Source: Fasciolopsis buskii
Lineage: Eukaryota; Platyhelminthes; Trematoda; Plagiorchiida; Fasciolidae
Assembly: GCA_008360955.1 (NCBI GenBank)
Contig: LUCM01009820.1
Location: forward strand, 186,001-250,000
Length of the DNA stretch: 64,000 nt
Direction: 5' to 3'
Position numbers and translations under genes: made by a program. Each line of letters begins with the position of its first letter. Within the stretch, counting starts at the first letter, position 1. Shown in pieces: positions 1-64,000 of this stretch. The notes under the pieces are model-generated. The model saw only the letters and a program-made list of their open reading frames with translations, was not told where the DNA came from and did no database searches.

Positions 1-3000
1 CTTCTACGTGACGCCGTCGTTATTATTTGTGTAAGGCACATGATATTTGTGAAGATGCAAGTAGTATAAAGTGTATCAAGATCCCTTTGCCTGTTTGTAT
101 AATCTAATGGACATTAACTCTGAGTATCAGAACACAGTATATAAGGAAGCATAAATTCGATGATGCCATCCTGGGATTGTTCCTTTCACCACCTTTACTA
201 GGATGGTGTGCAGAACGATTATTTGTCCAAATGGTTTTGATTTTGTTAAGTAAGACAAATGACAGAAGTTGAAAGGGAAGGCACAAACTCGTGTTTGTGG
301 ATTAGTCACTGGTTTCACAAATTTGACGTTTGGATTATGTATTCGGATGGTGATTCGTGTGCCCAGGATGTTTATCCGTCAGCCTCTGGCTGTAGAAGAC
401 TAGCCGCTTGGACGGTTTTAAGTCTGTCACAGATTGGATTTTAGAAAAGGGGAAGTGATCACTTCCACATTTGTCAGCGTCCTCTTTCTGACTGCCAGTC
501 GTCTGTTGGGAAGTATGGTAAACAGAAGCGAATACTGAGCTACCTCACAGTCAGTCTCCTTTCTGCCATGGACAAGACACCAGTGCTTGAGATGACGCTG
601 TTCGCTCCTTCCTCGTGTGAGCATCAACGTTGTTAGTTTGATCTAATGCTCACCGGAATGGGTTTCTCATAGCACCTACGTCCACCTAAACTGATAATTA
701 ATAAATATTTTGATATGACCTTGCAAGTTTGTGGGAAATTTCGTTGGGAACATATTAACCTTAATCATGCGGTCCAACCTACTGATGGGCATGTTTTACC
801 GGCTCAGGAAACTTAGCTCCAGATCGGGCAGCTATCGGTTAACGGCTTGGTGCACTCAGCTGTTCAGCGGAAATTTCCCGGTGATTTTCAACGGTGAAAC
901 CCACCGAGGTATTCCAGTTCCATGTTCCTGTTCTTAGGTATGACAGTATGACTGAATGTTGAAGGTTGATTTCATTTTTCATTAGAATAGACATAGAAGG
1001 GTGTGTTTGTGAGTTTCGTATCCATTTATTGGCGCTCGGAACCTAGAAACATAGAAAAGTTATCCCGAAAAAGCTTTTGCCAATCTAAATCCCAAGTGAT
1101 CGGAAGAGTTTGAGATAATCGGATTCTTCCGTTGGGGAAAAGCGGCTTTTTCGTGAAGAGTAAAGTAGCTAATTAGTCGACGAATCAGTAGCCAGCAATT
1201 GCATGGAAGACGAGTTATTTACAACTATTCATTTATTTTGCATTTTGACACATCCCGAGCCTGGATCCGCTAAGATAAGCCTACAGCATTGAAAAAATCG
1301 GACTTGATTCAAATATCAAATGCATTTAATTCAGGGTGGATGTCTTTGGTTTCACCTCGTTTCTATATATAGCCCTACAATTTGAGCGCATAGGTTGCTC
1401 GCCGTAGCCGAATGAGTCACGTGATGGACTCGGAAATAAAATATCTCATCAAGCCATACATCAGTTTATTTCCCCATCACTCAATTTCAAAACAGACGCG
1501 AAACCATGGCGTGACAGATTAAGACTGAACATTTTGCATTCGGATAAATTTCTGTCTGCCTCTTTGCATGTTCGCGGCGGAAAAAACGGGAACAGAATCT
1601 TTGAAAGTAAAAGATACTGTTGCAGGGGTAATTTCACGTTTTTCACTACCGACAGAATTGCCATCAATCGTTTGTTCTGTGAATTCGTACATATTGGATT
1701 TTTTGCTTTTATGCAGAGCTTTGCCACCTTACGCTCTGCGTGGTTGACATTGAGGTCAATTAATGCCGTATATATTAAACCTTAGGGGTCTATTACTAAA
1801 TCTTCCCGCTACTGGTCAAGTTCACCATTTGAAAAAAAAGAAATATAACATTATTTAATACGAAATGCTCTCCTTGACAATGAAATTTAGTCAGACGATG
1901 AGACTCCGTTTCATTCTCCTCGCTAGAAGTTATTAAAAGCACTTATCTATCCCGCTGAGATTTGGTCCGAACTCCAGTTGAATGATTATAAGTGACACAC
2001 CCTAACTTTTAGAATGTCCTGATTGATTCTTATTAGTTTGTATGTGAACAGCAAAAGAACTGTTTCTCACACGTTTTTCTTTGCCCTACTCCTTCGGTCA
2101 CACACCTACCGACTTCTATCTGAACAAACTCAGATTCATTCCAGACAATCAACGGGCCCGCTCGACTAGTTGTGAGACCTCCGCTTAGCCACACGAATAA
2201 TGACTATGGTCAAAAACAAGGGGAGAAATACTAAAAAGTTTCAATGTTTTAATTGTAAATGTATTCAGTAGTCAACCAGTTATGCAGTGCTTTTGTCGAA
2301 AAAAATCGAAGTTGGCAGGCCCACTACTGACATATACTCAGTTCTGCAACACCGCGTTTACAAAAGTGATGCGGATTTATCCGCATACATGTTTTTGATG
2401 AATGCGGAACGCAAATTGGGTATCCATTAAGATATCCAGTTTCATATTGATGAAACTCATTTCACCTATTATTGCAGCAACCGCGGAAATCTGTGGCTTG
2501 GATTCGTATAGACTTTTCCCCTCAGCTTTTCAACCTACGGGGGATGTTGCAAACCATCAGCAATTGGAGTTTGTCTCGAGGCTTCATTAAGCTTTCAGTG
2601 TTGTGATTTTTTTTATTGTTATTATTAGTGTCATTATCAAAGTACAAAATAGTGAGTCGAAAATGACCGGAAGTGATCTGTAACGGTCATTAGAGTCCAT
2701 CCCCTGTACCAAATTGCCAACCCATTCCCTATATATTCTGATTACGGCCCTTCAGGAAGAACAATACGGTGGCCGTCGGTATTCGCTGATTCCTCGTGGG
2801 ATAATCTTTTGCTAGGCTTTGTTTTGCACTAGTGGCGCCACGGCTAATTTGAGCGGATTGCGGATAATTGGTTACCAAAACCTAAACCATGAGCGGTTTG
2901 TTTGAAAGTCAAGATCAACCGACTCCAATTTCCTCTGAATTTTGTACGGGCAGGGGTAGAAACGGTTTGTATGCTTCGTAGTTATGAGTTCATTTAGACT

Positions 3001-3086
3001 GAATGGACCCCGTGATAGTGAACTGTCCGAGAACTCTCCAGTTTGTCAACAAGTTTCGAAGTGTTTGAATAGTAGCGGAAGGGGAG

Positions 3087-3124
3087 CTGTGTGTGTTTGT
3101 GTGTGTGTGTGTGTGTGCGTATGT
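3087..3124. repeat. (GT)n microsatellite
   Basis: Imperfect GT dinucleotide run with one TTT-type interruption near its start. No function inferred. Confidence 0.95.
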
Positions 3125-6100
3125 GATTACGTATTTCAGAAGCGAGGGTTAACTAGGAAGGCAAATACAGCGACATCGATGCAGGATGGCACAAGTTACA
3201 GCCTAATTTTTCGGTTATTGTTCATGTGTAATAGCATTACATTCAGTTGTCGTTAGTCTTTAAAATCTCTTTTGCAAAAGACAAGTGAACAGGCACAGTT
3301 GATATCTGATTTTTCGTTTCCGCCGAGACCGCAACGCTGTCAATCCAGCAGCGTAAAGTAGAACACTGTTGATCAAACTGATGATCAGTTATTCCGATTT
3401 GTCGGGGTAAATTTTGGGTTTCTTCTCACGCTGGTTGTTTGTGAAGAATCGCGAAGCAAGGATCCGACCAGATTGCGCTACTGTTTAATGAAAGCTCAAT
3501 TTCGGTTAACGTTTATTATTCTCATACTACATGGTATACACATTTTTCCCAAACTGTCCGATTAGTTCATGAGTTTTCTCAGCGCCTTTGACTAAGATAT
3601 ATTCACATTGAGATGGACTTCAATCATTAGGAAAAAATTTGGTGACAATGTACCTCTCGGGTAGGCTGGAATATTCTCGATTGTTAGCCAAGATATAAAT
3701 TTTTATGATTTATTTCTGTTCCCTTTACAAAACGTCAAAAGAAAACCACATGCAATTATTGTTCATGGTAGAAGAATCGGGAATAAGTGCTTTTCTGTAC
3801 TGGATAGAGATCGGTTTGGTCTAGAAAACGGTCTCCGTTCGTTCCAATTTTCGCATCCGTTGGAACTAGAAAAATAAATTTTTGCATGCGAGATGCCTGC
3901 CGAACGGAATGGTAACGTACGTGACTATGTATTTTGCTCGATTCTGTGGTGTAAACATGTTTTATGTTGGTTCTACCTTGCTGCATTGTTTAGTGGTCTG
4001 ACTGCTTGATTGACTGAGTGGGTGGACGAAGTACCGAGTAGGCGTATGGGTGAATTCGCTGGATGATTTGAGCAGCTCAGAAACGAAATTCCAGTTTTTG
4101 AATTATAGAATGAATAAAGCTAGCATGTCAGGCCTATATTGAACTAATTATGCTAAATTCTAGCAATGAAATGCATCCTTCCCGAAAAACCAATCATCCG
4201 TAGATAGGCATTCTTCCGCAAACCCCACCAGACTGATGAGATATAATATCATCTGATTTAGTCTTACCGCATCATAAGAAACTTAGAAAGATTGCGAGCA
4301 GTAGATAGTGCAGCTTGTTGAAAGCGTAACATTTTCGAATCTGTTCTTCAAGTACCTGCTTTGGTGGCGATGTGATGAAGTAGGGAATTCGGCTCGATTC
4401 CCACCTCGGGGAAAAAAAAGACATGGAATACTTTGCACTTTATGATAATAAAAAATAAACCAACCGTGGAATTTTATTGACACGGTTATACGAACCGCTA
4501 ATCTCTTACTTTACTGAGCTTCCTATTTTTCTCTACTTGTTTATTAGAAAAGAATTGTGATCTTATGTCCTTTATTCCAAAATTCCTATTATAAGCTTAG
4601 GCCACATGGAAGGAAACATTTGGCAAGATCACAAAGTGGGCAACATACAACCGCAAATCCGAAGCAGTTTTCTTAGTTTGGTCAATGGAAAAACTTGGTC
4701 ATCAAATCGGAGGTGAGGATCGGCATACTTTTCAATAATGATTAGTAAACCGCCCGTAATTCCGCTTAAGTATCATTTGGGAGTGTTTGTTGAAAAAAAA
4801 GAGAAATCATCAGAGGAATACCGACCCATCAGAATTCATTAGGACAGTAAAAATCAGTGTCTGCAATGTCGAGGTGAAAACCTGTTCATTATTGTAACCC
4901 ACTGCTAGCTGGGTTCAATGATCACTCTCAGTATTGTGCTTTTGTATTAGTTGGGCTAGGCTGATCACCCATCCAGGCCACATCTACAGTTTGCGTCCAA
5001 GAGGTTCGCCTTCATTGATTATCACTGCAGTGAAGTAACCGATGAACCTGTAGTTCAGTCAGTAGATTTATCTAATCCGCCCTTATCTTTGTTCACTCGT
5101 TTCTGTGTCTGACAAGCTAAAGTCCGCACAATAATTGGGTTTCGAGAAATGCACTAGAATAAAGTTGATTAAGGTGAATATTTGACAGACTTCTACATTG
5201 TTACTAAACAGCGGAATGATTAAAGTCTGTCTGATCTGGTCTCCAGTGGGCACATTTTGGGGATTTGCCGTTTGCAGAATAATTTATTTTGAACTGTTAA
5301 CGTCCCTGCATTAAAAACGAAGCAAACCTAATGGGGAAACCTCTCTGGAACCACAGACCTTCTAGAGAAAATACTAATCAAATGTATCGTGATATAAAAA
5401 TCGATTAAGATTTGGTCCAACCGTTCTATGCAATGTTGCTCTACTTAACGAATGAATGGTGTACTTTAAAATGGTTAGTCGTTTGGAAGTGGCTATTAGT
5501 ATCACGAATATCGCCATCATTATTACTATTATCAGTGCTGATTCTGTTACTTTAATAAACCAGTTCTCATCTGATTTGAAATTAGAAACAAACTTATTGA
5601 GTACCACGTCTTCACTCCGTGGAACTTCCAACTTCCCCGTGGTCGAATTTTAGATTTTTTCTAGTAAAACATTTAACGCTCCACTTCCATTGGTAGTGTA
5701 CAGGTTCTGATCAGAAAGTATATCATCAGTGCGTTAGGCTTCTTGCTATCCAGGTGTGTTTTCAGATGGTAAGTTAATTCAGGTGTCGAAAAGCACACGT
5801 AAAGCGTTTTGTTAAGCATTTGGTCTGAAAAATATGAGAATATTCGCTGTTTTCAACGCTAATACGAATTTTGGAGGAATAACAAATAGTGGAACTCCAA
5901 GAGTGAAAAAAGCACTCGTCTGCTTCGTCACTTTTCTCACCACTGACTTTGATTTGTGTTTGTTCCAATTATCAAAATTTTGCATACATAATGAGCGTGA
6001 GAAGCACTGACCCACTTCAGCTACCGGCCAGTGCGGTTGATGACAACCACAACTGTTGATGTCCGGATGCGCGACGTACGCACGGGCTTATCTCCTCACT

Positions 6101-9100
6101 GACGTTTGGTGTGCGTTCGACCATTTGCAGCACCAACCCTAGGCTGGTGAAGAGAGAATAGTTGGACCCTCCACCGCTTATTTATGACCAGTCTAACAAT
6201 ATAGCTTTGCTCGCAAGCGCGATGGGATTGTTCGCGGGAAAGCAGTCCGGATAAAATAAGTAAAGGGGAAACAGTGGTTTATCAAATCTTTTCATAGGCT
6301 TTGTAAACTTTTTCCCTTTTTGGCATGAACAGTCCCTAGCAGAATAACATCTACCACGATCTTTACTGACTTTAAAGATTTGAAAAACACTTTGCCACCT
6401 AACCAATCCTACTTTGGTGTATTTGGATGCGACAGCAATTTTCATCGATCCAAATTGTTTATTGAAGGTCATGATCTGTAGTGATCAGTAAGATATATTT
6501 GTTCCGGTAGTTGAATCGAGCCCCTAAAAACTAATTCCCTACTAATCATACTGAGTAGAAATTACAGCCACACTATTTATAATCGGCTATCCGAGAGTAA
6601 ACAAGTCTGTTTGCTTTTTTCGGCAACATCTTGGTTTAGCCATTGCTAATACCTTCGTGCTGTTTTTTAGTTTCCAGGTTACCAGCTTTGTTTTGGACCT
6701 CCTTTTTGTCCTAAACCACACTAGTCTGATCTGCGCTACATGGTTAAAATCAGGATATTCCTACTTTGTATTCGAGCAGTGGCTAAAGCAGCCCCTTCGA
6801 CTGGATGCAGTCAAAGATAGCTGGGACAGAATAATCTAAGTTGCAAGTACCCCGTCAGCTAATTTTTCGTGGTTTCCATGGAACATTTCCGTGAGTTTTC
6901 GGTTACCGCTTGCACACAATGGCCCATTGCCACAGGAAGCAGTATCCTATTTGTTTCGTGAGTACCGCTCAGTTGTCTGATGCAGTAATAAAATCGAACC
7001 GTAATTTCCAGTCGGATGTGGTTTCTGAGCTGATCAGCCGATTTCACCCTGTGAATGCTTCCAAGATTGCTAGATCAATCCAATTGGCTGATGAGACTGG
7101 ATGCTAACAACGGTATGGGTTGGTTCGACTTCGCCAAACCGCGCTGTAACAGTCACCCTAGGCAAATTCAGACCAATGCAAAATTAAAATGCAAAATGTG
7201 TTATCCCTGCGGTGATCCGCTGACTTATGATCCTGACTTGCCAACTTTACCTTAGATTTTGCGTAATTCATCCAAACTGACCCAAGGTATTTAGCAATCA
7301 CGAATCCTTCTCGAAATGCACTAAATGTCCCAACGCAGCACCAGTACTATAGTGGCAGCTGAGCGGGTGAATATAGTTCCAACGTTTAGACAGTAGTTCA
7401 TTGCTATATGACGTAGCAATGATGCTAGATATAAAATGTAGGATTCGTTTGGGTCAGTTGCCAGCAAGCGTGCACAATTCACAATTCATCGCTCTGGGTA
7501 GGAGTCCGGTTTGCTTTTGGCGATTACTAGCAGGTCCAATGCAACATCTATAATTTTAATGCACAATATTTCATTGACTTTGATGTTGATGTTGCTGAAC
7601 ACTGCTGCCACATGGAATTAATGAAGTGGCAACAAGAATTTTCCCATGGTGTCTTCAGCGAGCGCTTTTGAGTCCTATTTAGACCTCTATGAACAGTGAA
7701 TCACCGGAGCGCTGTTTCACGATATTCTTGATCTGACTGTTCGAATTGCTGAGTAGTCCTTTGGGTTGTCAGTTTTCGCTGAATGGCTTAATAGGTAATG
7801 TACAAAATGCCCATTCACGGTTCTTTTCACAACAGCACCAAGTCATTCGCTCGCAGGCAAATGCAAGTGCCATAAAAAGAAATTTAGGCAAACAACACAT
7901 AAGGTGAACGGATTTTCGAGGCCGAACTGCTGACTAATGACATGAGCTGCCCGGATTTGGAAACAGTGGTCACTTTTCATCACCTTTGACTTTATATTTC
8001 TGGTCCACGAGAATGGGCATGCTTGATTCAATAATTTGCCTGACCAGTGAAAAGCTGACACCGAAGTTACTGTAGAGTTAAAAACACAAGTTCAGGAGAA
8101 AAAATATGCATACCTTAACAATTTACTTGACGGAAAATCAAGGGAATGAAGTGATGTCAAAAATGCCGATGCGTAAATGTGCGCGTGTAGTGTTTTGTGG
8201 TGTAAAAGCGGTACCCTTCCACCTATAAATGCTTCTAAGCGGTTGGTTGACCCCGGTTGTCAGCGCAACCTCACGATAGAGTGTGTGTGCATGCTTGCAG
8301 ATGTCGGTGTCCGTTAATGCACCTATGATCAGTGGCCAGCATGGACCAGTGAACAGTGTGGTGTACAGCTTGCAATGGTTGACTGGGTGCGCCGGTGGCA
8401 TTGGCGCACATGGGTAGAGTGTTAATTGCCCAATAAACATGGCCCAACTGATAGCTAGAGTCCGCAACCGGAAGTGTTCAGATCGGCTGCGGGGAGGGGG
8501 AGGTTGTATCTGACTAATTGTTTTGATTAATTGGTTAGAATCAGCCCCATGATCCGAGTCAACCACACTGAATAATGCCAGATCCATCCGGGCTCAGCTG
8601 CAAGCCGGCCTGGAAAATTTTGCTCACCGTATCCGAAACATTGGCGTCTTACAGACGCTCCCGATCACGTTATTTTCATAGGTCAAAAATTTCAAAACAG
8701 TCGTTTGTTCTTATTTCATATGATCAGCAAAAGTTAGCTCCCGAGTGGCCATTTTAACGATGAAAGTATTTGACCCACCTCCATGTAAGCCACTCACCAG
8801 GGTTTCCGATTTTAAATTACTGTCGAAAAGTTAAGCCAGTTAACTAATTTTACTTCTCTGCTGTGTTTGCCTCATGTTTTTGATCAAGCTGTATCTTGCT
8901 ACGATGAATAAACATTTCTGAATAGCCATTAATTTTGAGAATATTTGTGATGAAGCTGAGTTCGGCATGAAGTACGCATGGGATACAGATGTTCTGGTTT
9001 TACCAAGTTTCATGACTAGTTTGAAGCATTTGGAAGTAGAATGGTAAAGTGTTTGTCACCGCTGAATTTGTCGCAAACCACAAAACTACACGTGCACATG

Positions 9101-10005
9101 TACGCAAGTAAATTGATAAGACATGAAGGTGAATTTCCAAAAAAAACTGTTGGTCTGAATTTGCGTTCATAATGCGGTCATGGGCATTTATCAGTTTAGC
9201 AGCACTGGGAAATTTAATTTTGAATGCTATGTCAAGGTGGAAGTTGATGCATTTCTTTGCCTGTCACGGGTGTTTGTTTTGTTGGTAATCTTATGAGGCC
9301 AAGTTGCTTGAGGCGTTACGTTTAGGACGCTACCACGAAAAGGTATGGGTATGGTTGAACTGAATGCAATCCGCGTGGGTCGAACCACCACGTTTTTCTT
9401 GACGTTCGGTCAGAGAACAGATCTTTGCGAAAAATGCTTGCTTTTTCTTCAATTTCATTATCTAGATAACTTAAAGTTGGCATGACGATGGCATAAAAGC
9501 CCATTGCAATGTTGGACCCCCACTATCTTTCCGAAAGCAGCTAGTGAAAAGAAAATATTCAATTCAGTCAGTGCATCATGCAGTTGAATAGGATCGAGAT
9601 GAATATGGGGAATATTTCGTGGCCAGTAATCAAACTGAAGTTAGTCACGGAAAGCTAAAATACATCGTGGGTGGGGGCATAGAAATCTGTTCAATCGTAT
9701 TTAGAAGAAAATGTGGTCAGTTACGTCGCTATCATGATACCACAGAGCCTACAAGTAGAGTAGTTTTTGTATATATCTACACCATGTCCGCAAGTAATCA
9801 TGGAATTATAGGGTGTAGGTAATTTACAAGCATCTCCTATGAAACTACTTGCAAAATTTTCCTGCTCCCGAAAACTGCTGTTCAAGCCAACACAGATCCT
9901 TATTCGCGATCTGACCGCACGAAGATTCACTCCGTCAATTGTGCAAGCAATATATCGGTTCGTCGTAGATGCCTAAATGGAACTCTCTTCCTCATCAGTG
10001 ATACT

Positions 10006-10305
10006 CCGGATACATCCACCCTTCCCTATATCGCAGTTTACTATCCAGCTGAGTCAAATGTTTCTCAAGTACTAATCAGCACCTGAACTGTGCTAATGGC
10101 GATGTTCAACCCATAAGGCTGACCATCGATACTTTCTGACACGTGTCGCCTTATCCGAGGAGAAAATAATCAACAATCACATGACATTCCCATCGAAATT
10201 TCGACTTTATGGTTTTTGCCTTGGGCACGTCAGAAAGCCAACAAATGAATTTCTTGGATAGAAGCACTTTTGCAGTGAGCTAACAGGAGCTCATCCGTGA
10301 ATATC
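10006..10305 (+). pseudogene. Possible decayed Penelope-like element C-terminal part
   Basis: A broken translation from about 10006 reads TLPYIAVYYPAESNVSQVL, then after stops AMFNP.G.PSILSDTCRL, and in a shifted frame near 10209 YGFCLGHVRKPTNEFLG followed by a stop and further residues. The order loosely follows the (L)PY(I/V)xGxSExIxRVL, FKPxxTLxxxL and CxYVGxTGRxLxxRxxEH segments between reverse transcriptase and GIY-YIG endonuclease of Penelope-like elements. The match is weak, needs at least one frameshift and three stops, and could be chance. Confidence 0.25.
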
Positions 10306-10909
10306 TAAAGGCTACTACCTGTCCTAGTTCCAGTTGAGACACCGACCCACTGCGTGTCAATATCTATACAATTCAAAGAACTGACGTACAAATTCACATA
10401 AATGGCGGTTCCCTAAGGTGCACAAATGCTCACTGCAGGTCTCGACGGTTTCCCGCTGAACTGAGGAGGGCTACTGGCAGGATCGCTTTTTGCATTTATT
10501 CGGCTTTCGCACCTTTTGTACAGCATTTTTCCTCGTTTGGGCAAATCTTTCTTGATTACTCAATTTCTATAATTTCTCGCCAAAGGTTGTCGATGTAGTC
10601 AGTACAGAAATGGGAAATTTTCTCTGGGTTCTTGTTTATTTATTTAGAAACAAAAGAAAGTTAATGTATCACACACTACAGTTGACAGTAACACCAAGAT
10701 TGAGAGCGCGCTCCGTTGTAAGAAAAGCATTTCAACAAAAAAATTATTGCAAACGGTACCTTTCAGACATTCGTTCCAACTTGGATTGAGACGTCTTGGT
10801 ACACCAGATTTGCGTATTGTTTTAGGTCATTCATAACTCCCCTTTGTAACTATCCAGTCAGTTTCCAGTTTCAATAAACTATACCTAATTTCTTGTCAAA
10901 ACTCCACAG

Positions 10910-11051
10910 TCAAATCGGCACAAGGTCTAATTGGAAAGGACAAAACCGGACGCAGCGATCCCTATGTAACGGTGCAAATAGGCAAAGTGAGACGACGTAC
11001 GAAGACCGTACTTCAGGAGCTTAATCCGGTTTGGGATGAGAAATTCTTTTT
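10910..11051 (+). CDS. unc-13: unc-13 exon a: first half of C2B domain
   Basis: Encodes [19 protein letters not shown] followed by a [13 protein letters not shown] strand and LNPVWDEKF, the standard beta-1 to beta-4 core of a C2 domain of Munc13 C2B type. Two of the five calcium-coordinating aspartates are here (the D in KDKTG and the D in SDPY). The acceptor is ccacag before 10910 and completes a split codon (two bases). The donor is GTAAGT at 11052, leaving two bases of a Phe codon that the next exon completes. No upstream exon was recognised; the intron before it exceeds 10 kb or hides diverged exons. The match to Unc-13 C2B is stronger than to synaptotagmin or PKC C2 domains because the following exons are Unc-13 specific. 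Confidence 0.95.
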
Positions 11052-12358
11052 GTAAGTTGCACCCCATGCTTTTTTCCACCCAATCAATCAGATGTTTGAT
11101 ATGGATGATTTCTTTGTGACTTATGTTGAATTTAGTTTCATCACTAACCTAGATTCAGTTCCGAGTTTGGGTTCGGTCAGGAGATTGGGAAATGCGTTTT
11201 CCTGTGATGTCACTGCAATGTCAGACTGCAGCTGGGATATTATATTTGAGATTTTGAGCGATTATTCCCGAAATCGCGTAAATTGACGCCCCAGTATTAT
11301 CAGCATTATTACCAATATGACGTTGACGAAAATGGTAATCTTTCATTTCTGTTATGCCAAAAAATTACAACATTTCTGGAAGGCCGCCGTTGTCGCTAAA
11401 AGGTTTCCAAATGAGGAATTTACCGGCTTTGGCGCGATCTAAACTGACAAGTCTCGCCACCAGCCGCGTCGACCTTATTCCCTGTGGACGTTGGGCAGAA
11501 AATAGTGACGCGAAGGCAATGGCATACATTTTCGTGTCTAGTTCGAGAGATTTTCCGTTTATATGCATGTGTTCATGCATCTAATTCGGATGGGGCAATT
11601 AATGCATGAACGACACTGTAATTCCCACTTGCAGATTATTGCAAAAGTGCAACTCGCATGCTTCCAGGATTCGAAAAAGTAAACTTTGACTACGTTACAA
11701 TGCGACTGTGGATTAAAGTCAAATTTGTTGTCTTTTAAGAGAAGAGGATAAAAGATTAATGTCGTCAAAGTTTCAAGGAGCAAAAGTTATGCCTCAAAGC
11801 TCTCAACAAAGCGCCTCTTTCTAACACAGCCGTGTGAGCAAGAATCATTCACGTATGAGGGAGATCAACTTGGATGAAATGGAGGCCATCAGGCAAACAG
11901 CATAATCATAAAGATGCACAATAAAATGAGCTCCTCGGTGTGCAAAATCCGTGAGGTTGACCAAATGGGTGCATAATTCATAAAAACTGGAATTTTCTAA
12001 CGTGAATTAGCTAGAGTAAAAGGGGTTTTTGGATACTTGGAAGAGCAACGAGTCAGGAAAACTTATTACTAGTACCTTTACAAATTGATTGCCAGTTTTC
12101 AAAAGGAGCGGGGAGTAACACCAACATTATCATCAGTAAACGGGTCACTTCTGCATGTTTTAAATTTGACCTAATTGTAACTGCCAGTAAACTATATTTC
12201 ATCTGCAAAACTAGATCGTTGTTTTCAAAACCGCATTTGGTGTAGCTATAAAGCAGGCTGCTCGAACAATGTTTAAATCGTTTTCTTCCCCTTTGTCACG
12301 GTAGTTTATCTCATCTTCCCTCTTTTTTCTCTAATTCCGGTTCCCGCCCTCGTCGTAG
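11052..12358 (+). other. unc-13 intron, nothing else seen
   Basis: 1,307-bp GT-AG intron between the first two C2B exons. Overlapping sense and antisense open frames at 11354-11584 have no family resemblance. Confidence 0.85.
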
Positions 12359-12400
12359 CGAATGCCACAATGCTTCGGAACGCATCAAAGTACGAGTGTG
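12359..12400 (+). CDS. unc-13: unc-13 exon b: C2B microexon
   Basis: A 42-nt exon encoding the end of Phe and then ECHNASERIKVRVW with the Trp codon split. This is the conserved FECHNSSDRIKVRVW segment of C2B. The acceptor is cgtcgtag before 12359 after a pyrimidine-rich run (tcttccctcttttttctctaa region); the donor is GTAAGT at 12401. Too short for an ORF search, but phase on both sides (TT+C, TG+G) and residues match exactly what is needed between the flanking exons. Confidence 0.94.
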
Positions 12401-13385
12401 GTAAGTTCTGTGAGGTTTTATGTGAGGACAAACTGCATGGTCGCAGTCGAGTTTGAGCATCTACTCGTCTGTCCTGTCAAATTGTGTAATAGTTATCGCC
12501 AAGACTGGTTCTTCTTTATTGCGTGCACCATGGGAGACTATAGGGAAAGATGCAATCCCCATAGGCCCAAGGGTCTGCGACACGAGAGGGGCGAGAACTG
12601 GCAAACTTGAACCTAAGATCTGAAGTGGCACGGAATCACATAACGTCTGCCTAATTGTAAGAAATGTCTTACGCCATGCGAAATCTTGGCGGTGGATTGA
12701 TTGATAACCGCAAGTTCCGTATAACGGAATACTAAATAAAGTCGTTTCCTTTGACATGCTCCAGCCATCTTTGACGTTAATCTGGCTGTTATACCATGCT
12801 CCAGTTAAACCTGAAAAAATTGAAAATAGATCGGAACTTTGCTGAGTAATTTGAAATTTAGCCCCAAATTTCGTAGTACCGTTTTCAGTTCTCGGTTTCA
12901 TTTGTATCGGTACGCATGGCACACCTTAATATGTTGAAAAATTACACAGTTGAAAGGAGTCATCAGAGAGAAGATAACCAGCAAATTCGGTCCAAAGTGA
13001 AAATAATTCTGTGAAGATAAATTATTTCTTACAACTTAGGAAATGAATTTGAAGCTTATGCAACGATATACTATAGTACGGTCGGTTTAGACCAGTATTC
13101 CTTACATAATTAACAATCAGACCTGTCTTGGAAAATGGAAGGCCTCGACTAGACCGAGCGTTGAAATCGTTCACATCCCAAATGAATTGAGTGATTCTAA
13201 GTCACGTAGCGTCATACTGTAATTTACCGTGGACCTCGAGATATCACTTGTTTTTCAACCGTCCACTCGGAATTTTGAATTTCGTTCGCTTAAAAACATT
13301 GATAAATCCTCCAAATTTGAGTAGCAGTAGTATTGTGCTGCATTTATTCCTCTTATCTGTACTATTTCTTGTTAAATTCACCCAG
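12401..13385 (+). other. unc-13 intron, nothing else seen
   Basis: 985-bp GT-AG intron. A minus-strand open frame of 153 codons (12461-12922) reads across it without recognisable motifs and is treated as chance. Confidence 0.85.
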
Positions 13386-13513
13386 GGATGAAGACAATGA
13401 TTTGAAGTCGAAAATTCGTCAGAAATTTACTCGTGAATCAGATGACTTCCTTGGACAGACCATCATTGAAGTTCGGACACTTAGCGGCGAGATGGACGTT
13501 TGGTACAATCTCG
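13386..13513 (+). CDS. unc-13: unc-13 exon c: second half of C2B domain
   Basis: Encodes [15 protein letters not shown], then [17 protein letters not shown] and [10 protein letters not shown], nearly identical to animal Unc-13 C2B. The DEDND loop supplies the remaining three calcium-binding aspartates, so the domain is predicted to bind calcium. The acceptor is ttcacccag before 13386; the donor GTATGT at 13514 leaves one base (g) that joins AG of the next exon to give Glu. Conservation here is among the highest in the gene. Confidence 0.96.
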
Positions 13514-14564
13514 GTATGTGTCGGTACTCTTGGGCTGGTGATTTCAAAACTTTGGCAATGCATTAACATTTTGCTCTTGGCACCCATGAATACTAGCCTG
13601 AATAAAATGCTCATCTCTTCTTATTGTTCATAACAAGAGGAAATAAACTGTTGCGGAACTCTGCCAGTAATTTAAGCAAGCCAAACATTTCTGATCTCAA
13701 CGGTGCTTCACTTTCTGTCACAGTTTTTAATGTCTGATGTTAAGGAACGCATGATTCACAATTTTCAGCGCATCACTGACAGGCTTCACGTTGATCCTCC
13801 CCGCCCACTGGAAGCACTGAAACAAAGGTACAACTTGTTTTTTTTCAGTTCCATGCCACTGTGTTTCTGATTGGTGATGATTCGAACGTTTATCGATCAC
13901 TAAAAGTAGACGAAAGAGTGAGGAAGAGTTCGTTAGGGAACTGGCTTTTATGTTTTATATTTGGTATTCCTGCTAAAACGAATCGCTTCTGCTGGAAATT
14001 ACAGAAAAATGCCATTTTCAAGTAGCATCTCATGATTGAGTGAACGGATGCTGGATCTAAGAGCTGTGGTCATACTTGAAACGATGCCTCCCTCTTTGCC
14101 GAAAAATCGGTCAGCCGTAAATAAAGCGAAGATCAGGTTCGTTTCCGCTAGGGCAGTCACGATAAAATTCCTTGGGAAGTTCGACCCTACTCTGAGACTT
14201 ATGGGCACAGAGTAAAAGGAGATGATAAAAAACCGATTATTCTGCTGAATTCTTTCTTCTACAGTTGTACCTTTCAAGTTTCTTTTCCAAACATTCATCA
14301 CTGCACCACTCGAATAGTCGTGAATAGAATGGGAAGTTTAAACACTCCATACTGTGGATCAGTTCGAGTGGAAATTTTGTTACGCTCCTTGCCCTCGACT
14401 TAAAAAATGCCGGACGGGATGGGTGGTTTTTCAGAGTTTGAAACACCGTGGTTATTTCTTTGCAATCTGTAGACAAGAGTCGTCTGATTTGAGAACTATC
14501 TCCAGTTCTTAGTAGTATATCGACAGTGAATCATATCTGGACGTTGTTTTCGTTGTCTGTTTAG
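13514..14564 (+). other. unc-13 intron with exon-like frame
   Basis: 1,051-bp intron. Inside it, 13724-13827 is an open frame flanked by a good acceptor (tctgtcacag) and a GTACAA donor, coding DVKERMIHNFQRITDRLHVD and a proline-rich end. It cannot be spliced in frame between the flanking exons (phase 1 is needed and gives a stop), so it is not annotated as an exon. Confidence 0.7.
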
Positions 14565-14680
14565 AGAAGCGCACCGACAAATCGGCTGTATCCGGGGCAA
14601 TTAGACTGCAGATTTTGATGGAAATCAAAGGTGAAGAACAAACTGCGTCGTATCACGTTCAGTACACCGCTTTGCATGAG
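14565..14680 (+). CDS. unc-13: unc-13 exon d: C2B end and linker to MUN
   Basis: Encodes [37 protein letters not shown] and HE. The [14 protein letters not shown] run is a hallmark of Unc-13 directly after C2B, and the following segment begins the connection to the MUN domain. The acceptor is ctgtttag before 14565, the donor GTAAGC at 14681, ending in phase 0. Usual animal residues at the CLHEN position are here ALHE(N). Confidence 0.96.
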
Positions 14681-15811
14681 GTAAGCACCATATCTGAAAG
14701 GTGATTGGCCGTCACTTTGCTCTTGCTGAGAACGTAATCAACCAGGCTGTGCTTGGATTACTTTAGTTATAACTTGTCGATATCCGAACTTGTAAAGTTC
14801 AGTCCAATATCTTGTCCTAAGTCGACGGGAAATTTCACAGATGCTTTAGTATAATAAAACTTGCCATTGAAAACTTGCCTTAAAAATGCTGTCCACCATA
14901 AGCCGAATGTCGATTTACTAAAACTATTCTCATCCACGCTTTTTTTCTTTTTGCAGCATTCGAAATTAGTCGTGTTCAGTTAGTGCAATGATTAGAATCG
15001 ACGAAAAAATTATATGAAAATGATATAGGTTATCATCGAATCGCTCAGTGGTTGAAACTGAAAAGTGGGACATTCGATTGTGCATCTAGCGGAGGTATAG
15101 TTGCGTTCACCGATGTTAGACAGCAGGTTTGTGCATATCTGTGCTGTCTGGATAGTTCGTCAGCTGTTTCATCCTTGTTAGGAATCATCAGTAGTGCATA
15201 TCCACGGCGCCCGAACTGGGACGCGAACCCGGGACGAAAGAATTTGAGTCGAACGCTTTAGCCATTACGCTACCGGGGAACTCTGAACGGCTTATTGAAC
15301 TTCACCACATGATGATTTTGCACCTATCCGTCACTGATGCTTCATAATGGTGAGCTGAGTGATAATATCACATGGTGAATTATTTCATGAAAACATCCAA
15401 TCTCCTACTGCTAACACATACGAAGGTAAATGAGTACACAGAGGTTCAGTTGTTGTTAAACCAGCTAAGTAGCACTGATATGAAGGGGAAACTAATTGCT
15501 TTTTCAAACTGCCTAGTGATTTAGTTTTAATGCCGTCTTTTTCCGGTTACTCGCTTACGGCGTCTGCCAATTCAAAACAACTGATTTACCTACTTAATGG
15601 CTTGAATCGTTCCCCAGTGTTAATTTATTCAAACCACGGATTTCCGTTTCCCACCGTTCAAAGCGGCGTTTGTAAATCACTTTCGTCTTTTGTTTGGCTT
15701 TAACCTGTTTAGACGCACGTCAACGTCATTAATTACCCCATTAACTAGAACTGATCTTGTTTTATTTCCCATCCTGCCTTTCTTCCCCGATTTCTCACTG
15801 CGCCTCAACAG
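14681..15811 (+). other. unc-13 intron holding a tRNA/hammerhead SINE copy
   Basis: 1,131-bp intron. Its middle part (about 15142-15285) is the minus-strand SINE copy listed separately; the rest shows nothing recognisable. Confidence 0.8.
15142..15285 (-). mobile_element. tRNA-derived SINE with hammerhead-like core, copy 1
   Basis: Read on the minus strand. The head (about 15285-15215) is tRNA-like: A-box like TAGCGTAATGGCTAAAG, a GACTCAAATTC stretch as in tRNA-Leu(CAA) anticodon arms, and a B-box like GGGTTCGCGTCCC. Twenty to forty bases downstream comes ATATGCACTA then CTGATGA, a stem II TCCT-AACA-AGGA, and GAAAC: the hammerhead core order. The 3' strand of stem I is decayed in this copy. 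Design resembles schistosome Sm-alpha elements (pol III promoter plus hammerhead), which is established knowledge; membership in that family is inference. Confidence 0.6.
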
Positions 15812-15886
15812 AACATTTTTTGTTTTCTCTGTGGACTTCATGATCCCGTTTTTCTCCCTGAACCTGCTCCGGCTTCGGCTAAACCG
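15812..15886 (+). CDS. unc-13: unc-13 exon e: MUN start, diverged
   Basis: A 25-codon exon encoding NIFCFLCGLHDPVFLPEP then APASAKP. It follows HE of the previous exon in phase 0 and corresponds to the NLFHYLCEENTGMVKLP stretch of insect Unc-13. The acceptor is cctcaacag before 15812 and the donor GTAAGC at 15887. The first eight residues match well; the proline/alanine-rich tail is diverged, so the call rests on phase, position and the N-[IL]-F-x-[FY]-L-C start. Confidence 0.82.
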
Positions 15887-18800
15887 GTAAGCAAAACATG
15901 ATTTGCGAGTTTAAAACCATGCCACTTACGTTGCACTTTGTCTTTTCAGTGACAGTGGAAAAACAGCCCCCATAGACAAAATATGTTTCCACCACATTGT
16001 TCTTCATTTCAACTATAGGATCTACTTATGTATTAGGTGATCAGTTACGAAGACAGCTCATTAGCCTGAGAATGATTGCCGCGCGGCAGCTGAAGTGTCA
16101 ACCACTCACCATCGGTTGGTAACGAAGTTGCTCCATTAGGTGATAGAATATTTCCGAAAGCTGAACAATCGATGTGCGACTTACATCCGATTCTACGCAG
16201 CTATTGTTGCCATGCTACATTAACGCATCACTCACGCTGAATGATGTTTAATACAATAAGGTGTCTGAAGCCAGATGAAATGGTAGGGGAGAAGCGCAGT
16301 TCGTCAGTTGACTTCCCTCGCAACGACAAAACAACTTTCCCCTGGCGAACAAATTAAAAAAGTGAAAAAATTCACTTGAGTTTCCTTCAGGAGCACTTTG
16401 GTTTCACTATCCGCGATGGAGCCTGGAAACCACGTAGTCCTTCAAATTTTGTTCATTGGTACAGACGGTTCCCTTGGAAAGCGACTTGCAGGAGTTACTT
16501 AATGATTAGCCTAAGTTAGTTTTCGTATGCCGTGAAAGTAGTGGCCTCAAAAAACTACGCAATCATTTTCTTGATCTGCAGTACTATATCAAGACCGTGA
16601 TGGCGCGGTGGCCATGACATATGTTCAATATAGAAAACTTTGTTTCACTGATCCCGGCCCAAGATAGAAATCGCAGAACGTGAAAAACATGGTCAATCAC
16701 CCAGCACTTGTAAAATCTGGTTATTCGCGCCATTTCTGATTTCCGCTTTCGGTAGGATGATATATGGAACCCTTAAATAAAATAGACGAACGAATTTTGC
16801 ATCAAGACTGCAGCCAGTTTGCTGTGAATTGTCGTCCGCTGCTTGCTGTAGCTAGAGTGAATTAGAGACGCTTTGCATTTGTAAGGTAAAAGACAAATCA
16901 ATACGACTAGTGCGTAGGTTCCGCTGTGTTCAGCTTGAATGATTTGAAATTATATGTGCCCCACCATGCGAAAGTAAAGCACCATTCTTTGGTTCACGAA
17001 ACCAAAAGGTAAGCACAGGATTATGTGCATACTGTCTCTACTGACGCAACGAGTTTTCCGCGTACAAGTAAAATTTTCGCACAGCGGACCAGCAAGCTAG
17101 AAATGAACGGGCACGTTCACGGAAGTTTATAAAAGCAGCAGTGGAATCACTACCCAAAAATCAATCTCTATTTTCGTAGATCGTTTACATCTGCATTGTT
17201 TCCATCTTCTCTATTCGCCTTCCCGTAATCTGACCGTAAGCAACCTAGCAAACGGAGTCTGTCGATGGCCATGCAAAGCTTGCTGGTAATATGCAGATTT
17301 AATGAATTTGCAAAACTAGCAATTTGAGCTAATGGATCAGTTAGGCAACAGAAGGATGTCAGGGAGTTAATGTTACTTCTAGTTTGCCCGAAAACAGACG
17401 CACTTATTCTGTCAATTATTGTCTGGTGTAAGGTTCACCTTAGAGGCGAGTGTACGACAGAACAGACCAAGAGAGGTCACAACTAGCTTCTGAGTACAAA
17501 ATATAGGATTATTAAGACGGTGGGGACGGCTTCCGCTGTGGTCAGCACAAAACAACTTACCAACTTCAGTTGCTCAGTTGGCTGAAATCTCACTGGAAAT
17601 ACCAAATATATATATGCATATACCCAACTGCAATCACCGATCTAACAGTACGTAAACTATGAACGTTAAACTGAGGATACAATGGGTGTGATATAATAAG
17701 CATCGATATGATCAGTGTACTGTTTATATTTACCAGAGTCCAACGTTCAGTATGCTTGTAAAAAGCAAATAATATGACTGCTTGCTCAAACGCTTGCTTA
17801 ATTCGATGGGCTGAGGGTTGTACCCAATTGTTCGTGCATTTGTGTGCGACTCAATGTAATGCGGTACTTACTCGGTTGCTGAGTCAATGGGATAAAAAAT
17901 TGAGCGCAGGAAATACTCTGGACGGTGAAATTTACTTTTTGGGCGAGCTGTTTCGAGAGAAGATTTACTCAAATTGCTTCATTAATATAATAATGGGATA
18001 CCTTTAAAAGTGAACTTAGAAACCAACAGCATTTAAGAATTCAGTCTGCACTACTTCATCTGGTAAAGGGTATATCCCAGGAGACTACCCGTTGTTGTCT
18101 ATGAGGTTTTAGGCGCTAAACCTTAAGTCATGTTTACAATAAAGCCGTTTTTGCACTAACACCCAAAAGAACTGGCTTGGTTCTTTGGGCCCATTCTGTG
18201 TATATTCATTTAATTGTACCGGCGAATCACATGCATTAGCTGAAAGACCAGGAGTCTGTCGGATTGGGTTCGTGAACATCTGGCTTGGCTAAATACTAAG
18301 GTGGGCAAAACCATTGCGGGCGCTATGTCCCTAACTGGTTGACTCTAATCGCTCGGTCAGTATCACTGAAGCGGCCAGGCCAACTTACAAGATTCACATT
18401 GGGCTATCAGTGCTGGTGAAGTATCAGATCCTTACTACAACGGAGACTGTAAGCATTTGTTTGTACAATCCCCCGTTAAGCATTCAAAAGCATTCCATGC
18501 AAACACCACAACTGAGCTGGGCCATTCGTCGCGAGCGAAACCCGCCCTAATGAGTCACAGATACGAGCCGAGCCTGCGAAGGGCGTTCCTGTCATGTNNN
18601 NNNNNNNNNNNNNNNNNNNNNNNNNNNNNNNNNNNNNNNNNNNNNNNNNNNNNNNNNNNNNNNNNNNNNNNNNNNNNNNNNNNNNNNNNNNNNNNNNNNN
18701 NNNNNNNNNNNNNNNNNNNNNNNNNNNNNNNNNNNNNNNNNNNNNNNNNNNNNNNNNNNNNNNNNNNNNNNNNNNNNNNNNNNNNNNNNNNNNNNNNNNN

Positions 18801-20826
18801 NNNNNNNNNNNNNNNNNNNNNNNNNNNNNNNNNNNNNNNNNNNNNNNNNNNNNNNNNNNNNNNNNNNNNNNNNNNNNNNNNNNNNNNNNNNNNNNNNNNN
18901 NNNNNNNNNNNNNNNNNNNNNNNNNNNNNNNNNNNNNNNNNNNNNNNNNNNNNNNNNNNNNNNNNNNNNNNNNNNNNNNNNNNNNNNNNNNNNNNNNNNN
19001 NNNNNNNNNNNNNNNNNNNNNNNNNNNNNNNNNNNNNNNNNNNNNNNNNNNNNNNNNNNNNNNNNNNNNNNNNNNNNNNNNNNNNNNNNNNNNNNNNNNN
19101 NNNNNNNNNNNNNNNNNNNNNNNNNNNNNNNNNNNNNNNNNNNNNNNNNNNNNNNNNNNNNNNNNNNNNNNNNNNNNNNNNNNNNNNNNNNNNNNNNNNN
19201 NNNNNNNNNNNNNNNNNNNNNNNNNNNNNNNNNNNNNNNNNNNNNNNNNNNNNNNNNNNNNNNNNNNNNNNNNNNNNNNNNNNNNNNNNNNNNNNNNNNN
19301 NNNNNNNNNNNNNNNNNNNNNNNNNNNNNNNNNNNNNNNNNNNNNNNNNNNNNNNNNNNNNNNNNNNNNNNNNNNNNNNNNNNNNNNNNNNNNNNNNNNN
19401 NNNNNNNNNNNNNNNNNNNNNNNTCTAGAAATAAGATTTTTATCGATTTGACATCTTCCTACCGTCCAAAAGCATATTATTGTTCACAACCATGGATTGA
19501 AGTTTGATGACAACATATATTAGCTGAAGAATGGTGTAGAAAGGTACCTCTCCTAGGGTTTGCGCTTGCAGACATTTTCCTGCCGACGACTCAGAAGAAC
19601 ATATCAACATAAATAACCGGTAACATGTCGTTATTGTGGAATATATGCGAAACTTCAATCGTGGCTAATTTTCTTAACAGGGGTCAAGCGAGAACTACTT
19701 CAGGGGTCCAATAAATCACACATGAACCTAGGGTTTATTCTGGGACTGGAACATAACAGCTCACTTTCATTTCTTATTACTTTGATGCATTGGGGAACGG
19801 AACAGCTTCTGGAAGGATGTATTTGTCAAAAACCAATTAGATGGGACAAGCAAACAGGGTGTTTGAATCGAACGAATAATCAAAACTCACAATATGACCG
19901 ATATTCGGCTTTGTATTTTGCTGATAGGAATGAACGTTGCAGACAGGAACATCACGAAACTGTCTGTGTACTCCACTGACCACACGTAGTTTACTGAAAA
20001 GGGATGTTTGCTTTTCTCTTATTCTTGAACATAGTTCTGGAATCTTCAATTTCGGGGAAAGTAAGGTCGCAGAGTTTAACCGCAAAATATGACGATATGT
20101 CACACTGGATATTTATTTGTTCATTTATCTTCAGGTATGGGAGATGTGACAGCATTTCCCGTAGGCATAGCGTATATCTTACGGATGAAGATTCATAATA
20201 ACTGGTTTAAAAAAGTCAGTCTTTACCAGTCTTTGTGCAAAAAATAATTTGGCGCCTTCGTCGGTGGGCCCAAAAGCAAGATGACAAAAACAATTTCTCC
20301 TCCGTAAAGTACGCCCTCTATGAAAGGAAAATCTTTGGGCTGAAAAATATCAATTTGCTTCCTGACGTTTCAGAATCGGCACGTTGCGAATCAGTAGTGC
20401 ATAGGTGCAGTTAGTGACACAATGAGAACCTTGAAAAGAATGGCACCATTTAGCATTACGGAGTGGGCTCGAAACGATACACAAGTCGTCAGTCATCTTG
20501 AACGGTTCTCGGTCACAGTTGCTGACGGTTAGCTATCGATGAGATGTCCATGTGACATCTGTCAAACGAACCAGTTCGAAAGCAAGCACTTGTTGTCACC
20601 TGAGCACGTTGGTTGAATTCAATTGATCCTGTTAATTAAAGAATGCCTCTGATAGTCATTAATTAGTGCTGGGAAAACTGTCATCGTTTGTTCTAATGCT
20701 ATTGGTTCATTCGAACCATACCTCAGTGGGACAGATCATTTCCGGTTTTGTAATCATTCATCCATCGCCTTTCATTTTCACACCCATCCCTACCTCAACC
20801 AAAATGTGGACACTTTATCCGAACAG
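15887..20826 (+). other. unc-13 intron(s), contains gap and probably one unseen exon
   Basis: The protein lacks about 34 residues between the exons at 15812 and 20827, so at least one exon of around 100 nt (phase 0 in, two bases out) should lie here. I did not find it in the visible sequence; the 826-base gap is the likely place. Nothing else recognisable except a short TA-rich run near 17610 and a weak hammerhead-like trace near 20350-20415 on the minus strand. Confidence 0.7.
18598..19423. other. Assembly gap (826 N)
   Basis: A run of N from 18598 to 19423. It falls inside the intron interval in which one unc-13 exon is expected but not seen (the region equal to GDDAW..YFDE..EEIVDEF..RYG..NIYQAMT in other animals). 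Open frames reported across the gap are made only of unknown residues. Confidence 0.99.
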
Positions 20827-20977
20827 CCATTTTGCATGCCTTACAACCAAATACAACTGTCCTTCAGTGCCTGCTGTACTGTCTGTCCTGTTGGCCAACA
20901 TCAACGCGTTTTACGCCCACACTACCTCCACAAACAGTCAAACTGCGAGCGAACGTTTTAGTGCAAGCAATTTCGGG
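20827..20977 (+). CDS. unc-13: unc-13 exon f: MUN domain
   Basis: Encodes [18 protein letters not shown], then [18 protein letters not shown] and [11 protein letters not shown]. This is the very conserved [33 protein letters not shown] block of the MUN domain. The start is set at the AG of ccgaacag because the single base C would complete the Thr codon of the expected upstream AMT; the pyrimidine tract is weak. An open frame continues upstream of this AG without resemblance to the family. The donor is GTACGT at 20978, phase 0. Confidence 0.94.
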
Positions 20978-21825
20978 GTACGTTTCCCTCGTCAAATGTC
21001 ACCGTATGAGTTTATTCATTAAATCTAAAGATTTCAGTGCACCACAAGCTTCGGAATGCTCGGATGAATTTTCTTATGGGGCTATCAGACGCATACTGTT
21101 TGTATCAGCTTATATTGTTCATAATTCTGTCTGGGAAAATTGGTAATTTTCGCATTCACTTCTAAATTTACATGACCGATTAACCGTGGAGTGAATTTCC
21201 CGAAGTAGCTGCGCAACCGTTTCATCTCGTTTTTGGAGGGTTGTCCTCATTATGCATTTGAAATAATGCACGTGGACCAGTCCCCTAGGGATGATGGCTG
21301 CGAACGAGAAGCCCATTCACAAAAAACAAAAATGGGGATGATAAGTCTTTTAGTATTTCTGTGGAATTTGCACCCTTCAAAGTTAACCATGATTGATTGA
21401 CGGTTGAACCTGTGGCCCAAGACTGTTTAGTTCAAGTAGGGGCTCTATTCCTGATTGCCGCTTGGTGGTAAGTATTGAGTTTGTTCTGTTGACATTAAGA
21501 TTTGCTCGCAGCAGCATATACTTGCTTTTCGGTATGTACTGGGAATAATTTAGCGTAAAATTTCCAAAGGCTTTCTTTACAGAATTCATCTTTCGAATAA
21601 GTTGATTGTTTTGGGTAAGAGCCAATATCCATGAAAAATCACTAACAGACAGGTCCCGTTGTAGCACGCACTGGGACAGCGAACATCGACCTGGAAAATA
21701 AGGAAACAAAAACAGAAATCTGAGCCGCTGTCTCATAAGTGCATCATTCAGCATCAATACTGACACAAAAATCAATATGGTGTCCACAGAACAAGTTACA
21801 CCGTCTTCTGTGGTATTGAGAACTA

Positions 21826-21957
21826 ACCCAGCTAGCCTAACGGCTAAGCTGTTTGACTAATTATCATTTATCCATGGTTTGCCTCCCAATCCGGGTGCGG
21901 TGAAAATGCGTTGCTGCTGATCCCTAACTAGAATGAAGTAGCCGCACAGTGCTGTCG
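21826..21957 (+). mobile_element. tRNA-derived SINE with hammerhead-like core, copy 2
   Basis: Head with an A-box like TAGCCTAACGGCTAAGC and a degraded B-box region (TCCGGGTGCGGTG). Hammerhead part: stem I 5' strand GCGTTG (21908-21913), core CTGCTGA (21914-21920, C at the N6-equivalent A position), a decayed stem II TCCCTAACTAGAA, GAAG (21935-21938) in place of GAAA, and stem I 3' strand CAGTGC (21947-21952). GCGTTG/CAGTGC pair over six positions with two wobbles. Core changes suggest it is inactive. Confidence 0.55.
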
Positions 21958-22063
21958 AATTTTACTAGTGATGGGTTGACAGTTAGTGGAACCATAACAA
22001 ATGCATACTTGAACAAATTAGTGCAGCAATCTGTGTGGTTAGTAACTTCCATGTGCACCTCTG

Positions 22064-22255
22064 ATGAACTCCATGGCCGTATCTAGATTGTTGAGCACGC
22101 CCTTCCTTTTCCTTTCACGGATTTACTTTCAAAGTATCGAATACCCCGGACATCAAGCCTTCCGTCGCATTTTTAGCTGTGCACATTGGTCTGCTTTCTA
22201 TCAAAGATACCTGAATGATATTATCATATTAAGCCAAACTAAGTGTTACCAGACA
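22064..22255 (+). pseudogene. Possible LINE reverse transcriptase trace
   Basis: An open frame of 64 codons contains TPFLFLSRIYF and, 36 residues later, RYLNDIIILSQTK. These echo the SPFLFNxxID and EYADDIVLLSE blocks of RTE-like reverse transcriptases at about the right spacing. YLND would be a damaged YADD. Nothing between or after supports it, so the call is weak. Confidence 0.2.
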
Positions 22256-22570
22256 TAGTTTTCAATTTCTAGTTATAGTGTTTAGCCAGATACGCAGCAT
22301 CCAGTTGATATTAGATAGTATCCCAATTTTCCGATTTGTGAACAATAACAGCCCAAAAGATTACAGTAATACCCCATTTTCTTCCCTACATCGAAAATGC
22401 AGTGAAATGAGTTTTACTAATCACAGTTTGGCGTTAGGTTGTGCACTTTCCGTGAATGAGCGTAGCAAGAGGTGGACGATAGCCCTTTAACTCATCAACT
22501 TTAGTGTATTGGGTTTTATAATGACCTTCGTAAATCACCAACGTTCTCTCCGTTTGTTATCCTCGTACAG

Positions 22571-22639
22571 CGCGAAAAATTTATCAAATTGTTGGATAGC
22601 CTGTACATCGCCATCCGTATTGAATTGTCCAAGTATCGA
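22571..22639 (+). CDS. unc-13: unc-13 exon g: MUN domain
   Basis: A 23-codon exon encoding REKFIKLLDSLYIAIRIE and LSKYR, equal to [23 protein letters not shown] of other animals. The acceptor is cctcgtacag before 22571 and the donor GTGAGT at 22640. It joins SNFG of the previous exon and the PAS(N)PERL exon in phase 0 on both sides. An open frame on the other strand across this interval is a shadow. Confidence 0.95.
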
Positions 22640-23729
22640 GTGAGTCGTGCTAACTTATCTGTTTTATACTCAGAAACTAATAACAAATAGGACACCCTGT
22701 TTAGAGTGTCCACTTTACCTATCCAACGGTTAGCTAGAATATTGCAGTTGGTTTCTATGTCAAGCTTCCGGTCACTTCCAACGGTTTGGGGCAAAGTCCC
22801 ACAGTCATCGAGATCTGCGCACATTGCTAAATGCTTTTTCCCACACATTCATTGTGATTGAAGAGTGAGAAGTGGAGTTTTTCCAGGGTTTGTTTGAGAG
22901 TTAATTTTATATTCCTCGTTCATGTACTTAGCGTGCGTATCATTTATTTTTCACTTTCTCAAGCATTCATTTATTATTCTGTGTCGCATGACTTCCCACT
23001 GCATAACTGCAACAGTCAATCGCTGAAGGTTTTTACCTCACCTGAAAATCGTCTGTCCGAAAGCCGCACCCATTCAAAGAGTAAATTGTTGGCATTCTGA
23101 TTGATTAAAGTATCTCACTTGTTTCCACTCAGGGTAATAATGGCCAATGACTGGGTTTGTGAAAGCAACTGAACAAAGTATGCATCGGATTCAATCAGGC
23201 ATGATAATACTCAACGTTGGCTACCGTGCTCCTAATAAGGTACTGACTCTGGAAGGCAGAGTATTCACGTCAATTAAGACAGCACTTTGGGAAAATAATG
23301 GTTCTCGACCCGACGTACTCAACGTTATATCACCGGGCTGTTCAGGGAGAGAAAATCTTGTCTGATAACAGATACTAACTGTAAGTACCCATAGATAGTT
23401 GGCGTCTTACTTGATACTAATCTGACCGCAAGGGTTGAACACTTGGGTTAAACCTTTCTGATCGGTTTACTGTATTCAGCGTTCAAAATGTGAGGATTTT
23501 GGGAGACGTTTTGTCGCGCTTTCCAAGCTCGGGTGCTTCTTGTATAAACCTGACTGCGTAGCTCAGATCCAAAGTGCAACATCAACTGCCAGTACTTCGC
23601 ATAAGAGGATGGCAGTGACATTCGATAAACAACCTAAATATTGGTTTTATTCACTTAATTTTTGACCTGATTCATGCATGAATGTAGTGAAAGTGACACC
23701 TGCCATAACCACTCGGACCCACTACAGTG

Positions 23730-23741
23730 GAGGGGGGGGGG
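23730..23741. repeat. Poly-G tract
   Basis: Ten or more consecutive G inside a G-rich run. Likely hard to sequence; length uncertain. Confidence 0.85.
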
Positions 23742-23849
23742 ACGAAACATGGGTTGGATTGGAACCCCAGAAGGTCTCATTAGGTCAGGTATGGTAACGA
23801 TCCCAAAGACAGCGAGATTTTATTCACCATGAAAGTGATCGGACTACCT

Positions 23850-23912
23850 GGAATTCAAACCTCTGACCATTTTGATGGTAGGCGTTAAAACCACTTGACC
23901 ATCACCGGTCTT
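23850..23912 (-). repeat. tRNA-like SINE fragment
   Basis: Minus strand: A-box like TGGTCAAGTGGTTTTAACG followed at tRNA-like spacing by a B-box like AGGTTTGAATTCC. The arms resemble class II (Ser/Leu) tRNA heads. Further on, near 23745-23765, a second B-box-like GGGGTTCCAATCC is seen on the same strand. No intact cloverleaf, so a tRNA-derived repeat rather than a tRNA gene. Confidence 0.45.
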
Positions 23913-26710
23913 TAAAAATTTGCCTACCGTTTTGAGAGACGCGGATTAACGTACGAGTTCCACCTGGCTTTGTCACTTGGTACTTCGGTTTACTAAGAGA
24001 AACTAAAAGAAGTTAAAGTTTTTGGCCTAAGTCGAACTGGTTAGTTCCTCATGTTAGATAAACTATACGGAAATGATTAAGGTGATCATGTGAGATTCAA
24101 CTGCTTAGGAGTCAACCGATACTCATGAGAAAAGATACTTTTTAAAAAAAATTATGATTGGTTCTTAATTGTCCTCAAACAGTGATAATAATCAATAGAC
24201 AAATACCTAATAGCCAAGAATGGAAGAGGTTTATTCACGAGTTATTAGTTTACTGTTAATTTTCTTTGACGCACTGTCCGACAAGGCTGACAGTCTTTTA
24301 TCGTAACAGCCTTTCTTCCACATGCTCTGACTAATCGACGAATCCGTTTTCCATTTCTCGATTGGGCAGATCGTACTTGCACGGTCCGAATGAGTCTAAT
24401 AGGGTTGTGCAGCCAAAACCGACCGTGGAGCATGCACACAGGGAATAAATCAGAAAGAGGGGTTTCACGTGCGTGAACCAAAGAGCATGAAAAACCACAG
24501 AACTGGCTTCTTTTACCGAAAAATTAAAACCGCGCATGCCTATGTATCCCCTGTGTATGGTAAATTTGCGAGTACTTTCTTCGGAACATATGGAGTTTAT
24601 GTTGTGACGAAAGTACCACAAAAAATGGAATTCACGAAATTTTGTCTTTGCAGTAATCTGGAGTGAAGAAAGAGGGCACATAAAACTATTAATTCTTTGC
24701 CTTCGCAAAGACGAGGCCAGTGGACCTGAGACACTATTTAAGGCACCTATTAGAACGCAAATGGATTTCAAGCCTACCGCTAGCAGCTTTTCGGTCATGT
24801 CAATCATCTCACTTCTTTAATTTCCACGATGGTTTGACTTTGAGTTTCGAATATCACGCGACGGATTATTTCTCTTCAAAGTGCTGGCCTCCGTTCGGAT
24901 TTGGAGTAGCAAATTCCCCTGGAATAAAACCCAAATCAGTATTACAGATTAAAGTTTTTCTCGCTGTTTTGGGTAATCATACGATAAACTCTACCATCTA
25001 ATGAGAGATCTTGGTACATTTGTTCGCATTGGAGAAGTTCGAGTGCTCTTCATCTCTTCGATGCTAAACACCAGCGGTGTATCCCCAATGCTGCTGGTGG
25101 CAGGTAACAACGCGGCTGTTTGGCTGGACGTCAGACGGCACTGAGATAGTGCTTTAGAAAGTGAAGATTGGATTGTTTGATAGTGGCAAACTGAAGATGT
25201 CTAACTGGACTTGTCGGACGGTGATGAATTTTTATTTCAAAGCCAACGGAAGCAGTGGAAATGTGCTGTCTGGTGTCCATTCTATTCTCACAAAGTTTTG
25301 CATGGTTCTGTACTCGAAGCAACAGCAGGGATGAGCAAACATCAATGTTCGATGGTCATTTAATTAAGCTGAATGCCAGCGAAATCAACCAAAGCTTTTT
25401 TCGCCAATCTAGATGATAGGTTTTGTCCGGAACGAGTTCTGTAACCAGTTATAATCGTTGAAACTAAGCGAGACAGACAGTGTGACTCAAGGTGCCATTA
25501 TTCGTAAAAGTTTCACTATCTTTACAAATCTATGTTGTAGTGGGAAAGTTTGTTTATTTTCACGAGCTCATGCTGGCACCGGCCAAACGAGAACATGTTC
25601 TTGACGAGTTTGGTGTTCAGATCTTATTTGGATATCTTTCCAACACAATCCCTGATACTCTGACGATAAAATCTTGAAAGATCGGCATCTGTAACAAGCC
25701 GAACGAATATCGTTGACTGTGTATCTGAACACAGTGTTAGGTCTACAAGTTCTTTTCTTCATAGATACACGAACACAGGAACGTACGTCATGGTGATTAT
25801 CCTCTTCTACTCTCCACCATAGGGAACAATCAGATAAAAAGCTGTGACCTACTTCTTCATGATAACCAGCTTGTTGCGGATGGCCTCGAGTAGACTTATG
25901 GTATGCTTTCTCGGAACTCTAAAGACTAAGTTAATTTTTGTCTGCTTTCGCTCTCACTCACTGGCGAACGAGCAGTTCATTAGTAAAAATAATAATAATT
26001 TACACTGACACTGGTAATTTTTTTATTCCATCTTCTGAGTTATTTAACGAATGTAAAAACAGCACCGAGATCGTTCGCTACTGCTCAAAGTTTTGGAGGA
26101 GTCATGTCCGCACCATTCACCTTCAAATGCCATGTTGTTGACTGTTTGACTGTCGTCGGTGATTGCTTGATCTACTGTGACACTCTGAAATTTGCAAGCG
26201 CGGCGAATTAAAAATTCCATAACGAGGCGAGATGGGAACTGATGACCAAATCACTAAACAATAGTGCTTTGAAGTATTCGACACAACAGAACCAAAAGGG
26301 GTTTTCTGCTGGAATATAGTGACACAGAATGCGGTCATTTTAGCTGAAGAACTGCGAATTTAAGTGAACACATGCCAAATCGATTTTTACTCTAGATAAA
26401 TAATGTTGTGAAATATGTCTTCTTCGAATAAAATAAAAAAGCTGCCTACAAAAATATCCGAAAAATGGAAAGCATTCTTTTGGCAAATTCCCCAGTGAAG
26501 AAGTACGGCAAAAAGCCGGATCAGTGATCTATGGTCGTCGTATGGAGGTTCAGCAGACAAATTAGCGGTGGTTTTTATTATATATTTGCAAACTTCTCCT
26601 TAATTTAACAAACTCTTGGATTTTTCACGGAATGTAATCAGCAGTTTTACACCTTCCGAACAGATAATGTGATCAACTAACTAGTCACGTTTACCCCCAT
26701 GAAATGAAAA

Positions 26711-26860
26711 TACGCGGTTATATAGCTGTTAGTGGCTGGCTGTTTCATTTGCACAGTAAACAGCCGGTCGATGGTTTGATCCCAGCAAGAAATGTCAGCT
26801 TGGGAACGCAATAACCGTAAGCAGATTGCTTGTTACACTTCTGATGATTCTAATACTGTT
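26711..26860 (+). repeat. tRNA-like head with possible decayed hammerhead
   Basis: 26711-26786 has TAGCTGTTAGTGGCTGG (A-box-like), a TTTGCAC stretch as in tRNA-Ala(TGC) loops, and GGTTTGATCCC (B-box-like). About 55 bases later CTGATGATTCTAAT (from 26841) matches the core and stem II start of the SINE/hammerhead family, but the expected GAAAC is only GAATC. Probable old family member. Confidence 0.35.
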
Positions 26861-26938
26861 CCATCTGAATCAACGGATTCACACATGAATAACATCGGGA
26901 TAGGTGACGTATAAAACGGAAATTCTTCTTTTGATTTA

Positions 26939-26960
26939 ATCAGTCAGTCAGTCAGTCATC
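26939..26960. repeat. (CAGT)n tetranucleotide run
   Basis: Four to five CAGT units, with a further CAGTCAGTC about 15 bases on. Confidence 0.9.
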
Positions 26961-29900
26961 AAAGTAAACCAGTCAGTCGAACAATTTTTTTTGTGGTTCC
27001 GTTAAAGCTTGGAGATTTCGGTTTTGGAGTTTAGAAAGTTTGAATTTGATTTGGGACAGCATTTGAGGACAGTCGATGAGTACCATATTTTGTTATGGTC
27101 GTACTATCATTTACTAATCTATTCTCCGCTAGTTCCTCTAAAAGACTACGTTTTGGCAATGCACTTGCGAATTGTTATCGTTTTTCTGTTCATTGAACAC
27201 AAAAACGACCGGTTGTTTTCGCTCGTTCAAATGGACGGCATTTAAGTCTGGAGATGGTGAGTTCGAATCCTTATACGGGCGATCGAATTACGCACTTGGC
27301 CTGCCTCAGTTGATCGCGAACACGCTAGTGAAAATTATGCTAATTACCATTTTATTAATAAAGGGAGTGAAGGATAACTAGTAAAAATCTGAATTCACAA
27401 TAGATTTTTTAAACTAAGCACTGATAACCCTAGTCATCGCTCTCAGGGAAATCCTGGATTCTTTCAGTCGAAATTCAGCATCACTACCGCTGCTGGGTTA
27501 GCGCAACTGCATTGTGGCATCGGCGAAAAGTATAAACCTGATGGCAAGGATTTATGGAAATTATGTGACTGTTTGCTCTATTTTATGTAGTCCATAGGCT
27601 GAGAGCTGAGATTTACTCGTTATCAATCGCATACGTCAAATTTTCCACCTAGAGCTTTATTGCGAAACTCTTGGAATCCGGATTCACCTTTGAGGACCAT
27701 GGACGGTGCCTCTGCATTCTGCCACACTTCTAATTGTCGACAACTGTCTTTAAAGTATAAATGTATTCTATTCTTCTCCATGGAGGAAGGATTTTTGGCA
27801 AGCATGAATTAAATTAAATTTTGAACTTTCAGACCTGATGAGTGGTGACTATTGCAATGCCCGAATTACACAGTGCTTTTTTGTTATCACTGGGAATCTG
27901 TGTATCGATAACCCATGAGGGATAATCTCGTATATCAACCTGAATCTTCTTGTATTACTATAGCGGAAGCATGTGTTTCATTTGTGTGCTTGCCTATAAT
28001 GTTGACTGCAAGCTCATACTGGGCCATGTTCAAAAGTTCTGAAGTACATATTCTGACCCAAGGAGTTTAAAGGACATCGAGATGCTTTTTGTTTACTGAA
28101 CACAGCGGCAATGTCTGTTTTCCTGGGCCCTTCTGCAGCACATTTCCCGCAGATTCGTTTATGGGCAAAATCATTCCCCAGAGCAAACAAGTTTATACTT
28201 CTTATTGACAGAGGCTAGTCGGTTCGTAAACATGTATCACATAATTCATACTTGATCAAGTAAAATATCTATGGACCTACGGATGTGGTCATTTGGTGGT
28301 ATGATCTGTCGGTTGTTGTTTTGTACGTTTTTAATACCGGTTTACTGGGGAGAAAGAAGGTCGGATTTTCGCTTGATTATCATTTTAGTCACGCATCCAT
28401 CAAAATGAATTCACCCGCCAGACCGGGGCAAATTCGCTCCAAAAACCTGGCGCTGATTCGGGTATTAATTGGTTCCGGCCATAAAACCCTCTCTCCTGAT
28501 ACCCTTGATCATCAAAGGGATTCTAAAAGTGAATCCTCATTTCGGGACAACTGCAGCACTTTGCCTTGCTCGCTCACACTGTCTCTTGGCAAAACAACCA
28601 AATGCAGTTAGCAGAATGTGACTGTAATAGTGTTATGCTCTCCAAGGTTCTTGAGCTAGAACTGAATGGAAGAAATTGTGGCCTTACTGATTCGACTGGC
28701 AGAACTGGCCTACAACGCACCTAATCTAATCTGTTCACATTTTTGCCGACTTGGTTTCCGTTGGAAAAGTCACCAGAATACCGCAATCAACGTTGTGATC
28801 ATTAGTGGTAGCAAACAAGAATTGACGTTTAAGACAAATTGTAAATATGTCAAAAATCTGGCTGAGGATGTTTCTAGGATCGATGTTTCACTGCGCACCC
28901 CACTGACGACAACAATGTTCCGGGTCAGATCCGAGTGACATTTACCACAGTTCAAAAGCTAATCAAAATCAGCCTCGGAGAACTATGCATTCTACCATCA
29001 ATCATGGTGCATTTAGGTTAAATCAGAAATAAACTTTAGTTATTTATTCAGGTGAAATCTTATTTTCCATGTCGCACCCATTTCCGCCTAATTTGCATAA
29101 AATTTTATCGCACAAAGGTCTTGCTATACCATAGAGATAGTTGTCCAGAATTCTATAATCTTTTATTCGATTAGTAGAGCAAGTGTGGATTTTCAATTGC
29201 ATGGTTGAACATTGTCGTTTTGCTGGTCTCATTTTCATCTGTGTGATGAATTGCTATCTGAGAATCAATATGTTTTCCGATAATTTTGCAAAGTGCACTA
29301 GGCAGTCAATTTATTGTGATTTTTCTTTCCCGCTGGTGTATTTCTGAAGGACCGGTTCCCTTGTCAAAGTAAACTCACTCTCCCGAGCTCAGTTATCATA
29401 GGCGAGCAGTATTTGTCCTTGGGCGAAGCATTACGATGAACAAATTGCAGTTTGACTGCTCCTTGATCATTTATCGACGTGTAGAGCTGCTGCATTCCAT
29501 GTGCCTTTCATAATCCCATCTTAGCCTGTTTTGCACTGAGCTATACTTAGAAATGAGAAGCATTTAGAAGATGGGGCTCTTTTAGGCTCCAAGAGTTAAA
29601 TGGCTTAATAGTCACCTCTTTTACATACCTACATCCCTAGGTATATATACATTTATATACTGATATCCTTAGTTCGAAAATTTGCAGAGATTTTGTTTAC
29701 AAAGTCCGAGTGGATTGAAATTGTTGACAATGAGTATCTGAGGTTTGATCAAACATACGGAAATTAGCTGGTAGCCACTCACTGAATTTGGTACATTTCA
29801 GCCTACAGTGAAGTGAATCTAAAACTATAAATTAGTAACCCAGTGAATAGAAGTGTAAATGTTTTATGTTCCTTAGTTCTAAAATGCCCGGAAATTTGAC

Positions 29901-30663
29901 TAAGTTTTCCCCTGAAATATATTTAATCCTGTGGAAATCTTGTACAAGCCAACATTTTTGGGTGGGAAGTCCATTTTTCTTGCTGACCGAATCAATTTAA
30001 ATGTCTCATCTAGACGTTTTGCAGTATTCGGCAAATCAACACATTTCACAGCCAACGTCGAATAGCACTTGCGTTGGTCTGGAAGTTTGTGAACTTAGTA
30101 CCACATCTGGAATGCGGCGATTAGGCTCCGTCGGCGGACTAACGAAATTGTGGCACTAAACGCGCCCACACGATTTCGATCAACTCAGTACCCAAAGATG
30201 TGGTTCAGGCAGTCGTCACAAAATGTGGCAAAACAATTGGTGCTGTCTGCTGTTACTGATACGTGCGCTGCTCAGACCCACGTACGCGTGGGAGGTACTT
30301 GAATAGAAACGGACACTGATCGCTGTTGGCAAAGATTTGCGTGCGGTCTGGTAGCCGACGCCCCCAAAGCAAGTTATCCGAAGCGGCATCAAGGAATTTA
30401 GACGTCGCCAATCAGTTCCCCATTAACGAAACGATGAGGTGGTCGAGGCTGGTAAAAAAAATAATAGAAGCAGAGCTCAAAGCCCATATGACACTAATCT
30501 CCACAAAAGTATTTGCAAAACAGAACGATATCAGAATCCACGGAATGTAGATTACGATTGGAATTATTTTCTTATTTGTAATTCTTCGCTTGCCTAACAT
30601 TTCCACATGCATCACCTGATGCTCACGGTTATGCTTGGAACATTATATTTTATCTTCTGTCAG

Positions 30664-30753
30664 ACCGTTTTTCCCGCCTCAAACCCGGAAAGACTGATGG
30701 ATCTCAAATCAACTGTAGATCTTCTAACCAGCATCACATTCTTTCGACTGAAG
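30664..30753 (+). CDS. unc-13: unc-13 exon h: MUN domain
   Basis: Thirty codons: [18 protein letters not shown] then [12 protein letters not shown], almost invariant across animal Unc-13 proteins ([28 protein letters not shown]). The acceptor is tcttctgtcag before 30664; the donor GTCAGT at 30754. The preceding intron is 8,024 bp, one of the longest in the window. Both ends are phase 0. Confidence 0.97.
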
Positions 30754-32578
30754 GTCAGTGAAACTTGTTTAAAAACACCGCCCAACTGTGATCATTTTGT
30801 CTGCTTCTCATTAACACGCACACGCACACGCACACAGAACAAAACAGCTGTCAACGAAACGTGTAACGATGCTTGTTGAGAACGAAAATTGCAAAGTTCG
30901 CGAAGCTTGCTTCTGTATGTGAAGCTGCACCAATAAGTGTAAACAAAAATTTACAGAATAGAATAAATTGTTTAGTCCAAATTTACCAAAAATTGCATAG
31001 ACAAAATCCCTAATAGAAGTAGCGTAATTCTAAAGATCTTAGTATTTTTTCCCGATGAATTCGGGAAAAAAAAGGAATGTTGTGGTTCACTGAGGACACT
31101 GTGAAAAAAATACTACGGAATATTTCTTGTTTTGCGAGATACATTTATTCCCACTTATTTCTGTCTAGCAGTTGGCTTCTCAAATGCATCCACAGTGATA
31201 AATTTTCTATTTCAATTAAGTCGTTCAGAATTTGTAGGCTGATTTTTCTTTTCCATATTATTCTCTGCCACATTTATGTATGCGCTTCTCTAGCTACCCT
31301 TTTAACGGAGGTTGCCCCACCTTAGATGCTACTGATTTGAGTAACATGTGCATGTGCATTTAACCACGCTGGACGGTGTATTTTAACCCTACTCAAATTG
31401 TAGGCCTAACAAAGTGCAGCAAAACAAAAGTTTGGACAACATAGCAGTATTAAAACTATGCAACGGGGTTGTGGAACAGAAAAAAAGATAAATTTAAAGA
31501 TGACACCAAAAAGGTCCCCACGAAATAGCATAACTCATGTTTAGGTCTTGCTACATATGCTCAGACGTAGCCATCTCCCTTCCTCTCAGGTGATTTGGGA
31601 AAGTTCCCCTCGGTGTCACATGCAGTAGTAGGCAGCATTATTGAGCCCTTCGATACTGCCCAACTTCCGGGCATTTACATTCTGTTACCGGCGTGCTTCG
31701 GTTTTCTGACTTGTGCTGTAAAGGCACGATCAGCTGCTTCGCGTCATGTTCACTTGTGCAATTCTTAACGAATGACGATCCGAGGGCATCACAACAAAAA
31801 CGTTGCCGTAATTGAAAATAACCCAGTTTGGGGAAATGAGACTTCTGACTGTCTACTGTAACGTTGAAAATAGAACTGTCCTAAGGATCTACGGAAGTTA
31901 GACACAACGGATCTAGCGGTGCTTGCATGATTGAAACCGTGCACCCTCTCCGACAGCGGATAGAAGATAAAAACATTTAGTAAGAATGTTGTTTTTCATG
32001 GGAATTCTTGAATGAAACCGCTAATCTGTCACGTCTAAGCCATATATCTACACTGGGAATGAATGATGACAAAAAGTTGAAGTGCGATCTCTTCTGTGGT
32101 TCATTAAGGCCACGCATTTGGACAAAATCGAAAGTGTGTAGAGCTGTTGTGAAAAAGGCTACTTTGATCACAGCCTTACTAAACCCGATTTTCACCAGTT
32201 TACTTGAGAAAACTAAGAGTGGAATGATGGAAACATCTGTTAATCGACTGATGGGTTGCATGTTGGGAAAAGTTGAGTTTATTATTGCAGTCGATTCCGC
32301 GAACTGGACTTACTGATTTGCTTATCACTGATTTTACCACAGTAATTTAGTGTCAGCTTCTCTTTTCATTGAGCTTCTTACAGTTGCCATGCGGATAGGT
32401 GCGATCGAAATGAAACATTTTACGTTTTTTAATGTCATGTGCTAACTAGTGCAGTTTTGCCTCCTGTTCCCTATCCCATGAAAAGCACACCATTTTTTCA
32501 TTTCCTGTTCTGTAAAAGCCAATAACTGTGATGTATTATCCTCACACGTTGCACTCGTTGAATTTAACTTCGGGAAAG
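30754..32578 (+). other. unc-13 intron
   Basis: 1,825-bp intron. A short CACACG-type run at 30812-30836 is the only recognisable element. Confidence 0.85.
30812..30836. repeat. CA-rich microsatellite
   Basis: Tandem CACACG units close to the 5' splice site of the intron. Confidence 0.9.
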
Positions 32579-32704
32579 GTACAAGAACTTACATCACCCC
32601 CAAGGACGGGACAAATTCTGCGCGAGTGCATCGCAGCCTGTATACATGCAACATATCAGTGTTTGTGTGAAAACGTACACGAATTGTACGGAAAAAGTGT
32701 ACAG
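32579..32704 (+). CDS. unc-13: unc-13 exon i: MUN domain
   Basis: Forty-two codons: VQELTSPPRTGQILRECI, then AACIHATYQCLCENVHEL and YGKSVQ, matching VQEL.SPPRASxVVKDCVKACLxSTYxxxFxNCxELYxREF. The start at 32579 uses the AG in cgggaaag; the pyrimidine tract before it is poor, but GTACAAGAACTT gives VQEL exactly after LK of the previous exon in phase 0. The donor is GTAGGT at 32705. Confidence 0.94.
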
Positions 32705-34526
32705 GTAGGTCAACTGAATTCATATTCATATCATGATTTGTGAACAAACGGCATAAAAACACTGCACATTTCTACCGGTATTCGTCTCCTCGAGCACTTT
32801 TTAGCACCTCAGTCAGGCACATTTTAAATATAAATTTTGGCAAATTAATGGCTAGGATATTCCAGTTAGTTAGTCACTTCGAGGAAACTCATATCCCGGT
32901 TCTTACGCATGGGCTGCCTCAAATAAATCTGCCCATTTTTCTAGGTTTCAGTTTGTGGGACACGTGGTGCTGCAAGAAGATACCGAAATTACTTGCTCAC
33001 AAGTCGTATTGGTCTCTTTATCGAGAACAGCCTCCAGATTGTTGTGCACAGTTCAGAACGCTGATTTATTTCGAAGAGTTAACCGTAAACCTGCAACACT
33101 AAAATCCTAGATAAAAGCATCAAAGCAGCATCGCATAGGTGTTATATTCTGGTTAACTGTCTGAGATAATTTGGATAGCTAAGATCTGTCTGATTTCTAT
33201 TAGCTGTTTCTGGCATTTCAACCAGGTTCCTCACTACAAACCAAAATTTAAATTATGAAGGTTAATAAACTTTGTACGTGATGTTTCGCACAGCGTTGAC
33301 ATTGGTGAATCATCTGAGGGTTATCTTGTCTAATCCTTTGATTTCGCTTGCAGTTTTCATAGTGGCGTTCGAAACAATAAGGACATGATAAGTACGAAGA
33401 GTGAATGAGCACACTGATGGATGTTTCTATGCCTTGAATCCATTCTCGATAATGAACTTCCATCTTTTTTGATCAAATGACTGTATTCTGCAAAATTACC
33501 ACCTCGCGCATCCTCGTCGAGGCATCGTTCCCGAACCGGGACGCGATGGGTGTGCGTTGCTGGTGATTACTGGTAAAGATGAAACGCCCCTACAGCATTA
33601 CTTTAGTTTCAGTGATTAGTTAGACGTTGACGCTGGATGAAGGATAGCTTGAAAATCACAGTAAATCTCCACCTATCGAAGATTATTGCGGTCGGTGGTG
33701 GTATTGAAGATATTCTTTTTCTTTTGCATATGGAGTGGTTTCTCTCAGCATACAAATATTTTGTTCGGTTTTGACAAAATGCCGGTGGCCGTTCGGATTC
33801 GGCGTGGCCGCTCACATTTTAAATGCATCCTAATTGGATAATCTACCGTCCCTTGAAGAAGATAGCTAGTGAACTTGTCGCGATCCCACAAAAGGTTATA
33901 CCGCTGTTTCTGTTGCCAATTAATGGTTCCTATTGCAGTTTTATATGATGCTGGAAATACCATTTGTTTTCTACCGATCCCATTGTTTTTTGTTGTTGTT
34001 GCTTCTGCTATTGCTGTCCATGGAGTGGCTATGTGCCGTTGTTATTGTTGTTGCTTTTATTTTTGTGACCATTGTTGATAATTTGTCTATTTCTCCTAGA
34101 AGCAACACTCATCTTATTTGTTGGCATACTGTAGACCATTCACGTCTACTTTCTTCAAACACAATTTACGAAAATTGCAATCCAAGAGATCTTGACAGAG
34201 TTTTCTAAATCACAAGTCTTCATCCATCGCGTAATTGTGAATTGCTCACTCCACCTCATCTACGGTTTTGACCGAAGCACTTATAAATAGCAGTGCCGAA
34301 TACTGGCTTTTGAATAGATCATTTCAGTACCAACATTTATGACTACGACCGACTTCGGGAATACCAGAAGTGGTGCCAATCGTATTAGTGACTATTTTTT
34401 TCTACTGAGCACCCACTCATGTAATCGAAGTGATTCGCCAACGGCTTTTGTGTATACCTGATGATACTAGGAACAAAATTTGCAGATGTTTAAATTTCAC
34501 ACATTGTCTTTCTATCTCATGCACAG
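32705..34526 (+). other. unc-13 intron with SINE copy
   Basis: 1,822-bp intron. Contains the + strand SINE copy near 33500-33600 and a TTG/TGC-rich low-complexity stretch around 33985-34060. A 120-codon open frame at 32740-33102 shows no known domain. Confidence 0.8.
33500..33600 (+). mobile_element. tRNA-derived SINE with hammerhead core, copy 3
   Basis: A degraded B-box region (GTTCCCGAACCGGGACGC at about 33527-33544) precedes the hammerhead. Stem I 5' strand GCGTTG (33554-33559), core CTGGTGA (33560-33566), stem II region, GAAA (33581-33584), C, a GCCC loop, C, then TA followed by CAG (33593-33595). In this copy the predicted cleavage dinucleotide is U-A before CAG, which fits the NUH rule and suggests what other copies have lost. 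One core base differs (G for A), so activity is doubtful. Confidence 0.6.
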
Positions 34527-34729
34527 AATGCGGGTACTGGTGGAGTTCCAAACGACCTGTGCTCGGTGGATGATCAGTCAGATATGTTGGCCCAACGACA
34601 ATCCATCTCAGCTGGTGGACAAGAACACTCGGATGATATGCGTTCTCTCACCTATTGGCATCGACTGATCACTCTCATTGTTTCCGTTCTCGAAGATGAT
34701 AGAAAACACTATGCACCGGTATTGAACCA
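34527..34729 (+). CDS. unc-13: unc-13 exon j: MUN variable linker and helix
   Basis: The first 41 codons (NAGTGGVPNDLCSVDDQ, then a Ser/Gln/Asp-rich stretch through EHSDDMRSLT) form the poorly conserved acidic linker that in other animals separates the ELYxREF part from the DFWxKLI helix. The last 26 residues, YWHRLITLIVSVLEDDRKHY and APVLN, are conserved. The acceptor is ctcatgcacag before 34527; the donor GTAAGT at 34730 leaves CA, which with G from the next exon makes Gln. No similarity is claimed for the linker itself. Confidence 0.95.
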
Positions 34730-37675
34730 GTAAGTTTGTTTCAACTGAACATTTGGTTCCTATGCTGGTACGGAAAGATGAGCATAATCATTTAGACCTG
34801 GTGGCTGCTTATTTGACCTGAGCGCCTAGTTCCAAACAAATCACGTTAAACAAATAGGTGGACTGCATGTTGGACTTGAGTAGGGTCGTTGACGAAGGGA
34901 CAATAAAATCTTTGCACGTCTACCCTAATTTATGATAGATGAAGCACCTGGAGGTGTCGTTCAGCATAAAGATTTAACTCGATGGGAACTCAGTTACAAA
35001 CGATTGCACCTTTTTTATTCCGGTTGACAATTAGCCTGCAGCTTATTTCGGACAGCACTTCATTTATATTGATGCTTGATAGCTTGACACCTGCAGTTAT
35101 CTAAGGCATTAGTCTTCTTGGGTTATCCGTTAACTGAGTAATCGGATGAAATTCGGTCAAAAGACCTGCTATGGCGAGGGAAGAAATGGTCGAAACGGTT
35201 TTCGTTTCAGTTTAAATATGTTTAGACCAGCATCGATGATGCCACTTCACTGGGATAAAACACTGCCTAGTGACTGAAAAACTCTACCCACTAGCGAAAG
35301 CTGCGGCAAAAAACGACTGCATTTCCCTTGGGCCTTGTTTATACTAGCTGATCACTACCTACCATCCAGAGGAAATGAGAAACGCGTAGCCAAATTTCAT
35401 TCATGCACATGTGTAGTCAGTGTTTGTGCATGTGCGGTACATTTAAGGTACACGAATATTGTGCACACATGAAGCCTCAGAAAGGAACTGTTGTCTCAAA
35501 CTCTTCTTTCCCAAAACTGTCAGCAGGTGTTTATGCGACGAGTCCGTTGCCCCCATTCTTTACCTCCATAAAATAATTTGTAGTGAACGTTCTCATGTAT
35601 CTAAACAATGCGAGGTAAGTATCGGCTAATCAAGTGTGGTCCAAGTGCCGTATGCGAAAACGCACCGAAAAGGTTGAACTACACGATTGCTTGCAATCTT
35701 GCGTTGTCTAGTTTATTTTTGTCACGTGACAGCTGACCTTGTCAGTGTCATTAAGGTTTACTGAATAGTGATTAATTGTGGGATTAGTGGAGACAAATAT
35801 TAAACGACTTCAAAATCTTCATAAATAGATCATGTGAACTTTTCCGACTGAGTAATTCGTACAATTTCGCGATTGCGAAATTCATTGCCATCAAAACAAC
35901 GCTTCCCTCCACAGCGGACAAAAATGATCGGGACGGTGTATTTTGAACTCCTTGAGCTGTCGAGTTATAAAAATACGTGGTGGACTTATTGCTATGAGAA
36001 ATACGAGAATGCTAGCGTCAACCAAATTAAAAATGCAAGAAGTTCACGTAAGGTTAGCAATGTAAATCCAGATGATTTGAATCACGTAACAATAGGACGA
36101 ATGTGAAAAATATTTTCCAGTACACTTCGTTTTCTCGGTAAAATTCTAAAAAGAAAAAATCAGCGGAGCCAGTATTATATTGGAGGAAGCTAGGCCAGTA
36201 TTTTAGGGTGAAATTATGCTTTAAATCTATAAACGAGCGCAGACTGTAAGAGCTATTACTTTGCCTGAAGTACAACGTAATTTGTCGACGGCAAATCAGA
36301 AAACTCATAGGCAACTTCTCTTGGGAGGATTTCCCGGAGGAATCCGATGCACGCGCATAAATAACAAAATCTATCAGTATAAAGGAGAAATAATAGATAG
36401 TTTGTTCCGTATATGCATTGTGCCTCATAGAAGTTTCACTCATCAGGTACGCAGAAATTCAACAAAGTTCAATAGCTTCAGCTCGGTTGAAGCTAGTGGT
36501 TGAATTTTCCATTGACGTTATTGGGATACTATTCGGAAAACGAGACACATTTTTTGGAGTTTTCGTTAACGGTAGCCAGTGATTGATGTATTAGGAAGCG
36601 ATTCATTAATGAAATTTTTCTGTTTATCACTTTTCGTCAATCCACTTGGCCATTCCCGCTAACTACAACTGTCATTTTCATTTCACATCGCCTACACAAT
36701 CGCAGTCATATTCTTCTTCCTAACGTGAGACATTCACTGTCAACAGATCAACCATTTGTACGATGACGTTGGTCTGGCGAACGCAGTCAAATAGATGGGG
36801 TTATTTTTATCGTACATGATTTCGCTCTTTGCGGTCCTCTTTCCAGCCCTTGCACATGAGCAGGCGAGCAGACAGACGGACAGGCGGGCAGGCGCATATC
36901 AGTAACTTTTCTTATCTACACCGACATAATTTACAAAACATGTATTTTCGGCCATTCCTGGTTTCACGAGGGTGACCCATAAACATCAGAATTTAGAGAA
37001 TGGTCGAGGGATGAGAAAACTATTGCAAATGACTGTACTCTTTTCGATCAGATTAGGACTCACTGGCACGTTATTACGGTGACTTTTCCTCTCCCTCAAA
37101 TGGAAACTTCTGGTAATACGAATAATTAAACTTATCATAGCCATACAATATAATTTGTGTGATTGTGGACATGAGTTTGAGTTTGCCAGAAACAAATTGT
37201 TCCGCAGGGTGAGCTTGTTGTCTTCGTTTGCTTGACTCAAATGTAATAAAACAATTTTAACGATGAAGATGACATTTAGGGTATTCAAAATTAATTGATC
37301 AAGTGCTCGAGCAACTCGTCCTTGAGAAGATGCCTTTGGGATGGCTAATCTCGATAATGGAAGTGTAAACTGATTCGGCAAATGCGCATTTGTGTAAAGT
37401 GTTTGGCGAACTGAACGTATTTTCTGATTCTGTTCAAACCTCTACTGAGTTTGATGCTCCTGTCTATCTACACAACCTTCGAGTTGTGTGATGTATCTGC
37501 CGGTCGGATATGTGGAAAGGACTCGAGTGTGGCCCTGAAATATGGTCCGATTTACTAAGATTTTGGCTGGCCACTCAATTTCTAAATCATAAAGGTGTTT
37601 TTAGGATGGTTTTCTCCGCGTAGTCAAAGTCAACCTTCAGAAAGATTACTCGTGGTCCTTAGTTCTACTATTTTT

Positions 37676-37808
37676 AGTAGGAACTGGATGTGGACAAAAG
37701 AACGACTTTCTTGGAGGCATAGACCTGATTTCGCGACTTAAGCTGTCCATCATGCATGCATACCCAGTGGTCTTCTGTCCAAACATTTCAATATCTGCAC
37801 ATTCCTTG
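37676..37808 (-). repeat. Diverged single copy of the 307-bp hammerhead unit
   Basis: On the + strand the order CTGGATG-TGGACAAAA, TTTCGCG, ATCATGCATGCATACCC and TGTCCAAACAT follows the array unit (CTGGATGCGTAAACAAAA, TTTCGCG, GTCAGGTATGCGTACCC, TGTCTAAACAT). Read on the minus strand it keeps CGCGAAA and a GGTC cleavage site, while the CTGANGA box is altered. Old, presumably inactive copy. Confidence 0.55.
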
Positions 37809-39220
37809 TCCTCTGCTAGGTATTTAAATGAGATTCTAATTACCAGACTAACGTTGGACTGTGCCAACGTATGGATGATTGATCAGGAGAGATCTGGGTC
37901 CGCCCTCTTGATGAATAGCAATTACCTTGCAACCAGTCAAGTGTTTCGGGGAAATATAACTCTTTCATCCTTTTATGAAATCATTACCCTATCAGAAATG
38001 GAGGTCATCAGCAATGCAGGTTTCCTTAGAAGAAATAGACCTGCCGATCCATTTTTCAAGCATAGTGATTAACCGTTTGCATCAGACGTGACAATATTTC
38101 CGCGGTCCATCGGAAAAAAGTGAATGCTTTGGAATTGGTATAAATCGATGACTGCGCTGGTTTACATGAAGGGTGATAAATCCCTCGATGATGACGGTGA
38201 AGGAATACGTTTGGTAAATATTACCACCCAAATACTGGCTACCATTATTCACCATCGGTTATCAAGTGCTCCCTATGGGACGTACTTATGAGAATTATTT
38301 CGGTTTCCTACCCAATGGCGGTTGCATCGGTCACATGTTTAATGTGTGACAGGTCTTGATGTTTGACCTCTTTTATCTGATGCTAGTTTAGAGCGGTTTG
38401 TTTCCTGCCTAATTTTAACGTCAGCTCTGGTACATGAGAATTACCAGGCTACGAACTTTGAGCCCACGATTAGGCTACTTGCACCGATGTTCGGGATTGT
38501 CAGTCAGTCACCAATTCGGTACAAATGCGAACTAAATGAAGATGTAAACAACTGAGGTTTGTTTATAACTTGTGACGCCAAATTGGTTTGAAGATTTTGG
38601 AGAAAAGTAGATCACCGATGTGTTTATTCCTTAATCACAGCCTCCTTCCGTTTTGTTGACGTTGATTTGTCTCTCGCTTTCATGGATTCGATGGACACTA
38701 AAGAATGTCTTCGTCAGCTTTTCGTGGTCGTTCTTGAATGAAAAATCCCCTTACTTCGAGCCCTCACCAATGCACCTGTCTTGTTTGATTGTGAATGTAA
38801 AAGTTTTGCCTGAAGCTATTGTACACCATTTTGGGGTAATGTAAATCTGTGAACGTAATTATCTTCAAAACGTTGCTGGGAGGTTCACGTGATCGTAGAT
38901 TTAATAAGTCTACAGGTGGGCGAATTCTTCAAGGTAGAAATTACGCGGGTTGTAATAAGACACACATGGATGAGCAGTTTTGTGCTGTAGAGCTGTAAAT
39001 CTCCATGGAATATTTGTTTTCCTTTAAAACCATGACAGATTAAAGAAGGTGCTTTAGTAAGTTTTGTAATATATTAGGTAACCTAGAAAGACGTGTTTAT
39101 CGCCACCTCTTGGCCAGTATTCAGTTTGTTAATCTAGAGTTTTCAAGTTTTCGACCAGCTAATTTCAAGTGGTTCCGATTTAAAAGTTTTTGCCCGAGAA
39201 TCGTTTGTATTATCGTCACT

Positions 39221-39243
39221 AATATATATATATATATATATAT
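39221..39243. repeat. (TA)n microsatellite left of the array
   Basis: Eleven or so TA units about 65 bases before the first 307-bp unit. Confidence 0.95.
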
Positions 39244-39406
39244 TTAGAGTTTAGAAGGCATACACTGAATTAATACGTTTATCGTGACGTTTCGATCCAA
39301 ACTANTCTTTGTCAGTTGGGCTGAGCCAACCTTAGGAACGAGGGCAGAATGCCCCAGGATATATATATAAGCAGGAAGTAGTATCTGGATGCGTAAACAA
39401 AATTAG

Positions 39407-39463
39407 CCCGGGAGCACACGACCGGTTTCGCGGTTATTGTCGCTCGTCAGGTATGCGTACCCG
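39407..39463 (-). ncRNA. Hammerhead ribozyme motif, type I, array unit 1
   Basis: Minus strand, 5' to 3': stem I strand CGGG, a 3-nt internal loop side, ACGCATAC; core CTGACGA; stem II GCG-ACAATAAC-CGC; GAAA; minimal stem III made of A-U and C-G around a 2-nt CG loop; T-C cleavage site (GGTC); stem I return strand GTGTGC, a 1-nt loop side, CCCG. The inner stem I has six pairs (one G-T) and the outer four. All invariant positions (C3 U4 G5 A6 G8 A9, G12 A13 A14, U16.1, H17) are present. Predicted self-cleavage lies between the complements of 39420 and 39419. A very short stem III is known from newt satellite and Penelope-like hammerheads and may need dimers. Activity is inferred, not shown. 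Confidence 0.72.
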
Positions 39464-39713
39464 ATGCTCTCTTGTCTAAACATCCACATACTTGTACACT
39501 CCGAATTGATTGATATTTCTCACCAGAATCGAATCTGTAGCAACAGGAGTGTGCATGGAAGCTCTTCGTCGAAGAGTCCACAGAAGAATCACAACTGTGA
39601 TTCGTTGATAATTCTTTGTCAGTTGGGCTGAGCCAACCTTAGGAACGAGGGCAGAATGCCCCAGGATATATATATAAGCAGGAAGTAGTATCTGGATGCG
39701 TAAACAAAATTAG

Positions 39714-39770
39714 CCCGGGAGCACACGACCGGTTTCGCGGTTATTGTCGCTCGTCAGGTATGCGTACCCG
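39714..39770 (-). ncRNA. Hammerhead ribozyme motif, array unit 2
   Basis: Identical to the motif in unit 1, 307 bases further on. A minus-strand transcript cut at units 1 and 2 would release a 307-nt monomer. Confidence 0.72.
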
Positions 39771-40020
39771 ATGCTCTCTTGTCTAAACATCCACATACTT
39801 GTACACTCCGAATTGATTGATATTTCTCACCAGAATCGAATCTGTAGCAACAGGAGTGTGCATGGAAGCTCTTCGTCGAAGAGTCCACAGAAGAATCACA
39901 ACTGTGATTCGTTGATAATTCTTTGTCAGTTGGGCTGAGCCAACCTTAGGAACGAGGGCAGAATGCCCCAGGATATATATATAAGCAGGAAGTAGTATCT
40001 GGATGCGTAAACAAAATTAG

Positions 40021-40077
40021 CCCGGGAGCACACGACCGGTTTCGCGGTTATTGTCGCTCGTCAGGTATGCGTACCCG
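40021..40077 (-). ncRNA. Hammerhead ribozyme motif, array unit 3
   Basis: Same sequence and core as in unit 1; no substitutions seen in core or stems. Confidence 0.72.
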
Positions 40078-40327
40078 ATGCTCTCTTGTCTAAACATCCA
40101 CATACTTGTACACTCCGAATTGATTGATATTTCTCACCAGAATCGAATCTGTAGCAACAGGAGTGTGCATGGAAGCTCTTCGTCGAAGAGTCCACAGAAG
40201 AATCACAACTGTGATTCGTTGATAATTCTTTGTCAGTTGGGCTGAGCCAACCTTAGGAACGAGGGCAGAATGCCCCAGGATATATATATAAGCAGGAAGT
40301 AGTATCTGGATGCGTAAACAAAATTAG

Positions 40328-40384
40328 CCCGGGAGCACACGACCGGTTTCGCGGTTATTGTCGCTCGTCAGGTATGCGTACCCG
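40328..40384 (-). ncRNA. Hammerhead ribozyme motif, array unit 4
   Basis: Same sequence and core as in unit 1; no substitutions seen in core or stems. Confidence 0.72.
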
Positions 40385-40634
40385 ATGCTCTCTTGTCTAA
40401 ACATCCACATACTTGTACACTCCGAATTGATTGATATTTCTCACCAGAATCGAATCTGTAGCAACAGGAGTGTGCATGGAAGCTCTTCGTCGAAGAGTCC
40501 ACAGAAGAATCACAACTGTGATTCGTTGATAATTCTTTGTCAGTTGGGCTGAGCCAACCTTAGGAACGAGGGCAGAATGCCCCAGGATATATATATAAGC
40601 AGGAAGTAGTATCTGGATGCGTAAACAAAATTAG

Positions 40635-40691
40635 CCCGGGAGCACACGACCGGTTTCGCGGTTATTGTCGCTCGTCAGGTATGCGTACCCG
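40635..40691 (-). ncRNA. Hammerhead ribozyme motif, array unit 5
   Basis: Same sequence and core as in unit 1; no substitutions seen in core or stems. Confidence 0.72.
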
Positions 40692-40941
40692 ATGCTCTCT
40701 TGTCTAAACATCCACATACTTGTACACTCCGAATTGATTGATATTTCTCACCAGAATCGAATCTGTAGCAACAGGAGTGTGCATGGAAGCTCTTCGTCGA
40801 AGAGTCCACAGAAGAATCACAACTGTGATTCGTTGATAATTCTTTGTCAGTTGGGCTGAGCCAACCTTAGGAACGAGGGCAGAATGCCCCAGGATATATA
40901 TATAAGCAGGAAGTAGTATCTGGATGCGTAAACAAAATTAG

Positions 40942-40998
40942 CCCGGGAGCACACGACCGGTTTCGCGGTTATTGTCGCTCGTCAGGTATGCGTACCCG
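40942..40998 (-). ncRNA. Hammerhead ribozyme motif, array unit 6 (partial unit)
   Basis: The motif is complete although the unit is cut off about 90 bases later at the TA run. As the 5'-most unit for minus-strand transcription it would be met first by a polymerase coming from the right. Confidence 0.72.
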
Positions 40999-41086
40999 AT
41001 GCTCTCTTGTCTAAACATCCACATACTTGTACACTCCGAATTGATTGATATTTCTCACCAGAATCGGATCTGTAGCAACAGGAGTG

Positions 41087-41108
41087 TGCATATATATATA
41101 TATATATA
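41087..41108. repeat. (TA)n microsatellite at right end of array
   Basis: TA run that replaces the rest of the sixth 307-bp unit after GTGTGCA. Confidence 0.95.
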
Positions 41109-41220
41109 GCCCATCGCATGTAGTCCGTCGTGAGCAAAGAGTGAAGTGTGAATCCGAATGAACAGGGGAACCTTATCAGGACCAAACGATGTAAGGAGTG
41201 TATTGAAAAATCGATGCGCC

Positions 41221-41317
41221 ATGTATTGGTTTTAATTGTGAATCAAATCAAATTTGATTGTAAAACTTGCCTTGAGAAAGACTACCCCACGGTAGTCGAA
41301 ACGTCGGCGCAATACAT
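41221..41317 (+). ncRNA. Hammerhead-like fold with altered core
   Basis: Plus strand. Outer helix ATGTATTG (41221-41228) with CAATACAT (41310-41317); an enclosed hairpin (GTTTTA/TAAAAC and AATCAAAT/ATTTGATT, 41229-41266); GCC (41269-41271) with GGC (41306-41308); then CTTGAGA in place of CTGANGA; a perfect 7-bp stem II GACTACC-CCAC-GGTAGTC (41280-41297); GAAA; and CGTC at the cleavage position. Stem III would be the self-complementary ACGT, possible only as a dimer. Conserved G5-A6 are replaced by T-G, so it is probably inactive or a relative of the motif. The GAAACGTC ending is common in Penelope-type terminal repeats. Confidence 0.45.
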
Positions 41318-44300
41318 CTACCAACAACGCTGTTTTATTAACATTATTTCATTTACATGGAAACCTTACTATCGGAGCTGCTAAAAATAATGCACAGACA
41401 AAAATGTCAGAACGTGATGTATTCGAAATAATTTTGTTGGTCCAATATTCCCATGAAACTCTACATGCAGTTGTGTATATTTTCTGTACGAACACATCAG
41501 ACAACAGGACAGGTGTATGTAAGTTAAAGCCCACTGAATTGCACGAGCATGCGGGCCAGATGCACCAGATGTTGGTGGACTGACTCGTTCTGGTTTTTCT
41601 CGCAATCTGTTCACATGCGGTTTTTGCAGGACAAACAAAATGTATCGGAAACGACAGAATGATGAATTATATATTTTCCACCTACATGGAACAATATTTC
41701 TGCCCACAGTAGTCCCGCTTGTTTCAAATGATGTTAGGCGGCTCAGGAATTTGGAATGCTGCATTATAGACTCCCTGATTCACCGCTAGTACATGCAGTC
41801 TGGCTGGGCACTGCCGAAATGGACAATTTTTGCTTTATAGCATTGCCATATACTTCTTAAGAATTTTGAGCTAAAGTTCTTAGCCAGACTAAGTGAGCCC
41901 TCTGTCTTCTCTTAGACAATTTCTAAATTGCTGCTCAGGCGAATAGCAGGTCAAAACAAGTTGATGCACGGTTGGTTCACTGAATATATGAATTTGTAAC
42001 CTGTAATCATTTTTTTTACATTTCATCTACTTATGCTTACGATCACTGAGTCATCTGCTGAATTTCTTGCACACATTCCATCATTTTATTCGATTTGGCC
42101 TCATTCTACACGAATCGTTTTTGGTAACAGCAAGGTTTCATTTGATGCAACAAAGTGACTAATAATTACTGGACTTCTCCTTTTCGCCACTCAACATTTT
42201 CGTCTAATAGTCCGTATTCATCTGCCTATCTACCATAAACATGTATCACACCTGAGGCAGGGAACTGCGGATTCAACACCTAATTGGTCATATTGATGCA
42301 GCTGGTCCTTTTCTTCGAGAGAAACCAACCTCAGTATGTCAGGAACTTAATAAATTAGGTAAAAAGACATTACTTGCCATTACTAATGATAGCATGACAG
42401 GAGCTACGACGAATTGAAATCGGACTATACTGATTTATTATATTGATTCTTTCGCATTGAATCTGACAGACCGGAATCACAGCCTTCATGAACCATAGAT
42501 TTCTTACCTTTCTGTCTTCTTTGCGACACACTAATGGGGTTTGTTTAGACGGACTTGGTGCTTCGGAGTGTCTAGTCCAATTAGATACGTTTTCCTGAAA
42601 GTATCTGCATGAAGTGAATGTTTGCTGCGTACAACGTTCTTGTGAAGTTTGTTAGCGACCTCTATCGCCAGAACGGTGGTTTAATTACTTGGCAGTTGTG
42701 AATTGAAATCTTCAGCTCGAGATTTAACACTATTACCCTGCAATATTCAATCAGACGTTGTGAATATTGTCAATTCTAAACTAATGAAATAATCAGCATG
42801 GAAGAAACCGCTAACGGAACCGCCAAAACATGAGTTCAGAAATCCCACGGAAGTGAGTAACTGAAGTCCGATAAATAAAAACAGGTACCATGAGCTGCCT
42901 AATGACCTCTTGGCTGAATGCTCACTTCCACGGCCGAGACTTAGCTATCCCATGATTTTTCCTAGCATAGGGTAAGCCGATCTCCGTTACGTGAACACCA
43001 AGCTGGAGACATCGAAGCTGGTCTTTCCACCTCTTGAAAACAGTTCCCAGTAAGTGGATGAATCCTCAGTTAAGAGTGATTAGTTTAAAATGTGTGTACA
43101 CTAAAATTTTTGTCATCCCAGACTAAGTGCATGATGCATACTTGTTCCTTTCTCACTGTATATCTTTTCTTTACTATACGATTTTTTTTCCACGGCTGCG
43201 AAAACCCAACCTGTAGTTTTTTGGTGGCGATTCTATGAAAAATTTACTAACTAGAGTGAACTCATCCGGTATTCATTTCGTCTATTCTTCTTAGGCACAT
43301 TTTCCTCTAGCCATTGGAATTACGCCCGTTGTGAATCCATGGCAATGGGTGCGGAGTCGCATTTTCACCATGCATCACAAAGGCTCATGTTTGTTACTTT
43401 TGATTGAACTTTTTCAGTGATTGCTTTTAAGATTAGAGAAAGACATGGGGTTGGGAATTGTTTAATATGAAGTAACCAACCTTTACTGGAACTTCGCTCG
43501 AAACGCATTAAGAGACCGTTAGATAACTCTTCCATTCATTTCCTCTCCTCCTTTGGTGTTTCGGAGGCACAACAGTCTTGCTGACTCAAAATCACGAAAC
43601 TGAAGTCAGGAGGAAAGTTATTCCTGTTCGTGTACTCGCCATCTTGCACCCGAACTACAGCCTGTCTGGACACAATGCAAATCGTTCCCGTATCAGTCCA
43701 TCTAACAAATGTTCGGTCGATTGTACGCGTTGATCTGCAATTGATGACAGGTCTAGATTGGAAGCGTAGACAAGAGTACATACGCAAATACCGAGTATGG
43801 AGGAGCAAGAGGACGAATGGAAGGAGAACTCAGGGTTGTTGTCTGGTCAGTTTAAGAAACGATCATTCTAGGCACTAAGAAAACAAGTGAAGGAATATGA
43901 ATTAATAAGTGAAATTGTGTATCAAACTTAACTATTGTTAAGCTGGAGCAATGCGGAATTCCTCATCGTCGGTTGGTATTTTCACCTTCATGGGTATAGG
44001 GTCTGCATGCGTACAAACTAGTGGGTTGGTTTGATTCAAACCAGACAGTTTGTTGATAGAAACTCAGACACTACGAATGACAATGACTACATTTCATCTG
44101 GCCATTGATCACTTAGTGCGTGCACTTCCGGCAGTTCGGCGCGTCTTTACAGCTGATCTTCCGTTCTCTTTCTCCCTACGCGTGTTTGAAGTCATGACTG
44201 TAAAAAGTAGAAAAGTTTGGAAATATATGCGGGTAGAAAATGTTGCGTGTGCTGACTAGATGGCCACATGACCAGGTGATGTCAGTGGGAGCTTCATGAC

Positions 44301-44749
44301 ATACACCTTTGGGATACAGGTGAAGACGATTTTCTTTTGAACCTAGGTAGACGCAAAAAATATTTCCCGCTTTCACTGAAGCTCCGATGATGCTCTACCG
44401 ATCTAAATCAAGTAGAGTAGAAAAATCACTTGGTCGTTAAAAATTTCAACCTGGATTTTAAAGCGAAATTATCTCGTCGATGGATGACATTTGTGTATTT
44501 TGGACGAACTATTTCATCCTCCATTTCGTACGATAACGCAGTCCCTTGATTTGTGCTTCCCCCGAGGACTTTTACACAACCAGAACAACCACTGCGAGCC
44601 TAACTTGCAACGTGTGATGCATCGCTTGTGCTCAGTTGGTTAGGCTGCCGCGTCGTTTTATCAGAACCATACTATTGCTTGTAAATGCTTTTTTCTGCCC
44701 ACCCATGGGTATTGTCCAGTTTATCACTATCTGTTTTTTCGCCTAACAG

Positions 44750-45082
44750 GTTCCCTCACGAAATCAGTCTCGGTGATATGTCTGCCGAAATGATGTGGAA
44801 CTATCTGTCCGAGGATCTGTCAGCCGATCTGGACCACCATGCTTCGTTGGCCCGAAAACTGATGGACTCCGGTGAACTCTTAGAGCTCACACAAAATACC
44901 GCTCGGTCGAAATTTCGCGTTCTCGGTCGTCCGCATCACGACACCACTGCTAACGCGAATGGTCGAAGTCCACGAATTAAATCATCCGATTATATGAACT
45001 TGTGCTTTCGCGTCAAATGGTTTTACAATTCCTACATTGCCGGCTTACCCCAGTGCCAAAATAAAGTCCCGGATTACCCTAA
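44750..45082 (+). CDS. unc-13: unc-13 exon k: MUN domain with insertion
   Basis: The largest visible exon (333 nt). It begins FPHEISLGDMSAEMMWNYL and ends SDYMNLCFRVKWFYNSY followed by PQCQNKVPDYP, all family-like. Between the helix ending HHASLA and the conserved KSSDYMN there are about 42 residues (roughly 44852-44978) with no counterpart in insect or vertebrate Unc-13; this stretch is polar with LGRPHH and NANGRSPR segments, probably a surface loop. The acceptor is gcctaacag before 44750 after a pyrimidine run; the donor GTGAGT at 45083 leaves AA, which joins A of the next exon to give Lys. Confidence 0.96.
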
Positions 45083-45243
45083 GTGAGTTTACAGGCTCAC
45101 GATTGTGATTTCTCAGCGCTGATTCAACGGAAACAACATGACAGATTTGTTCTTACTGTTCAGTAGTAGGAGTTTTCAAATAGATTTTCAAATGATTCGT
45201 CATCCGATGTCAACATAAAAATTGCCTTTGAAAACCACGGAAA

Positions 45244-45325
45244 CGCTGTGCAGCCGTTCAAACCTTGTCATGAACTATCATCAGTGCATAACTATGGATT
45301 CCGAACTGGGCGTGAACCCGGATTT
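45244..45325 (-). mobile_element. tRNA-derived SINE with hammerhead-like core, copy 4
   Basis: Minus strand: CCGGGTTCACGCCCAGTTCGG (B-box and following bases, as in the copy at 15.2 kb), then TTATGCA, CTGATGA, a stem II region ending ACAAGG, GAAC and GGCTGCACAGCG. The three bases before CTGATGA seem deleted relative to the other copies, so stem I is broken. Confidence 0.55.
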
Positions 45326-45589
45326 ACTTTTGATTTAACTTTTACTTTCGGTTTTATATTACCTCTGGAAGGCTCATTAGCAGTTTTCCCTGAGGAAAAG
45401 AAAGCATCGTTGTTTCTGACAGCCCCTCTTACCATAATCTGACTACAACAATGTGGTCGAACTCCTAAACTGGGAGAATGGCTACCAATTTCGATCATTT
45501 TACCAATCTGACAACCAGGTTAACATAATGGATGTGCTTCGCTATACGAGCCAACTAAAAAATGCACTAGGCACTTTTATAATCAACGG

Positions 45590-45735
45590 TTCTTTTTGCG
45601 TAGACGGGATGAACGAACATTCCCGGTAGCATACAGAAATTTCTGTTTATTACCGCTCATCAGGTATGCATGTCGGCTACTCTGCTGTCGCGCCATCCAA
45701 GTACACATACTATTCGTAACAAAATCTATTCTTTC
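45590..45735 (-). repeat. Diverged 307-bp-family copy with intact stem I
   Basis: Minus strand: GCATAC, CTGATGA, GCGGTAATAAACA, GAAA, TTTCT, GTATGC. The inner stem I GCATAC/GTATGC pairs perfectly, and CCG/CGG pair beyond the internal loop. The U at 16.1 and stem II pairing are lost. The plus-strand context TGCGTAGACGGGATGAACG to GCCATCCAAGTACACATAC parallels the array unit. Confidence 0.6.
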
Positions 45736-46194
45736 GGGGTCTTGTACTCCCTTTCTGAAGTGTAGCCTTGCGTAATCAACAAAGAATTGCGACCAATCTT
45801 CGCATGATTCGCACGTGGATTTGTTGTCCCTGCATGCTGCTAAGGATTCAAATGGGAGGCCAATCAAAATCCTGGACACTACCTGTTTGTGCGAAGTGAT
45901 ATTTGGGGTTCGTTGGGTGACCAGCTCCGGCGAGCAGTAGTTACAGGCTATCACACTTCGTTTCAGAGGGGAACCATTGATGACTAAACATTTAAGTGAC
46001 CAAAAAGTGTTGAATACGAACCTCTAGTAAGCGTTTAGAGTTGTAGGAAGTTGAACTTTATTTTTTAGAAGCTTCATCATAAAGAATTAGTGATTGTAGT
46101 TATGAGAATGGAGTTATGTAACACACTGTAATTGTTTTACTACCTGCTTGGAACGGAAAATCCACTTGTGTACAAAATATCCAAAATGCACCAC

Positions 46195-46266
46195 CACGAG
46201 CCGCATTCACACCAGTTAACCCCGTTTGGAAGGGGAGATGTTCTACCTTTGAGCTAGCGTGGAAAC
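46195..46266 (-). repeat. tRNA-Gly(UCC)-like fragment
   Basis: Minus strand: TAGCTCAAAGGTAGAA (good A-box), an anticodon arm with CCCCTTCCAAACGGGG giving a TCC anticodon, and a degraded B-box GGTGTGAATGC. The acceptor stem does not close, so a tRNA-derived repeat or tRNA pseudogene. Confidence 0.45.
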
Positions 46267-49200
46267 AAACCTCGAACGCAAATTACGCAAGCGAACGTCG
46301 ATTCTGGCTAGTGAAGTCGACTTATGGATAGAAAGTGCAAGTGAATTCTCCGTCATATGTGACTTCTAGCTTTTCATGCCCACTCAAAGCAAATCGGAAG
46401 TGTCTGACTGCCTGGATTTCACATATGTTCCAATCTACTGAATTTATGAAAAGATCTCTCCAAATTGTTATACCCAATCTCGAAATATATTTTATTTGAA
46501 GTTTGCCCACTATCACGCAAAGGGTGACTGACCTCGAGCGGACTCTGTATTTCTGAGGAGGCTGTAAAAATCGGACAAGTTTAAAATCAACCCCTTGCTA
46601 GTATATGATGATGAACACCACATTTGGAATTAAAATGAATTATCAAAATATTATCACCAACTAACATTTTGGCGACTGTATGGTAGTCAATGATTCACAA
46701 TTTGCACTCAATTATTTCATTAAAATCCCAGTACTAAGTTACCGTGTGGAAGAGAATGACCTTCTGCCTCGAACGTGAATTTGGAGATAAGTACGAGAGG
46801 TGTTTTGGTGGTGACCATGAAGAAAAACCAACTTATCTCATACATTTCGAACGATAAAAGTTTACTCAAGTTTTTGAATAATGCATTTGGTTGCACTTAT
46901 CGAAAACCATCTCCTCATCTCACAAGAAAAAGCCCTTTTCACATAATTCAGTTACATAACACTTTGGGTCAGCATTCTCTCTGGTTAGGGAAAGAGCTAT
47001 TTGTTTCGTCTGTTTATTTGCCAATCAAAGGCAAAGAATACCTTATGTCCAATCGATAAGGATTATCAAAGCTATAGCTGTACTAGCTTAGAAGTAATCC
47101 TCGTGACGATAGCCAAAACGGGTTCATAAATGTCACCGTGTGCTAGTAATACGTGGATATTAAGAGCTGATGTTTGATCGAAATGATTATACGCTATAGC
47201 TGCCATCTGCAATACACATTACCTGGGCCAGGTCACACGGTAAATGCAAGCTGGATACAGTCTGGAATGACTCCAGTTATCAAAAGATCAACATCTCTGG
47301 TTAGACAGTAAATGCCTTTACGTGGTCTGGAAAATCTTTAGGCCTACTCAAGTGATGGGTTTTAGATTTTACTGCAAAGTTCCTTACGAGGACCGGCGGC
47401 TTGGATAGGGGGAATGAACATTTGGTACACTGGGACCGTTCATTCGTGAAATGATGTTCACTGTCACCGACACGATTTTCGAGTGTTCCTGCTGCATGAT
47501 AGCGTGATTTGCGACACCCAGGTTTGATTGTGTGCTTGTTATTTGGATATCGAAGATAAGATCGGTTCCGCTGTTGATCAGTAAATTATCAAACCGGATG
47601 TGAATCGACGATGAATGATTACTGACCTTTCACAAAGATGCACCGAAGTCAAGTGATACTGGTCCCATTTTCATCACTGTGTACAGACTTCTGGATGGGA
47701 TAGAAGCACATAGATTTTAAATTCCAAACGACCGGAATTCGTTCAAAGGTAATCGTTGTTTGTGGAAATCAGATTTCCCGTTTCCTGCTTGCCTGTGAGT
47801 GAACATGCTGAACTTATAATGCAACCTATCTAGATGCCACTTTGCATTCAGCGATACGTGACTAGCAAACTGACTTTACCCTCCGCTACAGTTCGATAAA
47901 TTTGTTATTACGTTCTAAAAATTGTTTCTTCACCCACGCAGAGATCGTACTGAAGAGTTTTTGACCTATTTGCTTATCTGGGGAAGGGTAAGCGCTACTT
48001 TGGTAGCATGAGTTTTGTCCCGGTATGGGTGCGGGTCCCGATGGGGTCAATAACTTTTCAAATATGGGCTATACAGAATTTTCGTAAGTCTAGAAATAGG
48101 TTCAGGTTAAATTCAGGCGTATCACCACAATTACAGGACCTGATGCTAGTCACGTATTTACTTTGCTGATTTTAGCTCATGGGCAAGGCAAATCGCATCA
48201 ATTTGTTGAGATTAGCAAATTTCGGCATCCTAAGAACGCAATAGGGGATAGCTACTTAGCATGTAGAAATTTATCAATAGCATCCATGTTTCTCCTTAAA
48301 TGTTTCTAATGATCGTGAACTGCGGCGATAACGAGAAATCAAATTTGCGAACCGATTGCAATGAATAAATTTTCTCAAATCTTGGCCTTGCGAGTTGGCT
48401 GATGAAAGAAAGCGAATTTTCAAATGTGCGCATTTATGTTGTCCCTGAATGCCACGTTTCTTCGTGATGCTGGAAATGCGGTTGAATAAACAAATAAATA
48501 CATACATTCCTTGTATAGGCTTGCTCTTTTTGTTAGGAAATGTTTTGATAGCCAGATTTCCTTTTTATTTTCTGAATTCACATTTATCCCATTGAAGTAA
48601 ACGAGAACATAACGAAAATAACACGATGCAGACAACGTTCTGAAATATATTTGAAAAAAGATAATCAATCTCCGGATTCCATATACTATACCGGAAAATC
48701 TACAGGTTAATCTACAGCAGCCAAGTGAATAAAAAATAAATTTTCCAGAGCGAGCATATCCTTTTTGCTGAAAATAGGAAAACAACGTCTCCTTTTTACG
48801 GCCTCGGATAATGCGCTTCTGGCGAATTCCCAGACCTATTACTTCCTCTTTCCTGTCAGAGGCGGACAATGCTCTGGCTTTCCAAGTCAAGTGGAAGTCT
48901 GGAGAGTTCAGTTCAGCATCTTCCATTATTTTCCCAACGTAACGGATTCTATTTCTTTTCAAATTTTCCGTTAACAATTTGTTCAAATAATATCGGTCTC
49001 CGCCCAGTCAGTAGTCGCAGAACTGAAAGTTCAAAGCCTAACATGGCATTGTCCAATTTTATTGAGAAAAATAGCAACAACTTTGGTTCTTTTTTCTCTT
49101 CGTATCTTCGTCATCACATGATCATTTTGATTTGTCTGCGACTCACTTCATGGTAATCAGCGTCATTCCTCCCAACTACAATCGAATAACTTGTTCTGTA

Positions 49201-52120
49201 CAAATCATGACTCAGCACTGATCTCCTTGGAATATCATGTACATTCGACAGATAGCACTGCATCAGGTGTGGCCGTTTCTGCAGTACACGTAGTTAATAA
49301 GCAGTGAGTCAAACATACTAACATGTGATATCAATGGGACCGTAAGTAGAGAAATTATCAGACACTTTTCTTTCTCGAACCTGTTGCATCGGATCAGGAC
49401 AGCCTGAAGTGACAAAACTGTTTTTATAGACTGTCACATCGATTAGGACTTTTTGTCACGTGACTGAAGCGTTAGTGGAGTGGTCCCAGTATCCTCTAAG
49501 GAGGGAAAGGGGTGGCAACCATGACTTTGAAACTTGGAGTGCCATATAAGCACGTAAAGTTCTGTTGAGTCAGATGTGTTGATGAACTGAGAGACTGCGA
49601 GTTCCCGTCTTACAGGGTAGCAAGGTGCAAGGTGAACTACTTTGAAGGAAAAGCGTTACAATATGGACACTTCGTTCATTGACTTTAAATCCGACTAAGG
49701 GAAAACCTTACTGGCCGGTTTTGACGGATGACAAATGCAGGTGCTTTTTCCAAGTGACGGAACTCTGCCCAATTCAAGCTATGAGAAGACTGATTTGTAG
49801 ACGGAGAGCTATTGCTTGAACTTCGAATGAAGTGGTGCTACAAGGTTGCTAATCGGCGGCTTGCAGTGAATGCAAACAAGAAACGATTTCGACTACCTAA
49901 TGCCCCCTGAGTTGAGACAATTCGTCGCCCTCACCATTCAAACGAAACGTTCCCCATCATACCCCGTGCTTGGATCTGGGCTTCCCAAAATGTAAGGAGT
50001 GAATAACACCACGCTAACACTGAAGCCAGTTTGAAATACCGAACTTAGTTTGTTCAGATATTGTCCTCAGTGACAATCAACAGTGCCCGAAATCCCCGAA
50101 CCGAGACACTATAAATGTGCCGTTCTCAAAGTATCCCATACAATCCAATCTTCTTTACGAAAGGGAAGTTGTTTCCAATAGTCCTCTTTGCCTTTGATAT
50201 TCATAGGTGCATGGGTCACGTTTTTTTGTGAGTAGTGTATGGGTTTGGTATTTCTATGGTTGGTTCACTGTCTTTCGGACTGTAAACTCCACGCATGAAA
50301 ATCACTTTATCCATTCAACCATGCACTGAAAAGGCACCAGACTCGAGTTCCGGTCTCATAGCAGCTTATTAATAGCAGTCTTTGGATAGGCTCTCTGTCG
50401 TCAGTGTGATAAACTAAGCATCCTAATGGATCGAGAATTTAAAATGATTGATTTAACTTGTTCGATGCAGTTTTGATGCATGCGGTCTGATAACATTTAC
50501 CCTTTAACGTTTGCGGCTTCAAGGCCCCCAAAATAAAATCTCATTTGTTTTTCCTGTCGATCAATGCCTTTTCACCCCAATCGGGTTATTTCTAAAGCCA
50601 ACATAAAAACGGGGCATTCAACAGGTTAACTTATCTATCATGTGCTCACCCCACCCAGTGGAGTTAACGTAATTTGACTAATCTGTGGCAACTCTTCTGT
50701 CATTACTGCCCAATAAATATAGTAAAATTAACAAACTTCCGGCATTGCTAGTAGGGCGAAAATTGCAGAAAAGGATGTAAACCACGGGATAATCAGAGCC
50801 TCTGATGTGAAACTTAATTTGGACATCAGTCTCCATGGGTTTGCCCCTCAATAAATGATGAAGACTACTCATCTTCACACAAAGTTTTTTTTGTCAAACA
50901 GTCAATGGTCACTACTTAGATGGTCTGTGTGAAGTGTACCCCAGGAGTAGTGTTATGGTCAACTATTTCATTGTTACTTTAAGTTCATCTAGCACAATGA
51001 ATCCTGCACGTCACTAGTCTCGACAACAAAAGTTGAACAAATCTATCGGCTCTCTTCAAGCAATCGCACAAATGATGCAATACAAGAATTGATGTGTTGG
51101 CAGTGAACTTGATTCTTCAATTGATCTAGGTAGAATTACTTTCATCGGAAGGTGTTTCTCCCCTCTGATGATAGATAAACTCTCTCTGAACTATGCAAAC
51201 TCATCGCTTTTGGTAGCGTACAGACAGGTATTCACTCGCATACGGAAAGGGCATTCGAATAATTTTCCTTCAGTTAGTCGAGGCCGTCCCAGAGCCTACC
51301 TACTTAAACGGTTATTTTCGGCGTCTTTGTTTGCCGAGCCGCACTTGAGAGACACCTGTAGCATTCTCGGGAACTGTCTCTAAACGGGCTGGCATGAAGG
51401 GAGAGGATCTCGAAAATTAAACGTCAGAAGGTAGACGTGATATAACTAGCGTCACATAATATTCCACGCATTTTGGTTTCAAACTATTGTCTTTTGCTTC
51501 TATAAAGAATTCGTTTAGTATACCAGTCAAAATCAACCGATTTTGATGAAATTTTACACGAACTCCTACGGATATCAGTATGTCAGCTTTTAGACTAAAA
51601 ATGAAGTGTGGGTGGGTGGGAGATTAACCCGACCTCAAATCCAAACATTTTGTAAAAATTTTTCTTCACTAGTGACCTTAGATGACCACCTTGCTAACTT
51701 TCGCTCTGACCAAGGTGGAAAGCACTGTCTCGTGATTATGCACGATCGAATCAAATGAGTGGCTGAAGTTAATAATCAGTCGAGCTCCATCGAACGGTAC
51801 GATTTTCTGAAATGAGATTTATAATTGAAATGCGCGCCTAGTATTGGCATATAACAATTATTCAGAATGAGCACAAATGAACAAGCCCCTTGCAGACAGG
51901 ATACAAACGAACTAATACAAAAATAACCCATTACTGCTTGTCCGGATTTATTAGAACTAAATAGTGTCTAAACCAGTCAAACGTCTAAATGGCTTCGTTG
52001 AAAATTTCCGTCCAAGTCGCATTTAGTTTAGGTGCCCGTCTAATTCTCTTCACCTATCATCAGTACAAACTCCGACAGCAGAAATTCAGACAATAACTTC
52101 CTCATTTGATTTTGTGACAG

Positions 52121-52361
52121 ATGGTTCGAGAGCCTCGTCATGCTATGGCTAACGGAGAACGATGATGTCTCTGCGAACTACTTGAGAAATGCTTACGAGC
52201 GTGACAAACAAGATGGTTTCCAATGTTCCAGTGAACATGTGCTCTACTCCAATTCCGTGGTGGACGTATTCACTCAACTGAACCAGTGCTTTGATGTGAT
52301 TCGAAAACTTGAGTGTCCTGACCGCGAGGTAGAGGGACATTTTTTGCATCGGTTCTCCCTG
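52121..52361 (+). CDS. unc-13: unc-13 exon l: MUN domain
   Basis: Eighty codons after the split Lys: [20 protein letters not shown], then [55 protein letters not shown]. These match the WFEPFVxQWLxENxxVS, RDKKDGFQxSSEHxLFSxSVVDVFxQL and KLECPDP blocks. The acceptor is ttttgtgacag before 52121 and the donor GTGAGT at 52362, phase 0. This part of MUN is the region analysed in rodent Munc13-1 for syntaxin opening (family knowledge, not tested here). Confidence 0.97.
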
Positions 52362-55300
52362 GTGAGTTAAGAACGTGTTTTTCGCAAGATCCGTCTGATT
52401 TGAATATTGTGAATCAAGTAGCATATTTTCATCACCTAATTTTTGCTTCTTGCCCTGGACATGAGCAACGAGCGGCGTATACCTCGTTGCCTTTAGGAAT
52501 AATACACCGACTGAACCAATGGTTATGATAAGAAGTTCAATTAGTAGAAGTGGAACTCGTGGAATATGATTCTGCTCAAATTTATTTGATAGCAAATTTC
52601 AAATTCTTTGAACGCATTCAATCCTATGGCCTCAGACCTGACAAGGTTTTACTCGGCCTTGCTAATCTTCGAATAATTAACCATAATTTTATCTAGTAAT
52701 GGGCATAAGGTAATCTCGTCACAATGTTCAAACTAGTGATCCGTAACCATTATTACTGCCATACAAAAGATTGCCTCCATCTTCTTCACTTGGAAACACT
52801 TTATTTCACGTCAGAAACATTCAGTTCGTCACTCCAGATCATTCTAATTAATAGTTTTACAGGCAATTTTTAGGATTGAGTATTGGTGAATTCAACAGGG
52901 TTCAAGCACGAGGTACAAAAACGTTGGCCCTTCATTCTTTATTTGTGACTAGTTATTCTCTTTAGCTGTTCCTAACCAATAGCAGACAATAAGACGAAGA
53001 TTCATCTGTGAACTTGATACAAGTCTTTTATATGTCAAGTTGTCAACGGAGCAATTTGATTCCCTGCTAGAGAGGAACCCAGTCAAGATGGGATGCATCG
53101 AGTTGACCGGAAATTACTTTTGATAATTTCTCAGCGATGTATTCCAGGGTGCACACAGCAGGGCTATAAAATTTTATTGATGTTTATTTTATGGTGTTTG
53201 CATCTCCATGTTCTCGCAATGGCTGTTTCGTTGCCCTCAATTTCCGGATGACAACTCTGATCTGATAGGATTTTTACCGAGACGGCAAGCTAGTTGTATG
53301 TTGAACCTAACTATTTTTCAACTTACTACAGTATATTTGGTAAAATAGCTACGCAAAACTAATATTACCTGGCCTTTCTGTCGAAATTGCAAAACGACAG
53401 AAGTATTTTGATGAAAAGTGTTGTAGTCCCCTGGCATTTTGTCGTGCACCAAAAAAACTACAAATCAACTGTCTGACAGAACTGTTTCGGTTTGCTGTCG
53501 TGAGGAAGTGATCTTTTAACGGATAAGTCAATTAAAGTTAAACGTTTCAACCGCTTTGGCCGAAATTGTTTATTGGATGTGAAAGCAAGTACCGATCAGG
53601 CAAACAGCCCGGTAAACCCACTTCCGAAAAGGAATTGCTCCTATCCTCTCGATGGATTTCGAAAATAACGTAGAGCGTGAGTATGAAGTGAGTGACTTGA
53701 CTCCAGTCACCCATTTCTGGTACTATCAGTTAGCTGTTCACATACAACTGATCCAGATCGAATTGTGCATTCACTGAATACTAACATGAACGCTCTGCCG
53801 AATGATGCGTTTCCGGTTGACTGGCAACACACGACCCCAGTTGTGAGCAATTATTCTGCCTGATTCCGCTTCACCTCATATTCCCGTATGGGAATGGCGC
53901 GTGGGTGTATGGGAAGCTAAATTAATACAAGGTGCAAAAATAAAGTAGCAGAGCTATAGGACATTCCATTTTCCGGATAAACCAATGCCAATGCAGTTGG
54001 CTTAGGTCAATGGAACCAACTGATCCAACCGGACTTCGTAAACCTAACAGGTCACTTGACTACACTGCAGTTTTTGAAATCACCATGTAGTTCATAGGGG
54101 GTTGTTTGTAGCATGGATATCTACATCGGGGTTTGAGCAACTCAGTAGTGAACGATTTTGTTTTACTGTTATTGCCTAACAAAAAAGTGAAACAGAAGAC
54201 AGGGAAGCCGAAAACTTTGTTCACAACGGTGCGTAATTGGGAGTGTATCATTCTTTCTTATTTTTTCACAACAAACCTGAATGACAGACATACAGCGCAG
54301 CAATCTCAAATTGCAACCAACGATATCAGAAAACAGACTTGCAACATCCACTAGGCAATTTGCAAAGAAACAAACAAAAAACAAATGAGCCTAAAATGCA
54401 GAACATGAGACACACATCTGCAAGAATGATTCTCAAAAATGTTTGTGATTCACTTGTCAATTCAAACGTGTCACACTGGCTGATCATGCTAAAATGAACC
54501 GATTCACTAACTGTGGTCATAAATATTGCTTTACCTTTTGCCTGTCTTCATCAGTTCGATGGAAAATTGGGTGAACAATACGGAAGGGCAGAATACTGAA
54601 ATGATCAAAATTAACGCCAGCACCGTTTTCTCAAACTACATTTAATTCCAGTTAAAATAAACTGGTTTCCTCCTATCACTTCGAGAAGGCTGCGCTGATG
54701 TTCGAATTCTCTCAGAATCCTCTTGAATATAATGTGACATAGTCCTGGTGCTTAGTTGTCCTTTTGTAATGCATATAATTGTGAAATCACTTGCCATCAC
54801 AGCTCCAAATCTCAGTTAACCGTTATGGCGTAATTGTTACAAATGATCTGTGCTGCTCAATCGCTGTGTCCTAAGACGAAATCCAGTCTACAATGGATTA
54901 TTGTGCGGTAAAAACTTTGACCGCTAGTCTATTTGTATTGGGAGTCGATAATTCACTAAACATCAAAAGCAAATCAGTTTAGTTTGGTTTTTTACAACCA
55001 TTGACGTTCCAACAAAGTGCTCCAGTTCTGGATGCTATCTCACCGCACTATTTACTCGAAGCGACAAGCGACAAGCAAACGGGAAAAGTGCGTCATCGGC
55101 AGCAAAATGATGAGTTGAAGAATCATACAGAGAAGTAAAGGTTTAGAATATAAGCACGTCACTGACGGTTACAATCAGCCATATCACCCACTGTCTCCAA
55201 CCACCGTTTTGACGGATCTGAACTCCAACTCTGTAGTCCAACATGGACTGCATGATGAATTTAACTGTTTGACAGAAAGCAACCACCATCTTCTGTTGGA

Positions 55301-57295
55301 TTCGCTGATCTATCCTCAGTCAGTTTAGCGGTCGACTGTTTTCGGTTACTTGTCCAGTGCTTTAGAATTTGGAAACAAGACTTGGGAAACAAGCCTGCTT
55401 TCAGTTCTCCCTAAACATGCCAATACATGACGTTAGATTTGGTTACAAGTAACTGAAAGGAATAGTCGGTTTGCAGTCACTCTGCTTCCTATATCAATGC
55501 GTGTGCATGTATTTGTGCACATTTCTGTATAACTGACCAATTTTTCAAGCGATCGAGTAGTAAACCACTTGATGGAGGATGAAAAGAGAACCACGGGTGC
55601 ACCTGGAGAAAGTTGCACGGAAGGAAACATGGCTTCCGGTGTGTTTAAGATGTGACACCACACAGTTGTTGATTGTATTCTCCGGACTTCCGAGCATCCC
55701 TAGCTGTAGTATTTTGTTTGCCTAAGAGAGGGCGTACAGCCCCAACCATAGGATCCCGTTCGTTGTCTTTGGTTGTTCTAAGCTACACGAATGAACTCAA
55801 ACTATTTCAGCTAAATTCGTAGAATTACTAATTCTTCTTGGTAACGTTGCGACAGCATTTATCTACCCATCTGGTTTAAATGAATGACCAACTTTTCGAG
55901 GATAAGTTAAATAGGCTAGCTCGTATGTACTAACTTACTGACGAGTCCTAAATATTCACTCTCATCACGACGGGAATAAACCCTGGCTTAATGTAACAGT
56001 TTGCATACCCCTGAGATTCGAAGAGGTTCTTATAAGGAACTGTCTTTGTAAGCCGAAGAGTCCGTCGAGTCTGATAGGACAGTACTCGAAAGCCGACAGC
56101 GATTTGCCTCATAGCAGGCTGACGCACAGTACCTGGGTATAAACAATGGTGCTCTAAAACGTTATTCCAGTGTATGAAGGCGGCTTATAACGGTTTATTA
56201 GCCCAAATGGCTTGCACTATAAAAACTCTTCTCTACCTTTCAATGATGTGGAGGTTTATCACACATCACAGGCAGCACCAGTGTGATGAATGGTCTGTGT
56301 AGACGATACATTGGGACGTTTGGCAGCACAGGACAAAGGACTGAATTCAAATTCACAATAGTGATGATGTCAGTCAGTCCTAAGTGACGGGTCAACAGAA
56401 CTAAAGATTTTGATAGGTTAATACCACAGAGTATTTTTGATCATGCTATTGGGCCAGATGTTCCACGTAAAGCTTTTAGAGTAGTTTCACTTCTGAATCT
56501 TGGCACGTTTTACACAGGCTCACAAAAAGGCCTCAGTCGTGTACGCTGAGACTGGATGGTGAATCGCAGTGGTCGGTTCCAGGAAATACTAACCAATGAA
56601 CTTGACTTCGTGGAGCGTGTTGGACTGAGAGATTGGTGCACAGGACAAATCAGGTGAAATTTTGACTTATCGCGGTCAGTGATACTGGAATTAATGCTCA
56701 CTGATCTTTAGTTAGTTTTGTTTTTATCTCAGTGGAGTGGCATCTTGGCAACCAGATATTTGACCCTGTTTTTGCTCCTAAGAACCGGACTGTCTAGCGC
56801 CAAAGAGTTTATCTTCTGTCGAGACCACATGTGTTGCATAGAAGCCGGAACTTTTTCGTTGACTCTATACAACCGTATTCTAGCTTTGGCAAGTTGTGCT
56901 CACTTCTTCATTCAGAACGAAACCACATTTCAGATGCAACAGAAGATTCTGTACAAAGCGTCTAGTCAAAACTGAAATGTATTGAGGGATTCTTCTTGTC
57001 GGTTCTAATCCCAAAAGGTGAAACATTAGCTTAACTATCATTTGAATTGGGTCATTCACTTGTATTTCGTATGGTTGCCCGTCGTTTCTCTTAATCCTGT
57101 TCTTTTTATTCCTGCTGGATAAGGCTGGTGGCGGTCAACTCATAGCTTGGCTTACTTGCTTGAAAAAAATCAGCTTTGGTTTTGACATAGGTTGGCGGCT
57201 TGATAAAATAAATATAAATTCAAGTATTTATTTCCTTGTTTTTATCCACTGAGGCTAAAAGTATTCACATGATGCTTTCCACCTGAGTTTCGGCA

Positions 57296-57330
57296 ATATA
57301 CATATATATATATATATACATATAAATATA
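57296..57330. repeat. TA/CATA-rich microsatellite
   Basis: Alternating TA run with a few C interruptions. Confidence 0.95.
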
Positions 57331-59547
57331 ATTGCAATAGTAGGTGAGTTGATGTAATTTACCGGATGATCCGTCATGTCGTGTTCACATCCGACTTGCG
57401 GCTGAAATCCATGGGAGCACTTTACAGCTGCAGAGGTTCAGATTTGCACCAGAGTTAGTCACGATTTCAATCTCAATCTTATGTCACGTGATGCACTAGC
57501 ACTGTGCGAAGACGGGTTATTTGGTGTCTTTTCTGTGTGTTTGGTTGGGAACTTATTTCCCAAGATTGTGACGAGTACTCAATTATTCTCAATTCTAACA
57601 AGCAAAATGTAGCAAATGAAGAATGGTTGGACATTCAAATTTTCACCCCAAAGAGGTGAGAGTTTCAAATCCCAGATCCATCAATAATCGAAAATATAAA
57701 AAAGAGCATGGCAACATAGTCGCTGATTGACAGTTAACATCTCACGAAACGTTGGGGCTGTTGTTGCTGCCAGCAGAGAGAATAGGAGAAATTTATTCGG
57801 TGTACTAGCAATAGGTTTCTTTCTGCGATGCTTAAAACCATCTCACACATGGGTGTAGTCAAAGCTAGAAAAGGAACCGGGCCTTTTGGGGAAACAGAAT
57901 TTTTCTGATGCGTTTATTAGTACCCGCGCTATTTCAAACCATTCATTGAAATCATCTATCTCCATTGCGAATGTGTCCAAAAAGACAAAGGCCATTTTGT
58001 GCGTTTCTTTGTATAAACTGAGTGGAATACTGTTCATGCGTACTCATGGCATTCAACTTCAGTATCCTCAGAAAGACAGTTTGACATGGAGAACCATTCT
58101 TTGTTGATATTTTATTGATGAATCTTAAGAATAATCGATTTAAGTCTTGTATAGTCTATATGTCCACGAAATTTTGGTGCGTTCCAGCCCCTGGCAATAA
58201 TAAAGAATAGTTACTAGACAGCTTTAACGACATCTAAAATTTGTCCACCACACCCCAGGGGAGGAGCAAGACAACGTATTCCAAGCTAAACACAATTCAT
58301 CAGAATGGTGACTCCTGTCAGTTAACAGCGCACCGAGAAGCAACATGGGACAGATAATGTATCCAGATAAAATTTTTCAATGATACGATTCATCATCCAG
58401 TCCCTGCATCTACTGTACTACACATATTCGTCTGGCTTTAAAAGGGATGTGGAAGTACAGACTAAAAATTGGAGGCATGCCGGTGAAGTCAACAGGACAT
58501 TCTACTCGGCGCAATTCAGTATCCATTTATAAACCGAGTGTTTTCGGGAACAATAAATAGTCCCCTTTGTGCGTATTGATTCACTTCGTTCTGTAGAGCC
58601 AGCTACATTGGCTGCGGGATCAGCTACTTATCAGACCGAGTCTTTGAGAACCCGCGGGAGTGACTGAGTGTGAGAACAATTAGGATAATTACGCGCGCCG
58701 CATTTTTCACCCTTGTGAGTATAACCACTCAGTGGATGAGATAATTGGTCTAAATTTATTGGGGCAGACAGACGTCGTATTCATTTGTCATTAGAGGTCC
58801 CTCCTGTATGTAGGCTCAGAAACAGACGGACCAGACAGTTTGGCTACTCCGGGCCACTTGACGATCTTCGGTGCGCGTGCAAAGCATTGAACATCTGACT
58901 CGGCATACAATTACGTGCCCGCGTACGTACTTACACATACTCGAAGAACTTACTACCATATCCCCATACTGTTATTGTTGTCTATGATTAAAATTATTTA
59001 TTCATCTATTTAGAAATGACGCCTGGCACTTTCCCCACGTTGTTTTATTTTCGATAGAATCCCTGGGGCTTTTCAAGCAGTGAAACGTTTCTGAGGTTCC
59101 TCTAAATTTCTCGTTGCCCTTTTCGCTACAGACGGAACAGCTTGAAGTTTTTCTCAAAACCATCTTCCCGAATTCGGTTTATATTCCCGTGTTGTGTTAC
59201 TGGTCTAAATGATGTCAACAGTGCGCAGTTTCATGACGAAATCTTTGAGATGCTCAGCCCAAATCCACGCAGCACAAGACGGGGAATTAAACTGAACCTA
59301 ACATATTAACTGGAGTTTTTATCACACGCTTGAAACATGAATGTAGTGCAGACGGCATGCCCAGTAGCCTCGCAATAATTATGCGATCAGATGAGGGACT
59401 GGCAACTTTAACTCTGGAATTTGGGGTGGCAAAGGACCACATAAGTTATCAACGGATCAGATGAACTAAGGAGCTGGATGATAGCAAGCTGCCATTTGCT
59501 TTGATCGATCCGGGCAATTCGGTGTTATATACATATGCATTGAAACT

Positions 59548-59768
59548 ATAAGTAGTATCTGGATGAGTGAACAAAATTTGCCCCGAAGCAAACGATCGGT
59601 TTCGCGGATATTGTTGCTCGTCAGGTATGCGTATCCGGTACTCTCTTGCCTACATATCCTTATACTTGCAAATTTCGAATTGTTATGTCTCACCAGAATC
59701 TAACTTGTATCGTCAGAGGTGTGCATGGAAGCTCTTCGTCGAAGAGTCTACAGAAAAACAGCAACCGT
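59548..59768 (-). repeat. Diverged 307-bp-family copy with hammerhead remnant
   Basis: About 220 bases aligning to the array unit from AAGTAGTATCTGGATG to CAACCGTGA, with the same TCTTCGTCGAAGA near-palindrome. Minus strand: GCATAC, CTGACGA, GCAACAATATCCGC, GAAAC, CGATC, GTTTGC. Core boxes and the cleavage U-C are intact, but stem I has one mismatch, stem II one, and the C-G of stem III is C-A. Followed directly by a TA run, as is the array. Confidence 0.7.
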
Positions 59769-59796
59769 GATATATATATATATATATAATATACAG
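59769..59796. repeat. (TA)n microsatellite
   Basis: TA run directly abutting the 307-bp-family copy. Confidence 0.95.
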
Positions 59797-60693
59797 TGAC
59801 CGTATTACCTAGAATGGGGGACACGTCAGTATTTGTTCAGTGATTCCCACAACAGCTGAAAATCGCAAACGATATTGCGTAGAACAGAACCAATTTACTG
59901 GTAATGAAATATACTATTATTTGCAAGCTGAAAAATACAGGTAAATGAGTACTTCATGGAGCAGCTCGTTTAACGTTCTTCATTCGGATAATTTTTTTGG
60001 ATGGGCCAATTCCTCAAACTAGTGATCAAGGTAGTGGTTACATGGTCTCACAAACCACTTGAGCTGAATGGTTGCGACTGGTCTTCCTTCTTGATAACTA
60101 TGGAAATGAGATCAGGTTGCTATGCCCCACCATTGATGAGGTCGGATTTTTTGTGCTCAGGTAATCCAACGGGTAGTATGATGGTTATAAGTCACATTTA
60201 ACAAGTTGTGTGCATCACCCTAGCCCACCCCCCGTTGGCAGCGGAAGCCGTTTTGCATTTCTGGCATCCAGTTCGACGCCGAATTCGGAGACATTCCCAG
60301 AGCTGGGGTTTTAAGACGTCTTGAGTTGAAATGCGCAAAATAATTCACTGATAACAAATCAAACGAACTATTTTGTCATTTTATGTCCTATTTGGAAGAT
60401 GGAAATCAATGCTGATGGATATACTGTAACATCTTGATTGTTTGTTATAATGGACGTTATTGGTAGATCTGGTTTTCTGTCGCGTAATCTCTGGTCGATC
60501 ATACTGCAAAATGCAACCACGTTATTGTGGGACTAAAATTAGCCACGAGGTACGTCTATTTCAGAAAAAAATTGAAGAACAACATCTTCATTGCTCGTAC
60601 ATTTATTCTAGCTCAGTCACCTTTGCTGACGTGTGATTTTGTGTGTTCTCCTTGTCTATGTGCCTCCGATACACCTGGGAAAAAACCCAAAAG

Positions 60694-60848
60694 ACAGTGG
60701 AAAAAGTGTTACTGGCGTACACGGATCGCGTTCTTGCGGATTTTCCTTCCTATCAGACCGACGGACGCGTCGCGTGCATTTTAGTGAACAATACTCAACA
60801 ACTGCGTGTTCAGCTGGAAAAAGTCTACGAGACAATGGCCCGTGACAG
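60694..60848 (+). CDS. unc-13: unc-13 exon m: MUN / MHD boundary, last visible exon
   Basis: Encodes [20 protein letters not shown], then [20 protein letters not shown] and YETMARD. The block [19 protein letters not shown] is a signature of Unc-13. The start at 60694 is chosen because FSL from the previous exon plus TVEKV equals RFAKTIVKV in length; the AG used (ccaaaag) has an A-rich rather than pyrimidine-rich run before it, with a better tract some 35 bases upstream. The donor GTCAGC at 60849 leaves AG in phase 2. Reading on would add nine codons and a stop at 60871-60873, so intron retention would truncate the protein. The next exon is not found by 64000. Confidence 0.93.
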
Positions 60849-63800
60849 GTCAGCCGGTTATCCTCCTCACTGATTTTTATTTTGCGCTCGTGTACTGTGC
60901 CGGACGATCACAAATGGTGGTACTTAAAATCGAGGAAATTGCTGACGTTCCTCGCCTGAAGTCTTAAAAATCTATTTTCCGACAACGATTGGGATCAGGG
61001 GCAAACACCCATACTCCTTTAGAATTCTTTTCTGTATGACACTTCATTCAGTTTAGATAAACAGTTGTGTAGCTGTTTTATGCTATTTATTCTGCCACTT
61101 GGTTTATTTTGACTGATTTAATGGATGACTATTTGAGAAACTGACAAGGCGGATTCATCCGTGGAAGAAATGTAAAAGCAGAAGATTTTGGCGATCCCTA
61201 CACCACCTGGACCAAACCGACTTTTTGGTCATTGAATATGAATGCATGTAAATATCAGTACTTAGGTATGTAGACTTAGATATATATAAATCTCTATGTA
61301 CTATGCCTGCCTATTTCTGTAACCGCCATGGTAGCCAACTGCATGTTGCGCATGAGAATAGTAGCGAAACGAGAGCGAATAAAAATCTACCATAACTAAC
61401 TGAGTTGGCCAGTGGCATTAAGGGAAGTCTTTAGTCCTCTTCGCACGTCCTCTAGCATTGATAGCAGAACGACGCTTTTAATTCGCCTTAAGCTTTTTAT
61501 GATTCTTTTAGACTCCAAAGACTTTTGAAGGTCTTCCATGAGCACGACCATCTATATTATTATTTAGTCTTCAAAGTGTTCACTGTGGTTCAATTTCGGG
61601 GAGATCATATATTGTATTACTTTTCATAATTTGTACTCTTTATCACTGGAGCCTTTTAGCAAGCACTCTTTCAGAATCGGACGGTATCAGTCACTGCTAC
61701 CGAATCAGTATCATATTACCAACCGGTGATGCTGATACACTTTCAGAATTTCCCTTATTAATATTCCCGAATGTCTTAGTATTCACGAGGTACGCCGAAT
61801 TACCAACATGTACCATGAATTAATTTACAGGCTTCTACTGTGACGTATGTTTGTTAACTGCATTATGACCATATAAATGTGAATGACCTTGGGAGCTAAT
61901 ACGCGGGTGCTTGAATATGAGAAATAAAAACTAGTAAGTTTCACCCGTCAGTTTTGTTGATGAATGCAGGTAATGTTCCGTAAAAGACTTTTAAAATTGT
62001 CATTCCAAACAGGAAATCCTTCAGAACAGCTGATATCCATGTTTTCATTCAGGTTGTTCATCTTGACACGAATAAAATAAGCAAAATATTTTCAGTGGAT
62101 GAAACAGTGGACATGAATAGGAGAAATTTCTCATTTTAATAACGAAGATGTTCACCGTATTCAAACCCAAGACAGCATAAGTAGAGACTGGCTTTTCCGG
62201 AAGAAGATACTTGCTGTGCTCCATCAGAATTTAGTGCCCGTGTTTCTTTTAGTATGGTCGTTTTTGTTCAAATTGATTCATTTTATGCGTAAGCGCACAT
62301 AGTTCTTTGACTCTTTTAACAATAGTCCGCAGTCTCAGCTTCTATGTTATCCATGATACGTTTGACGTCTTGACACACTAATCGGACGGGCTATTCGCAC
62401 TTTGGATATTACTACCGAAGTTTTAGAATTTGCAGCCTAAAAAACGAAAATAAGTCCATGCTTGAATTGCTGGATATCATATAAAAATAACCTAAAATTT
62501 ACTGATATGCAATAGCTGGCGCGTCGGTTAGCGTCGTTTATCGACGCCTTGTTTCCATTGATGCGAAAGACATTGCCAGCGGGATCCCAAGTTGAGCTGA
62601 ACACTTGGTAAGTAAAATGAGAAATCTAAAATTTTGGCAAATCTGATTGGGCAAAACCAGAGCTCGTAACCCGTCGTTTTTGAGCTTCTCGTTTCCGATT
62701 CATTTCTTGTAATACAAGTTCAACTAATTTGTTTTTTTAAGTTATTTCTTGTTGAGCCGAGGGAATTTCAAATGATGCATGCTGGATGCACTTTGGCAAG
62801 ACTGGGGCAGTCGACCGGAAACAACAAGACAACTTTCTTTAGGAAATAAACACCGATTTTTCGTGCAGTCAACTTCTAGAGCAATCCAAAGAACTTTCTG
62901 CTTGCACTTGGCATCATTTAGCATTGATTACGATAGAAATATGTGCAATTTACGTCATTTACAGCTAACGGGTAAGCAAGATGTTTTCAACTTCCGTGTT
63001 TGGAAACACATGTGTTCAAGTACAAAAGCGTCAAAAAATTTCTAATAAGCAAACCGAAATAGTCATTCCAGTTTTAGGCTATAAAGGGTTCGTGGAAATC
63101 ATGGACAAACAGGCTAAATAGGAAAAACAGAAAGATCGCTGTGAGGTACGAAGACCTGTTGAGGGATCAGTAATGATCCCCTCCGAAATTCTGAGACTAA
63201 AATTAATGTGAATCACGTCGGATAAGCAGGACAAGTGCTGATAAATAAAGTCCAACTACCAAGTTCAGTGAAGTACCAAAAATACACAAGGAAGGAATTT
63301 GTCTAGGACCCCCATTTGCACTACCTGGAACGCCAATTAAAATCGAAATGATGAAAACATATCACAAGAAATGAGCATGTAATCACTGATAATCCACTCT
63401 TCTTGGTGAAAATATCTATGACTAAAGCTAAAGAGGATGAAATCATGACCTTCTTGGAAGCCGTAGCTTTTTTCACGTCCATTAGCTTCTACTTGACAAA
63501 GCGGATGCTATAAGAAATTGTAGAGGAACGTAAACAGAACCAACAACTGGAACCAACAAATGTGTGCTTTCAAATATGCTTCAGTCTGAAGAGCACGTCT
63601 TTTGAGCGAATGAAAGGAACTCTATAGCTTCAGGGCAAAACCAATCTCCATCTCCGCAGACAACAAACGAAAACTCTGGTTGGATTTTGATTACACGCAG
63701 TCATAAACCTAGAGCGAACTGAATTACTCGTAACTTTCATTCCCATTGACGACATTTTCAAGGTTTCCACTTTCACCAAGGAGCCAATTCATGTTGAGGA

Positions 63801-64000
63801 CAGATACAAGTACGGTTGTAGTGACCGAATTCTACAACGTCGTGACAACTAACTAAACTGTCATATGGGAAATAGCATCAGGCCATTACAAAAAAGAACA
63901 CTTATGCTACTGCTTCAAGGAACGGGAAAAAGGAAGGTCTGATTCAAAATGCGTCTGCGCAACAAACACAAACATCATCGTCAGAAGCACGAAGCGTGTT
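60849..64000 (+). other. Start of a further unc-13 intron
   Basis: Begins with the GT donor after the last visible exon. No following unc-13 exon found up to 64000. An exon-like frame at 62515-62609 has the wrong phase and looks tRNA-like. The right end carries the Penelope-like remnant. Confidence 0.75.
63250..63840 (+). pseudogene. Penelope-like element reverse transcriptase, decayed
   Basis: Broken translation in the order of a Penelope-like RT. From about 63258: KFSEVPKIHKEGICLGPPF and ALPGTPIKIEM, matching the YGLPKIHKPGVPLRPIxSxxGSPT block that is diagnostic of these elements. After a frameshift near 63370: NPLFLVKISMTKAKED, then EIMTFLEAVAFFTSISFYL, matching xxVSFDVVSLFTSIPLxLA, with a stop at 63511. 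From 63721: ELLVTFIPIDDIFKV and STFTKEPIHVEDRYKY, matching LxVLVxR...SVYRKPTHTDRYL. The part with the catalytic GSPLSP and YVDD boxes seems deleted. At least one frameshift and several stops; the element may extend past 64000. No upstream or terminal repeats identified here. Confidence 0.72.

Follow-up and report, generated by a model that had tools for sequence, protein, structure and literature searches.

The 307-bp array lies in an intron of unc-13

The window, by which we mean the whole 64,000-nucleotide stretch of DNA analysed, contains a tandem array with a period of 307 bp at 39306–41091, for which Tandem Repeats Finder reported 5.8 copies and 99% matches, and the array described in a first-pass annotation of this DNA is therefore real. 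BLAST with one unit recovered five full units, 100% identical, and two partial ones; u1–114 adjoins the single N at 39305, and u171–307 (99.3%) constitutes the right end of the array. Units are numbered here in the ribozyme sense, such that the predicted cut falls between u307 (the complement of 39420) and u1 (the complement of 39419), the nucleotide that follows it. On the plus strand, the C2 and MUN domains of unc-13, a neuronal gene, are encoded at 10837–11055, 44685–45086, 52110–52370 and 60637–60873, and because these exons lie on both sides of the array, the array is intronic and antisense to unc-13, as had been claimed. The elements in and around the array, including a retrozyme and a Penelope-like element (PLE) that are treated below, are as follows.

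39222–39243, no strand: (TA)n at the 3′ end of the window PLE piece
39244–39304, minus strand: 3′ end of a PLE, 94% to the copy at locus L052
39305, no strand: single N at which the array and the PLE end meet; an assembly join that hides the true 3′ end of the array
39306–41091, minus strand (ribozyme sense): retrozyme array of 307-bp units, from Tandem Repeats Finder and BLAST of one unit
39359–39369 and again every 307 bp, minus strand: TA tract of the unit (u51–61), the proposed main start of reverse transcription; 3′ ends of copies lie at u59–61; unpaired in the predicted circle
39513–39519 and again every 307 bp, minus strand: second proposed start, loop u208–213 with u214; loop letters predicted unpaired, u214 paired
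41090–41108, no strand: (TA)n at the 5′ junction of the array (u171), at its right end
59550–59771, minus strand: an older copy of the retrozyme, the second in the window, located in a different unc-13 intron (u126–307 at 81%, u1–44 at 86%) and absent from the earlier finding
59770–59788, no strand: (TA)n adjoining the older copy at its 5′ junction

Outside the units, the window has four TA tracts of at least 12 bp, three of which flank retrozyme or PLE elements. An assembly gap, an 826-base run of N, is present at 18598–19423.

A hammerhead ribozyme in each unit

The first-pass annotation had read a type I hammerhead on the minus strand of every unit and had named a covariance-model search as its check. 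When cmscan was run in E-value mode over 38800–41700 (2901 bases), RF02275 (Hammerhead_HH9) matched the minus strand at six places, each over model positions 1–77 of 77 with E 1.6e-5 and 32.2 bits, which upholds the hammerhead at a score below the 52-bit gathering score of the family. With the Rfam gathering scores, cmscan of the entire window gave 0 matches. The six copies, all on the minus strand, are listed below.

39397–39468, minus strand: hammerhead copy 1, RF02275, 32.2 bits, E 1.6e-5; cut predicted between the complements of 39420 and 39419, in agreement with the position given earlier
39704–39775, minus strand: hammerhead copy 2, RF02275 match
40011–40082, minus strand: hammerhead copy 3, RF02275 match
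40318–40389, minus strand: hammerhead copy 4, RF02275 match
40625–40696, minus strand: hammerhead copy 5, RF02275 match
40932–41003, minus strand: hammerhead copy 6, RF02275 match

Reading the unit directly, we found the hammerhead core letters complete, a stem I of 6 + 4 pairs with an asymmetric UAC/U internal loop, and a stem II of three pairs, all in accord with the earlier description. The two-pair stem III that had been drawn is possible, with a 2-nt loop, but GAAACCGGUC can also be read as leaving an A-U pair plus the palindromic CCGG, which is hardly a hairpin; thus, although the whole of the RF02275 model was matched, the helix III hairpin is absent from the array unit.

Conservation was assessed in 26 aligned ribozyme sequences, which remained from 31 distinct sequences after five chimeric or cut ones had been removed. 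Every core letter is kept in 19 of the 26 variants and ACCGGT in 22, and 90.5% of the cells of the alignment pair in the drawn hammerhead structure. Six pairs changed on both sides, compared with a shuffled mean of 1.6, and none of 500 shuffles reached six; the covariation score was 0.113, compared with 0.071 or less for slid structures. Because the slid control structures themselves gave 1 to 5 pairs changed on both sides, and 42 of the 500 shuffles reached the score, we regard the covariation support as modest.

In a single unit the active ribozyme fold is predicted at −10.7 kcal/mol, as against −22.2 kcal/mol for the minimum free energy structure, in which GGU pairs elsewhere, while pairing of ACCGGU with a second copy of itself is predicted at −8.3. 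The predicted misfolding of the single-unit ribozyme implies that cutting may need two units paired through ACCGGU, and the near absence of helix III, together with the palindromic nature of ACCGGU, likewise indicates that cutting probably takes place between two paired units. G12 is changed to C in variant units of L036, L046 and L048, a substitution that should inactivate the hammerhead core. In L036 all three matched ribozymes, that is, all units, carry this C, and hence a template with a dead core was seemingly copied. On the modelled pairing, live partner units would cut for the dead-core ones, which would account for copying that is otherwise unexplained. A search of viral contigs for the exact ribozyme pattern gave 0 matches.

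The units belong to a dispersed retrozyme family

A search of the genome (703,196,239 bases in 6974 contigs) located arrays of the retrozyme unit on at least 40 contigs, with at least 181 matches arising from the 40 scored of 2405 first-look candidates. One stretch was taken from each of 40 contigs as the first locus set, in which the window is L011. Variant units near 317 bp exist besides those of 307 bp. The 307-bp unit falls inside the range of metazoan non-LTR retrozymes (approximately 170–400 bp), and its GC content of 45.9% is under their 50%. A circle of one unit is predicted to fold at −98.6 kcal/mol (z −5.1), a value as low as which was seen in none of 200 shuffles. PLEs, which are among the features that mark genomes with metazoan retrozymes, occur in the same genome as the retrozyme. 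We conclude that the array arose by insertion of a non-coding retroelement of 307 nt, a metazoan non-LTR retrozyme, and that the family is real and of a known kind. The kinship with retrozymes proposed earlier is thus borne out by dispersed 307-bp arrays with a type I hammerhead, but the reading as a tandem array was too narrow, since the window holds a single array-forming insertion of a retroelement that is dispersed through the genome and has a defined target; the earlier interpretation as a whole is partly supported.

The length of the array has to be read with caution. Among the 40 loci, 14 contain a single N, and nine array pieces end at one; seven of the nine (L011, L012, L014, L015, L021, L030 and L044) measure 1786–2001 bp, the exceptions being L019 (1214) and L020 (878). 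As the N-ended pieces are mostly of this one size, array length is probably set by the assembly, and the number of units in the window cannot be taken as measured; the six-unit count given earlier is limited by the assembly because the array stops at a single N. Letters resembling sequencing adapters were observed within arrays at L016:2555–2592 and L025:2027–2044, with a shorter adapter-like piece adjoining an N in L020, and their presence inside arrays indicates that the assembly is partly chimeric. Perfect units stand beside diverged edge units in L017 and L022. Identical unit pairs made up 118 of 156 within loci as against 1353 of 5515 between loci, and we had considered the identity of units within an array as proof that they were copied from one circle; this argument was dropped in view of the loci with a single N, the edge units of L017 and L022, and the adapter-like letters. 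Neither the number of units in the window nor their perfect identity should therefore be taken literally. The many identical or near-identical copies suggest recent activity, a suggestion that is weakened by the same caution about the assembly.

Insertions have fixed internal 3′ ends next to (TA)n

The 40 loci comprise 55 array pieces, in which 47 3′ ends and 46 5′ ends were assayable, the others ending at an N or a contig end. In the ribozyme sense, 29 of the 47 3′ ends lie at u59–61, at the edge of the TATATATATAT that the unit itself carries; another 7 of 47 are at a second site, u214–218, and the remaining 11 of 47 fall outside both sites. The 5′ ends are spread, with u51–57 holding 9 of 46, which is above random, so that some arrays could have arisen by TA recombination. 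A TA run of at least 8 adjoins 29 of the 47 3′ ends and 19 of the 46 5′ ends, whereas among background 14-mers such a run was seen in 33 of the 47,502 sampled from the window and in 264 of the 86,845 taken from the loci outside arrays. Because the 3′ ends are internal to the unit and away from the cut site, and complete units precede them, the template must have been circular or multimeric.

An independent set was obtained with the older window copy (59550–59771) as the query, which gave at least 43 matches from 40 scored candidates, of which 20 were taken. The 3′ end was at u59–61 in 16 of the 18 assayable copies (the other two being at u44 and u47), and a TA run of at least 8 was present at 14 of the 18. 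The older copies keep the same ends, and the signature of insertion can thus be traced through time. In the predicted circle, u51–61 is unpaired with a probability of 0.82–0.98 (the mean for the circle being 0.39) and u208–213 with a probability of 0.74–0.96, while the value for u214 is only 0.21.

Head-to-head pairs of retrozyme pieces

In 14 loci (those given below together with L085 and L099), two retrozyme pieces are joined 5′ to 5′ at an N-free joint with no more than about 25 nt between them. Pairs were assigned by reading the loci, and the N-containing joints of L010, L020 and L040 were excluded. Both outer 3′ ends are visible in 12 pairs, 6 of which have u214 at one end; the two ends, as unit positions, are as follows.

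L009: 59 and 214
L025: 61 and 61
L032: 61 and 214
L035: 61 and 214
L054: 204 and 61
L056: 214 and 60
L068: 214 and 61
L079: 61 and 183
L082: 61 and 61
L089: 60 and 61
L093: 214 and 61
L094: 61 and 44

Ends at u214–218 also occur outside the pair list, in L027 (216), L031 (214), L020 (218), L040 (214) and L087. The partner piece in L031 is 111 nt away, an N or gap intervenes in L020 and L040, and the other end in L087 is beyond the stretch. The two cDNAs of L068 consist of u217–307 plus u1–61 and of u90–214, leaving only u215–216 and u62–89 of one circle uncovered. Judged from these junctions, the head-to-head pairs look like the product of both target strands priming on one RNA circle.

A Penelope-like element shares the (TA)n target

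The 3′ ends of one PLE family adjoin retrozyme arrays in five of the 40 loci, as six copies (L011, L009, L028 twice, L036 and L046). With the L036 copy as the query, scoring 40 of 2265 candidates yielded at least 40 matches, and 30 loci were extracted. In 27 of the 30 a TA run of at least 10 follows the same PLE 3′ end (L051, L062 and L078 fall short), and 5′ truncations lie at TA in 17 of the 21 loci that could be assayed, 7 of the 30 being at a locus edge and 2 at an N. A 631-aa open frame in the PLE of L052 contains a match to RVT_1 (E 7.2e-8, 32.8 bits, cut-off 29.6) and a weak match to GIY-YIG at residues 505–546 (E 0.015, below the Pfam cut-off); its relative P0085 matched GIY-YIG at E 1.1e-8. 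Among the best 120 of 2537 relatives, the best named protein was from the lung fluke Paragonimus westermani, with 60% identity over 86%, and the next were mostly tapeworm sequences, which points to a flatworm host, perhaps a fluke. The L052 protein had no match in PDB, and the PLE fragment had none in phage records or PDB. A conserved CGAAACGTC in the PLE was considered for a hammerhead of its own in a pseudo-LTR; at this site no Rfam hammerhead was found up to E 10 in four loci.

Retrozyme pieces are present in 11 of the 30 PLE loci, a raw count that includes L051, the L036 query locus. The two elements meet at one TA tract in L053, L054, L056, L068, L069 and L074, and in two loci of the first set, L009 and L028, their 3′ ends point toward each other from either side of TA. 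In L036 a retrozyme with its 5′ end at u157 is joined 5′ to 5′ with a 5′-truncated PLE, both 3′ ends pointing outward; the locus has one N elsewhere in its array, and the joint would represent a single mixed event. At L028:2107–2324, two PLE 3′ pieces are likewise arranged 5′ to 5′, the same head-to-head pattern as in the retrozyme pairs.

Proposed mechanism and alternatives

Based on the junctions and on what is established for the class, we think it probable that the multimeric RNA is cut and circularised, that the PLE enzyme reverse-transcribes the circle from a nicked (TA)n, and that the array in the window is one such insertion. As in other retrozymes, the minus strand would be transcribed as a multimer, which the hammerheads would cut at u307/u1, probably between paired units as in newts, and the monomers would then be closed to circles, a possibility already raised in the first-pass annotation. 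The junctions suggest that the PLE enzyme would nick a (TA)n microsatellite, the TATA end of which would anneal to the exposed UAUAUAUAUAU (u51–61) of the circle. Reverse transcription would proceed round the circle once or several times and stop at random, which would produce tandem units whose 3′ end is constant and whose 5′ end varies. In many cases a further cDNA would be primed by the opposite target strand, frequently on the loop close to u214, and head-to-head pairs would result. We put forward tentatively, as somewhat less than an even prospect, a more specific scheme, in which the circle docks (TA)n through two exposed AU-rich loops, one per target strand, the PLE enzyme uses both nicks simultaneously to copy a single circle (twin priming), and the multimer is cut only between paired units, live ones carrying the dead-core units along.

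An uncut multimeric transcript could instead serve as the template, with the same element, target and enzyme, in which case ribozyme and circle would be dispensable for insertion. Arrays with G12 changed to C exist, an internal start at u61 is equally possible on a multimer, and an anole PLE with a dead ribozyme is described as inserting equally well in vitro (PMC11167929). Nevertheless, the two L068 cDNAs cover about one circle, and variants private to an array tend to be common to its units (L030, L038, L044 and L047), although filling by the assembly weakens the latter point; we consider the multimer an unlikely template. The retrozyme might also be moved by a different retrotransposon with a (TA)n target, for example a LINE carrying a restriction-like endonuclease, many of which are described as targeting microsatellites (PMC4640811), and the PLE would then only share the target. 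However, the PLE agrees with the retrozyme in its target and in the way its 5′ ends are truncated, and the two are directly joined 5′–5′ in one case; we find a carrier other than the PLE improbable.

DNA-based explanations fare worse. If circular DNA excised from an array recombined through the TA tract of its unit and so re-entered (TA)n, the TA common to unit and target and the 5′ ends in u51–57 would be expected, but so would both ends at u51–61. The 5′ ends are mostly elsewhere, an asymmetry that largely refutes this explanation, and neither the head-to-head pairs nor u214 would be explained; we give it very little credence. A local satellite that unequal crossing-over produced within the unc-13 intron, and that might have a function in this gene, would fit the perfect tandem units of the window but is hardly tenable, its local nature being refuted by copies on 40 contigs, a defined target and the older copy in another intron.

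Relation to known systems

Our preferred reading, reverse transcription of the retrozyme circle by the PLE enzyme, bears on the enzyme and route that return animal retrozymes to the genome, a question left open in the accounts of PMC7761336 and PMC7229834. Animal retrozymes have been described, with circles demonstrated in coral, mussel and axolotl (Cervera & de la Peña 2020, PMC7229834), and the same paper names PLEs as strong candidates for the partner, no more than that; retrozyme repeats are said to show no motif that reveals the partner (PMC7761336). The metazoan non-LTR retrozymes of PMC7229834 are of the same class as the element studied here, but most invertebrate ones are described with a longer helix III than that of the array unit. 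We found in the retrozyme description of PMC7229834 neither a defined target of the (TA)n type with constant internal 3′ ends nor pieces paired head to head, and the word 'microsatellite' was not found in its main text; likewise, (TA)n as a target of animal retrozymes was not found in the titles and abstracts searched, few of which came from subscription journals. What is new here is the insertion signature, the paired starts and the target common with the PLE; the element itself belongs to a type already described. The constant internal 3′ ends at (TA)n, the head-to-head arrangement and the target shared with a PLE family together make a precise model that is testable in vitro and in other genomes.

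Dimeric hammerheads are mentioned in PMC3088659. The amphibian hammerheads (newt, and axolotl HHR_Amex1) have the same near-absent helix III with a palindromic tetraloop and are reported to work better as dimers (PMC7229834); they differ from the array ribozyme in host and sequence, and dimer action of the latter is a prediction only. According to PMC11167929, the anole PLE PAc cleaves AT-rich DNA in vitro, begins reverse transcription within its RNA and extends both strands. In its AT-rich target, its internal start of reverse transcription and its extension of both strands it resembles the retrozyme here. Unlike the retrozyme, PAc is coding, and its start site is described there as non-homologous to the target, with the ribozyme not needed, whereas the start sites in the retrozyme RNA match (TA)n. 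Hammerhead repeats of schistosomes are treated in PMC8490949; the W elements and Sj-alpha, likened here by description, are flatworm hammerhead repeats that are thought to be mobile, and neither 'retrozyme' nor 'microsatellite' was found in the main text of that paper.

Other matches in the window

A very degenerate match to the ribozyme stretch on the minus strand at 37676–37786 passed nhmmer at E 1e-3 and may be an ancient retrozyme copy; neither this weak third match nor a 23-nt match at 45647 was counted as a copy. On the plus strand at 41281–41340, GTAGTCGAAACGTC stands next to a short hairpin and resembles repeats in L014, L031 and L036, and this segment is perhaps the end of another Penelope-like family.
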